Made by a program: the position numbers and the translations under genes
Source: Ceratodon purpureus
Taxonomy: Eukaryota; Streptophyta; Bryopsida; Pseudoditrichales; Ditrichaceae
Reading direction: 5' to 3'
NCBI GenBank assembly: GCA_014871385.1
Contig: CM026427.1
Span: 17,493,055 to 17,557,054 of the forward strand
DNA: 64,000 bases
Part shown: positions 1 to 64,000 of the stretch, in pieces
Position numbering within the stretch: position 1 is the first letter of the stretch
Layout of the letters: the number at the start of each line of letters is the position of its first letter
The notes under the pieces: generated by a model
The model's input: only the letters and a program-made list of their open reading frames with translations
The model's database searches: none
What the model was told of the DNA's origin: nothing

Positions 1-1295
1 CACACAAAGACACACGACGTTTGGCTTGCTCCCTCATATGCTCTACATCGTCGTCTGTTACATGCTCTACCCTTGATTTCCTCTTTACGTGACTTCGGAA
101 AGGCATGTCAAACGGTTCTCCAGACAGCGGCTGCGTCTCCATGATCTCCTCGCCATCCGATGGAAAAATAAACCTGCAGAAAGCGAGTCTCCACATTCCT
201 TCTCTTTCTTCTCAGATGACCTCGACAACTCCAATGTCTCTTTGCTGGTCCGTTCTTCAATTACTTCCTCTGTTTCTACTTCTTCAATCCTCTGCGATGC
301 CTCAGAATTCCTGGGACATATGCTTCAGAACCCACTGCACCAACATTAGCTTCCATTGTACCTCCTCTCAGGTCTAAAAACATGAAACACGTCTCCGGGA
401 GTAGATTCCTGCTCTGCATTGAATACTATGAATAGCTATATATCCGAGGTTAAAAATGGATCGGAAGGTGTCCCTGCTATAGCTGCATGCACCAAAGGTC
501 CCTGAAAACTCATTGACAACTTGAGATGCGCATACTGTTAGAGATAAAAAGTCACTCACAATCAGATCCACGTATGAAGTGGATAACAGGATTGGCCGAT
601 TTGTTTTCTTACAAAAGATTTTACTATCACTTTTCACACTTAACCACACAAACTAAACAGTAGACTGTTTAAAAGCAACATCAACAGTGTGAGTTCTACT
701 CCGCTATGAAAGATACTTCAACGGAGCACACCTTTCCAAAGTTCTCCGGATTGTGATCATGCCAAAAAAAACAGTGACTGCTGTAGCAAACTCTAACTGA
801 GTTAGTGTTTCAGTCAGAGTACCATAACTTCCAACAGTTCCACACCAAGTCTTCTATGTCTTTGCTGAAGAAACATTCCGAAAAAAAAAAAAAAACCAAA
901 AAAAAAAGAGAGAATTTCGAGATTAACAGTACTCAGTTCTTCGACGTCGTCATGAAGACTGGGGTGTTACTCTCCCTAGGTATCAACCTAGAATATATGA
1001 GCAAGGTATCACTCTAACATCCAACTTCTACCATCCGATCACTGCACCCAGTAGTAAAGAACGTCGCACTGTCTTGACACGACGATGGGTGTTACTATGC
1101 TTCTGATAGAGCCGGTGCGAATAGAACCCTGCAATCAGTACAATAAGATTGTTATGTCAGATAGTTCAATCTGAAAAACATTTCATTGAATGCATACTAC
1201 ACATTAGCTTTTCCACGACTTTTTTTATCAAACAGTGACGAGTGTAATATGTATCAGTAACTAAACCTTTCTCCATCACTTACTTCGTCATTGAT
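1..1295. other. Non-coding left part of CACTA-1
   Basis: No open frame here looks like a real gene. The stretch has an A-run near 880-907 and one copy of a repeated 37-bp motif (1193-1229). It is assigned to CACTA-1 only because it lies beyond the 3' side of the transposase with no visible element end. Confidence 0.4.
1193..1229 (+). repeat. 37-bp direct repeat inside CACTA-1, copy 1
   Basis: The segment containing TACTACACATTAGCTTTT followed by CCACGACTTTTTTTATC recurs almost unchanged at 6324-6360, in the same orientation. The copies differ by about a base in a T-run and one base near the start. Copy 2 falls in the intron between transposase exons 2 and 3. The function is unknown. Confidence 0.8.
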
Positions 1296-2166
1296 TTAGT
1301 CCTTTGTTGATTTCTCCTTCCCTTTCCCCTTACGGATATTATCTTCATCCTCTTTTGTGTCAGATGATTTTTCCTTCCCTTTCCCTTTGTGGATTTTATC
1401 TTCATTGTCATCTTCGGCGTCGATGTCTTCTTCTTCTCCCTCCTCCACTTGTACGGGTGCTTCGGATATTTTCTCGGCGTACAACTGGACTCCTACATCA
1501 GGTGAAGGGGCTCTGGCATTTGGTTTCTTAACTCCAGGCGAAGGATTGTAAGGCATACCATCTCCACCCGCTTTCATTTCCTCGTACCCCCGTCTCAGTG
1601 GATGATAATGAAACGGACATGTACAAATGTCTGCTATCGACTTGCCCTTGTATCCTGCAATCTCTGAGTCGCCGTCAAAGCTCACGTTCAGTGCGGCACC
1701 TACATTGACTGGCTCCGTAACTTCCACTACGATACCTTGGTTCTTTCGGCCAATTGGTTGAACGGTTTCTCTCGCCCTCCGCAATGATGTTTGGTGCAGG
1801 AACGACTACCACATTTTTGTTTTCCTCCTCGTTCTGAGCGTCATTCTCATCTTTTTTTCCTTCCTCGGCTATTTCTTCTGGGATATCATGCATGTTCGGG
1901 AAATGGTTTGCTGGAACCATAATCTCCTGACGGTCCACGCAGTCTGGAAGGAAAAGGATGGTATATCAGTGCCGAAGAATAATAAAGTATAACACCGCAG
2001 CAAAAGAATTAGAAATCTGACAGCACAATTTTCCAAAGCATGGGAACTGGGAGAGCATAATGCACGAACACAATTACTTACCAAGTGAACCATCGGCCCA
2101 CTTCCCTGTTGATGATCCGGACTCCATTGTGCCCTTCGCTCGCTCCATGCCTCCGTCGCCGTTCAT
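1296..2166 (-). CDS. Acidic hypothetical protein in the left arm of CACTA-1
   Basis: I do not recognise this protein. A plausible first exon starts at ATG 2166 and ends at a GTAAG donor (exon end 2082). The next exon begins after CCTTCCAG at 1943, and the phase is kept across the junction. The second exon is strongly acidic (runs of E and D) and passes residues such as VPANHFPNMHDIPEE. Near 1790 the coding signal moves to another frame, which reads to a stop at 1296 and ends in two lysine-rich KGKGKEK repeats separated by an acidic spacer. Either a frameshift lies near 1790 or these are two exons with an intron I cannot place. It lies downstream of, and in the same direction as, the transposase, so it could be a third element gene or extra 3' exons of the transposase. 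Confidence 0.4.
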
Positions 2167-4158
2167 GATCTCTCGGCTCCCAGACTGCGGAACAGCGACA
2201 ACATAAACCATTAGAACAACCTCGGAGACTGGGGGTCCACACTGGAGATCATTCCCAAAATAACAAAACAGACAGTAGAATTCACATACAATCACAAGTT
2301 AGAGATGTTAGAAAGTAAACCTACAACGTGAAACTACGCGGTTGTGAACTTGGACATAATACACAGACTTTCAGGTCGACAATGTAAACAAACATGCATG
2401 CGTGAGTTTTTCGCAAACATCAGTTGCAGAGGCAATGACATGTGGTAATCATCTGCGTCTCTAAGGGTAAGTGTAGCCAAAACACTGGAAAAAACCTCAG
2501 TTGTACCTTTGACATAGTGCGGAAGAGCGTAAGATCGAGAAACAAGCAAGAAGAACACCGAAACAATGCGAGCACGCCGCCAGCTGCGAAGAACTACTCT
2601 GAGAAGCTCTCCACCGAAAACAGAATCCCATTCCCGGAGAGAAGAGCTCGATGTAAAAGCTGAGCACATGTTGAGATCTACGAAAATCATAGCGACTGAG
2701 AAGATGATGGATAAAACTCGGAAATTATGTACAAATGGGTGACATCCTCATGGCGGCTTCGACTCAGGTCTACAACTGTTAAAGATCCCAGGGGAATGTA
2801 CCTAGCAATGAAGATATACAGGGGCAACCACATACAATGAATACCACGCCTTGGAAGACAAGACAGGTTAATCAGAACCTATGCAGACGACAAGACAAGG
2901 CCACAACGTAGGCCACTGAGCATGCCCCCTCCCTTCGCTCATCTTCACTCCTGTCACATTTTAATTGATTTAGTCTGGATTATGTTTCACAGATAAGATG
3001 AATGAAATTTCTTGAGTGTCTCATTCTCTGTTCTTCAATTATCACTCTATTTTCTTTGAGGAAGGTGACACACCGATAAATGTATATCGGACTGGTTATG
3101 AGCAGAACTTCCATTCTCTGCATACAAGGACTTCAATTTATTTATTTTTTCAAATTTTTATTTCAATATGTTTTTAGAACATTCAGAGTCGGTACTGAGA
3201 TCTGGAAGTAGGTGATAGCTTCATTTGTGAATTATCTTAAGCTGTAGTTCAAAAGAAATTGAGTTTACATTTTAAAAATTCTTCATTAAACACGCAGTGA
3301 ATATTTCCCCTACGAATCCAAATCCATTTACGGTCACTACTTAGATAAAACCAATATGTGGCTGCCAACATTCTACTGAAAGCTAAGATTAAATAGTTTG
3401 TGAACCCAAATGCAAAACATACATAACTAAGTCGACTTATAACTCCATAACAGTACTAGTGTAATACCCTTTTCTGATGGTTAGGAGGACCCATACTTAC
3501 ATGGAGATGGTTGTAATACAAAATGAAAACTGAGTGTGGAATAAGAGAAACATACTAGCAACAGTAACTTCTACGATTATAAAGACCTCGGCTCCAAGTA
3601 CTTTTCCTTTCAGGCTATACCTCTGACTTACTGTAAGCCCTGTCAATGCTATTTAATGTTTAATTTTCTGTGATTACAAATAGAACGCATTTGAAAGTTT
3701 AATCGCATCATCAATTGCTTGTCAATTTAACTTGTCCAAATTAAACAGCAGAATTGTACACAGAGGATACTTGGAATACAGAGCAATCGTTTTAATTCAC
3801 AACAGTTCGTGAAAACAGAACATTTTATGTTCATAGTGTATTAATGCATTTTATTACAGATGACTGTTCCTGTCTTAGACTTCAGAGTGCAGGGACTCTA
3901 TGGCAACATTTACTTCAATAATCTGAATTAGAAATACAGGAACCTCTATGTCAGCGAATACCATATATCCAAAATCACTGCGAAATACAAGAGAAGTGCA
4001 TACAAACTATGACAGTTGTACTTTTCAACGATTATTGAATGTTCACATTTTCCGAAAAAAAATAAACACACCGTCGTCTATGTGAAAAAAATCAAGGTGG
4101 TCGATTCGGGTAGCGGTTATTGAGAACATACCTGTGATTCCCTGTGTCGACATGGACT
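2167..4158. other. Non-coding spacer of CACTA-1
   Basis: There is nothing protein-like on either strand beyond short chance frames. The sequence is moderately AT-rich. It separates the transposase stop (4159) from the acidic gene (2166) and may contain the transposase 3' end and the promoter of that gene. Confidence 0.4.
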
Positions 4159-7100
4159 CTACGCCCTTTTTCTCTTTTTCCCCACAACTCGATTTGATTT
4201 CTTCTCTCTTCCATTCCCGACAACTCGTCTTTGCAAACTTTGTAACGCTATCGCATTGTCTGTATCATTGAGTATGATAGCTCCGGTCAGGTCCGGCACC
4301 ACAGTTTGACATAGTGACTCATTGCTTGGTAAAACACCCCCTGCAGCACCGTCCGTGGACATAAAAAACTCGTCACCTTCTTCAACTTTACGCCTCGATC
4401 GGGCCTCCTTCTTCAATACTACTTTCCACGTAGATCCTGGAGGACGTAGATCATCTGTAGCAAAGAAAACCTGAGTGCACTGTGATGGAAAGACGTACGG
4501 ATCAACGGATTTGGGGATGTTGTGCTTAAAATTGACAACAAGGAAACCATCGTTATCACGGACATATGTACTGTTGTTTCGATTGTCCACATGTTTTTTC
4601 CAAGTGCAAGAAAAAACAATCACTGGTGTTTTCAGTTCACCGTAGTTTGGCACCAATATGTCTTGGAGCACTCCAACATAATCTTGGCCAATCCCACATG
4701 ATTCCTTGTTTGATTCGAAACAAGCCACACCGCTGTCGAAGTTTGGCATACACCTGGAGGTGGTATCATCCACTCTCCAATGGTTGCCGTATGCGGTCAT
4801 CTTGGCATATCTTTTGCAATACAGAGACGGGGGGTTCGACAACAACAACAAGTCTGACTCATTGGGGTCATCCATGTCGAGATGCATTGCATGGATGGTC
4901 TGTTGGATCCAAACTTCCAGAGGAGTACTTGGTCCTCCCGTCTGTTCCACCTCCGATTCCCATTGACTGTACACGCTCCACCTCATACATGTCAGTATTT
5001 TACGAGGAGAACGAGTGACAGGGAGACAGAGCATTGGAGACCACAGACGGATATGGTGAAAAACAATCAGAGTATTTCGCAGCGTCTGGTGTCCACATGG
5101 AGAGCAACGGATATCAGAATGAACTCATGCGCAGAACAATATAGCGCTGGGGAAGAGTTTATAAAGTACCTGTAAAGAGTCGCGGTCAGTGTACTATTTC
5201 TTAAAACAAATTTGTGAAGTGCATCTCTTTCCGATCTTGAAAGGATAACGTCTACCGCGGCTCCCTCCAACACTTCGTACTCTTCGCAGTCCTCGGGATC
5301 TTCATCCCAAATTCTTCTTCTCACCGCCTCATAGCCGTGCATATATGATGTTGCATATCCCATTGTCTCCTCAAGTGAATAGCCCTGTGCAATCGATGCC
5401 TCGGGCCGTGCCCTATTTTTAACGTGGTTTTTTAGCATCATCATAGTTCGTTCAATTGGATACATCCAACGAACCTGGGTGGGGCCTAATATAATCAACT
5501 CGTCAACTAAATGCAATGGTAAATGCGTCATAACATCAAAAAAGGTGATAGGAAACGTTATCTCTAGCAAGCATAACGTCACGGCAACGTCCTCCCGCAA
5601 ATCATCTGCCTGTGCAGGATCCCAGACCTTGCAACATAATCTGCGAAAGATTCTACAAGCCCTCATAATGGACATTCTGGTTTTCGGTTCCATCAAGCCC
5701 CTCAACGCAAGCGGGATTAGAGTCTGGATCAAAATGTGGTAATCATGCGATTTGAGAGCACTAAACTTTTTGGAGCGAATGTAGCTGCCAATCTCCGAGC
5801 AGTAACCAGAGGGTACCTTTATATTCTCCAACCTCGTGCAGAACACGTCGAACTCCTTGGGAGTCAAAACATAGTTTGCAACCGGCTTTAGCATCCTGGC
5901 TGGATTCCTCGGGTCCCTTACCATCCACAAGTGCGGGTGAACGCCTTCCCTTTCCATGTCCCTCCTCACCTTCACGCTATCTTTTTCTTTGAAACCAGTA
6001 ATAGTCTTCAACAGATTTTCGGCAAAATTTTTTTCACAATGCATTATGTCCAACGAATTCCTGATTTCCAGATGCTGCACAGAGGAGAAATAAGTGTAGT
6101 TAAAACATGAGTCCGAAGTTCAAAGGACCAAACATGTCAAGATAGTATAATACCAAAAAAATGAAAAAAGCATGTCTAATTTTTAGACGACATAACTTTT
6201 CATCGATTACTCTTTCAACGAACCCATTCCAGTACCACGCCTAATATGTACACGACAATGCATTGTTCCAGCAACCATGAGTAATGTTTTCCTAGTCCTC
6301 ATGTTTCGTTTTCCACAAGTATGTATACTACACATTAGCTTTCCACGACTTTTTTTTATCTATGTCCTCTAAAAACGTGTATTACTGTGAGCGTTCTGCA
6401 AGCTATTGTCACCACTGGCTGCTTACAAAATCAGGTTTATCAGGGAGTTCATACTCTGCCTTCCACTACAGAGTACGAACACATTACGAGGTTGACAACA
6501 TCCGTGACCATATATGCTTAAGTGTACAGCAAATTACCATGTTTGAATTAATCTTAGGTTTATTATTCTTATGTTTATTCAAACAGAGACTTACATAACA
6601 TGAAGTTCAACAAACAGTCATCAGAACAAAACATGTGCTTAGAAACATCTACATGCCACAGTGAGTTGATTGTGCCATGTACCTCCCAGTACGGTAACTC
6701 ATAAAAAATACTCCATCTCTTCATTCCATAAGTCTTCGATGGATCCGCTTCTTTTTCCCGCTTTCGATTCGATGCGGCACCATGGAATTGCCTCGGCGCC
6801 CCATTATCTTCATGGTTTGATGTAGAAGCCGCACCTGATTTACTCGTAGATGCCCGACCCCCTTTGCCTCCAGGTCGCTTTCTTTTTCTAGTATGAGTGC
6901 TGTTCTCAGATTCGCCATGCATTTCGTCTGGCGCAGAGGCTCTGTCGTGTTGTGTCCCTGGTTCAGCGAACATGTGCACACACTTACATGTCTAGCCGCT
7001 ACAAAGGAGCACACAAGTGCATTTACATGAAATTAGATCATATTCAGGAAGGGTAGGCTGACAATTACCTTGATTCGATAAGTAAGCTTGGTACTTCTGG

Positions 7101-8908
7101 AAAGCAGCTCTTTGATCCGCAGGTGACTTCGTAACAGGTCTACTTCTATGTTCAGAGCGTCCACCAAATAATCTATCGAACTGGTGTGACCGTAGGGTAT
7201 GATGAGGAGGTAACCATCTGCGGGAGTCTCGGTAAATAATTTTGCGGCTCTCATAGGCGTACGTACCGCGGAGCTGATCTCCACAGGGAGGACAGGCAGT
7301 GTATCCCTGGTGAGCAGCGCCTGAAACAGTGCCGTATCCTGGGAAGTCGTGAGTAGTGTAAAGAATAGCTGCTCTTAAATTGCATATACGTTCACCTTCA
7401 GGCTTGCATACATCATACGCTGGTACTCCTCTCCATAGAGTCTTCATCTCCTCTATCAATGGTCTAATCCACACATCAAAGTACTGAAAAGGTACCTGCG
7501 ATCTGCCAGGAATCAACAAAGCTAGAAGGGTAAAAAACTTCTTTGTAATTAGCCATGGTGGCAAATTCAGAATCGTTGCAATAACGGGCCATGCAGACCA
7601 GCTGGACTTGTGTTGTTTAAAGGGACAAATACCATCGCACGATATTTGTAGTCTCAAGTCTGTGTCATTAGCTCCAAATCCCATAGTGTCGAACACCTCC
7701 GGGTCCAAAGTATCCAGTCTCTTCCAAGCTACTGAATCTGCAGGGTACCTTACTTTGCCATCTTTACTTTCGTTTTCCTTGTGCCAACGAAGAAGCTTAG
7801 ACAGCGCTGGGATTCTGAGAAACCTCTGTAGCCTGGGTGTGACAGGGAAAAACCTCAGTACCTTCAAAGGCCGCGTTCTGTGGAACATGTCTCGATATCT
7901 AGGTGAGTTACACACAGGACACCGGTCCAGGTTTTTCTTCGCTTCATCATCAAATAGAACGCATCCAGTTGGACATCCGTCAATGTTCCTGAAGCCCAAC
8001 CCTAAACGGTTGGTGAGAGTCTTTGCCTGGTACAATGAACCCGGTAACTGGTTCTCAGAAGGGAGTAGTGTTTTAATCGTTGCAAAGATATCATCAGCTG
8101 CCTTGTTGGTAATTCCCGGATGTGTAGCCACTAAGTTAACAACCATCACTGTCGCTCCCAGTTTTGTTGTAGTGGAGCCATTGTACAGCAACCTCATGGC
8201 ATCCTCGAGTGCTCGTGCATCTTGCGCTCGCTCATTCTCAAGACGTTCATTAGTTTTACCGTTTTGACACGGCTCATCAGTGTGGGAACGATCGTCATCA
8301 TTGGTCCTATGATCTCTATTGTCACCACAGTCATCGGGTACGTTGCCCCCTTCATCTCTAACTCCTTCCTCCCCTATCACCCCTGACTCACAGCCCGCCA
8401 CTCCCACTGGTGTATGACAATCCGCTGTATTGTTTCCCGGATCATCTTGGTTAATGCCTGTGATATCGTCACTTGCTTGCATAGCTGTCATCGCAATCCG
8501 ATTAATTGTTTCCTCTGTGGCCGCTGCTTCCTCCACCTGCTGATACATCTCTTGCAACATGTTTCGCATCTCCAATCCATTATCGCGTTCACGTATGATT
8601 GTCGATGCTTGTGCAATCTTCGCAGTATAATCCTGTTCCCACTCGTCATCAGAAGAGTCCGGTTCCTGTGGCCCTCTCCAAGTTCGGCAGTCTGGAGATC
8701 GGCCAAATCGTATCAAATGTCTTTCAACTTCTGTAATACTGATAGGGCGCCCAGTCCCTCGGTGATGCAAGCATGGGCATGGTATCCTTGGAAATCCGTA
8801 TTGCAATGCCCGTTGTTTGTCTCGCAACCAGAGTTTGTTATCTCTTTCTCTGACCCTCCGGTGATCAGAAATCGGTAACTTTTCAGACATCCTGATAAGA
8901 GTGGTCAT
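4159..8908 (-). CDS. CACTA-1 transposase, TNP2 (Transposase_21) type, 4 exons, about 1,280 aa
   Basis: Inferred exons are 8908-7069, 6957-6683, 6074-5170 and 4981-4159; all phases agree and no internal stop appears. Residues 35-70 hold a Transpos_assoc-like segment (CPCLHH). A middle CPVC cluster and the block around PGRSQVPFQYFD and HDFPGYGTVSG match the Transposase_21 core. Exon 3 carries DUF4218 (LDIMHCEKNF, KSHDYHILIQ). Exon 4 carries DUF4216 (YVGVLQDIL, WKVVLKK) and ends in a basic KKRKRA tail. This is the order seen in plant TNP2-family transposases, which cut and paste CACTA elements. An alternative start Met is at 8890. The acceptor of exon 4 is the least certain junction. Length and openness suggest a functional protein, but activity is not shown. 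Confidence 0.88.
6324..6360 (+). repeat. 37-bp direct repeat inside CACTA-1, copy 2
   Basis: This is the near-identical partner of the segment at 1193-1229. It sits in the 609-bp intron between transposase exons 2 and 3. The spacing of about 5.1 kb rules out a simple tandem array. Confidence 0.8.
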
Positions 8909-10347
8909 TAAGGAATTAGTCCTTCAGGTTTTGCATGAACAAAGAAGAAGTCACTGAATAGTTTCTCCCGGTTGTGTGGAAACTATTGCAGATGTCAGCA
9001 AATCACGTTACAGAGAAACAATTGCTTTCAATGCAGCACCCAATACATCGTAATAATAGAATGAATATTACAAGAAGAGATTGTATGATTTAAGTAAGCA
9101 GACAGCCAAATGTAATATATCTTTATACGGGGGGTTCGATCATCACTTTACCTTGCAGCAGTATGGTCTTCTGGAAGTTGTATCCCCCGATGTTGATTAC
9201 ATATCTCCCGAGTCGCACCTCCCTTACAGTGACACAAATTGTCGTCTTACATGTTCCTTCAGTGCCGGAACGACAAAAGTTAAAGGATGTGGAACTAAAG
9301 TGTGCAAAGAAACATACAGTGTACATGATAAACTTTCAAAATCTGATGTAAAAGCGCGATGTGACCGTGATAAGAGGAGCTGAATGGAAATTATTAGGAC
9401 TGTCACAACCCAAGTGCAACTCAGACATTTGCATCGACCATAAACTGGTATAAACCCTAAGTGCACAATCGATTTATAATCAAATGGACAAAAAGGGAAC
9501 GTGTATCTCTGTCGTTTAGTACAATACACTACAGCACAGGGTAGTGGATGGGCAATCAATTCAATGTTTTAAACAATAGACTGATTCTACACGATTACAA
9601 ACTGCAAGGACGTAATGCAGGAAGCAAGTGATAGCGGATACCTAAAATCTGTGGTTGATCTCCACTGCAACAACGCACTCCTTCTTGTTGACTGTATCGC
9701 GTGTCTGCATGAATGAAACGGACAGAACTCGCATTAGTTGCAGGTGTAATGTGAACTATCAGAATACGCTATAATAGAGGATACGAAGGGACAAATTCAT
9801 AGAAGGGGCATAGATCGTGAACATTTACGACCAGATTGGAGAATACAGACCACAAGTGATGTTGTCTAAGATGCCGCTATTGAGATCGAGTGAGTATTTT
9901 TCATCGTAGATAATCATCCCATAAACATTCCCGCAAATGTTAAAATCAGAAAATGATCAGATGTATGCGAATTAAAAGGACGATCTCTTCTCTCGAAAGC
10001 AAATTCGAGATGCAAGAATGGTAGATGAAGAGATAGAACTTAAGCAGTATCGGTTTTCCTTCCTCTCAGGATAACGCAAACTCTCGGTTCTGAAAAATGG
10101 AAAAGTTTCTAATTCCACTGTCACATAACTAACGGTTGTTCAAGAGTCTACAACGCTGAACATACCTTTGGTCGAAAAGGAAGTTGAAACGGTGAGCGAC
10201 AGAGCTTGTAATCATCTCCTCCGAAACCCCTATCTGGTGCTCCGCTCAATTACGCAGATATCTTGCTACACTTCGTGAATTCTCCTTCCTGAATGAACCT
10301 AGACGTTGTCGACTCCAGCCAAGAGAGAGGATTCTGACGCTGTAGAG
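8909..10347. promoter_or_regulatory. Divergent 5' region between the two CACTA-1 genes
   Basis: This 1.4-kb gap lies between the start codons of the transposase (minus) and the accessory gene (plus), so it must hold both promoters and 5' leaders. No convincing gene is present; a 100-codon frame at 9081-9383 has no recognisable features. I see no clear TATA box or operator array. Confidence 0.45.
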
Positions 10348-13300
10348 ATGTCACGGAAGAGAGTTATTGATGATCACGATGAAGAGGGTTTTGATGAAAT
10401 CGAAACGGAGGAGAACGAGGGCATTACGAACGAGTACGAGCTTCAGCGAGCAGCGAGAGTTGCAAGCAACAATGCATACCTTCAGTCATGTCTTGCTGCT
10501 GCTGATGCATTGTAAGTGTCTTTTATACCCTAAACCCTAGAGCTCCCGTGTGTCTTACCGTCGATACGTGCCACGTGTCCATTTGAGCGGGTGAGATTCA
10601 CTGAGTGAAGGGGACATTGTCTTCTGAAGTTTGCCGGGAGATGAGAGTCATCTTTGCGAGTCTTGGCGTTCTACCGTGGAGAGGTATACCCTCATTTAAT
10701 TACTACTCTTGTTTTTTTAGCAATTCTGACATAGGAGAGAAGCGACAAAAGCTTTCGAGGTGCCGGAACTCTGGTCGAGGAGGACCAGAACGCAGGAGTG
10801 AGCGCCTGGGAAAGTTAAATGTAATTGCGGAACGCAGACTTCCATATCCTTCGAATGCTGATGACAACGATGGCGAAGATGATACAAACAACCGAGGCAG
10901 CTCCGGCGACGGAGACCCATCAGGTAACATTATGGAATGTTAATGTTTGAACTCTGTGTTTACCTCGTTTTATCTGTTCCGGTCGGACTTTCAGTGTAAT
11001 TTTCGCAAGGCAACGTATTTAGGTGAAATAGACCAGACTCCGATCTCCGGGAATTAATCTTTTATTCGCCGGTGTTAAATATAGGTACTGTTTTGAACAT
11101 CTATATTGTTGTCGAAGATGTTCTGAACCCTATTCAATCCCGCTCTTTAGTTCCTTCAAGTTTTTGTCTTATACAATCAACGTAATTTCAATTGAGTGCC
11201 AAGCCGAGAGACATTTGTGGCAGTCATGTCCCGGTAATTTATTTGATGGGTTATGCCAAGCGGATCATTAAATTCATCTAATTTATACAGATTACAGCGA
11301 GAGAGACTTGCCATCAGACGCATCGGAGGATACGTCTCGCGAAGGTGATGAAAACAGATGCGTGAAGAAAACAGTGACGAAATCTAGGGTTTCTCAACCC
11401 AAAAAAGTACCGGCTCGTAAGGATGTCAACGACGCGCACGAGGATCATGCATCAGGAAAGGCCTTCTTCCACCCTCCTGGAGGAGCAGGGAGTAGTAGGT
11501 TACCATCGTCATCGTCAAATCCGAACCCTATGCCGACGCGCTTTGCTTGGGTACCTATTCCACAGGACCACCCGGGGGTTGAGTACTTCAACGTCACAGA
11601 TGCGGCTCCACAGGGGGGTTTCCCCGGAAATTGGCAATTTCATCCCACGTCGAATGTTCCAAGACCTGTTCAGAGTGAGACATTGTTAAGCACAGAGAAA
11701 AGTACTGCTTCTTTATCAACGTCGATTAAAGAGGAGTCTTTGAAACGGAGGGAACGGAGAGCTCACAAAAGGGAAGCAGAGGAGGCAGCAAGGAGAAGAG
11801 AGAGTAATGGACTGAAACCCTTTGTAGTACAAGTCAAACCATTAGGAGTTATCGACAGCAGTTGCGATGGCCATCTCAAATGGCAGGAATACATTCGAGA
11901 TATGACTCCTCGATTCCTCGACATGAGCATTATCAGGTATGAGGAACAAAATGAACGCTCGAAAGAAAAGCTTCGTGACGATGTGCGTAATAAATTTGAG
12001 TTTGTAGGGAACGAGATGACAGATGGATTCATGGACAAAATAATAAAGACGTGGCTAAGGAAGGACCGAGAACGTGCGAAGAGAATTCATGGTGGAAAAA
12101 CCGCTGCTCCTTTGAGGTATAGCGACAAAGAGTGGGATGGATTGAATAAGCACTGGGGCCTTCCTTCTACAAAATCGCAATCAGAGAAAATGGCGGAGAA
12201 GAGACAGAAGGTTCAGCTCAACCCTAGAGTGGGGCGGCTGGGTTATGCAGGAAAGGCAACCAAACTGGTGGGTACTTCAATTTACTTACATTCAATGGAT
12301 GTCTAGGACACAATCCATTTAGACTGTTAGGAATCTACGGTATAGAGACAGAACATTATAGTGTATTCTCAAATCACATCTAGAAAAGAGTGACTTTTTT
12401 TGGCTGCTTATGTATCACAGGAGAAAGACCAAGAACATGCTTCCGGGATGGTTGATGTTTCAGAGGAGTTTCGGAAAGGACTTGAAAATCCCAACAGCGT
12501 TGTAAGTACAGGATCCTACAATTTTATTGACACTGCCCGATATTGTCGTCTTTGTTACATGTAGTTATGGATCCGTTACTCAGTGTTCGTCTCCATGATG
12601 TTATATATGATTTAAGTGTGCAGAAAGAAAAGTACACGGTTTGAACTGAACCTTAAACAATGTACTCATGTTCATGCAATTTATTACGTTCGTTTGACCT
12701 TAACCAATGTAAGTTTGTAGGGACATGTCTCCTGATAAGATTTATTTTTAGATGCTTCAAATGTTGTTGTGAGGTACGTACTGAATGAGATGACCTGATT
12801 ATATGACAAAATGTTTACCTTGAAAAAAAACAGGCAATGGAAAAGAAGAATTCACAAAGGCTGACTGCAACGGAGAAGAGTCTTGCGGAAACAAACCGAA
12901 GGCTAGATGAAGTCCTACAGGGCAACAAGGACTTGCAGTCAATGCTACAGTCTGTACTAAGTAATTTAGTTCAATCTAATGCTGTTGAAAATGTGAGTTT
13001 GCCTCGCACAGGAAGCACTGCTGTTGGAGATACATCTGGCACGGCACAGAACCAGCAGCGTGGGCACATGGTCGATAATTCAAGGGGCCACGCCTCCAGT
13101 GAGCAATGGTGGGATGATCTGTGTGAAAACTCGGATGAGGAGCAACCAAAGAACGAGAGACGTAGGATTACACCAAAAACATTTCTGAATGCAGATGACC
13201 AGGTTAGTGAATGTTGACCTATTATTCCCCTTATAAGTTTCATTAGCATTGTATACATCGACTGTTTTTGTCTTCATTTAAAAGTTTTTGTTTCACAGAA

Positions 13301-15119
13301 CAATCAGTTACCTTCCTCTGTAACGTAAAGACTAATATTCATGGATTTTTGAAAGCTGTTCTCCATGCTTGTGTAGGTCAAACGGAACTGTGTGTCCTTA
13401 ACGTCCTAATATATTATGCAGATTTTGATCAAACCATGAAAAACGTATGTGTATTGCGATTATTTTGAAGTGATCACTCACTGATTAATATTTTGGTGCT
13501 TCTTATTAATATCTCATTATTGATTGCTCTGAAGACATCCTTTAAGGTAGAAGAGTAATAAAATGTTAGACTATGTTATTTAGAGTATGACAAGTGAATT
13601 TCTAGACTACTATTTTCTTAGTATAAGAGAAACAGTCTCACATGATGCGTCAAGCCACTAACATGTGATACTCTCAGGAACGACCTGTTGTCAACCGTAC
13701 TGCATCACCCAAGAGACGGGGGAAAACTACAGATGTCAAGGTAGTATTGCAACAATGTCTTGGCCCAAACATTTCTGCTCTTTTAGTCCGGTAATTCGTA
13801 CTAGTCGTCTTGTGATAATCGTTGATCTTTCTTTTACGAGATGAACGTTGAAGTTATGAATGATGATCTGTTCGCCTTCTCTACAATTCGATACTTAGAG
13901 TGAAAGAGATATACTGATGTTATTTGTCTCCTTTAATGTTCATCAGTAGGGACCTCTGTACTACATGTGCAGGAGTGGATCGCCGTTGAGGTGTTGGGTA
14001 GAAATTTTGATATGGTGCAGATCTCTAATTTATTGTAAATAGTTTATGATCTTGATGTAATTCACAAGCATTAAAGTGAATACAGAGAATAATGTCGATT
14101 CTATTTCAAGGTATCTAATGTCTTCATTGGGAACGCAGGGAGCTCAACATCCGGAACACAGTCCGGGAAAGAATAAAAATACCAAGGTGAGGGATCATCC
14201 AATTTCATATGATACTATCTAGAAATTCGATTCCCTTTATATTTGCCTTACGTTTATAGTAGACGGATAAGGTACAAAACTTAGAAAACATCTGTGTCGG
14301 ATCTGATTATACTGTGTACGGTGCTGATGTTGAGTAAGAAACGTGTAATTCGAATAGTCGTTTTTAAATGAATTTGACTGTTTTTTTTACGATGTAAAAA
14401 TGATTCCGTGACAAATAGTGCAAAATTACATTTAGAGCGCTATGATAGTTAGAGGATCAGTGAGCAGTATATCCTCACGAGGTCACTATAGTAAAACGTT
14501 ATACATTGTTAAACTAAATTGTAATGAATAAATGCTGACCAGGTGTTCAATGATATACTCATGAAGATTCATAAGCTATACGTAATGATGCTAGCACAGT
14601 TTGAGTAAGTGTGGCCTCATTCAAGAGCGATTATAACCTCCGTGATATTTACGTTGTGTTTTATTTAAAAAACTAACTCAAATGATGACTATGTGTAGGC
14701 AGAAAAGAATGCTACATGCGAATTTGAATCTTCAACATGTCTGGAGGGAGAGGTAATCACGTATTTGAACGATCAATGCTATTCTATAGTTCAGATTAGT
14801 ATTGAAATATCAGTTCCATGAGCATTCACACATCTGTGTTATGCTGCAACTGCAGTTTCAAATTGGAGACATTGTGTGGCTAGCGGATACATCGAACAGG
14901 GCTTCTCGAGTGGCATCCGGAAGTGTGAATGCACTAGGAGGGACTGGGGTTTTTCATCATCGACCCATTCCACCTCAGTTTCTCCGTGTGAACTTACATT
15001 CTGTAGCTGTGAATGTTCCCCTACTTGTACCGGTGGAAGAGGCAGAGCAACAGAATCTGAATGACGCGTTGGGTTCAAGTGTTCTCTGGCCGAAGGCCTT
15101 AACGTTTCTCCAAAAATGA
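10348..15119 (+). CDS. CACTA-1 accessory (TNPA/TNP1-like, Transposase_24-type) protein, 9 exons, about 740 aa
   Basis: Inferred exons are 10348-10511, 10721-10923, 11291-12267, 12421-12501, 12834-13202, 13678-13740, 14139-14186, 14699-14752 and 14856-15119. All phases match, giving about 740 residues without a stop. Exon 3 has an Arg/Lys/Glu-rich helix (KRRERRAHKREAEEAARR). It is followed by a block with KWQEYIRDMTPRF, KTWLRKDRER and the K..S.K motif near its end, as in plant En/Spm Transposase_24 proteins. Exon 5 is predicted coiled coil (LAETNRRLDEVLQGNKDL). Exon 9 (IGDIVWLADT ... SSVLWPKAL) resembles the TNP1-type C-terminal domain. In En/Spm the accessory protein binds the subterminal repeats; that role here is inferred. 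The first in-frame ATG of exon 1 (10348) was chosen. The four short exons 4 and 6-8 are set by splice phase only. Confidence 0.8.
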
Positions 15120-16009
15120 TGAGTTGTCGACTCATGCGTTTCAAGATGTTGTATATAAACCTACGCGGTGGCGGATGAGGAGAACTCTTAGTTGCAGGAA
15201 CACGGCAGGAGAAGAGGACCTGGAGAAAGTTGGGAAGTTCATGAGGTCAGAAAAATAGATGTATGAAGCTTCAGTTTTTTTTTTTAAAGTTTTGCAATGT
15301 TGTATTACTTATTCTCCATGCCGAGTGCATACCTCATTGTACAAAAAGCTTGCAGAAAATGCAATTGCTTCTTCATGCATAATGAAACAGTGGTATTCAC
15401 TGCGTTTTGGCATTATACAAGCTTTTGCTTTAAGTTAATCACGGGATTGACACGTGGAACATATCAGCGCTCATAAATTACGAAATAAAATATGTAATTG
15501 CCCGGTTGCTTATTTTCTCTGGAGGCCCATGCGTGGGCTACAAGTGTCAACTCAGGAGAGGCCATAGATAAAAACAAAACAATTTGGAACAGCGCATGTG
15601 AACGCGGAATCATTGACACGTTGAGCTGTAGGTTCCGAATAACTCGGCATTGCAACTCAAAATCATGCTCCACGCGGACATGTATTGTCTGTGATAGTTC
15701 CCGAAGTAAACATCGCAGGAATGTTGATGTGGAGAACATTACCAGTCCGGAAGTTAATATGCGCATGAGAGAAGAAGAAACTCTGAAATGTACGAAGATA
15801 AATGTATACGTAGTGGTCATCGATGAACATGTAGTTCCTCCGGAAAGGGCATTTACTGAACAGGTGAATTCGGTCCTGAATGACAAAGGACGGAGAATGA
15901 CCCGTCCACGAAGACGCAGGGGCTACTGGTCATTTCTTGGCACGTCCGTCTCGAATGACTCGAACTGTGGTCACTAATTTCGTCATTTAAGACGGAATTC
16001 CTACTAGTG
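15120..16009. other. Right arm and terminus of CACTA-1
   Basis: This stretch lies between the accessory gene stop and the inferred element end. A 159-codon plus-strand frame (15498-15977) overlaps it but shows no family features and runs nearly to the terminus, so I treat it as chance. The last 150 bp have several GACG/CGTC-containing words typical of CACTA subterminal DNA. The end itself reads CTACTAGTG. Confidence 0.5.
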
Positions 16010-16117
16010 CATGACAGCCAATTGACCACCCCCGTGGCAATGGAGAATGCCGAGGTCATGAATCGGACTGGAGATGAATCCGGGACACGTGTCGAGACCG
16101 GGCCGGTGGCGACTCTA

Positions 16118-18317
16118 CACTAGAGGAAAACCGACGCTTAGGGGACGTTAAAACGCGTCAAAGATGACACGCGCCCAGACTATACGAAATTAGTGTGGAA
16201 ATGTGGTCCAATATGACGTAGTGGATGTCATGTAGGTTTAACGTGCGAATGTCACAATTGACGCGGCTTTGACGCGAAATAAATTTACGTCACCTTGGAT
16301 GTTACGAGTGACGTAGTAGCGTCAAGAGAGACAGAGAAGGTAGATTGGTACGTGTGGAAAAGTAACTTTTTCAAGGGATTTTTTACCTTGCAGTGATTTT
16401 CAAATGGCTAAGCCTTGGTAATATCTAAAGTCAGAACGTCACTTTTAACATAGATGGGTGTCACGGATGTGTTTCTATGTTAAGATGTGTTAAAAGTGAC
16501 ATTATTAGAAATCCAACATGGAATGCGTTTCTAATGTGTTCCACTCACGTGGAAGCTATGGTTGACATGGACTCTAGGGTTTGATCTGGTCAACATCTCG
16601 GGGGGGTGTCAATAGTGACGCGTTTGTTTCCAATGACATCAAAACGCGTCACATATGTGTTTCAAGAAATACATGATATCAGTTGACGTGTCACATGTCG
16701 CATAAGCTACGGCTGACGTGGCGTCTAGGGTTTGACCTAGTCAACATCCTAGGGGTGTCAATAGTGACGCGCACGTTTCCAGTGACACAAAAATGCGTCA
16801 AATATGTGTTTCAAGAAACATATTGAATCAGCTGACATGTCACGTGTGCGGAAACATCCATCCATGAAGGTCTTAGATTAGGGCTTTGAGCCTTGGTAGG
16901 GTTAGGGTAAGCCGCCACTTCGGCGGCTTCTTATCTTGTATTTGAGAGCTTGTTTTCAAGCTTTTTGTGTTTTTTTCCTACTCCATGGAGTGTCTCTCAT
17001 TGTTTTCCCTATCAGTTCCTTGTTTCTTGTCCAAGTAACATGAGATTTGACAAGATTGTAGATTTCTTGTAGTGCTTTCCAATGGTAGTAAGCACGTCCA
17101 ATTCCGAGTTACAAGGAGTGAGATATTGCTTCCCAAAGGTGGGGTTGTCAAAGGAGTGCGGCTGGAGGAAGGGTCTCGGATTTTTAGCGATCAGTCCTAG
17201 GATTTTTATTGTCTACTTCTGAGATTTTGAGGGTAGATGCACAATCAACTCAGCTTTCCAAAAAGCTAAGGCACGCCTTAATCCAAGCTAGGATGGAGTA
17301 ACGGCGACCTGTAAGCTGAAAGGTACTTCAATAAAATCTGGGGGGGGGGGGGGGGGTTCTCCTAACTTTATTCTTGTTCTCCATCTTCTTCTTGCCTCCA
17401 TTCCTCCTTTGTTCCTTTCTTTACGTGATCTTGTTCCATTAACTTCCTTGTGATCAAATGCCACCTAAATCTTCACTCAAGTTTGATTGAATGATGTGTT
17501 GCTATGAACTCACTGTGAGCACAATGATGTGGGTTGTGTAGATTAAGAAGGATCCAGCATGAGCATCCCCTTACGTTACGTCATCCTACGTCTAAAGACG
17601 TTTTCCGAAACGCGTTAAACTATGTGACATATGTGTTTATCAGCGTCAAGTTGAACACTACATTGTGTTTCTTTTTACACAAAATTCAAATTGAATGCAT
17701 CAAATGGTTGACGTGGCAAACATCATCCTACGTCTCCGTAAACGCGTTAAAATAAGTGACGCATGTGTTTATCAGCGTCAAACAGTGTCAAAGTTAACGT
17801 CTGGGACGCATCTGTCAAACAACCTCAAAAAAGCGTCAAAACTGACGTCCATGACGTACTTCCAAAAAACCCCACTACGTCAAAAGTAACAGAAAATAAC
17901 GTCACTTTTAACAAGCCGCATCGCACATATACGCCTAATCCACGATCATGCCACGTGTCAGCATATGAGCCGTTGAAAATCCGATCGCCATGTCAGAATC
18001 TTTTGCCACTTCAGCAAATTTTTCATCCATGACGTGGTATCCACCGTGTCTCCCGCGAAACCGGAAAACGCCCACGTGGCAATAAAGTTACTCTCCAAGT
18101 TACTGACCGCAGGTAAATTCACGAAACAGTGTCGCGTCAACGAGCGTCAAAGGAATGAGGCTGATGACGCTCCATGACGCGACACGTCAAGATTGATTTG
18201 ACTCTCCAGACGCAGAGGCACTTTTTTGCGTCAAAAAAAAAAATGCGTTAAAACGCGTTAAATGCTCTTAAAAAACGCGTCAAAACGCGTCACCAAAATC
18301 CATGTTTTCTTCTAGTG
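16118..18317. mobile_element. Non-autonomous CACTA element, 2,200 bp, with CTA target duplication
   Basis: The left end reads CACTAGAGGAAAAC and the right end, inward, CACTAGAAGAAAAC: 13 of 14 bases agree. The bases directly outside are CTA on both sides (16115-16117 and 18318-18320), the 3-bp duplication expected of CACTA elements. Each arm is packed with GCGTCA/TGACGC words, often as AACGCGTCA next to TATGTGTTT, in direct and inverted orientation. The centre (about 16860-17530) lacks these repeats and holds a perfect 8-bp-stem hairpin (16909-16929) and a run of 17 G. No transposase is encoded. Mobilisation by a related transposase elsewhere is inferred; the termini differ from those of CACTA-1. 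Confidence 0.93.
17340..17356 (+). repeat. Poly-G run of 17 bases
   Basis: An uninterrupted run of 17 G follows AATAAAATCT in the centre of the 2.2-kb CACTA. Such runs are mutable and may be mis-sized by sequencing. Confidence 0.9.
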
Positions 18318-18410
18318 CTACTTGCTCCACCGGCGGCGCTGGGCCGCAAAGAAAAGCAGAAGCTGAAGAAGATGGAGGCCAAGGAGCGAAAGAAGAGGGG
18401 TAGTGCTTAG

Positions 18411-20015
18411 GATTCTAGTTAGATCCGAGTGCAAGTTGTTGTGGTAGGTGGTTAAAGGTAGTTAGACTCTATATTTTTGTCTTTTTGTTAGTTTCGGGCC
18501 TTGGCTCTTTGGGTAGCGAAGAGTCAGCCTGCTGCCACGTGGCCCGTGATTTTGATCACGCGGTCCGTGGCTCAGTAGTTTAAAAGGGAGAACCCTTGGG
18601 GTTTTCTCTCACCATTTTATGATGTTTATGTTCTTTTGTTCAATTCAGGCTTTATGTTTTACTCGACATTTGTCTTGGGTTGTTTTCTTGAGTGCATGAG
18701 CAAAGTGAGTGGTCCCTCCTTCCCATTCTTGATGTTTCCGAGTTTTCACCGGTCCCCTACCGCTGTGTAGGTTAGCAAGGTTAGTATTCCGTGTTAGGTC
18801 AGTTTGGGCTGTGAGCCTCTATTAAGCAAGGTTTAAACATCCCTAATTCAAGCCGTTGCTCTCATGCAAGGAGGTACTTGGTGACGTAGCAGCCGCCCTT
18901 GTTTAGGATTGGTGTACTCGTTTAATCGGTTCGGTATCACCCCTTGTGCGGAAGGTGCTAGACAGAGGAACACTAAGGGCGGAAAGGAGGAGAGGGCGGA
19001 AAGTGGAATTGGAAGATACCAGACTTGGGTGCGGAGGGGGTACTCCGGTACAAGGATACTTGGGGATTCGGAAGGGGTACTTTGGTACAAGGATTTGAGC
19101 TATCACCATTTCCACATTCCACCCCATCATCGGAAAAGTGGAAACGTGGCCCTACTCTATGTGACCTGCGGAACACAGCATTGTACCCGTTGTGAGGGTA
19201 GTGGCCCATTTCCGCATTTCCACCCCTTCTGGGGGAGTGGTACGTGACTTGAGTGGGACGGTTTTCCGCGAGAAGGCTGCCCCCATCAAAACACCAGGCG
19301 GAGGGAGTATTAGTGTAGGAAGACGTGAAATAGGGAGAAAACCCTAACAAATCAGTGGGCAAAATCCCCGGAAATAACTATAAAGCCTCTCTGAGCATTC
19401 TAGCTTAAACCGCTAGAATTATTATCTTGGTTACAGAAATCTGTTGGTGACAAAAAGGTGGAACAACAGTGAAGATTCCACCAGTAATCCCGGAAATGCT
19501 GTCATAGAGTAGCTAACTACGATGGGTTTTCTGGGACGGTTTTGTATACATAGTTGTGGGCTCTAGGGTCGGGATTCTGGGCCTGTAGTTTGTGTTAAGA
19601 TAGGATATGTTTCTTGTAGTCTTTGGGGGTAGATAGTGTTCCACTTTCCACCTTCGGATAGTGGAATTCTCCGTAATAGGGAGTATCCGGGATTTCTCAA
19701 TCCCTTAGATTTTGTGGCCTTGGGTGTTTCTTGGGTTTGTGTTTGGGATTTTTATGTCTTTTCTTTAGATTATCTCTTCTCTCAGTTGTGTTTGCAACCG
19801 CAGGTTCTTCGTGGGAACGAACTTGGCGCGGTTTTAGCGTGTTACGCGTTATTTAGGTTATTTAACTGAATACGTTACCACCGTGCTACAACATAGCAAC
19901 ATAGAAAATCAAGGGTCAGCAACATAATTCAGTGGCATTCGCATACTTTGTATCAACCTATTGACGTCAGAGCCATGCCGTCAACCACCATGCACAATGA
20001 GAAGACGAATTTGAC
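18411..20015. other. Unassigned spacer, possibly retroelement-derived
   Basis: No open frame here looks like a gene. There are short internal repetitions, such as GGTACAAGGAT twice (near 19047 and 19083) and two variants of a CATTTCC-CATTTCCACCCC block (near 19110 and 19205). A CAGAGCCATG word at about 19968 recalls the start of some LTR element bodies, but I could not pair terminal repeats. It separates the insertion site of the first two CACTAs from CACTA-2. Confidence 0.25.
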
Positions 20016-20019
20016 TCAC

Positions 20020-23000
20020 CTTAAGAGCTCTGTAGTGTACACCAAATGTCGGAGCACGTAATCGTGGACTTGTGCAATTTCAGAGGCTTGAAGGTAATAC
20101 TGTTTGGCCTTCCTGAGCAATACTTCCCCGGAATCCCTTAGCTCCTGCTCGGGGTCCCATATGCGACGCCGTCTATGGGAATATAAGCTGAAGTACTCCG
20201 TGCAGAACCCAAGCGCCTCATCAATAGCGTATCCAGACGCCATCCCGGCCTCCGGTTTAGAGGTATTGCGGACATAGGAGGTTAGAACGCCCAAGTACCG
20301 CTTGATTCCATAGCACCAACAACTGTGGACTCGTCCGCATTGTATAAGTTCAAGGACCAGATGGATCACTAAGTGGATCATAATGTCCTAGAACCCAGGT
20401 GGGAAATCTAGCTCCATGAGGTACAAAGTTTCCGCTGCAAATGTTTGAAGGGTTGGCATCTCAGCAGGGTTAATGACCTTTGAACATATCCGATGGAATA
20501 AGTCTCCTAGCCTAATGATGGAGAGCCTGGTTCCATGAGAAAGGCTGTTCCTAACAGCAACTGGCATGATCTGCTGAAGCAGACAGTGGTGGTCATGGCC
20601 TTTGAGGCGTGCCAATTTCTGTTCTCCTATGTGCTTAGTGAGGGTTGCACTATATCCTGTAGGCGCTCGCGTCTCCGAAACCAGGTTAATAAACTCTGAC
20701 CTCTCACGTGCTGAGAACACCCACGGAGCAGTTGGCATAATGTAGTCGCCTGCATTGCCATCCTTTTGCAGCCACAGATGCTGAAATTTTCCAGCTTCCT
20801 CCATGTCGCGCCTACCTGCAACCGTGTCTTTTTCCCCCCTGACATGCTTCAGGACGTTGCTGGAGACGTTACGCTCGACATGCATGACGTCCAATGTGTG
20901 GCGAATGGGCAACATCTACACAACAGCCGAGTTTCAGATACCAAGTCAGATAGCATACAAATTATGATCAGTGTATGCATTAGACATGCATACCTGTCAA
21001 GTAGGAAATGAATTCTGATAGTGAGTCCAACGAAGATTACAAAGCATGGAATGAAAGTGCACATAAGATTCAATTACGTCGAATATGATTAAATGAAATG
21101 CAGACTCCATGCATCATAGAAACTGGAATAGAGACTTCATGCACAATAGAAAGCGCTACAGCATGTGTTTCGTCCTTACTCTCCAGAATGGCAGTTGGTA
21201 TAAGCTCGACACCCGTTTTATCACGTATGTCCTTGCCGGGTCAGCGGCTGCAGGAGTTGCTCCATCGGCAACCCAGGCCTCTCTAATAGAGCACCATCTT
21301 ATCACATCTTCGCCAAATACAGGGGGGAGGGGGGGTTCGGAACGTTCCTCGCTAGTCCCAAAGAAGGACATCTGGGATCGCCATGGATGGTCTAGCGGAA
21401 GGTATCGGCGGTATTGGGACTCACAGTACACGTTCTTTTTCAGAGCCTTTGAACGCCGAGAAGTGGTGCACGGTCCATAGGTAGGACATCCTTTGTATCC
21501 TTTTGTGATGCAACCAGCCACCACTCCATACGCCGGGAAGTCATGGATGGTCCACAAAAGGACAGCCCTCATTGTGAACACAGACGATCCTCCAGTACGT
21601 GCAGCGTCATGTGTCTGCACACCATCAACCCAGAGGATGTGAAGCTCCTCTAGCAACGGCTGGAGGTAAATATCAAAAGTGTCCCCCGTTACAGCCTGTC
21701 TACCCGGGATGATCAATGAGAGCATTAAAAAATGCTTCTTCATTGTCATCTAGGGAGGTATTTTGTAATTCAACAATATAACGGGCCAAGTGCTCCACGT
21801 GCTCCGTTTGATGGAGAGCGGATTGACGCCATCCGTCGCCATACCAAGACGGACGTTTTGGTGCTCCTCCTGAAAATCCCCAAGGTTCTCATTGACAAAC
21901 TTCCACTGGGCCGAATCTGCTACATGTCTGATCATTCCATCCTGCGATTTGTTGTTCACGTACCAAGTCATGTATTCAGCTTACTCGGGGGTGCTGAACA
22001 TTCTCTGTAATCGAGGAATGAGGGGAAAATAACGTAGCACTTTTAGTGGAACAAGAGATCAACCTACCTCCTTAAACCGCAGTTCATTGCATTTTGAGCA
22101 TCGGAGCAGGTGTTCATTAGCCTCCCCTCTAAACAGCATGCACCCCCGGGGGCACGCATGTATGAGATCATACTAGAGCCCGAGCATCTTAAGGAGTTTG
22201 GATGCTCCGTACTCGGACGGTGGCAAGCTGTTAACTGTAGGCAACACGCTTCGGCCCAGTATCTAGAAAACCTCGTTTATAAGAACATTACTTGCTCCAT
22301 GAGTCCTCAGAGAATTCAACAAAAGCAACGTGGCCGTCAGTGATGATAAACGTGAGCCGGCGAAAAGCGGAGTTGTCGCACTATCTTGGAGAACCTGCGG
22401 AGCTTCGCCCATACTTGGTAACTCCTCGTTCAAAACACCGAGCAGATCATCGTCTGGGCGGCTGTCCTCTTCGGCCGCATGTTCAATGTCTGGATCATTC
22501 CTAGGAGGCGAGCCCGGCAGGTCTTCTTCATCCACATTCATGTTTTCTCCATGAAGACCGATCCCCACGACTCCAACTTGGGCGACTTCCACATCATAGA
22601 TATGGAAAGCATGCTGAATTGCCTCGACAATGTTAACGTCTTCATCTGCCTGCTCCTCCTCGTTCACCACGTACGCGCGACCTCTCATCCTAAAATTCCG
22701 TAGAATTGCCCTGTCCCATTCGTCGTCCGACTTGTCCGTTGGAAAATTCTGCACACATGTGAACACACACAGGGGATGAGCTGCTTAATACAAACCGTAA
22801 ACACCTAGTCACTAAATTGTACCAAACAATGTCGAGAACCGTTCTGCGAGTAGAAATGAGACTCCTCATTCATCACAATATGCATCAAACTGTATTATAT
22901 AAACAGATACTACAAATCAGAAAAGCAGATAATAAGCTGGAATTGTATCCTCATGTATCAAGTACCAGATAGAAAACACAATACAAATGCTCGCACAGCC

Positions 23001-23409
23001 CAATGTATCTGTGGAATTTCAAGCCTATCATAACTTAGCGATTCTAAAATCATGTGGTACAAAAGCCAAGTGAAGTACTTCAAACCCAACAGTTCGTGTA
23101 AGCAAACATTCCCGTCGAGGCTTATTCAAGTTAGATTGGAGTTGCAACAAAAATAAATTACAAACAACATGCACGTACCTTTGTAGAACCGCGCAGCAGA
23201 GGCAATCTTCCATATTGCTCCAGATGGTACCTCACAACACTTTGTTTCCTCGTTGACCTCACCTCCCCCCTACAGATGTTGCACTTACAAACCCGCACGT
23301 CAGCACCTAATAAATCTGCCAATCTCTCCTCTCTAGCAGCTAGTTTAGCATCTCTTGCGTCTATCCTCCATCGGAGGTGCAACGTCGACTCTCCATACTC
23401 GGGGTCCAT
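20020..23409 (-). pseudogene. Broken TNP2-type transposase of CACTA-2
   Basis: Three exons can be traced: 23409-23179 (Transpos_assoc-like, CKCNICRGEV), 22748-21180 (acidic linker, zinc-like CPRGCMLF and CSKC, then the Transposase_21 core with IIPGRQAVTGDTFDIYLQP and HDFPAYGVVAG) and 20915-20020 (DUF4218, LDVMHVERNV and LKGHDHHCLLQQ). Exon 3 has the same borders and phase as exon 3 of the CACTA-1 transposase. Six in-frame stops interrupt it: 22265-22263, 22175-22173, 22061-22059, 21983-21981, 21752-21750 and 20390-20388. Each could come from CAG, CAA, CGA or TGG by one C-to-T type change on one strand. The DUF4216 exon is absent. The protein cannot be made as it stands. Confidence 0.85.
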
Positions 23410-24009
23410 GACTGCTACGAACTTCACCCTTCGCAACGCTCTAAAGTAGCCTGGTAATCTTCAGTCCGTTGAGCATGACCCATTTCAGCCACCCTCTCTT
23501 ATTAGTGTCCGTTGACGATGATACCCCTCCATGTCAATCTCAACCTACGTCGTAGCATGCCTCAGCATCGTACACACATATCAGATTAATCCAAACATAG
23601 CCAATTTATGCTGACCAATCTGAAAGTCTAAATAAGCACACTAAAAACAATGCGTCAAACCATCCTGGGAAGCAAGCCACCATACTGTGTCAGAAAGCTT
23701 ACCTCCCCGTGTCCAACGTCAACTTTTGCACCCCGCCTCTCAGCCATTTGAAGGACTCCCTCTAACACTTAGACACCCCGATCGTCATAAATCTTTTATA
23801 AATTGGAGATCGTAACCTAACCGCCGGTACTGTAGCTAAGAAAATAGCCGTCGAAAAGTCGTCCTCCATTTGTCATAGTCTATTTGTGTTCGAAAAAGAT
23901 CTCGGCCTCCGTCATAGTTTCCATGGTTCCAGATCTACTCTTGCGTCGACTTGCTCTAGCGGCTAAACCTAATAGGGACCATCTCTATAGTCGATAGCAC
24001 AGTGGTCCA
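23410..24009. promoter_or_regulatory. Divergent 5' region of CACTA-2
   Basis: These 600 bp separate the start codons of the two CACTA-2 genes and so correspond to the 1.4-kb divergent region of CACTA-1. I see no gene and no certain promoter elements. Confidence 0.35.
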
Positions 24010-25929
24010 ATGGACAGAGAAGATGGCGAGGATGATTGCTCCTCAGTAGACTCATTTGCAATCGAATGTGCTGGGGTTCCTCAATATCGATATGCTAAAG
24101 CCATCACTCAGCTCTTCCAGCTAGGCGCCAAAATGTAACCCTCCGATCACCCACAACCCTCTGTGCCAATTCAACATCCACAACCCAGGTACGTAATTAA
24201 TCTGCTCTTCTATACAATGTAGGCTACGATATAGAATCTCGATAGTTTGAGCTATGTCATTCCCATGCCACCCGCAGTACTATGCATCACACTGAACCCT
24301 AACACCACATTGAGAGAACAGTACAGGAATTATGCACCATTACCTGTGGTTTAAGGATCACAGAGAGGCGGCGCATACAGGAACATTATATCTGGAGCTG
24401 CAAGAGGAGCGCGCCAACTTGTGTATGTGGTGCCCGATGCAACACCGTCTACTGATGTCCAAGCCCACATCGCGGAGGAGACAAGCCATGGCACCGTCTA
24501 TGACCAATTCGGCCCCCCTGTTCGCCAACCGACCTCCAGTACTCCATCTCGTCCAACAGGTATGGTGCCGCGTCCTTCAAGTACTCCGAGATTGTTGTTA
24601 TCGCTAGATAGAGATGGCGTGAACAAGCGGCGCCGTGAGCAACGCAGCTACGAGCCCGCATTTTTTAAAGAAACAGCGGCTTTCCACGTAAAAGGCCGGA
24701 AACCTAAATATATAATTTCAACAAACGAGCAAGGTCGAATCATTGGATTACGAACTAAGTGGCATTGCACGTGCAAATCAATTGCGCGTTGGCTTGTTAA
24801 TTGGAGCTATATTTCCTATGCGAAACACCAAGGTGAGTGGCAATTGCTCCTATTGACACTACAATGTGAATTAGATAGTATTTACACGTATACTCCTACA
24901 GAGCTTGACCCTGGTTACCTGTCAAAGTATCTCGATGACGCCATTGCACATTGGAAAAGCACATGGCGTCAACATTATTACGAGACCACTTCTCAGCATG
25001 AAGACTGCCCGGATGAGGCGTATGCGGCTTGGCAGCCACATTGGGATAGTGTCAAAGGTCGTATGGAAGCTACTGTCGTGAGACTAGATCGAAGCCAACT
25101 GGAAACAATGGATGTTTTAAAAGACATGAAGGAGATGTTGGCAATGATGGCCAGCAACACGCATAACACCAACCAGGTCAGTAATCGGTTCAAGTCCCCT
25201 GACCTAAACCCTTCAAATTCTCCTTCATTGATTTCTCGAGACCTTTCGACTCCTCTCCCGTCCCCAAATTGCATTGATAAGGCACTTACCCACGACGGTT
25301 TTGGAAATGGTAACACCACCGGAGCGTGGATGCAAAATGGGCCCACTGCGGGGACTTATTCTGCTCCTCCTTCCCCCGGACAGCATGCCTCACCCCCTGT
25401 TGAGCTCCAATCTGACAAGATGCTCACCCCATCCGCTCCTATGGCTTCAAGAAATTCCGAGTACGCTGAAGACGACATTTCTTCAGACCCGGACTTTATG
25501 ACACAGCCTCCAAGTAGATCACTCGCTGCCGCATCACTTCTGTAGCAAGTCCAACAAAGAAGCGAGTCCCGAAGAAGTACCTTAAAGCAAAGCCGAGCAT
25601 TCACCATAGCTTGCAACAAGCCTTGTTGGATTTTGCACCCGGATCACCCAACACTGCCCGTTGCATATGGAAAATCTGGGATTAGCTGGAAATCCAAAAG
25701 CAAGAATTCCCAGTATACACCGTGCGACCATGGGCAACAGATGGTGCAGGTTCATTTCGTGTATGATGCAGACACTCCCCTACTGTTTTGCGAGATGGAG
25801 CGACAACCATTTCGTACCCTGCTTGAAGCCAAGGTACCTCAAGTCGGATCCGGCGTCTATGTTAAGTGGGCGACTCACCTCCTGATCCGCGACAAGGAGT
25901 CCTTCGAGGCTGCCGGTGCTAAACCCTAA
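24010..25929 (+). pseudogene. Broken En/Spm accessory gene of CACTA-2
   Basis: A short first exon starts at ATG 24010 and ends before a GTAACC donor (24134). It is acidic and ends with a helix much like the first exon of the CACTA-1 accessory gene. The main exon, entered somewhere near 24400, reads to 25545. It contains W-rich spacing typical of plant transposase accessory proteins (DAIAHWKSTWRQHYY, AWQPHWDSVKGR) and a Pro/Ser-rich linker. A TAG at 25543-25545 breaks the frame, after which the same frame continues to a natural-looking stop at 25929 with a conserved-looking tail (LHPDHPTLPVAYGKSG, VPQVGSGVYVKW). The tail suggests the TAG arose from CAG. The acceptor of the main exon was not pinned down. 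Confidence 0.65.
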
Positions 25930-26237
25930 GCTGCAGCGAAAACTTCGGAATTCTGATCTCTGCTATTTTGAACGGTAGTATATAATTATTGAACCGAATG
26001 TGGTTCAGAATAGCCTTACATTGAGATGTATATCCAATCATTGAGATCCTAAATATTATACCGATTCGAATCACTTTGTGCATGCACAATTCTCTTTTAT
26101 TAGCCATTGTCAAATTTGAACCCTCCATTCTCAGACAGCAAACCCTAAACTAAATTAACCTAAACCATCGGACTAAATATATTCACAGTACCCTAATATA
26201 TCCGCATATCCAATTGCGATAACGTTTTGCTTAATAT

Positions 26238-26330
26238 AAACCGGGTATGAAAATGTGCACAGGGTATAAAGCAGCAAATGAACCGGGTATCTCACAACCG
26301 GGTATCATCTCGATATTTGACCGGGTATAC
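26238..26330 (+). repeat. ACCGGGTAT subterminal-type repeats of CACTA-2
   Basis: The word CCGGGTAT occurs four times within about 90 bp (near 26241, 26284, 26298 and 26320), with related GGGTATA and GGTTATA copies between. Clusters of short repeats inside each end are typical of CACTA elements and usually bind the accessory protein. Confidence 0.7.
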
Positions 26331-26835
26331 ATGGTACGCAGGTTATACACCTTACACTATTAAAAAGGTCATCAACTACAAATACGGATATCAATCTCAA
26401 GTCGGATGTCAATAATCCAACACGGACTTCTGAACATAGTTAGATCAATGTATAGTCGGGTATTACAAACGGACATCACTCGGTCATGGGGGCTTGAGCA
26501 TGAGTAATAAAATCCACTACGGTAATAGTGAAAACGCATAGATCAGATTTCACATGGCGTTTACCCCACTCCGTCCTCATCCATCCCTAAATTCACCACG
26601 AAAATACATGCCCCTAAACAGTAAGATACCATAAATCACCGCGGTCCCACCGAGTTCTTCTAGAGCTGCCCCTCTGACACCATCCAAAATCGCTGCGGGT
26701 ATTCACGGTGGAGCCCATTATGGAAGCGCCCAACTCCACGCACAGCCTCTGGGACTCCACGCAGGTGGACTCCTCCAGATCAGGTGGACTCCCGCGTGGA
26801 GAGGCGCCTGGAGCAGCCCACTGATTCCACTAGTG

Positions 26836-28524
26836 TTTGCACAATTTTCTGCACAACCCTAGATGCATCTCAAGACCAAATGGCATCTTGAGCTGGTTCT
26901 TTCATCGTCGTCTCCCATCCTTCCGAGCCTTGCGGACATCTCTCGCGATGGCGTCACTGGTATGCACGATTGCGCTCCGCCTTCTCTAACCATGCAGCCT
27001 CTGTAGATTCCATGGATGCCGTCCTTTCTGGGGGACGACAATGTCGCACCTAGGACCTCTGTGGACGGGCCTTGTCTCCCATCCTACACGTCATGAGACC
27101 CGTGAAGACTACACGGTTAGAGAGGGACGAGCACAGTCTAGAAGATATGGTCTGCCAATACCATTGCCCTAAACCTACATATAGGGACAAATGTAAACAT
27201 GTAGAACAAGTTGCCTTCAAACAATATAACAAGCAAGAGTTTCACATACATAGTCCAAACTCAAGAGAACTAAAAAAACATGGAACAGATACTCACCGAA
27301 GGGCAAGAACTTCAAAAATTGTGGTGGCTTGTGAGTTCTTCATGCGGCACTGTGTCCTCAGTGACCAAAGACCTGAAGAGTGACCTTGGATTTTGGACAA
27401 GTCGCTTTCTTGCCTGGAGAATCAGGTTTGCACTATATAGGTACCAGCCAATATCTCCACGCCTAGACGTTGGCGTGGCAGCAATGTCACTACTACTGGC
27501 AACATTGTCACTCGGAGAATACCATGAGCAAGCGCTAAATTCTAGACCTACACTTTCACTCTCTTCATTGACACAGTCACATACAAGAAAATAATGAGTA
27601 ATTTGTCGCTGGACTAACAACGGGGGATCCTTTACAACGTAGTAGGACGTTATCAACAATTGACTAGTGACGGGTTTTGTGATCTCGCTTCCCCTGACAT
27701 TGGTTCGCATACCTTGCAAAGGCTGCGCCGCACCCTACACTGCTTTCAACACAACGACGCCAGTTTGAGCGACGTCGAAAACTCTTGCATGGCACACAAT
27801 CACATGCAAGGCAACCCAGAGTGATGCACAGAGTTAAAAGAAAATTCATCCATCATATCAAACGAATAGAAGATCCACCGGACTTTCAAACCAGTGAGAT
27901 CTACTATTCTCGGACCTTATCATCCACATGTACGGCTACGATGTAACGACAACTTATTTGGACGGTGAAGATTTCGACAGATAGTACAAGAAGTACTTTC
28001 TTGTGTGAAACTACATCCGCGAAGTACTCTTAGTGGCGAAAGCATAAATTCTCAAAGTCTAATAAAACAACATAAAGGACTTCTTATTTTAGGAATTCTA
28101 GGCTGCAAAAAAATTAGGCACAAGGCACCAAAAATCTCCACGGATCTTCAGATTCTTCTAGATTTTTCAAGTGGGGTCCGTAGCCTTTTATGAGTCCCAT
28201 ACTCTGTTACAATATTACAGCAAAATAGAACATCTAAATACTAGAATTTACCTGTACTTTGTAGAATTTTGGACAATCTGACATACTTTTAAATTCTAGA
28301 AAAGTACTACTTTTGTTACTCCATTCGATTGTTTTTGTGATCTTGGATTTTCAATAACAATGTTGGGCAATGTTCTAATCATATTTTGTAATGGGAAATG
28401 CATTTGCACAATTTTTTCTTGTGGAAACAGAGTACTTTCTACGCGGTACTTTCAGAAAAGTACTTTTTTGACATATTTTTTAGGTAGGCATAGTGTGCTT
28501 ACACCCTAATGGGCAGACGAGACT
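26836..28524. other. Spacer with no recognisable gene
   Basis: Several frames of about 100 codons occur (for example 27280-27594 plus and 27312-27719 minus), but they overlap on both strands and none has family features. The part after 28000 turns AT-rich. Confidence 0.35.
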
Positions 28525-30180
28525 ATGGCACAAGAGGTGAATACCCCGGACAATCGGTGGAACAACAATTTGAGGGCCCATCTGGATACTTGGAACGCAT
28601 TGGGAGTGTGTTGGACTTTCTACTCTTACCGGAAGGGGACACTCACCACAGCCGAGCAGTGCGAGGAGTTTTTGGTCGACATGTTTGTCCGAGAAATACA
28701 TCCTAGAGAAGGATATGCGGTGAACGACCTCCAAAATCCAACGATTAGGTTGGTAATTGGATTTCTTAATCCAATATTCCATCCGAAGAAACTCAAAAGG
28801 CTAAAAGCCAAATCGGCGTCCACCTTTCTGGCTACTATGGCCGGTTTAATCAAGGTCGATTGGGTGTTTTCCATTGACGTCCTAGTCACCCAAAAGATCT
28901 CTAATATTCGGAAGGTGAAGAAGTCCAGAACACCTTGCCCATCTACCTGGCCCACCTGTACTAAATCAATGATCTCCTGCTATCAGAGGAGACCATGGAG
29001 TACAATCAGATACGGTTCCCCTACAAAAGTTTGAAGGGGGAGACTAGCTGGATAGTGACTCCAGCGACGACCACAAGGAGTTCCAGACATTGTCGCCGTC
29101 CGCACAAGCAAAGAAGAAGAGTCGGTTTGTCGCCCTAAAGACTGGGCAGTCTTACGGAACACCGTACTTCCAACCATCTCCTCTTAAGGACTCCAAAGCC
29201 GGACCGCCCTCGAGCATTTACTAGAGATGTGTTTGAGGATATGATCACCCTGTCTAGGCAAATGGGACAATACACTACGTACATTGTAGAGCAGACTCGG
29301 TGGACCCAAGATGTCATCAAGGATATGATTAATTTCTCTGGGACGAAAACTAAAGAAGCCGCCTTGTATCGGTTGGTGTAAGGAGATCAAACAGATGGAA
29401 GACTTGTTAGCGGCCAGTCGGAAGGAACATTACGACCTCTTGGAGGTGATCAGTCAGCTCAAGAGGCAACTCGGATAGTCAGAGCAATTGATTAGGGAAG
29501 TTCACAAGGACTTCAAAGATGTGCTAGCTAGGGCAGCAGAGGCGGCCCGGTTGCAAGTAGAAATAAAGGAGACTCTTGCCCGTCCAGTTAATGTTGCAAA
29601 TGAGTGTGTGGTGTACCAAGCGTTTCTAGCGAGACAACGGAAACCCATCCGGGGACACATCATTAACTTCAAAGATAGGGCTGGAAGACCGAGGCACTCA
29701 GGCTCCATTGACTGAGTATACCCCAATCTGGTTATCCATGGAGCAGGAGAGGCAACTGGACTAAGCACCAACCAAGGCAGCCGCAAATCTACCGGACTAG
29801 TGAGCGGATCTGTAGGGCCTCAATCTTCTAGGAAACAGATTCGAGGCAACTCTATCAAACTTCATGAACTTCATCGACGTCCAAATGGGACAGTGGAGGC
29901 GTCTTATCATGGCACACTACAACCAACCCATGTGGACACCTCTCCCATCCAAAGGTCCCTATCACCGGCAACCTAGAGGAACTTCGTTGCGCTAGGCTCC
30001 CTAATCGCAATGCAAATGCTTCTGGAAGAGCATTCGAAAGCGAGAATTGATGTCACTACCGCGGTATACTCTGTTACCACACCAACCGAACCTGCTACTA
30101 TCAGCCACGAACAGTTGGCGGATCTAGCGCTTTTATTCAGTTTGCTTTTACCTAAGATTCTTTCATTTAGTTGCAATGAT
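28525..30180 (+). other. Decayed repeat-derived coding region (transposon protein-like), broken
   Basis: An open stretch begins at ATG 28525. Its first 130 residues look like a folded N-terminal domain found in plant repeat-derived proteins (blocks TIRLVIGFLNPIFHPKK and STFLATMAGLIKVDW). Coding-like pieces with coiled-coil character follow up to about 29715 in more than one frame, and more ambiguous sequence continues to 30180. The region looks like an old mobile-element gene with several breaks; the class (retroelement gag or other) is not certain. No end repeats were seen. Confidence 0.4.
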
Positions 30181-31800
30181 TAAACTAATTTGGAATCAGA
30201 ATTTGAGTTGTTCAACATTTAATTATCAGATTGGTATGTTTTAACCTACTCTTTGTAACCTGCAATCATCTTTTACCAATCTAATGAAGTGTAATATATG
30301 CTAGTAGTAGGCAATCTAATACCTAATTTTTCATCTTTAAAAAAAAAAAAAAACTCTATCATCCAATACATGTGATTGTACTTTATTTGAAATCCATTAT
30401 ATGATATTTATAACAAGCTTAATTCAATACAATTGTTGCTTCCACTTTTTTTGGCGAATGTGTTATCAATTTATAAATTTTATTAGCACTTACATGAACA
30501 TAGTGAGTATTAGAAGAATTATTTTACTCATTTTTTAATATTTTACTTGAATTTAGGATAATTTAGATTGCTATATTTTAAGCCATTTAAATATATACCA
30601 ATTCATTAGACCAAACATTTAAGCATCCAAAATCTACAAAATGGACATATGAAAATATTTGAGAAAGACATACATTTAAATGTTTGAAATCTAGAGATGT
30701 TTATGTAATATAAAATGTTATAAAATTGGTGTGACGCAATATAACGATCTTTTAAAGTGTAGAAACTAGAGATAAATTAGGTCTACATCCTTCCTCAACC
30801 CTTCACTGATTCCATTAAAGTATTGAATACTATTCTTGTCGGTTTAAACCATGCAACATACTTGCAAGGATGATTTCTACATATTAAAGTTCAAGTGAGA
30901 GGGTCTTTTTTCAAAAATAAAACAGTAATGTTGACCTTACGAATTAATGAAACAATTCTTTGTGAACCCTTGTAATTTGTTAGTAAACTAACAAATTCTG
31001 GTATACAGATCATCCATCAACCACCTATAGTTATACCAATTATATTCCATTCCATAATCAAGTAACAAAATAATTGAATAATGAACTAATATATTGGATA
31101 CATGTTTATGGGAGACTACCACCACATGTTTGATGAGAGAAATAAGTTTGAATTATTAACTAATATTTTAGATACATGTTTATAAGAGACTATTACTACA
31201 TGTTTGATGAAGGAAATAAGTTTGATATGAATAAGAAAGTCTTTTTTAAGTTATCATAATACAAAAACCTTTGGAGAAGGAACAATTATGACTAGAATAA
31301 ATCAGTTCTCATATTAGAAAACACAACATAGTCATGAAAGTGACTTGTATGCATTAGTATTTAAAAATGAAGTTTGATCCAAGTGATTTCATAATTTTTG
31401 GAATTAATATGTTAAACCATTAAATGTTGAAGTAAAAAATAATAAATGTAAGAATGTGGAAAATAGAAACATCCAAAGTGGACATAATAATCTCATGCAT
31501 CCAATGGTCAATAATCAAGATTGACAACTTTAGCAAAGATAGATTTTAGTTTTATAAAAACCATTTTATGACGACTTGCTATATGAAGTTATTCTTTGTT
31601 AAAACAAAAGTTTGAATGTAATATGGAGTTACTACATCAAGTGGGTCAAAAGTTTAACTTACATGTGATAAAAGAGAAGAGTAGAAGAGAGAGAAAAGAA
31701 CTGAGTTAAAAAAGATGGAGAACTTTCACAAAATTAGGGTTTGAAATGAGAAGAGGCAATTTCGGCTTAGCAGAGCTGGACGCCAGCTTTGAGCTGCGGG
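30181..31800. other. AT-rich spacer upstream of the TruB gene
   Basis: This is long AT-rich sequence with A-runs (near 30340) and no credible open frame. Two related segments occur around 31085-31150 and 31150-31215 (both with ATACATGTTTAT, GAGACTA and CATGTTTGATGA), a diverged tandem duplication of roughly 65 bp. Confidence 0.5.
31085..31215 (+). repeat. Diverged tandem duplication, about 65-bp unit
   Basis: Two adjacent units share AACTAATAT, GATACATGTTTAT, GAGACTA, ACATGTTTGATGA and AATAAGTTTGA in the same order with small differences. It lies in non-coding AT-rich DNA. Confidence 0.6.
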
Positions 31801-31850
31801 CGTGGTGGAACCCACTATGATACAGTGCCCATCTCGCTCGTCCTCCTCGT

Positions 31851-31943
31851 CTGCTCTGCTCTGCTCTGCTCTGCAGCACCAGGACCCAAGGACAGGCGGA
31901 CGGAGGGGAGGGAGCGAGGGAGCGAGGGAGCGAGGGAGCGAGG
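31851..31943 (+). repeat. Two microsatellites in the TruB leader region
   Basis: A CTGCT repeat (about five units, 31851-31874) is followed by four copies of GGAGCGAG (31911-31943). Both lie just upstream of the TruB coding start, in the promoter or 5' leader. Confidence 0.85.
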
Positions 31944-32068
31944 ATTGGGTTGCCCCCACCAAGTCAGTTTAACTAAGTTAGTTGGCACTTACGATCCTTG
32001 TATCCTGCTTTGGAATCATCTCTTCCGTCTCCCCATCGCCCCACCCCCTTCCCCTCGCTCACATCGCC

Positions 32069-35033
32069 ATGACCGCCCTCCTACTGCGACCGCCGCTGCT
32101 CAAGCCCTCGCCTTCGCTCTCGTTCTCGCTCTCGTTCTCGCTCTCCCTCTGCTTCCATGCTTCCCCCTCCTGCCTTCAATTTACCTTCTCCCGTGCACTG
32201 CTCCTCCGTACTTCTCGCCCACGGCGCCTCGCACCTACTGCTGCTACTGCCCCAAATAATTCCCATGGGCGCGACTACAGCAGGAACGCCAAGGGGAATT
32301 CTAAGGGGGATGTTGATAAGCACAAGTATTTACTCGATGTCATGGCCATTCGCAACCAAGGTCGCCCCACAAGGCCTGCTCCAATCAACACCACCTCCGC
32401 CATCTCGGCCAAGGAAGAGATCCAGGCCTTCGAGAAGTGGGCGTCCCAGAAATTGAAGGAAGAGGGCTGCACTGTCGAACCCGTCTTACAGGAGATGCGA
32501 ACATCGTTGATCCAGAGGTTGACAGAGGCGTCTCATGTAGAGCTATCCAATGCTGGGCCTGTCGAGTTACCAGTCGAGAAGGACCCACTGGCGGGTGTAT
32601 CTGTTAGACCTATCGTCGTCAAGCTTCGCTCTAAAGTCCCAGAGAATTGGGATGGTCCTGGAGGCACAGTTGTGCTCATTGACAAGCCCCAAGGTGATGT
32701 AGTTCTCGCAGTGACATGGAGAAAATCGCCAATTCGGTGCTCAATTCAACAGATATTACTTTCGTAGAATCCAGATGGGAGCTCAGGCGATTGAATCGAG
32801 CATGGTTTTGGATGGTGTTTTGCAGGATGGAGCTCTTTTGCAGTATGTGGTAAGCTACGTCACATGCTTGGGGTCAAGAAGGTTTGAGAGCTCTGCCCTT
32901 TATTCTTAACGATTATGAATACTAATACTGACGTGAATTGCTGCCACATGAATAGCGGATCATAGACATTGATCGTCGTCAAGTTTTAGGAAAGCAATCC
33001 CGATGTGGAAATATTTCAAACATCTCCCACTCATTTTGTTATTCGCTAAGCGTCAAGAGGTTGCTGCTGTGGTCTTTCGTGCCGCCCACATGTGAAGCTA
33101 GGTTCCTAGGATCGCAAACCTTTTGATTGCAGTTTTTCGAGGAGATTGTAATCCGTTTAGTTACCTTATTGGCAGGTGGGCCATGCGGGCACGTTGGATC
33201 CCTTGTCTACTGGTCTTCTTATTGTTTGTGTGGGCAAGGCTACCAAGCTCGCTGACAGGTCGGACGAGTTTTCAACTCTCATTTTAACGTTCTTATCAAG
33301 AATTGCACATAGCACTTGCTAGCCGTTAGACATCAAATGTTTCCAGTAATTTTGACTGCTCTGTATGTTTTTGGGTTTTCCGTGTGCTTGTGTTTTGTTC
33401 TTGTTTGTTAATGTTTGAGATTCGTCCAATCAGATATATGAGCTTTAATATCAAATAATATGTTGTTGACCAAGTTGGACGATCTTTAGTTGACTAGAGG
33501 TAGAAGAGAGCCAGAATCAGCTGAGCTTGACTTGATTCTTGTTACAATTTGGGCTTTTGTGGTCCAGCTACCAGGCCATGACTAAGGTTTACAGTGGGAC
33601 GATGCGGATTGGTGAGACGACACCGTCACTAGATGCTGGCACACCGGTTTGTCGCTACCCTGTTTAGTGGTTCAGTGTAAAGTTAAAAGATGAGTATTCC
33701 TCTTATTGTCAAACATCCGATTTTACGATTTTTGCAATGTTAGCAATTGCTGAATTTGACAAGAGGCGATAGTAATTCTTATGATGCAGGTCAGCGAGGA
33801 GTTGCCATGGGAACACATTGAAGAACAGGATATGCGAAGTGCAGTGGAGAAATCATTTCTTGGAGATATCATGCAGGTCCCTCCTATGTATTCGGCCATT
33901 AAGGTGCAGCTTATTTGTATCTCTCACCGGAACTTGTACCTTCTAGTATGCTACTAAGTGATTGCTGTACACAAACACATTATGCATCATCACCGTTCTT
34001 GGTCGGTGTATTCTTTAATTATTGCTGAACTTAACCATCAGTTTACAGGTGAAGGGAGAAAGGCTCTATACGAAAGCAAGGCGTGGAGAAGAGATTGTAG
34101 TGCCACCACGGCCGGTCAAGGTCTATGATTTTCAGCTCAAGCGCTGCTCACATAATAGGTTTCGTACTTTTCCATTGATATTCATTTTTCTTCAGTAATT
34201 TCAACCAGCCCCGTCTGGTACTCAGTAGTTAAGGTGTATAGTGCTTTCTTCTATTGTATTTTATACAGACTGTTATGTTTTCACTGTGTTCCTTTCCAGG
34301 CAAGAATGGAATTTCTACATCGTATGTTCAAAGGGAACTTACATCCGCTCCTTGTGTGCTGATCTCGCGCTATCACTTAACAGGTTTGTTTACTGGAGTG
34401 ACTTTTGGGTGCTTTCTATTTTAAATGGGTATTCTTTTGGAGTTTTATATACCCACAGTGTAGGGACATGGAAGTGGAGGAATATTGAATGGTTAGCCGT
34501 TGAGGTCAACGTTGCAGTAGTTCATGGTAGTGGATTGTGCGGTCCAATACTGAAGGCATAAAAGTGTTTGTTTGATACAGGGTATGTTGAATTTTTTACA
34601 TTTTAGCCTTAGAGTTCCTGAGCTTAGTTCATCTGTGTACTGAAATTCAGAATGTTCGTTCGCTACACCTCCTCACATTTTGTGTTCTTTACAAACTCTT
34701 GTACCATATTTATGCATCTTTTTAACAAGCTCTTTGGTGTTTTGTTCCAGCTGTGCATATCTCACTGCTCTGCGACGAGAAAAAATAGGTATAATGTTCT
34801 TCTCGTTATGTATTTTGAGTTTACCTCCTATGTTTCACCTGTTGTCGAGTGCTGAAAAAACTATTCTGAATGTCATGTTACAAAGACCATTTCTGTATGT
34901 AAAGCGTTTTCACCTGTTTTAGTTGATTATTGCAGGTGGTTTAAGTGTTGAGGATGCATGGCCTATCGAAGAATTAGAAACATATTACAGGGAAGTATTG
35001 AATGTTCCTTTTCAATCGTATACGAGCAGGTGA
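32069..35033 (+). CDS. TRUB: tRNA pseudouridine-55 synthase, TruB family, organelle-targeted (9 exons, 428 aa)
   Basis: Exons are 32069-32693, 32826-32881, 33176-33258, 33568-33646, 33790-33903, 34049-34158, 34300-34383, 34751-34788 and 34936-35033; every junction is GT/AG and keeps phase. The catalytic TruB motif [14 protein letters not shown] places the nucleophile at Asp235. [36 protein letters not shown] and [13 protein letters not shown] are the other family blocks. TruB isomerises uridine 55 in the T-loop of tRNA. The first 200 residues are an extension absent from bacterial TruB; the start is Ser/Leu/Arg-rich with few acids, so a plastid or mitochondrial transit peptide is likely. An in-frame upstream Met at 31982 would add 29 residues; 32069 was chosen because the basic, Ser-rich leader begins there. 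The protein looks intact. Confidence 0.93.
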
Positions 35034-36021
35034 CGCCACTTAAATGATCATGCCGTGTTCCTCGATTATGATGGAAATGAATTTGCAACAGACTATCTCT
35101 GTAGTGTCTGAATGGCCAAGGTATGAAGGTGACTGAATTCCGAGTCTACGTTTGTTCTAAAAGGCTCATCTCTATCTGAATTCGGACACTGCTGAAACCG
35201 TACTGATTATATGGATGACCTACGATTGCTGAAATCAGTACATTGATGGCGCCTCTTGTTTTATCGTACACTTCACCACCTTGTAACTGAATTTCTTGGC
35301 CCTCACAATAAAACCTGCTCCATTGAGCAAGATAAGCTAATCTGTTCTTTAACGTGTGTTTTCGGCACCACTATTTGTATTGAAGAGGAGATGAATGATT
35401 ACTAGAAAATATTGTTCCCGCGTTGGTATAAGTTTGATTTCAGTTGCTCCATTTGCTTCTCACCCTTTCGCCTACTGAACCCTTTGACCTTTCGTATCTG
35501 AAAATTACTGCTTATAGAATTGGGTCGGGTTTGAGAGGGTAATTATGACAACTTCTAAACTCAATAGAGCCAAACACAGGGACGTGTCATGACTTGGTTC
35601 TGGTCTACGAATTAAGTCACTATTTGTTTGTGTTGCGGAAGGGCAGTAATCTCACAGGACTCTTACTGGACTTCTGAATGACAGTCCAGGCTTCATTTAC
35701 AGATGAAGTTTTCCATCTCTGAAATCATAGTGTTGTCTGCCACCAGCAATAGTTTTAATTGTAGATTGAGGAGGCGGGAGTTGTGCAAGTGAGCATCATG
35801 TTTATGGTGATCGTTTCCAAGCTCGAAATGACATTGCCACTGGTTTGGTGTGCAATGCTATTGAAGCATATGGGTGGCATCGTTGTATGCATCCATTTAT
35901 CTGGATTGAGTTAAATATGCATTCTACCAAGACGGACTCGATTACTGCAGTGAAGAAGCATTGAGGGCATTTCCTCAGGATTAGGGTTTAATTCACATCA
36001 GGCTGCACAAGGAAAGCCAAA
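35034..36021. other. Spacer between the TruB and V-ATPase E genes
   Basis: It holds the TruB 3' region and the V-ATPase E promoter. There is no gene-like frame. The sequence just before the start codon (TTAGGGTTTAATTCACATCAGGC) looks like a 5' leader with a plant telo-box-like AGGGTTTAA. Confidence 0.5.
35307..35312 (+). terminator. Candidate AATAAA poly(A) signal of the TruB gene
   Basis: AATAAA occurs 274 bp after the TruB stop, in otherwise featureless sequence. Plant poly(A) signals are loose, so this is only a candidate. Confidence 0.35.
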
Positions 36022-37914
36022 ATGAATGAGGCTGAGGTGAACAAGCAGATTCAACAAATGGTCCATTTCATTCGTCAAGAAGCCGAGGAGAAAGCTAATG
36101 AGATCGCTGTTTCTACTGAAGAGGTTTTTATAACAACCAAGAACTTTTAACGTTTAATGAGGAGGCTTGTAGTTTGTAGGGTAGTGCAACTGTATAATTA
36201 CGAACTTTGCACTTGCACTTTACAAAATCCAGATGCTAATCAGATGTGGACACTCGTTAGCTTATGCTTGAGCTTTACCTACTGTTACACTTTTTGACCT
36301 TCAGGTTTAATTGCATTATTCTTTATCGTCGATTTATAGACAGCAGCGGTCCGTGTGATTCTATGAAGTTGGTTGTATGACTATCCGGGGGATGTAACTG
36401 AACGTTTTGTTCTGATCTTGGTGATTAACTAGGAAGCTGAAGTTCTTCAATGTTATCCACACGAAGCTAATGTTATAAACTTGTTGCTTGCTACGTATTG
36501 CATTGTTGATGTAGGAGTTCAACATAGACAAGCTGCAAATGGTAGATGCAGAGAAAAAGAAAATTCGTGCCGATTATGATCGCAAAGAGCGCCTTGTAAC
36601 TCTTCGCAAAAAAATGTGAAGTACACTGCTTTGATGCTTGCCTTGTCGCAACTGATTTGCGGTGTTGGGACATGGACTTTGGTATCTTAAAAAAAAGATA
36701 TGCGATTCATAAAATCTTCTAATATACCTTGGTTGACACCAGTGTTGCACTGGTATGGCATCAAATGACTCATGGCATTCATTCTAGCTTTAAAATCCAA
36801 CCGAAAATGAACGCCTTAGTTGAAAATAATTCAAAAGAATATGTATTTTGGGGCCTGTGTAGAGAAAACTCGACGCAGTTGAATGCACAGAGGCTGAGAT
36901 ACTTGCACGCACAAGACGACTTGCTCAGACGGATGCGTGACGCAGCAGAGAGGCAGCTGGCCACCATAAGCAACCAGCAGGGGCCCTATGCAAAGTTCCT
37001 GGAAGCCCTCATCATTCAAGTAGCTACCCCTTGAAAACTCATCCATTCCAATGCTTGTCCATGTTACTCTACTTCCATCATGAAAGTTTGGTTGTTAGAA
37101 ATTACTACAAAGTATGTTGTGGTATCATTCCTTCTTGCTCATGCTGGGTTGTTGGGCGCAGGGATTGTTGAGGCTGAGAGAGCCTTCAGTGCAAATCCGC
37201 TGCCGGAAGGATGACCTACATCTTGTACAAGCTGTAATTCAATCAGCATGTGAAATTTATGCCAACAAAGCAACTGTAGAGGTGCCCAAAGTTATTGTAG
37301 ATGACAAGGTTTTCCTCCCTGGCCCCCCACAACCTGGACAATATGGCTCCACCTGGTACTATTTTTAATCTAATTGCCTCCTTTTCTTCCAAGTTCCAAT
37401 TATGCAATTTTTTCTACATAATACATGCATATATAATGTTAATAGTTATTGCTAGTATATTTGCTACTTCTTATTATACATAAAGATTAGAACTTTTCAT
37501 AAATTGATACAAACACTATAAGGTTCTTCATAAGTTTTATTATATTTTGTACTTCATGCACTCTTGTCTTCATTGTAGTCTTGGTGGCCTTGTTTTGGCA
37601 ACTAAAGATGGCCAAATTGTATTAGACAACACACTTGATGCTCGCATACAAATTGTATTTAAACAACAACTTCCAGAGGTAATGCTTTGTTGTTGAGAGC
37701 CACTCCTATTTTAGTTTCTCATTATTTAATGCAATAATTGTTTTCATCATATAAACATGGTTGTAGAAATCATTATCATTTAATTTGTTGCATTTGTATA
37801 ATATATTTATTCTATAATATGATGAAATTCTTTTCATAGATCCGGAAGCGTTTGTTTGGAGTACGCAAAGGTGGTCCATTTGTTGTAGAACCACCTCTTC
37901 CTTCTTCATCTTAG
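36022..37914 (+). CDS. VHA-E: V-type proton ATPase subunit E (6 exons, 242 aa)
   Basis: Exons are 36022-36123, 36515-36615, 36863-37019, 37162-37355, 37579-37678 and 37840-37914, all in phase. The protein starts MNEAEVNKQIQQMVHFI and continues with the long charged N-terminal helix (EEKANEIAVSTEEEFNIDK), the QLNAQRLRYLHAQDDL segment, and the C-terminal domain (LIIQGLLRLREPS, IRCRKDDLHLV, TLDARIQIVFKQQLPEIRKRLFG). Subunit E is a peripheral stalk part of the V1 sector that acidifies vacuoles and endosomes. The family is usually 226-230 residues; this one adds a short tail after RKRLFG (VRKGGPFVVEPP). The donor of exon 2 (AAAAAAAT/GTGAAG) sits directly before an in-frame TGA, so unspliced transcript would stop there. 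Introns 4 and 5 are AT-rich. It lies 1 kb downstream of the TruB gene on the same strand. Confidence 0.95.
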
Positions 37915-38049
37915 TGAATTTTTCTTGGCTATTCAACAAATCTCTTATCATCACATTTCATATTCAAGCCATATTTGTGAATTGACTTCCGTTATTAAGA
38001 TTTAACCTTTGCAATTTTTAATTAATTTCTTCATGAAGTTTTGGGGCTT

Positions 38050-38117
38050 GTATGTATGTATGTATGTATGTATGTATGTATGTATGTATGTATGTATGTA
38101 TGTATGTATGTATGTAT
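38050..38117 (+). repeat. (GTAT)n microsatellite, about 17 units
   Basis: A perfect tetranucleotide run lies just downstream of the V-ATPase E gene. It is probably length-variable between individuals. Confidence 0.97.
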
Positions 38118-38466
38118 TAAAGATTGTAAAAGTCATAGATAGAAACAATCAATATTAATCTATGTCATATGGAATCAATACCTTGGCAACTAGGGTTTAG
38201 AGTGGACTCATTTTATTATAAGATTCAATTTGGATCCTTTTACTGTTACTTTTGATATTGATCAGAGTATCTAATTATAGAAATATAAAATTAATATGAA
38301 TTTAATAGTACTTGACAAAGTCCGAGATCTTAATATAAGCTTGATATTTCTGAAGGACTTCTTTTGAAGAGTTTCATATTTTACAAAGATTTATCTACAA
38401 ACCCTATAAATACCAACTAAATGCAAATTAAGGTTTAACACCAAATTGTCACACAAATTACACATA

Positions 38467-39083
38467 ATGAAGCTATGAATATGCACCACCACCACTCTTG
38501 CAACTCTATGCGCCTTTACAAATCTCCAAACCACCCCTTGTGCACATTCAAAGATTCAAAATCAGCACTTCTGTATCTCATACACTCCAAGCCTTATAAA
38601 ACCTTCTTCTAACTATTAAGCAACCAAAATACTCTCACTTGCAACACACATGAGTGGGCCCATAATCTATTGAGATTAAAAGATGTAGAGAGAAGAATTT
38701 TCTAAAATATGTACCATACAACGTAGTACAAGCAATGATTGGAGTGAAACATGGCCTTATTTTGAAGGCCTTTATTTAAAGTATCTGGTTGCACATCTCT
38801 AAGTACCTCAAAGGGAATAGTCCAAACTTCTTGCACCTCCTATTAGACCACATGGTACTCATGGCCGCCCATATCACTTACTTACCACCTACTTGTTGTT
38901 TTAACATCATCATTAAGTTGGTCTAGTCAATGCAAGTGGATTTGGCCTTTATCTCTTCATACATTCATGCCACGTGTGTACCATGTCGTAAATCACCTCT
39001 CTCCCTTTTCTCCTCTTTACCTTTATCTTCTAAATCTCCCTCAATAGAGACACTATATACAATGTTGTAACTAAGAACTACTC
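38467..39083 (-). repeat. Copia LTR-like repeat, copy A
   Basis: Aligns by eye with 45500-46120 (shared words TTGCAACTCTATG, CACATGAGTGGGCC, TTGCACATCTCTAAGT and TAAATCACCT). It is directly followed by a second partial copy, so two LTR-related pieces lie side by side at this end. Confidence 0.7.
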
Positions 39084-39320
39084 CTATTGAGATTAAAAGA
39101 AGAAGAGAGAAGGTTGCTTTAACAAGTTTAGCACACAAAGAAATACATACAATGTATGGAGTGAATTATGGCACCAACATCCACTGGTTGCAGTTCTCTG
39201 AGTACTCTAAAGGAACATTCTAAGCCACATGCAAGTCCCTTTAGAACACGTGTCACTCATGGCCGCCCCCAAGACTTAGCCACCTCCCACTTGTCCTTCC
39301 AACAACTTCTCACAAATGAA
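39084..39320 (-). repeat. Copia LTR-like repeat, partial copy B
   Basis: Matches about 45703-45930 (TATTGAGATT, AGAAGAGAGAAGGTTGCT, GCAAGTCCCTTTA and CACCTCCCACTTGTCC). It lies between copy A and the coding remains. Confidence 0.65.
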
Positions 39321-42300
39321 ATGATGTTCAACGTCAATGTGCTTCCTATGTGAATGGTGTGTGGGATTCATTACTGATGCAATGCACCCTTCATTGACAC
39401 ACATGATGGTCGTTGCATCAACTTGGACACATCCCACATCTCCTTAGAACTTGCACAGCCAAAAGGCTTCCTTGATGCTTTGGCTAGTGGCCAAGTACTC
39501 CACCTCCATTGTAGACATGGCAATTCTTGGTTGTCTTTTGCGATTCCACACAATGGCACCATCTCCAATGAAGAACACATACCCCATTATTGATCGACGC
39601 TCATTTGCATCCCACGCAAAATCAGCATTGCAATAGCCTCTCAACTCAATGTTGGTGCCACCAAGGCACAACTTGTACTCCAAGGTACTTTGCAAGTACC
39701 GCATGATGCGCTTGACTGCACTCCAATGTGATGGATCAGCCCTAGAGATGAATTGATTCAATATGCTCACCGCAAATGCAAGATTGGCTCGTGTCGTAAC
39801 CATGGCATACATCAATGATCCAACACCCGCCTTGTATAGAATTCCCATTTCTTGTTGCGGCAAGATGTGGTTTATCAACCAATCTCCAAGGGGACGTCGT
39901 ACTCGTCTTGGATAGCGAGTGCCTCCAGCTCCTTCACCTTCTTTTGAAGATGATGTTGGTGAATGCGCCTTACTTTACTCATCCTCTACTTCATCATCCT
40001 CCTTCTCTTGCTTCTTGGCAACCTCATGTTCTCTAGAAGAAGTTGGTTTGGAAGATTTGTCCACCAACACAAACAAAGGTTCTTCACTACTCCTACATGG
40101 ACTCATCTCCAAACCATCACCAACACTAATGTTATCCTCATCAAACACAACATCACGGCTCTTGATAATCTTCCTAGTCTCAATGCACAAAACGCTATAG
40201 GCCTTCGTCCCTAATAATAGCAAAGAAACAAGCACTTGCCTCAAAGCTTACCCCTCTTTGCATCAAACACTTTTGCAGAAGCAATGCGTCCAAACACACG
40301 CATGTATGCAATGCATGGCTTGCGGCCACTCCAAGCCTCTTGAAGAGTGATGCTAACAAGAGCACGAGTAAGGCACCGATTGCGATGTACACTGCATTGG
40401 CCACGGCTTCTTTCTAAAATGGAAGCTTGAGTCGTTGAGCATGGAGCATGCTCCTTGCCATCTCTACAATGGTCCGATTGGCTTGCTCCGCAACTTTGTT
40501 TTGTTGTGGCGAGTATGGTGTTGATGGTTGTTGTTGGCTGCCGTGCTTCTTTAAGTAGCGTTGGAAGGCAATGGAAGCAAACTTTCTACCATTGTCCGAC
40601 CAAAGCGCTTTGATCTTGTGCTCCGATTGCGTCTCCATAAGTGCCTTGAACTCCTTGAACTTCTCAAGGCATTTTCTCTAGGTGTACAACTACACTCTCC
40701 TTGAAAAGTCATCAATGAAGGTTTCAAAAGCACCGTGCACACACCCTTCACAAAATGACATGGACTACTCATCTTTGCCAAGGTTCATACCGCTTACCAT
40801 GCTTTGAACAAAGCGCACACTCCTTGCACTCAAATGGCGAGGTCGCCGATGCCAAAGCTCCATTGCACCATTCTTCGATGATGGTTGGGGTATCTTTGCC
40901 GAATTTGCCCAAAAGACTTTAGTGAAGGTCACTTGATACAAGTTGTCTTTACGAGGCGCCTTTGCAAGCACATTGCCATTCAGAGCCTTCAATGTGCAGC
41001 CTTCTACATTGAATTGCACCTTGAATCCACTAGACACAAGCTTGCTCACCGATAGCAAGTTTGCTAGCAACTTGGGCACATGAAGGACATCCTTCATCAT
41101 CACCTGCTTCAAACGCCCCCTTTCAAGCATCTCAACCATGAACCTCCTTATCCTTGATACCAAGGCCACATCATCACCATGAACCTCCTTATCATTGCGC
41201 TTGGATATTTCATGCATCATTCTTGCCGTCACAAACTCCATGGTTGGGTCTTCAAATCGCAAGGTCTCCAAGGCCGTGATCAACTTCTCATAAGGAAAGA
41301 GGCAACCTCTCAAGCAAGGTCATGACAACATCCTTATGTTTGACAAGCACATCCAAACGATTGAATTGATTCGCAAGGATTTTCACATGGTTGATGTGGG
41401 TTAGCATGTCATCACCTTTTTGCATCTTGATGGTAAAGAAGTTGCGACAAAGAAAGACGATCACTATAAGAAACTCATGTTTTTTGTTATGTCTCCATTC
41501 ATATTAACGTATTTTGTTGATGTCTTCGTGTTAGCCAATAATGTCCCCCGAACGTGACAATGTCCACGCGTCAATAATGAACAGTGGAGGTGGGAGGATA
41601 CTGAAATACGGGTGTTAAAGAAGAGACACGACGATGTCTCTAACAACGTGTCCATCTCCAAAGACGTCATCGAGGACATCCTGGGAGACGCGAAACTGCC
41701 ACGCTAGCTGCAGAGTATTGTTTCACCTTAGATAAGAACATGAAAGTTACTGTTGTACAAGGTAGAAAGCTGCCCAACAGTATAAAAAAATAGCGAAATG
41801 GGCAGCGGTAAGCACAAGGAAAATAAAAAAGGCACCAACATTTTAAACGAAGATTTATCTGAAAATAAATAAAAAATTTAAATATATAAATTTTAAGAAT
41901 ATTTTGAATATATTTATTAACTTTGATCTTCTGAAATTTCTGATTTTTCCACTTCATATCAAAATGTTTTCAAAAATTAAATTAAATTTGAAATATTAAA
42001 AGAAATTTGATTATTAATATTTTATAAAAATTGATTATTTTGTTATTGAAGCGAACATATTAAATTCACTATTGTATATTTAAATATTAAATAATATCTA
42101 TTAATTCATATAATATCAAAATACCACTTTTCTATCAAAACCAGAATTATAAAGAATTTATGGTGATTTGTAAAGTCCTTGGTGGCATACCCATGAGGAC
42201 ATATTATATATTTTGTAGTTTACAGCACTTCACCTACATGACAAATGCAATTCCACGTTAGACAAGGTGACTAGTCATTCTGTATATAGGTCACGTCATT

Positions 42301-42589
42301 TGAGACATCCAATTGAAGATGTCTGGAGTAATGTTTTCATGTCTATGAAGACATCCCACGGAGACGTCCCTGAAAACATTAGCAGTGTTTGGCAAAACAT
42401 TGACTCGTCCTAGAAAACATCATCGTGTCTTGCAAAACATAACCATCATGTGGGATGAATTTTGTCAAGTTCATTGGATGAACAAAGGCGACGAGGGTTA
42501 GCTGCTGCAACTATGGTTTGGTCATGAGACCTTTAAGTAGAATTTGAGGGTGCACAAAGCTCACTTTGGCCTTCATTTCTCTAAGTAGT

Positions 42590-42835
42590 TAGATTTTAGA
42601 ATGTAGAGGTTAGAGTTTTAGAGTGTAAATAAAGTTTACAAGTTAGAATGTTAGAGTTTAGAGTGTAGAGATTAGAGTTTAAGAGTTTAAGAGTGTGTGG
42701 TTTAGATGTTATCAAAGTTTTGGAATTTGAGAGTGTTATAGTATAGAGTGTAGAGGTTAAAGTCATATAGTTTAGAGTCTAGAGGTTAGAAGTTAGACTT
42801 TGAGAGTGTAGAGTTTAGAGTGTAGAGGTAGCAAA
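42590..42835 (+). repeat. Degenerate TTAGAGTGTAGAG tandem repeats inside the 3.2-kb CACTA
   Basis: Variants of TTAGAGTTTAGAGTGTAGAG recur about ten times over 245 bp with irregular spacing. There is no coding signal. Confidence 0.8.
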
Positions 42836-43095
42836 GAAGAAATGAAGAAAGAGGCGTGCATGTAGGTGAGTAATTGCACAATCTAATGCTGACCCGAATG
42901 AGACTTAGGTGAGCCACGGCTCACTGCACAATGTATGAACAACATAGAAAATCTGGAAGACCTCTTCGAAGACGTCCAATCAAACGCGTCGATGTTTCGA
43001 CAAGCGTCTAAGATTTTTGGTAGAACATCCGAGGAGACGTCTTGTCACATGATGCAGCTTGTATTGCACTTTGTGGGGCACTTTATGACGAGGTA

Positions 43096-43222
43096 TTCAT
43101 GTCTTATACTCATGTCTTGTACTCATATCTTGTACTCATGTCTTATACTCATGTCTTGTACAATGTATTCATATCTTGTACAACGTACTCATGTCTTGTA
43201 CAACGTGCACATGTCTTGCACA
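43096..43222 (+). repeat. CATGTCTTGTAC-type tandem repeats inside the 3.2-kb CACTA
   Basis: The word ACTCATGTCTTGTA and close variants (CATATCTTGTA, CATGTCTTATA) repeat about eight times, some units extended by CAACGT. They keep one frame partly open, which explains an artefactual frame there. Confidence 0.85.
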
Positions 43223-45061
43223 ACATCTCTTGATGTCCCACTAAAACACCATCAAATACACATTGTGAGCAATACCATGTCTAAAGTGATGTCACGCCAG
43301 ACACGCATAAATTTTTTGAGATGGGGAGAGCACATTGATAAAGTGGACCACAAAGTGCAACATGTGATAAGTAGGAAGTGAATATGAAGTGTGTTGTTTT
43401 TCAAAGCTCAAAGCTGAGTTTGAGCATTTTGGTGTAGTTTTTGAGCATTTAAGTCACTTTCTAGGGTGTCATATGTCATCTCACACATATCTACATTAAG
43501 AGAACATATTCAATTGAAACTTAATTTGACCACTAGTTCTAAATCATGAAAATGAACTTTTCCAAAGTCTTAATTTCTTCATTTGGTGCTCTCTATTGTC
43601 TTTAGAAGATGTTATTTCCAATTTAAAAAAGAATATTTGGTGGAAAAAAACTCACAAAAAGTACCACAAATGTGACCCTCTTAAAAAACATCCTTGGGGT
43701 ACTTTTAGAACCTTAAACCAATTATTGAGTATATAATTTGACCATTTTAGAATCCTCTCAAACATATAGATGGCACCACTCCTTCAAAAGTGAATTTTAG
43801 ATAGTTTTTTGCTCTTTTCTTAGCCACTTTTTCAAATGACTGCATTCACTTTGCTTGGATTTGAAGCCCTCATACAATAACTTTATTGTCTCTTCTTTGC
43901 ACGAAACTTTTCTAAGTTGTAAAAAAACAAGTTGAGAATCTATATTAGCAAAAAAACATTGACTTCAATAACATCTTTCCAATATTTTTGTGCAATTTTT
44001 GCAAAAAGGCTGAAATTGACAAATAGCTAAGCACGTTTTTGGTCCACTTTATTGTGCTCCTCCCCGAGACACATGCCATGACACCCCCTATATCCACGTG
44101 CATGGATCAACAACATACTTTAGGACTTGGTCATGTCCATAAAAATGTCCGTCGCCACGTCCTTTGGGACATGGCAATATTCAACGAAATCAAAATCAAA
44201 ATTCAGGTATAAACATCCAGCCGGACATCTCTACGTTAACCGAGGACGTCTTCAAGAACACATCCATGTTCCCAATGACGTCCCAGCGAATATGAATCTG
44301 GAAAAGAAAACCACGCAAATTTCTGCTCACGTGGCACGCTACGTCACTCTTTCTTGAGTCCACATCGGATTTTCCTGGATCCATGTGAGACGCCACGTCA
44401 CCAAATGGCGGGACCAGGTTAGATTCGACGTTACGATTGGAGAGGATGAAATTCCCGTCTATGCGGCACTGCCCGTCATTCTGCCCAGTTGCCACCATTT
44501 CCAGCCTTTTAAAATCTCCGAAAATCCTCCCTAACGCCGAGATGTCTTCGCGTTTTTTGTGATGTCCCCACACGTTAGAGCGTGTTACACACGTCGGTAA
44601 GTTAGAGGACGTAAATTTGAATGTCTACATGTCTCCTCGGACACGATTCACGAAATGACAAGAACCACGGGTTTCGTATAGTGGATGTTGTACAAGCTCT
44701 TTGTCTCATGGATGTTGCACAATGTCTTCCATGCTTCTATTGGTCCTTTGCAAATTTATGATGTGCGCAAGTTGGTTGTCCCTAATTGAGCTCTATCACG
44801 GACATCGCAATTGTATTCCTTGATAGCCTAAGGCCTCTAGATCCTTCTTCATGCCCTTTGCATCCTCGTCCTCCTTTGATGGAGACTTCTCCGTGCCTTC
44901 TACAATCTCCCAAAAGTCCATGGACTCCAACACCATCTCCATCTTGAACTTCCAAGGGCTAAAGTTCTCCCCCTTGACCTTGTCAATGGTCCTAGCACTC
45001 TCATTCTCAAATGTAGCCATGGTGACACTCAATATGCCAAGATCAGCCCCTCCAAGCTCTG

Positions 45062-46133
45062 AATGTGCACTATGGCACCTCTACACTCACTTTGCGCCCC
45101 TTCTAGACTCCAAGGTGTTTGTGCACACTTCTCACACTCACATCAGCCTCTACAAGGCTTTCATACATATGTAAGCACCTCCCACTAGCAAATCAGCCCT
45201 TTCAAGGCCCTAATGTGTAGATGCACACTCCTATCAATCAAATTGAGTCCCTTCTAGCTCAAATGTGCAAAGATTCACTTCAAGCACTCAAGTCCTATCT
45301 CAATGAACTCAAATGCAAACCTTTGCACCTCACTCAAGAATACCTCCCCTTTCTTTGGTCCTACATGCAAAGATCGCTTTGAATGATTTCAAAGATCATC
45401 ACCTAGACTCCAATGTGCATGTATGGACCTCAATCACTCAAATCAACACCTCTAGAGAGCATGCAAGGACATCCACAATGTTTGAATACTTACAAGGTCC
45501 GAAAGCTTTGAATAAGCACTTCTACCACTTTTGCAACTCTATGTGCCTTCCCCAATCTCCAAATGAACACTTGTGCACCTCCAAAGCTCAAAATCAGCCT
45601 TTGTGAACTTTACGCACACAGTGCCTCACAAGACCCCCTCCAAACTACTTAGCAATCATGGAAGAACTCTCACTTGCAACTCACATGAGTGGGCCTATAA
45701 CCTATTGAGATTGAAAGAAGAAGAGAGAAGGTTGCTTTAACATATTGGTCACACAAAGTAGTACACACAATGAATGGAGTGAGATATGAACTTCTTTTGA
45801 AGCCCTTTGCTTATAGTACTTTGTTGCACATCTCTAAGTGACTTTAAAGGGAAATTCCAAGCCACTTGCAAGTCCCTTTATGCCACGTAGACTTAGCCAC
45901 CACCCACTTGTCCTTTCAACCTTATTATTGACTTGGCTTAGTCAATTCAAGTAGGTTGGTCCTCATCTCTTCACCTAGTCATGCTGTAGGTGCACCATGT
46001 GGTAAATCACCTTTCTCCCTTTTGTCCTCTTTTACTTCCACCCTCGTCCAAGCTCCCTCCCTCCCTTCTAATTTTACGTCAATGCAAACACTATTTATAG
46101 TATCTTAACTACGAGCTACTCTAAACTCCAACA
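45062..46133 (-). repeat. Copia LTR-like repeat, copy C (gag-side LTR)
   Basis: Lies upstream (minus strand) of the gag start. Its outer edge reads TGTTGGAG on the minus strand at 46133. Just inside the inner edge, CAGAGCTTGGAGG resembles the usual Copia primer-site neighbourhood. The inner edge is approximate. Confidence 0.6.
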
Positions 46134-48076
46134 TGTAAGATCGTTCATAAATTTCAAAATCAATTGATATCACCTATTTCTGTGAAAGAATTCTTAGAAT
46201 GGAGGGATAAGAAATTTTTGAAAATCACCTCTTGTTTCCTCTTCGGATTTACAAGTCTAAATATTGTTTAATTTGTATCCAACATTTTAGACTAAAGCTT
46301 TGCAAGGACCACGTCTCCTTAATCTTATTGCAATTTTATGAATAGAAGTGCTAAACTTATAAAATGCCACAACAATCCAATGTTGTGAATCCATCTTATA
46401 CTTATGTTTGCCCTCAAGTGCAAGACTACCAAAATGCTTTACTATGCCTTAAACTACCAAGAGGCTTCTCGTCTTGAGCACTTGAGCTTGTCCACTTTAT
46501 CTATTTCTTAAGCTCAAGTGATTCTCCACATTACTACAAATATTGGAACATAGGGAAGAAGGCAAGGTGATGGAGCATCCGCATATGCCTGTCTAAGAAT
46601 CTTAGCATTGAAACGAAGTTTAAGAGGTTAAATGAGGCTTTTAATCTTATTAAAATGGCGTGAGAGTGTGTTTTCATCATACCTCAAGTCACACGACTTT
46701 AATGCTTTTGCAGGTCATTTATATGATATAGATGTCCTCTAACTAAATTCTCCCCTAATACAACACTAAATACAATGTTTTTCAACGTCACTTTAACTCA
46801 GATGGGCTTTTCCAGATACATGATTAGGAAGTAGAACTCTAGCCCCGAAGGGGCCAACGTGAATATAGTGTTTATTCATTCTATTCACTAATCCGATGGC
46901 CATTGGACAAAGGATAATGAATCTAGAGCTACTCCTCCTTTTCAAAGGTAAACACTTTTCTACACTAAGTGCCTCTACACTAAGTGTCTTGAAGACAACC
47001 GACATGTCATCCCCCAAGGTCTTTTTAGGTATCCATACAACTAAGGTCTCAAGAAAAATGATTAGGACAATATATACTTCACCACTAATCTTTTTTGTTA
47101 GAAACAAACATCAGCTGCAACGTATTTTTTCTAGTGTTCACTTGATTTAAACTTGTCCATTCAAGAAGCCCATCTATTCGCTCCCTTTCAACGTCCATGC
47201 TTCCAAAGTCCTCTCTAGCCTGTATCCTTCCACTTGTTGAAGTATTCTTGGACAAACTCCCTTACCTCACTCTTTAGATTCCAAGAGTGGGTGAGCTAAA
47301 CCTTGCAACCCATCCGAGTTAGGTCATCTTAATCTAAGTTTCTTTGCCCATCCTTGGATACAACCGGATTCCTGATCAAAGAACTCTCTCGCTTTTAGTT
47401 TCTACAACGACATGGGGAGCTGCGAACGCCAACTAGGTAGAACAGTGTGGCTGAAAGGGCGACGAGAGTAACACTGTACTGTACAGTACAGTACTGGACA
47501 ATGCATAACTTATGTGTCAAAGCATGGTGTTACTCTCGAGTCTCGCTAAGAGAAACGATAGCCGGTAGCATTATTATTTACAAAATAAATTTCACGAGGA
47601 CGCCACCATCCGATCGGGATACGAGTGGTTGCTCTGTTCTTGATAATGTGCAGTGAAATGTACTGTCACTACCTTTCCTTGAAGACGATTGTTGTTTTCC
47701 ATATTTTCTATGAAAGTACAGTAGAAATAATGTTGCAAAACCAAACCATTCACTCATTGTTTGCTAAAGCCGATCACGCGCAAAACATTTTAGTTAAAGG
47801 ATCTCCAACCTGGGTTTACTTAGAACACAGCACAGGCAGGTTTTCTCCGTTTTTAGAGAACAGGCCTGAAGAGCTGTGCAACTAGCATGAAGAAGCTGTT
47901 GCTCTTGTAGTATGGCTTGGCATGAAGCGCGAGTCCCCAGTTTCAGGCAGACCTTCAATCTGTCTTAATTTCATCTGCATCAAACCATCACCATCAGTCC
48001 GTCGCCAACTTTTAAATTCCAGATCAAGTTAGTTGTGGTTGAAGAGAGGACGTCTTTCAAACCAGCTGTCATGGCA
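46134..48076. other. Spacer with no recognisable gene
   Basis: AT-rich up to about 47150, then mixed composition. A 104-codon minus-strand frame (46793-47107) shows no family features. A 20-bp perfect palindrome lies at 47473-47492. Confidence 0.4.
47473..47492. repeat. 20-bp perfect palindrome
   Basis: ACTGTACTGT followed by its exact reverse complement. No function can be assigned from sequence. Confidence 0.9.
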
Positions 48077-48700
48077 TCAAACAAAAACGCGAGGAGAGTC
48101 ACCGGGGAGAAGCAGATTGCAGAGTCCAGAGTGGAGTAGGTCATGACCTTGAAACATTTGCATGACGCTCTTAGAGCTGGAGTCCTCGACCTTGATCAAC
48201 TGCAGCACAGTGCGCGGCTCGTGATCCTCGCCCTGTACCAACTGCTTGAAGCTCTTGGCAGCGGCGGGGACGGAGGTGGTGTCGATGATGTAGCCATGGA
48301 CGTTGTGTTGGTGCTGCACCAGGCCGTACACCATGACGATAGCCCACGTGAGGTGCATGCCCAGGAGACATTGGCCATGCGGAATGCTCATGCCCTGGTG
48401 GTACATCGCATAGCACAGCAGCAACGAGATGAGCGAGTGGAACTTCGCGAACAACCGCCCGCAACCATGAGAGTACGATCCCAGTGTCGCGTGCGTAAAG
48501 GGGATATGTCGGAAACCCCAAAAAAATTGTGTCACAGGCAGGAGACAGATCCCCGTGACGCGGATAAAGAATTGCGCGTAAGTGTCGGATGCCACAGTGA
48601 TAATCCGGGGTGGGTCGAAAATGAAACCTAGTGCTTCCACGCCTTGCACTAGTATTGCAGTGATGTAGCACCAATAGGTTATGGTTACAAGCGAGACCAT
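48077..48700 (-). CDS. Unidentified membrane protein with about four helices (207 aa)
   Basis: I do not recognise the family. A single open frame starts at ATG 48700. Hydrophobic segments lie at about residues 2-28, 45-65, 87-103 and 113-130. Between helices 2 and 3 is a His/Gly-rich stretch (FRHIPFTHATLGSYSHGCG), and between 3 and 4 MYHQGMSIPHG. The last 70 residues are polar and possibly cytosolic. The base composition is GC-rich with balanced codon use, unlike the AT-rich surroundings, which favours a real gene. Clustered His residues beside helices hint at metal or heme binding, but this is speculation. A CTGCAG acceptor upstream (about 48836) may mark a 5' leader exon. Confidence 0.5.
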   Translation of the reverse strand: MVSLVTITYWCYITAILVQGVEALGFIFDPPRIITVASDTYAQFFIRVTGICLLPVTQFFWGFRHIPFTHATLGSYSHGCGRLFAKFHSLISLLLCYAMYHQGMSIPHGQCLLGMHLTWAIVMVYGLVQHQHNVHGYIIDTTSVPAAAKSFKQLVQGEDHEPRTVLQLIKVEDSSSKSVMQMFQGHDLLHSGLCNLLLPGDSPRVFV

Positions 48701-50213
48701 CGTCCTGCTAGATCCTTGCCTCGAGCCGATGCCTCTCGTACTCCTCCTTCACAAGTGTTGTTGTCCTCTCGTGATGCAATCTGTTTGGCTCCGGGTTTGG
48801 CCGCTAGCAAAAGCCGATCGGTCTCCCACAACCTGCAGCAAAGATTTATTCAGTCTTAATTGGGATTCCTTGATATGGCTTCTGTACATTATCAAAGCAT
48901 TCGTCCTTAATGCTGAACGTGACGACTCAGCTTTAGAGCCTTGATAACCGCGAAACTTCAATTATATCCCCGCAAGCCATGATTTATGAAAACGATTTCA
49001 GTGCTCCAATTGAAAATAAGTTAAGTCAGCTGCTACTATACCTGCGTAGTCTCCGCGACACCCTACGAATTAAAAAATTTGCAACTTTCTATCAAATCGT
49101 GGACATTGGGATTCGGTCGAAGAGTGGGAGTGCGTAATTTTCCTCAAGAAACGAACGCTACTTTTGGTCGCATCAGCACAGAAATCTACAGTCTTTTTCA
49201 AACCCCATCAGTCCACAAGGGATGCAAAGTCTGATAATCACGGTGCTGGGATACGCAGATAATGCAAAACGGGTAAGTCGTCTGCTCCTGCCGGTGAACC
49301 ATTCCACCAACCGGCTCCACATGAAGAGTGGCTACGTGCTTTCGGGACTTCGCTCCACCATTTCGCTTTCGGTTGAGAATGCTTCATCAGGAGCAGGACA
49401 TGTGAGGACGTTCCGAAGCAATTTGAGGAACCGTTGCGACACAAAATACTGGTAGGAATGCGAATGCTGAGATAAGGATGAAGGTTAGGGAGGCATGAAA
49501 TATGACGATGGTGAACAAAAGGATCTAAAGAGAGCAGAACGGGAAGAATACTTGGTGATGCATGCGTGAATGAGTGAGAGCGTGAGAGGATGCTGATGGC
49601 GAAGAGCTCTGATGCGAAGCTCCAACCAGTGCAGAGTGGGATTCGGGAAGGCAAAGATGAAGCGGTGGCCACTGAGTTCGCCTCTTCACCAGCGATACTG
49701 CTCTGACATGGATTCCACTGGCCAATTTCCTGAGTTTCCACGTCGTTTACGCAGTATGGAAAAACAGAACAAAGGGGACATATTTCATGAAGCATAACAA
49801 TCTTGAGTTACCTGGAGTCCACAACGAATAGGAAAATACACCGTCAAACGTCCATACTTACTGTATAGTTCGAGACACAACAGACGATATTTTGGATTGA
49901 AACAAATCAAAAACCACTACAAAGAGTTTAATATACATCGTATTCACTTGGGTGGGGAAACCGTGATCATAAAGACTCTTTTCGTCTTGGGATACTGAAA
50001 TTCTTTCATTGCGTGGGAGTAACCGATACAAAAGCAAAGGCCTAAAGAGGGCCAAGAGACCCCAGCCTGGCAACATTATAAAAGCTTCTGATTTAAGGTT
50101 CAATTTGAGCCGACGATGTTTAAAGTTGGATGCATATTCTTGAGTACCAGGCGATTTTTTTATTTCATTTTCTGGTACTGAAGTTGGTGTGTATTCAGAA
50201 TTAATTACAAATA
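48701..50213. other. Spacer between the membrane protein and the aspartic protease
   Basis: A 185-codon minus-strand frame at 49238-49795 is Ser/Pro/His-rich without domain features and is judged chance. The part near 50000-50210 is probably the 3' untranslated region of the aspartic protease gene. Confidence 0.35.
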
Positions 50214-53200
50214 TCACAAGAATGCACACAACAACGCAAATGCCAGACAAGATGACAACGCAATAGTAGACAATCTTGTTGTGGCTCCAGCACCAAAGCC
50301 ATCACCAGAGCCAGGGAGTACGTCCATTGGAGTGGTGCTGTTCGGGGCGCTCACCCTAATGGATTTGGTACCTACACCGACATAACAGAATTTGTGTGCT
50401 GAGCAACGAATTCAAAAAACGATAAAACTTGTCTACACTAAGTTCGCCGAGCATGCTTACAAAAGATCCAGTTCAACAATAAATGCTTTAACTATTCTCT
50501 AGGCCTATTTAACTTTGACCACTACCACTACTGAATTATCATTATGTTTTGTTGGAATAGAAAAAAACTTACAGTCAAACGGCTTCCAGCCAACTCTTTG
50601 GTTATCGTTATCGTACACAACAAGTTGGTCTTTTAGCACAATATCTGTCAACAAACCAATTCCAAATTAAGCCCATCTGAGCTGTGTATTTCAAACTATA
50701 TGCAAACACCTGAATGTTAAGAACTATCACAATAAAAGCACAACAGAAGAAACAGGAGAAATTAGGTTTACCTCCAAAAATTGTGTAGGTTGACGTACTT
50801 GACATCCAACCCATGCACCAATAACTCCCGCTCTGTAACAATTACAATAAAATAGCATCATCCGAAAATAAAAACTATGGTTCCACGACTCAATCTACAG
50901 AGTTATGCTCAAGACATCATAAACTTCTACAGATTTTCAACACATGAAAGCTAAACAGTTGTACCATATTTAGCAAGAAATAGCATAGACCAAAACAATA
51001 AAAAGAACCACCGTAATAATCGTTCTTTCAAATGACAAACACTTAACGCAAACCTGGCAATTTCAAAAACTACAAAGGTTACAATATGAGTTTCGAAACT
51101 TACACTAACTCTCACTGAATACAGATAATTTCTAGCTGCCAAATTCATTACTACTCCGCCGTCGAAGAATAGCGTCACTGATGGAAAAGCACTGGCTATG
51201 CTGTATCACCCGATTACAGCTCAAAAAATGTAAGTTTAAGACTCCATACTCGTACAGAGGTTGAACCGAAATGAAAACCTACTATCAATCTCACGAGAAG
51301 TGAAAAAGTAAATATGCAGCATGAAAGGAACCACTTACTCGCCACTATACATCCAGCAAAGTGAGGTAGATCCATCAGAATAAGGTAATCGGTAAGAAGC
51401 AACCGGAGCTCCAGAAGTAATCTGTCATAGCAGAACCCAATCACTTAGAACACAACAAAGCGACAAGGATCGCTGCACGTGACGGAATTCAATACTCCAT
51501 TGATTTTCCATGAAAATCGAGTGCACAATTCAGTGACTAAGACAGAATTCAATACTCCATTGATTTGCGTTAAAGGAAAGGAGGTCATGATGTGTAGATA
51601 CTCACTGCGTTAATGAATTGGGTATATGCAGGTTCTACTAGGTAAGACAGGGTTGTACCACTGTCCATGATAACACCGCCTCCAGATACGCCAATTGCAA
51701 AGGATGTAGGATCTGTTATATTCACTCCATCTACAGCAATGTTCTCCATGCCCACACTGTAGTGATACCTGCGCAACCAACAAACCAGAAAGAGCTCTAA
51801 AAGTCATGGTGCACCAGCTGCATTGGATGGATCAGCTGTCTAGAACGCCCAGAGGTAAACTGAGGTTCCAGAATAAATCACATATATAGCTTCCTTGCAG
51901 TGCGAAAAGCGGCCTTGTTACGGGAGATAAGGGAGAAGTTAAAGAAAAACGTGGAAAACGGGGGCTCTTACTGTTTAGGAATAATCGGGGTGTATGAGAT
52001 GTTGGGTTCTAGAATGCTGCCGATGACAAAGGTGCCGCTTCCCTGGTTGTCCCCCTGCAAGCAATGCGCGAACACTCGGCCAACCTTGGCCTGGGCCGCT
52101 AATTGGGTTGGCACAGCAATCTGTGCCTGCCCAAACCCCATGAGCCCATCCACCGCCCTCGACGTCGTCAGAAGGTTCCCAGATTGAGTTGTTCCACACC
52201 TAATTGGCCACTCAGTCAGTCACAGCCTTCGACGCGGTCCCAAACCCCAGCAAGCCAATTAGGCGTCCCAAAACCATGCACGACTGTTCTTGCAAGCCCT
52301 AGAGAGAGGTAGATGGATGGAGGGAGATGTAAGACACTAACCCGAAGTAGATATTGGCAGTGGCATTGCCGTTGGAAGAATTGTCGACTTGTCGGAAGGT
52401 CAAAACGTCGTTGATGAAGTAGCCCCGGGTGCTGCTGCCATCGCCATACTGTGTCACGTACGCACACGCTCGCGTACTTCCGACACTCGTGCACGCCCCG
52501 TTCCCAGCGCCATTGGATGCAATCGGGCACGCTGCATCTGTGCAACCCAGAATTTTGTCGGTCGTGGACAAAGATGGATCATAGTGTTGCAAAGTGATCT
52601 GCACCAACATGTATGTTACTACCGGCGGTCTCGGACAAACGGTGCCGCAGCCCTCCATAAAATTTAGTCGTCAATATGATGGGAAATGACGAATACGCTA
52701 AAATTGATGACAAAGGAGGTCTGTAAAAACGGGAGGACACATACCCCTTTAATATCGGTAGTAAGAGGGCAACCGGGGCAAGGGTCGCAGTTCACCCATA
52801 GTATATCGCTACCGGTGTCCACCTGCACGTAGAATTGGCGTGGGGGTGTTCCGAGCGTGATCTGCGTAAAGTACAATCTGGCACATACGACTCCACCGTT
52901 ATCGACTACACCACGAATTCCATCACATTTGATGCGAAAACACAGCAATTCAGATCATTAACAAAGCGTCGTCACAACTTTTCGCAAGTTCCTGAGTTCG
53001 CTGCTAACTCAAAAACAGTGACCACCTGCATCACAGAAATGACAAAGATAACCACAAAAGCTTCAACAGGAACATAACCACGAACAACGTTGCTAATTTC
53101 CCTCTACCGTAACCACAACCCATTGGTTCCACACCCATCTTTGTCTGGTGAAATTATTGTTTAAGTCCTCATCGAATTCAGCTCAAAAACTACATGGCCA

Positions 53201-53891
53201 GAGATCTTGTCATTTTTTAATTTTGAACTTTCCGAGAGCCGCTTAGAAATTTCCATGTCTAGATGTAATGACTTAACCATCAAAACCTCGCTTCAAGCTG
53301 TGACATGGCCAATAAAACTGAGAAAACGCTCACAAGACTTGTACTGAAACTAACTCGTGTAAATTACCTTCATGTTTAGAAATGAGAATCACAAGTGAAG
53401 AGAGCACCCCACGCGCATGAAACCCATTCCAGTAAAGCGCAGGAAATCTAGAGGCCAGCCTCATCGCTACTCAGCCGCTTGGCATATCACGCTGGGCTTT
53501 TGAGGCGAAATGGCCAAAGGATAATAGCAATCCTTCGGGAATTCGCACCAAAAGTGAAAATTCCCTCGCGGCGTCGATCTAGAACCTCAACTATCGCTCA
53601 CTATCAATGAACTCACGGGTGCATCACTCGGGCGAATGTATGATGAGAGACGGAGGCATACCCGATGGAGGTGGGGTCATCGTCGCCGCGAAGTGGAAAG
53701 TCGGCGACGGAAGCGAGGCGCCGTCGATCGTGCTCTTTGAGCAGGGCAGAATACTCCTGCGACGCTCCTTGGCCTCCGCTGTTGGCCGGCGAGCCCTCGT
53801 GATGCGCATAGTTGTGCACAACATCAAACTGCTGCGCGCCCACCATCATGGACCCCATCGCCATCAGCAGCACCACCACCACAGTTGCCAT
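50214..53891 (-). CDS. Pepsin-type aspartic protease with signal peptide and GPI-anchor-type tail (10 exons, 493 aa)
   Basis: Exons are 53891-53662, 52877-52745, 52598-52342, 52199-51972, 51768-51606, 51421-51339, 51200-51104, 50832-50772, 50644-50573 and 50371-50214; all phases fit. A signal peptide (ATVVVVLLMAMGSMMVGA) starts the chain. The two catalytic motifs are DTGSDILW (Asp97) and DSGTTLSY (Asp318); YGDGSSTRGYF carries the flap Tyr. The order and the CGTTQSGNL, GLMGFGQ and HCLQGD blocks fit the plant A1 proteases close to Arabidopsis A36/A39. The last exon has a Ser/Pro/Gly linker and ends in a hydrophobic tail (LSTIALSSCLAFALLCAFL), a GPI-anchor signal, so the enzyme is probably held on the outer face of the plasma membrane. 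An upstream in-frame ATG (54116) would bury the signal peptide, so 53891 was chosen. The protein appears intact. Confidence 0.92.
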
Positions 53892-56166
53892 GTCACCTTC
53901 CCTCAATCGCCACAGCACAGTAACCGGTCCGGCTTCGCCCCCTCGCTCCCTCTCACACAATCCCGCGTCCCAACCCGCGAAACAACACAAACACAATGCG
54001 CTCCCGAGTGAAGCGAGCAGGACCGGGCGCGAGCTGCGAGTAGCGACCCAGGGGGGGGAGGGTAGAGGGAGGGTGGGTACTGTGGAAGGGAGAGTACAGC
54101 GTGTGCGTCTCGACAAGAGACCGAGACAGGCAGATGTGTATGAAATTAGCTTGCGGAAGCTGCGGTCATGCTAAATTGAGGGTCCTCACCAGCGCAAGTC
54201 GCGGAGCACTCTGCTGTGCTGCGTTGCTGCGGCACCTTGGGACTGGCTCCTGAGTCCAACCAAGTTACGTCGAAGCCGGAGTAGAAAACTTTATTCAAAA
54301 TGATTTATCCGGATTCCGACGAAGGTGCATTCCGATGATTGCAGTTTGCAGCCTGTGCAGTATGCCCGCAACGGAGCCCTCACTACGATTAATAGATTAA
54401 TTCGCTGGGGGTTTATGGATTTTGATGGCAGATTCCGGCGTGCGCAGCAGCAGGAGCAGACTAAGTTAGTAGAGTAGAAAACAGGATAGCCCAGTGTTAA
54501 AGCGGGGACGAAGAAGTCGCATGGCATAGCGCGGCACGGCATGGTCGAGGTCGAGGTTGTAGTCATCCTTGGACCCTGGTGTTGGTGGTGGTGTGTCGTC
54601 ACTGTCACGGTGCAGAATTGTTCTCCTTTCGACTCCACCAACTTCGCGGCAGCCTCAGTGCGTTTGATCTTTGAACCCTTTTAAACAGTCGGGATGGTAG
54701 CACACGAACGTAGGTCTTCATCACTTACCATGCGATGATGATAATGATGATGATGGTGATGGTGATGGTGATGATGGTGCATTGGTGATGCACTAATGTA
54801 CTGTATTGTTCTGTACAAGGCAGTCAGCCGGACCATGACCGGGTGCTCATCATCATGGCGCGGCTTCTGTGAACATGCCGAGTCGCCGACCCACTTCACG
54901 GCCACGCCACTCCTGAAGTCCAGCCTCCCAACTTCCCAAGTGTCCAGAGCTACCGCAGCTCACGGGCCCACCGGCCATCGTGTGTTCGCCCCAGACCAAT
55001 CCCGCCCATCCGCCCATCCGCCCAACTTCTGTACCTACGTAGTACGCACACATGGACGCGTTGCCGCGTTGACGCGACTACTTGTGGAATACTTTTGGCT
55101 AGGGGATGGATTCAGGTTCCAATGATTACAGTTTTAGGGTCCATATCCACTGTCTGTCGATGAAAACAGCCCAAGGTGACGAGTCTGCCATTGAACCCCA
55201 TGTCCCAGAACCACCGGTCCACCACGGTCCACCACCCTCATAAGCAACCTGTAGGTATTGTCACAACACTCAATTCAAACTAACCAATCAGAACACTCAC
55301 AAAGCTAGTGGTTTTGGGTATCATCATGAGTGAATATTAGTACCACATGGTGTGACAATGGGAAAGTCCATAGATCAGTTTTGGGTCACAAAGCACTTTT
55401 TTGTTTAGAAATTTGTATCTATTTTAGTATTTGGAAGAAAATTCTGAAAAGATTGCATTCTCTTAGAAAACAACTTTCCTACATGGGAAAAATATATCCC
55501 TCTAAGAACTCTGCAAAAAAACGCTCTCAATCCTTAAGTTGGTGGTTTTAGAACATTCGACCTTAACGGGTTGTCTATTCTGCGTTCTTGACCATTCGAG
55601 GCTGTTCACGTTGACAAGTCGAGCCAGATGGCATCCAAGTTTGCCCTGATGTTGCATCATTGTTTTTGGAGGCTTGTTGTCCGTTTCTAACAACTGGTTC
55701 TGTACAAGTTCGATTTTAGGGTTAATTTGGGCGGGGCCAACCTCCCCTCCACCTAATAAAATATTTTTGTAATTGCATTATAAAATATTGGTATCAATCA
55801 AGTTCAAGTTTAGGATTTAAATTGGCATGGTCTCTTGCAGACGTACACTATAGCAGGAATTTTTACAGCATCAGGTATTCCTGATTTTTGTGGACCATTT
55901 CGTGTCTAGACCCTTCAAGCCAAGGGCAAAACAGTTGCCAAGCCAAAGTTAACCAAGGTTTGCTCTTCTTCAGTGGTGTGATGTTCAATAGTATGGCTGT
56001 TCTTTCCATTGATAACTTCGTACTAGTGATTTCTTTGAAGTGTATTCTGTTGAAATATTGGGCCTCCATATGGTTGTGCAAATTCTTGTGGACTTTTCAT
56101 TCTTACTACCAATATTCTCTTTTAATTTGTACAGCTAAGTCCAACATTGATTCATGATCTTCTCAG
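53892..56166. other. Upstream region of the aspartic protease and spacer
   Basis: The first 300 bp are GC-rich and probably hold the promoter and leader of the protease. Beyond that I see a GAT/GGT microsatellite (54733-54779) and unremarkable sequence; small frames near 54300-55050 look like chance products of GC-rich DNA. Confidence 0.4.
54733..54779 (+). repeat. (GAT/GGT)n microsatellite
   Basis: Imperfect trinucleotide run of GATGATGAT and GGTGATGGT units. Confidence 0.9.
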
Positions 56167-56370
56167 GATTCTTTTAAAGAAGGGCCACCTACATCATTTG
56201 TTATACAAAACATTGACAGTTCCCATTTGCAAGGTAGTGTACCATTACAGAATCAAAGCGAGCTTCATGGAGATCATTCTTTAGAAACATGTCCACTTTG
56301 TAACATACGCTATTTTAGATCACATGCGATGAGGAAAGAGTTGACGTCCCCACCACAAATCTTACAATAG
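56167..56370 (+). pseudogene. Possible isolated terminal exon with a CPLC motif
   Basis: After a TTCTCAG acceptor the frame is open for 67 codons to TAG at 56368-56370. It includes SFVIQNIDSSHLQ and a Cys pair CPLCN followed by RYFRSHAMRKE, which looks like half of a zinc-binding site. No convincing upstream exons could be connected, although patches near 55840 and 55930 are also weakly coding-like. It may be a decayed host gene or the last exon of one I cannot assemble. Confidence 0.25.
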
Positions 56371-58734
56371 CTCACAGAGACTAGAGTCAGGTTTCTCTAG
56401 AGGATGATGTCAAGTCACAAAGATCTAGTAGAAGGCAAGTGCGTAGTATTTGTGGAATTCTTAAATGCTGGAAGTAACCGGATATCACTAAACCAGAACT
56501 AGATTTTACAGTACCTTTCATTTTTTTGGTTAAGTAGAGAAAATTATGCTAGAAACAATTCGATTTAGTAATTAGTCAAAACCGGATCAAGAGAAATCCT
56601 TAAAACAGTTAAGTCGGAATCCTCTCCCGGATAGGAAACCGGATCGGATCCGGTCAAAGATGATTGTTCCAGTAACCACGTTCGGGATCCGATCCGACGC
56701 GGTATTGATGATTTTTGGATAACGGTCGGACCGGTACGGTGGCGACGGCAATTCCTCACCGCTTTGCAATAATGGTCCGCGCGGTATATAAGCAGGGGGG
56801 GGTTTGGGGGTCTTTTTGCAAACTACAAGTTCGAGAGTGAACGAGTGGTGAGGTGTCATTTCCGATTCAACACTAGTTGGATTGTCGGGTTTCTTGATGT
56901 TTGGTTGTGTGAGGTGGAATAGTGAGCGGAGTAAGTGGTAGCGATGGTTCCCATAGCGCTCATGACCATCAACCCTGCGATCCCGGAAGAAGATGACCGT
57001 GAACATTAGTAGTAGCGAATCTGACGTGGATGCGTTGTCAAGGATTGCCGACCCAACCATAGCCGTTGAAGAACGAGGCAATGGTGAGAGAGTTAGTGGA
57101 AGGAAGAGGGAATTAGTAGAAGCAAATTTATCGTAGTGCTCCAAATCTGTGGACGACCGGAATGTGGGCGGAAGTTTATGGATTCGTTCAGCAAGGGCTA
57201 GGTCGGGCCGCTAGGTCAGATAGAGAGGGAGATAGTTCGCTCACCAAGGATAAGCAAAGCGTAGTCCGAAGGAGGATCTTGTGCTTGGTCCCCGGATGTG
57301 ATGAGATCGAAAGAGGTCCGATATGAGGTAGCACGACTTCCGTCGCCGGAACGTCGCTGAGCTTTGCCTTTTGAGGTGATTTCACTCCACTATACGGAAG
57401 TGATTCGGTCCAAATCGGAGGAGCAGGTGGTGATCGAGGAGATCCGGACGTACATTCCCGCGCCGGCTTCGGTGGTTGACATCACCGTGAGTCCGAGGAG
57501 GAAGCGATCTCCAGTGGGCCCGAAATGGAGAGCAGTTCCATCTCCACCCGGACGCACCCGGGTAATCACTCCTTCATCCACTTTCTAGACTCCCAATGTG
57601 ACTTTGACACCGACAGTCACTCCACTATCGGTTTCACCAGTACCATCCGAAGAAGTATGCAGGAGCGCATGATTGCGGAAGCGGCAGTGATAGAATTTTT
57701 GGTAGTTGATGGAACTTTTGGCGGCGCCACTTTTCTGAAAGCGTCCGCTTACTTAAGTAGAGCCGGCAGAATCTGCCGAGTCCTTGGTTTTGCATGATTC
57801 CTTCCCAAATTCCTTATTAGTAAAGCATTTGTGTTTTCCTTAGATTATTTTGTGACTTCTGTTCTAAGTGTGAATGATCCGAGAGGAGACGTAGAGTTCT
57901 ACTGTAGACCAGATGCAAAGGTGACGGAAGTAGAAAGGCAGGACCCGGATCGCCTAGATTCCGAGATTGAGCAGAAGGAGTGAGGAGGTAGTCATGGCAA
58001 TTGTAGCCACATCGTCCGAGTCTCTTACTGACCTCATGCAGAATAGCCGTCACTAGAGTCGTAGTAGATTGAGGGGTGCATGATCAGGCTCCCTGAACTT
58101 CTGAAGAGGTTCCGTAGACAGTGAAGAGGAGGATCGAAGGGTGGAACGGGTCGCCCAGAGATGGCCGAATCCTACTTCTATCGGATCCAGATCGTTGTAG
58201 TCTCACAGATCAAAGGGAAATCACTTGTGTGACCTGAAATCAAAGTTTCTAGGTTACTGTGAGGTGACACCTAAACCAGATACGTTGAGGTTGGTTAGAC
58301 AAAACTATTGAGAGGAGAAAAAGAGGATAGTGAGAGAGCCACTGAGAAATCAGGAAGAGAATCCAGTTTCCAATATAAAATCTGAACGAAGGGAATAGAA
58401 ACTAGATTGCCTCAAGGGAAAAAATCTAACAACCTACTATTGAATACTTGGAACGATACCCTGAAAACTCCCGTCCTATATGATGGGCCGAAATGCTCTA
58501 GTCATGGCTTCAATTTTAGCCCAATTTTAGAGTTTGGGTCATGAGAAACCATGTTCCAATTGCATCAATAAGATCGAAATATTTCGGCGCCAAAACAATG
58601 CCATGTAGGATGCTACATAGGATATATTTTGATTTTGGTTGGGCCCTAATGTAAAGCCCTTCGACCCAATTTGAAAAAATTGAGCGATCCTATTGGTTGA
58701 AATTTGAAGAGTTTGGGCCGGCCCTCAATCTAGT
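56371..58734. other. Spacer with weak coding-like patches
   Basis: A plus-strand stretch around 57364-57588 is open and Pro/Arg-rich (VSPRRKRSPVGPK), and an overlapping minus-strand frame runs 56587-57144; neither shows a domain. They could be remains of an old mobile element, but nothing diagnostic is seen. Confidence 0.3.
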
Positions 58735-58809
58735 TCTAAGTATAAACCGGCCATTAGACTTTAGTAATTATCAGAAGTTGTACTCTATCAACTGAGCTAA
58801 AATGGTCTC
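58735..58809 (-). pseudogene. Decayed tRNA-Ile-like sequence, possibly a SINE head
   Basis: Read on the minus strand, TTAGCTCAGTTGATAGAGT matches a tRNA D-arm and polymerase III A box. CTGATAA matches the anticodon loop of tRNA-Ile(GAU), and AAAGTC fits its variable region. GGTTTATACTT is a weak B box. The anticodon stem and T stem no longer pair well, so it is not a working tRNA. Confidence 0.35.
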
Positions 58810-61720
58810 GACCAATCATAGAACATCACGCATATTAAGGCATGCGCCGTTCTTAGAAGCTAGAACACATGAAACCGCGACGACTCTAATAGAGACTCCA
58901 TTTTCAATAGCTTGGAGGAACGGCGGTAGGTGAGGAGACTCTATATAGGCTGCAATTCAAAATGAGATTTGCAGCTGCTCGGATAGACTACCTCGTCTTG
59001 AAGCAAGTCATGACACTTTCAAATTCAGCCTTCTTCCAATAATAGAGAAAATCAAGGTCTCATGTGGCCTTGATAATGTAGAGCGTTACATAGAATTAAC
59101 ATTGCAAACAACAAACATATTGCATAGAAAGCCTTTGTGAATTTAAATGAGTGTTAGATAGATTGGTTCTAGCAATGATGTAAGCATTTCTGTGCATTTT
59201 ATCCTAACTAATTCATATCCATTTTGAATCATTTACATCTACAATATGGTTTAATTTATTTTTAAAAATTAAATAGTATAATATAGTGTCGAAAGAATTA
59301 AACTTAAAGAAAAAAAAAAACCATCTCAATAATTCAACTTTTTTTATTTGATTTTTATTGGATATTAGAATAATTGTGCACAAATTTCATTTAAAATAAA
59401 AAAATATATTAGTGTATTGACATTTTAAAAGGATTAATGACATATTCCTAATAATTACTTTCATGTGTTTAAATATATGAAAAATTTGTCAAAGATTCTA
59501 ATTTAGATAAAATACAAGGGAATAATTATGTTTCAATGCCTTAAATTAGTCCTTTGTAATTTTGAATTAAATGAAAATACTGTTTTTGTAAAAATTAATC
59601 ATAAATTATAGACAACATCCATTTTTTTAGGAAATGCATTTTTTTTAATTTTTTTTGGCTTCTTATATTAAGTCCTATTAGTATTGATAATTTTCTCATT
59701 GTCACTTTACTAAAATGAAATTATCTTTAATATCTTTTAATTAAAAATAATTTAAATGAAGAAAAATTGTCTTAACGAAAACATGCGATATTATGTAACG
59801 ATGAAATAGTTTTTATTTAAAAGATGAGTTGTTGAATGATTTAATTTAATCAATTTGAAGTTGTCAATCCAATGGGCATTTTTAAACATCAACAACATGA
59901 TTTCTCAAGTCTTTAGTGAAGTAAGTTGTATCAACATTATAGTTTAGATGATGAATGTTATATCAAAAGTTATGAAAAAAACTCCACATACATATTATAA
60001 GTACTATAGGGTGCCATAAATCAACTAAACCAGAAACTTATACTTGTAACCCATAGCCCCCACTTTAAACACATATATTAGAGAATAATATAATAACTGC
60101 CCCTTCAAAAAAAAATCACTAAGTAATAGCCCCCCTTAAAATACCCCATGTTCGCACCTATCCCCTTAATTTTTATAAAGAGTGACCCCCCCCCCCCCCT
60201 CGACTCAATAGCTGCCCGTGGCTAGAAAGTTAACCCCCTTATAGTCATCATTTTAGGCGCTATGACACAACCCACATACCATCAATACCTCATTACAAAC
60301 CACATTCAAACTCACCTAAAAACAAATAAAAAACGCATTCAAAACAATTAACATAATTGCCATACAACACGCCCCTTTAATTCTCCTACATAAATGCAAA
60401 CTAGAAAACTACCAAACCCTCCCCACCAATCTTGAACTCGCATAAAACAAACAAAGGAAGGGAGGTAGTAGTGCAAACTACTCTTGTTAGCAGCGCACTG
60501 CTTCAGTCTCAGCTTTTGGATAGGGGGCCGGTGCTTGATACTACTTTCCTGCTATATACTCACAAAGAGCCCCAAGCCATGCGTACTGCTCAAACGAGCC
60601 CGTCGGGGTTGGAACTCGGACCAGCACGATCACAAACGTCCCACACAATCAAGCACCCTAGGACTACACGGCTTGGAGACCTTGAACCCACAAAAATCCC
60701 AATTAAAGCACCCATGGCTCCGCCAAACACCCCGCACCATAAATGGTTTTATCTTGATTACTATAATTTAGTCTAGTTACGGTTACAGTTATATGTACAG
60801 TGTTTAGTGTCCATTTCCGAAAGGGGTGAGTAGTTTTGTTCTTTTACCTCTTTGTCTTCAAGCCATTGAGGTAAAGTTCTTGGAGATTAGAGTTCTTATC
60901 TCTATCTCTTGGAACGTAATATTGGAGGGCTTGGATTGATTTGGGAGATCCTACGACTCTGGGCAGCTTAGGGTTTCGCGGGACGACTTCGCCCCGGTGC
61001 CAGGCTGGCTTTCATATCTTTTCACTTCTGCTCTGGTTCATCTTTGTCTCTGTCGGATACTCGGATCCTGCTCCCTCTCTCTCTGACTTTCTGTGTCCAC
61101 TCTCGTTCACTTCGGTTTGGCAACGCCGCTCTCTGCTCTAGCTTGCTCTCCTTGTCACTCGGGCTTCTCGTCTCTCACAGCCGGTCTTCTCGTCTGAGTT
61201 GCTCCAGGTTTCCAGATCTCTTAACGCGATTCATCTTGGGCATATTATGATTATGTTTTGAAAATATTTGCTCTTGATTGTTAACAGTTTTTTGCACCGC
61301 TTTCTTTCTTGTAGCGATGTCTCCTCTATGGCTTGATTTATATTGCCTTTGGCGCTCATTTCTGCAGCCTTCTCTTGGACAGTGGATCTTTCTCCTGGAC
61401 GGTGCTTCCGACGGTACGCAGTTACTTGTAATATTCTAGGGGAAGTGAGTGCAGAGGAACTCGTGCAACAAATTGGCGTCGGAGCCTGTCACTTTCTGTC
61501 GGTCTTTTCTTCTCCCGGCCTTCGCCTTGTCGTCGTCGTTGTTCTTGCACATCTTTCTGCTGCTGGGGTTGCTTGGGGACTAAGAGAAAGGAAAAGAGAA
61601 GTCGCAACCTGAAGATCCCGCAAGAGTGTAGCCGATATCGCAACTGATGCGTCCTTCATTTAGGGTTTCGCCGTAGCCAACGCCTTCTTGCAGTGCGTCC
61701 TTGGCGAGGAATTGTTTCTG
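58810..61720. other. AT-rich spacer and upstream region of the last gene
   Basis: From about 59150 to 60180 the sequence is very AT-rich with A/T runs and no gene. A 14-base C-run lies at 60186-60199. From 60940 on, CT-rich sequence with GCTTAGGGTTTCGC-type words looks like the promoter and 5' leader of the gene starting at 61721; a leader intron is possible because TTCTTGCAG precedes 61691. Confidence 0.4.
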
Positions 61721-64000
61721 ATGGATGATAACGAGCGCGAGCGCGAGGTCGTCCGGAGCATTTTGCGAAGCAAGCTATTGCCAGAGGAGTTGGATCTGTT
61801 TCGTGAAACTAGTTTGGATCCGCTTGTAAGAAATGGATTCACGCTAGCCAGTATATATGCGGCTGCTGATGAGAACTCTTTGAAAGAAGTTCTTCCTGGC
61901 CGAGTTGGTTTGGTGCGATTGCTTTTTATGAGATTTGTACATTCCCACCCTCCTGCAGGTATGTTTCCATATCTAACCTAGGGTTTGTTGTTTTGCCAGT
62001 CAATTTTGTGGCTCTATACTTTTAGGGTTTTGGCTGTATTCTTAAGGGTTTTCAACTATGTCGACTATGTTATGTTTTCGTTAAGCATGAGTTTCTTAGG
62101 TTTTCCACTTTAAGAGACCTGCTTCTCCCCACATTTTTGTCTGCATTTATGTTTTCCTATGAAAGCTTGGAGGGAACATGTTTTCCTATGAAAGCTTGGA
62201 GGGAACATGTGACTGATTTCTTTAAGCCCCACCATTTGCTAGAATTTTCACTTCTAAAACTAGTCAAGAAGTGGGTATCATGCGGTATGATTTCTTTTTT
62301 GCGACCTGACAGTAGCTGACAGTAGCTGTTAGCCTTCAAGCTCTCGGGTTCTCTGTTCTTGCAATGATCGTCTTAGGGTTTAGGGTTATCTCTTGCAGTG
62401 AAGTGTCATCTTTGTTGCTTTGTGCACATAGGGATTTGAAGGATTTTCAGAGGTCTGCTTATACTCGTTGAGTCCAGTTTGCTGTGAGGGTTTATGTAGA
62501 TTCTTGGCACCTAGGTTATGCAGGTATGTTTGCTCTAATTCAGAGGTTATGACGTTTTAGGGTTTTCCAGTCTTAGAAGACTCCTAGCTGCTTTAGAGTC
62601 CTAGCTCCAATTAATTTTATACGCATAATGTGCATCCTCGAGGGTCTTGATATTTCTCTTCTACATGCTTAGAATTTTGCTGCAGGTTGTTCTTGTGCTG
62701 CATATTTTGTCTGTGATTTTCTTTTGCTTTGTTTTGCTTTTTCTTTGTCTTCTTCCTCTACTTCTTGTGATTACATAATTCAGGTTATTTTTCTTGCAAT
62801 TCTCATCTGGCCTGCTTTGCTGCACCTCCAATTAGATGTTTATGTTGAGTTTATATATCTCTTTTGACCGTTTGGATTGGAGAATAGACTTCATTTGCAG
62901 ATTTTACATTGTCAAGAAACTTGAAATTTGGAACCATGGACAGTACATCTGCCTTGCTCTGGCCTTTGTTTGGAAGTCGCTTTTGCAGTTACAGGTGTCC
63001 TGTGTGATCTGTGTGATCTCCCTATTCATTTGTTGAGTTGGTTCCTGATGGTCTTGCGAATGCGTCATGTAGGTCCACGTAACTCAGCAAATATTATCAA
63101 GTCAGATCCAATGAGAAGAATGATCAAAGATTGCAGTAAACTTGCGCTTCTTCCCAAAATCAACGAGTTGGATTCCTTTTTGAAAACTAATCCACTTCCA
63201 TCTGGCTTTCCCATATCATCGCAGTATTATGTAGGCCTGGCTCCCTTTGATACCCAGAGTTTGTTCAAGACGGAAGATTCGGAATATTTCTGCAAGAAGT
63301 TGGACTCTGCCCTGGCGAAGGTCCTGGAGCCTCCACAAAGAGGTTCAACGGAGGATTCTTTCCACCAATTTTGGGACGACCTTGTCAATGACTTCTTGCA
63401 AATGTTCTGCGTTGAAGCAATCTTTCCGGACAGAGACACCTCTAGGGATCCTTCGACGGGCAATTTTCGCCCAGATGTAATTGGGCAAGTGGCGAGCGAA
63501 TGGGCATTGTGGAGGGGGGAGGAAAAGGCGGAGACTACTGCAGGAGACCCAAGGCAGGAACTACTTGATAAGCTTACTTGGGTTTATGATTGGGTCCCTT
63601 ACATTTTCGCTTATTATGCTAGAGGGGTGATGGTGACTTTGGTTGCTTTATATATGGAGGGAACCAAGAAAATAAAAAAATTGGGTACATTCAATTTAGG
63701 GACTGTAGATGGTCGTGTGAAAATCATCTTGGCCTGTCTTAATGTGGCCAGATTAATACCTTGCTTAAGCTCTTTGTGTGAGGACTTCAGTGTCGAGGCA
63801 GAATTCAAGGTCCTTTCAGAGAGAAATGGGAAGGAGGTGAGGCTGTATGGCAGCTCAGTGAAGAAGTTATATCTGGACCGGGCAGTTTTTGACCATGTGG
63901 TGGAAGTGTACAAACTTATCAGTGGATGCCCAAATTGTGAGCAGGTTGTGAGTTCTTCCCTTAAGGATGGAGCAGACAAGTGGCACTCAATAGTGTTCTA
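61721..64000 (+). CDS. Crinkler (CRN)-like protein, first two exons, runs off the right edge
   Basis: Exon 1 is 61721-61958 (79 codons, donor GTATGT). A 1,114-bp intron follows, and exon 2 begins at 63073 after CATGTAG and stays open to the window end, so at least 388 residues are seen. Exon 1 is a small helical domain (VVRSILRSKLLPEELDLF). In exon 2 the order FRPDVIGQ, ALWRGEEKAE, DKLTWVYDW, PYIFAYYARGVMV and GTVDGRVKIILACLNVARL is like the nuclease-like core region of Crinkler/CRN-type proteins, which carry an RPD...RGEEK pattern. Such proteins in seedless plants and fungi often continue into a protein kinase domain; that part would lie outside the window. The assignment rests on memory of this pattern, not on a search. 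Nothing seen is broken. Confidence 0.5.
62157..62210 (+). repeat. Short perfect tandem duplication in the intron of the CRN-like gene
   Basis: TTTTCCTATGAAAGCTTGG followed by AGGGAACATG occurs twice in a row, unit 29 bp, from about 62152 to 62209. It is recent by its identity. Confidence 0.85.

Follow-up and report, generated by a model that had tools for sequence, protein, structure and literature searches.

The window analysed here, a stretch of 64,000 nucleotides of moss DNA, contains the right part of a ~22.4-kb CACTA transposon (CACTA-1) that, in our judgement, is probably recently active and expresses its two mobility proteins from a pair of distinct transcription units arranged head to head. 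Comparison of element copies across the same genome indicates that this divergent layout is a real, lineage-wide variant of the known CACTA superfamily.

Results

Extent and ends of CACTA-1

Window positions 1 to 16009 hold the right-hand 16,009 bp of CACTA-1. The first ~6.4 kb, on the left, falls outside, such that the window starts inside the element at about its position 6,397. Two full-length copies with both terminal inverted repeats (TIRs) and target site duplications (TSDs) are present in the same genome, C1A (22,420 bp) and C1B (22,406 bp), to which the window copy aligns end to end at 99.6% and 99.4%, respectively, and a further copy, C7D, aligns at 94-97%. The right end was placed at 16009 because the alignments with all three copies stop exactly there, with differing flanks; neither of two TIR consensus patterns, CACTACAAGAAA and CACTATTGGAAA, located this end, which was found through the element copies. 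The first-pass annotation had given the element an extent of 4159-15119, and CACTA-1 proved far bigger.

1..16009, strand not assigned: right part of CACTA-1, from alignment with C1A, C1B and C7D
15991..16009, minus strand: right TIR CACTAGTAGGAATTCCGTC, 19 bp, with one mismatch against the left TIR of C1A and C1B
15879..15987: five AATGAC sites (15879+, 15896+, 15929-, 15954+, 15982-) from a hexamer scan, putative binding sites for a protein of the element

TIRs of 19 bp (CACTAGTAG) with one mismatch are found in C1A, C1B, C11E and C13G, and the right end in the window is the same. All four of these copies, in which both ends are visible, are flanked by 3-bp TSDs (AGT, TTT, AAT and GTT, respectively), a count to which the window copy, with its left end outside the window, does not contribute. 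Across six subterminal segments, each of 230 bp, taken from C1A, C11E and C13G, the hexamer AATGAC occurs 23 times, versus 0.72 expected, at positions that are near-fixed between copies. Only the hexamer scan succeeded in this respect; a search of the 700-bp ends for longer repeats (8-10-mers) gave none that was convincing, and no 10-mer was repeated. CACTA-type TIRs, a 3-bp TSD, subterminal repeats and a tnp2-type transposase (PF02992) together place the element in the CACTA (En/Spm) superfamily. Between copies located on different chromosomes, substitutions amount to 0.22-0.29%, which suggests that this very large CACTA transposon is young and was recently active.

Genes of CACTA-1

4159..8890, minus strand: tnp2-type transposase gene, from Pfam matches, with its ATG at 8890 and approximate splice borders
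about 7069-8890, minus strand: tnp2 exon 1 with Transposase_21 (E 7.9e-50)
about 5170-6106, minus strand: part of tnp2 with DUF4218 (E 9.1e-32)
about 4225-5020, minus strand: part of tnp2 with DUF4216 (E 2.5e-8)
10348..15119, plus strand: accessory (TnpA/Transposase_24-like) gene, conserved in four diverged copies, with its stop at 15117-15119
10348-10512, 11290-12283, 12834-13200 and 14812-15116, plus strand: conserved coding blocks of the accessory gene, from conservation in diverged copies
1..424, minus strand: exon a of a third conserved gene, continuing left of the window, with no Pfam match over the cut-off
1323..1979, minus strand: probable exon b of the third gene, from conservation in four copies

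The Transposase_21 (PF02992) match of the CACTA-1 tnp2 product scores 169 bits against a cut-off of 28.6. Both the tnp2 and the accessory genes are under purifying selection, with dN/dS values of 0.048-0.178 for the tnp2 pieces and 0.139-0.431 for the accessory pieces against the four diverged copies C11E, C13G, C2F and C1H. These ranges omit C7D, which has too few changes and carries stops in its tnp2; against it, dN/dS was 0.37-0.62, and two accessory pieces gave no computable value. In the third gene, which lies in the left arm of the element, exon a retains 58-75% amino acid identity in C11E, C13G and C2F (dN/dS 0.30-0.38), and the probable exon b 25-48% in four copies (dN/dS 0.24-0.64). 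A Pfam scan of the left-arm proteins gave no match over the cut-off.

The region between the divergent genes

8891..10347, strand not assigned: gap between the divergent start codons, putative promoter region or regions, 1,457 bp, flanked by starts conserved in diverged copies

The two genes had been described as diverging from a shared region of ~1.4 kb, and this arrangement is borne out: the start codons at 8890 (minus, tnp2) and 10348 (plus, accessory) are both conserved in diverged copies. The start-to-start gap measures 1,457 bp in C7D, 1,402 bp in C11E, 1,312 bp in C2F, 1,309 bp in C13G and 1,339 bp in C1H, and thus spans 1.31-1.46 kb in six copies, counting that in the window. Its sequence, by comparison, is poorly conserved, at 47-54% identity between diverged copies versus 41-44% when shuffled, and can hardly be aligned in the most diverged ones.

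A single bidirectional promoter coordinating both genes is possible, and a conserved length in a drifting sequence, the conservation of both start codons and a head-to-head layout kept across families are all consistent with it. We nevertheless regard this as the less probable arrangement, as 1.3-1.5 kb is roomy enough for two independent promoters, and no TATA-like site is common to all six copies; C13G and C1H lack such sites, and in the remaining four they do not lie at common distances from the starts. Moreover, product amounts in En/Spm are unequal, with tnpA mRNA reported to be 100 times more abundant than the longer one (PMC2613891), and where unequal amounts are the rule, the benefit of equal coordination is not obvious. 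The gap contains seven AATGAC hexamers versus 3.2 expected (P 0.043, uncorrected), an enrichment so weak that it leaves autoregulation of the promoter by the accessory protein unsupported.

The divergent layout across the genome

A second element in the window, CACTA-2, had been said to repeat the divergent plan, and it does, although this copy is decayed, as its tnp2 frame contains in-frame stops.

about 20019-23409, minus strand: CACTA-2 tnp2 gene, decayed, with 35.6% amino acid identity to CACTA-1 tnp2
24358-25542, plus strand: CACTA-2 accessory exon, divergent from CACTA-2 tnp2

A direct BLAST comparison of the CACTA-1 and CACTA-2 accessory proteins gave no match, and the two are linked through profile comparison alone, in which the CACTA-2 protein matches the CACTA-1 accessory family with a probability of 81.6% (E 1.1e-5). 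The match of the CACTA-2/L041 profile to PF03004-bearing open reading frames (ORFs) is weak (probability 28%).

The genome was then searched with both proteins for orientation and spacing, as the first-pass annotation had suggested, and there was no same-strand majority among the pairs listed. Among the matches listed, the best 69 of 2,445, 150 of 1,940 and 150 of 1,840 tnp2 candidates, pooled to 290 loci, yielded 111 pairs with an accessory locus no more than 10 kb away, every one of them divergent, with none on the same strand and none convergent. Random placement of the accessory loci (n = 200) gave a mean of 8.9 pairs within 10 kb and a maximum of 18. When nearest pairs within 20 kb were considered, 118 were divergent, one convergent and two on the same strand, these three being separated by 12.8-13.7 kb. 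The earlier view of the layout as a lineage trait rather than a rearrangement is upheld by these counts.

The 111 pairs are not independent, because many are copies of one family, and the uniformity could in principle be a product of the search, with only the best matches listed and one ancestral family multiplied many times, and with other families here being in tandem. The searches did return only the best-scoring tnp2 candidates, 179 of the 290 tnp2 loci lack an accessory partner among the matches listed, and no tnp2 lies closer than about 5 kb to the strongest PF03004 matches at any of the four loci read. We consider such an artefact unlikely, given that five accessory queries of different families returned only divergent pairs, the sole exceptions being two neighbours from different elements in a single list, and that the low tnp2 identity between CACTA-1 and CACTA-2 indicates a trait spanning deep branches.

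Identity of the accessory protein

The accessory protein encoded in the window has no PF03004 match at E values up to 1 and no Pfam match over the cut-off, and is absent from the 150 PF03004 matches listed in the genome. Its relatives in the same genome do match PF03004, a few of them exceeding the cut-off once neighbouring matches in the frame are included; 39 of the 150 listed matches overlap the 118 listed accessory matches. A profile-profile comparison of the CACTA-1 accessory family with PF03004-bearing ORFs gave a probability of 95.8% (E 7e-9). By this profile evidence, and through its relatives, the protein is probably a distant relative of the Transposase_24 (TnpA/Ptta) family, and hence a native CACTA component. 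The missing Pfam match would suit a plus-strand gene that came from another element inserted beside the transposase gene, an origin raised in the first-pass annotation and here ruled out at the sequence level, with very little residual doubt, by the position of the gene between the TIRs in all four copies with both ends visible (C1A, C1B, C11E and C13G), by its conserved distance from tnp2 in diverged copies, by selection, and by its profile-based link to a family known from CACTA elements.

Discussion

Most of what is known about the balance between transposase and accessory protein in CACTA elements comes from maize En/Spm, in which the ratio is determined through the splicing of a single transcript. 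For CACTA-1, we propose that the tnp2 protein, the predicted transposase, would cut at the TIRs, while the TnpA-like accessory protein would bind the AATGAC arrays and assemble the element ends. Both genes would start in the central 1.3-1.5-kb gap, and the protein ratio would be set by two promoters, or by one shared bidirectional promoter, instead of depending on how a single transcript is alternatively spliced. Promoter activity would also be kept physically apart from the binding sites at the element ends, with about 6 kb between them on one side and about 15 kb on the opposite side.

Extending this model, we lean slightly towards the view that a whole branch of CACTA elements, present in this moss genome, lost, or never had, a spliced single tnpA-tnpD unit, and that two divergent genes run from a central promoter region instead. 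The contiguous tnpD-tnpA transcript, a stated requirement in angiosperms, would then not be general, and both the protein ratio and the separation of promoter from terminal arrays would be regulated quite unlike those of En/Spm. A head-to-head lineage offers a natural test of the importance of the joint transcript for transposition and of whether the accessory protein controls its own promoter, and bears on the question of the ancestral layout among land plants. Because near-identical copies suggest recent activity, expression and transposition should be open to direct study.

The contrast that had been drawn with the one-direction plan of En/Spm agrees with the accessible parts of the literature, in which angiosperm CACTA elements encode both products in one direction, often on one transcript (PMC8978399, PMC2613891, PMC8195511); in the portions of open-access literature available, we found no report of a divergent CACTA gene plan. 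Maize En/Spm shares with CACTA-1 the CACTA TIR, 3-bp TSD, subterminal repeats, a tnp2/tnpD-type transposase and a TnpA-type accessory protein of the Ptta/PF03004 family, but is 8.3 kb long, with alternatively spliced tnpA and tnpD (PMC2613891). Here, the genes lie on opposite strands in CACTA-1, in CACTA-2 and in all pairs within 10 kb, rather than in a single transcription unit of the En/Spm type, so that no shared transcript is possible in CACTA-1. The AATGAC unit is also shorter than the 12-bp subterminal repeat of En-1 (PMC2613891). Soybean Tgmt*, a 20.5-kb element, is likewise very large, with CACTA TIRs, a 3-bp TSD and subterminal repeats, but is described as having one predicted 21-exon gene with tnp2 and TNP1 domains in a single direction (PMC2613891). 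Chenopodium Jozin and other angiosperm CACTAs have the same Transposase_21, DUF4218 and DUF4216 domains and a Transposase_24 second product, which in their case follows within the same predicted coding sequence (PMC8978399), whereas in CACTA-1 the Transposase_24-like gene sits on the opposite strand, upstream of tnp2. Finally, Transposase_21 and Transposase_24 genes also adjoin in the lettuce tnpD-tnpA pair LOC111904991/LOC111904992, but there contiguous transcription through the pair is reported and called essential (PMC8195511), an arrangement that divergent genes make impossible.

Results

The tnp2 and accessory genes of CACTA-1, an element of ~22.4 kb whose right 16,009 bp lie in the window, were confirmed to diverge, with three tnp2 ORFs on the minus strand and the accessory gene on the plus strand.

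Coding features of CACTA-1
8920–6995, minus, tnp2 ORF with Transposase_21 (Pfam E 7.9e-50)
6116–5070, minus, tnp2 ORF with DUF4218 (Pfam E 9.1e-32)
5121–4162, minus, tnp2 ORF with DUF4216 (Pfam E 2.5e-8)
10348 (ATG) to 15119 (end), plus, accessory gene
1–424 (exon a) and 1323–1979, minus, third conserved gene in the left arm, extending left of the window

Both the tnp2 and accessory start codons are kept in every copy read. Against four diverged copies (C11E, C13G, C2F and C1H), dN/dS was 0.048–0.178 for three pieces of tnp2 and 0.139–0.431 for four pieces of the accessory gene, ratios that are rough because the more distant copies approach saturation at synonymous sites; the DUF4216 piece of C1H has one stop. 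The third gene gave no Pfam match above the cut-off. Its exon a has 58–75% amino acid identity and a dN/dS of 0.30–0.38 in C11E, C13G and C2F (one stop in C2F), and the gene shows moderate purifying selection.

The genome searched comprises 362 Mb in 151 contigs, with the window in contig C7 at 17493055–17557054. BLAST of window positions 1–22000 against four related loci placed the right end of CACTA-1 at 16009, where homology stops exactly in the close copies C1A, C1B and C7D, each of which then runs into unrelated sequence. The right terminus, read inward on the minus strand, is CACTAGTAGGAATTCCGTC; the left end of this copy is outside the window. Both full-length copies on contig C1 (22,420 and 22,406 bp; TSDs AGT/AGT and TTT/TTT), C11E (18,364 bp; AAT/AAT) and C13G (18,197 bp; GTT/GTT) carry a 3-bp TSD, that is, 4/4 copies with both ends seen. 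By BLAST, identity to the window copy is 99.6% over 16 kb for C1A, 99.4% for C1B and 94–97% for C7D. Pairwise substitution counts among the window copy, C1A and C1B are 42/16005, 35/15979 and 47/15996, a divergence of 0.22–0.29% which suggests recent movement of CACTA-1. The accessory frame is disrupted in C1B and stops lie inside C7D tnp2, so the copies are not all intact.

Starting 108 bp past the CACTA-1 end, a CACTA-like element of 2.2 kb that lacks long ORFs (16118–18317) has termini CACTAGAGGAAAAC / CACTAGAAGAAAAC, a CTA flank on each side and repeats GCGTCAAA/AACGCGTC. Two minus-strand ORFs (39444–39974 and 40765–41319) resemble, by eye from their translations, pieces of a copia-type retrotransposon polyprotein.

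Searching the genome with the CACTA-1 proteins by themselves gave 73 tnp2 rows (69 loci) and 118 accessory rows (116 loci); with the nearest partner taken within 20 kb, 62 tnp2 loci were divergent, 0 same-strand, 0 convergent and 7 unpaired among the matches listed. When best candidates were pooled from three tnp2 searches (373 rows merged to 290 loci) and from five with accessory queries (637 rows merged to 512 loci), 111 tnp2 loci had a divergent nearest partner within 10 kb, none had a same-strand or convergent one, and 179 were unpaired among the matches listed; the paired loci are non-independent in that same-family copies count separately. In 200 runs with the accessory loci placed at random, on average 8.9 pairs arose within 10 kb and at most 18. 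Within 20 kb the pooled matches listed gave 118 divergent, 1 convergent, 2 same-strand and 169 unpaired, and the three non-divergent pairs are spaced 12.8–13.7 kb apart. The CACTA-1 accessory list by itself showed 2 convergent neighbours among the matches listed, one being the tnp2 of CACTA-2, a second, decayed element in the window, next to the CACTA-1 accessory gene; both tnp2 loci have a closer divergent partner in the pooled lists.

Many matches of the tnp2, accessory and PF03004 searches fall on contig C6 (>109 Mb), possibly a moss sex chromosome; the genome of Ceratodon purpureus is described in part of PMC8000587 as 360 Mb, with U and V chromosomes of >100 Mb each.

A Pfam scan of the window accessory exons gave no match above the cut-off. 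A genome search with PF03004 (Transposase_24) listed 150 matches and one with the window accessory exon 118; among these, 39/150 PF03004 rows coincide with the 118, and 2 of the 39 exceed the cut-off when counted jointly with in-frame neighbours. In profile comparisons, the CACTA-1 accessory profile matched four ORFs with over-cut-off PF03004 matches (probability 95.8%, E 7e-9), the accessory exon of another locus, L042 (96.2%, E 2.2e-9), and the accessory pair of CACTA-2 and locus L041 (81.6%, E 1.1e-5); the CACTA-2/L041 profile matched the four PF03004-bearing ORFs weakly (28%). PF03004 matches above the curated cut-off at four loci, L037–L040 (C2:22369521, C1:4589087, C12:14480558 and C4:10801483), sit in ORFs of 500–600 aa with no tnp2 homologue detected in the surrounding 10 kb (4/4 loci read), and are perhaps accessory-only elements or a different transposon type.

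The gap between the divergent start codons (8891–10347) spans 1,457 bp start to start in the window copy and in C7D, 1,402 bp in C11E, 1,312 bp in C2F, 1,309 bp in C13G and 1,339 bp in C1H. Aligned identity to the window falls from 0.97 (C7D) through 0.68 (C11E) and 0.535 (C2F) to 0.47 (C13G), against 0.41–0.44 for shuffled sequence; the sequence drifts and the length is retained. TATAWA sites are present in some copies and absent from the C13G and C1H gaps. AATGAC is weakly enriched in the gap (7 vs 3.2 expected; P 0.043, uncorrected). At the ends of C1A, C11E and C13G it occurs 23 times across six subterminal stretches vs 0.72 expected, top of 818 hexamers, at near-fixed places: three at the left end (two in C13G) and five at the right.

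Discussion

For the pairs detected, the view of the first-pass annotation that divergence is a lineage trait is supported: 111/111 pairs within 10 kb diverge among the matches listed, and the same-strand majority that would have spoken against it is absent from these pairs. The tnp2 proteins of CACTA-1 and CACTA-2 share just 35.6% amino acid identity, and the divergent trait therefore spans deep branches.

That the plus-strand gene belongs to another inserted element is contradicted by its family links: the PF03004 overlap and profile matches, together with the tie of tnpA to Transposase_24/Ptta in parts of PMC8195511 and PMC2613891, identify it from sequence as a native CACTA component. In En/Spm, subterminal repeats are bound by TNPA (a passage of PMC2613891), and by analogy the accessory protein probably binds the subterminal AATGAC copies. 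The gap may be a bidirectional promoter; one promoter or two would fit its kept length and drifting sequence equally.

The earlier contrast with one-direction plant En/Spm elements is borne out by the pertinent sections of three sources. In PMC2613891, tnpA and tnpD of En/Spm are alternatively spliced transcripts, and Tgmt* is a single 21-exon gene with both tnp2 and TNP1 domains; in PMC8978399, Chenopodium and other angiosperm elements have Transposase_21, DUF4218, DUF4216 and then, if present, Transposase_24 in one predicted coding sequence; and in PMC8195511, contiguous tnpD–tnpA transcription in lettuce is described as required. The portion of PMC4219821 on soybean TgmR* makes no mention of gene orientation. 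No account of a divergent CACTA layout was found in the open-access literature, to which the search was confined without Repbase or subscription papers, and we claim no priority. CACTA-1 is a CACTA transposon by every tested feature bar one: angiosperm En/Spm elements are described as a single-direction unit, whereas its tnp2 and accessory gene lie on opposite strands.
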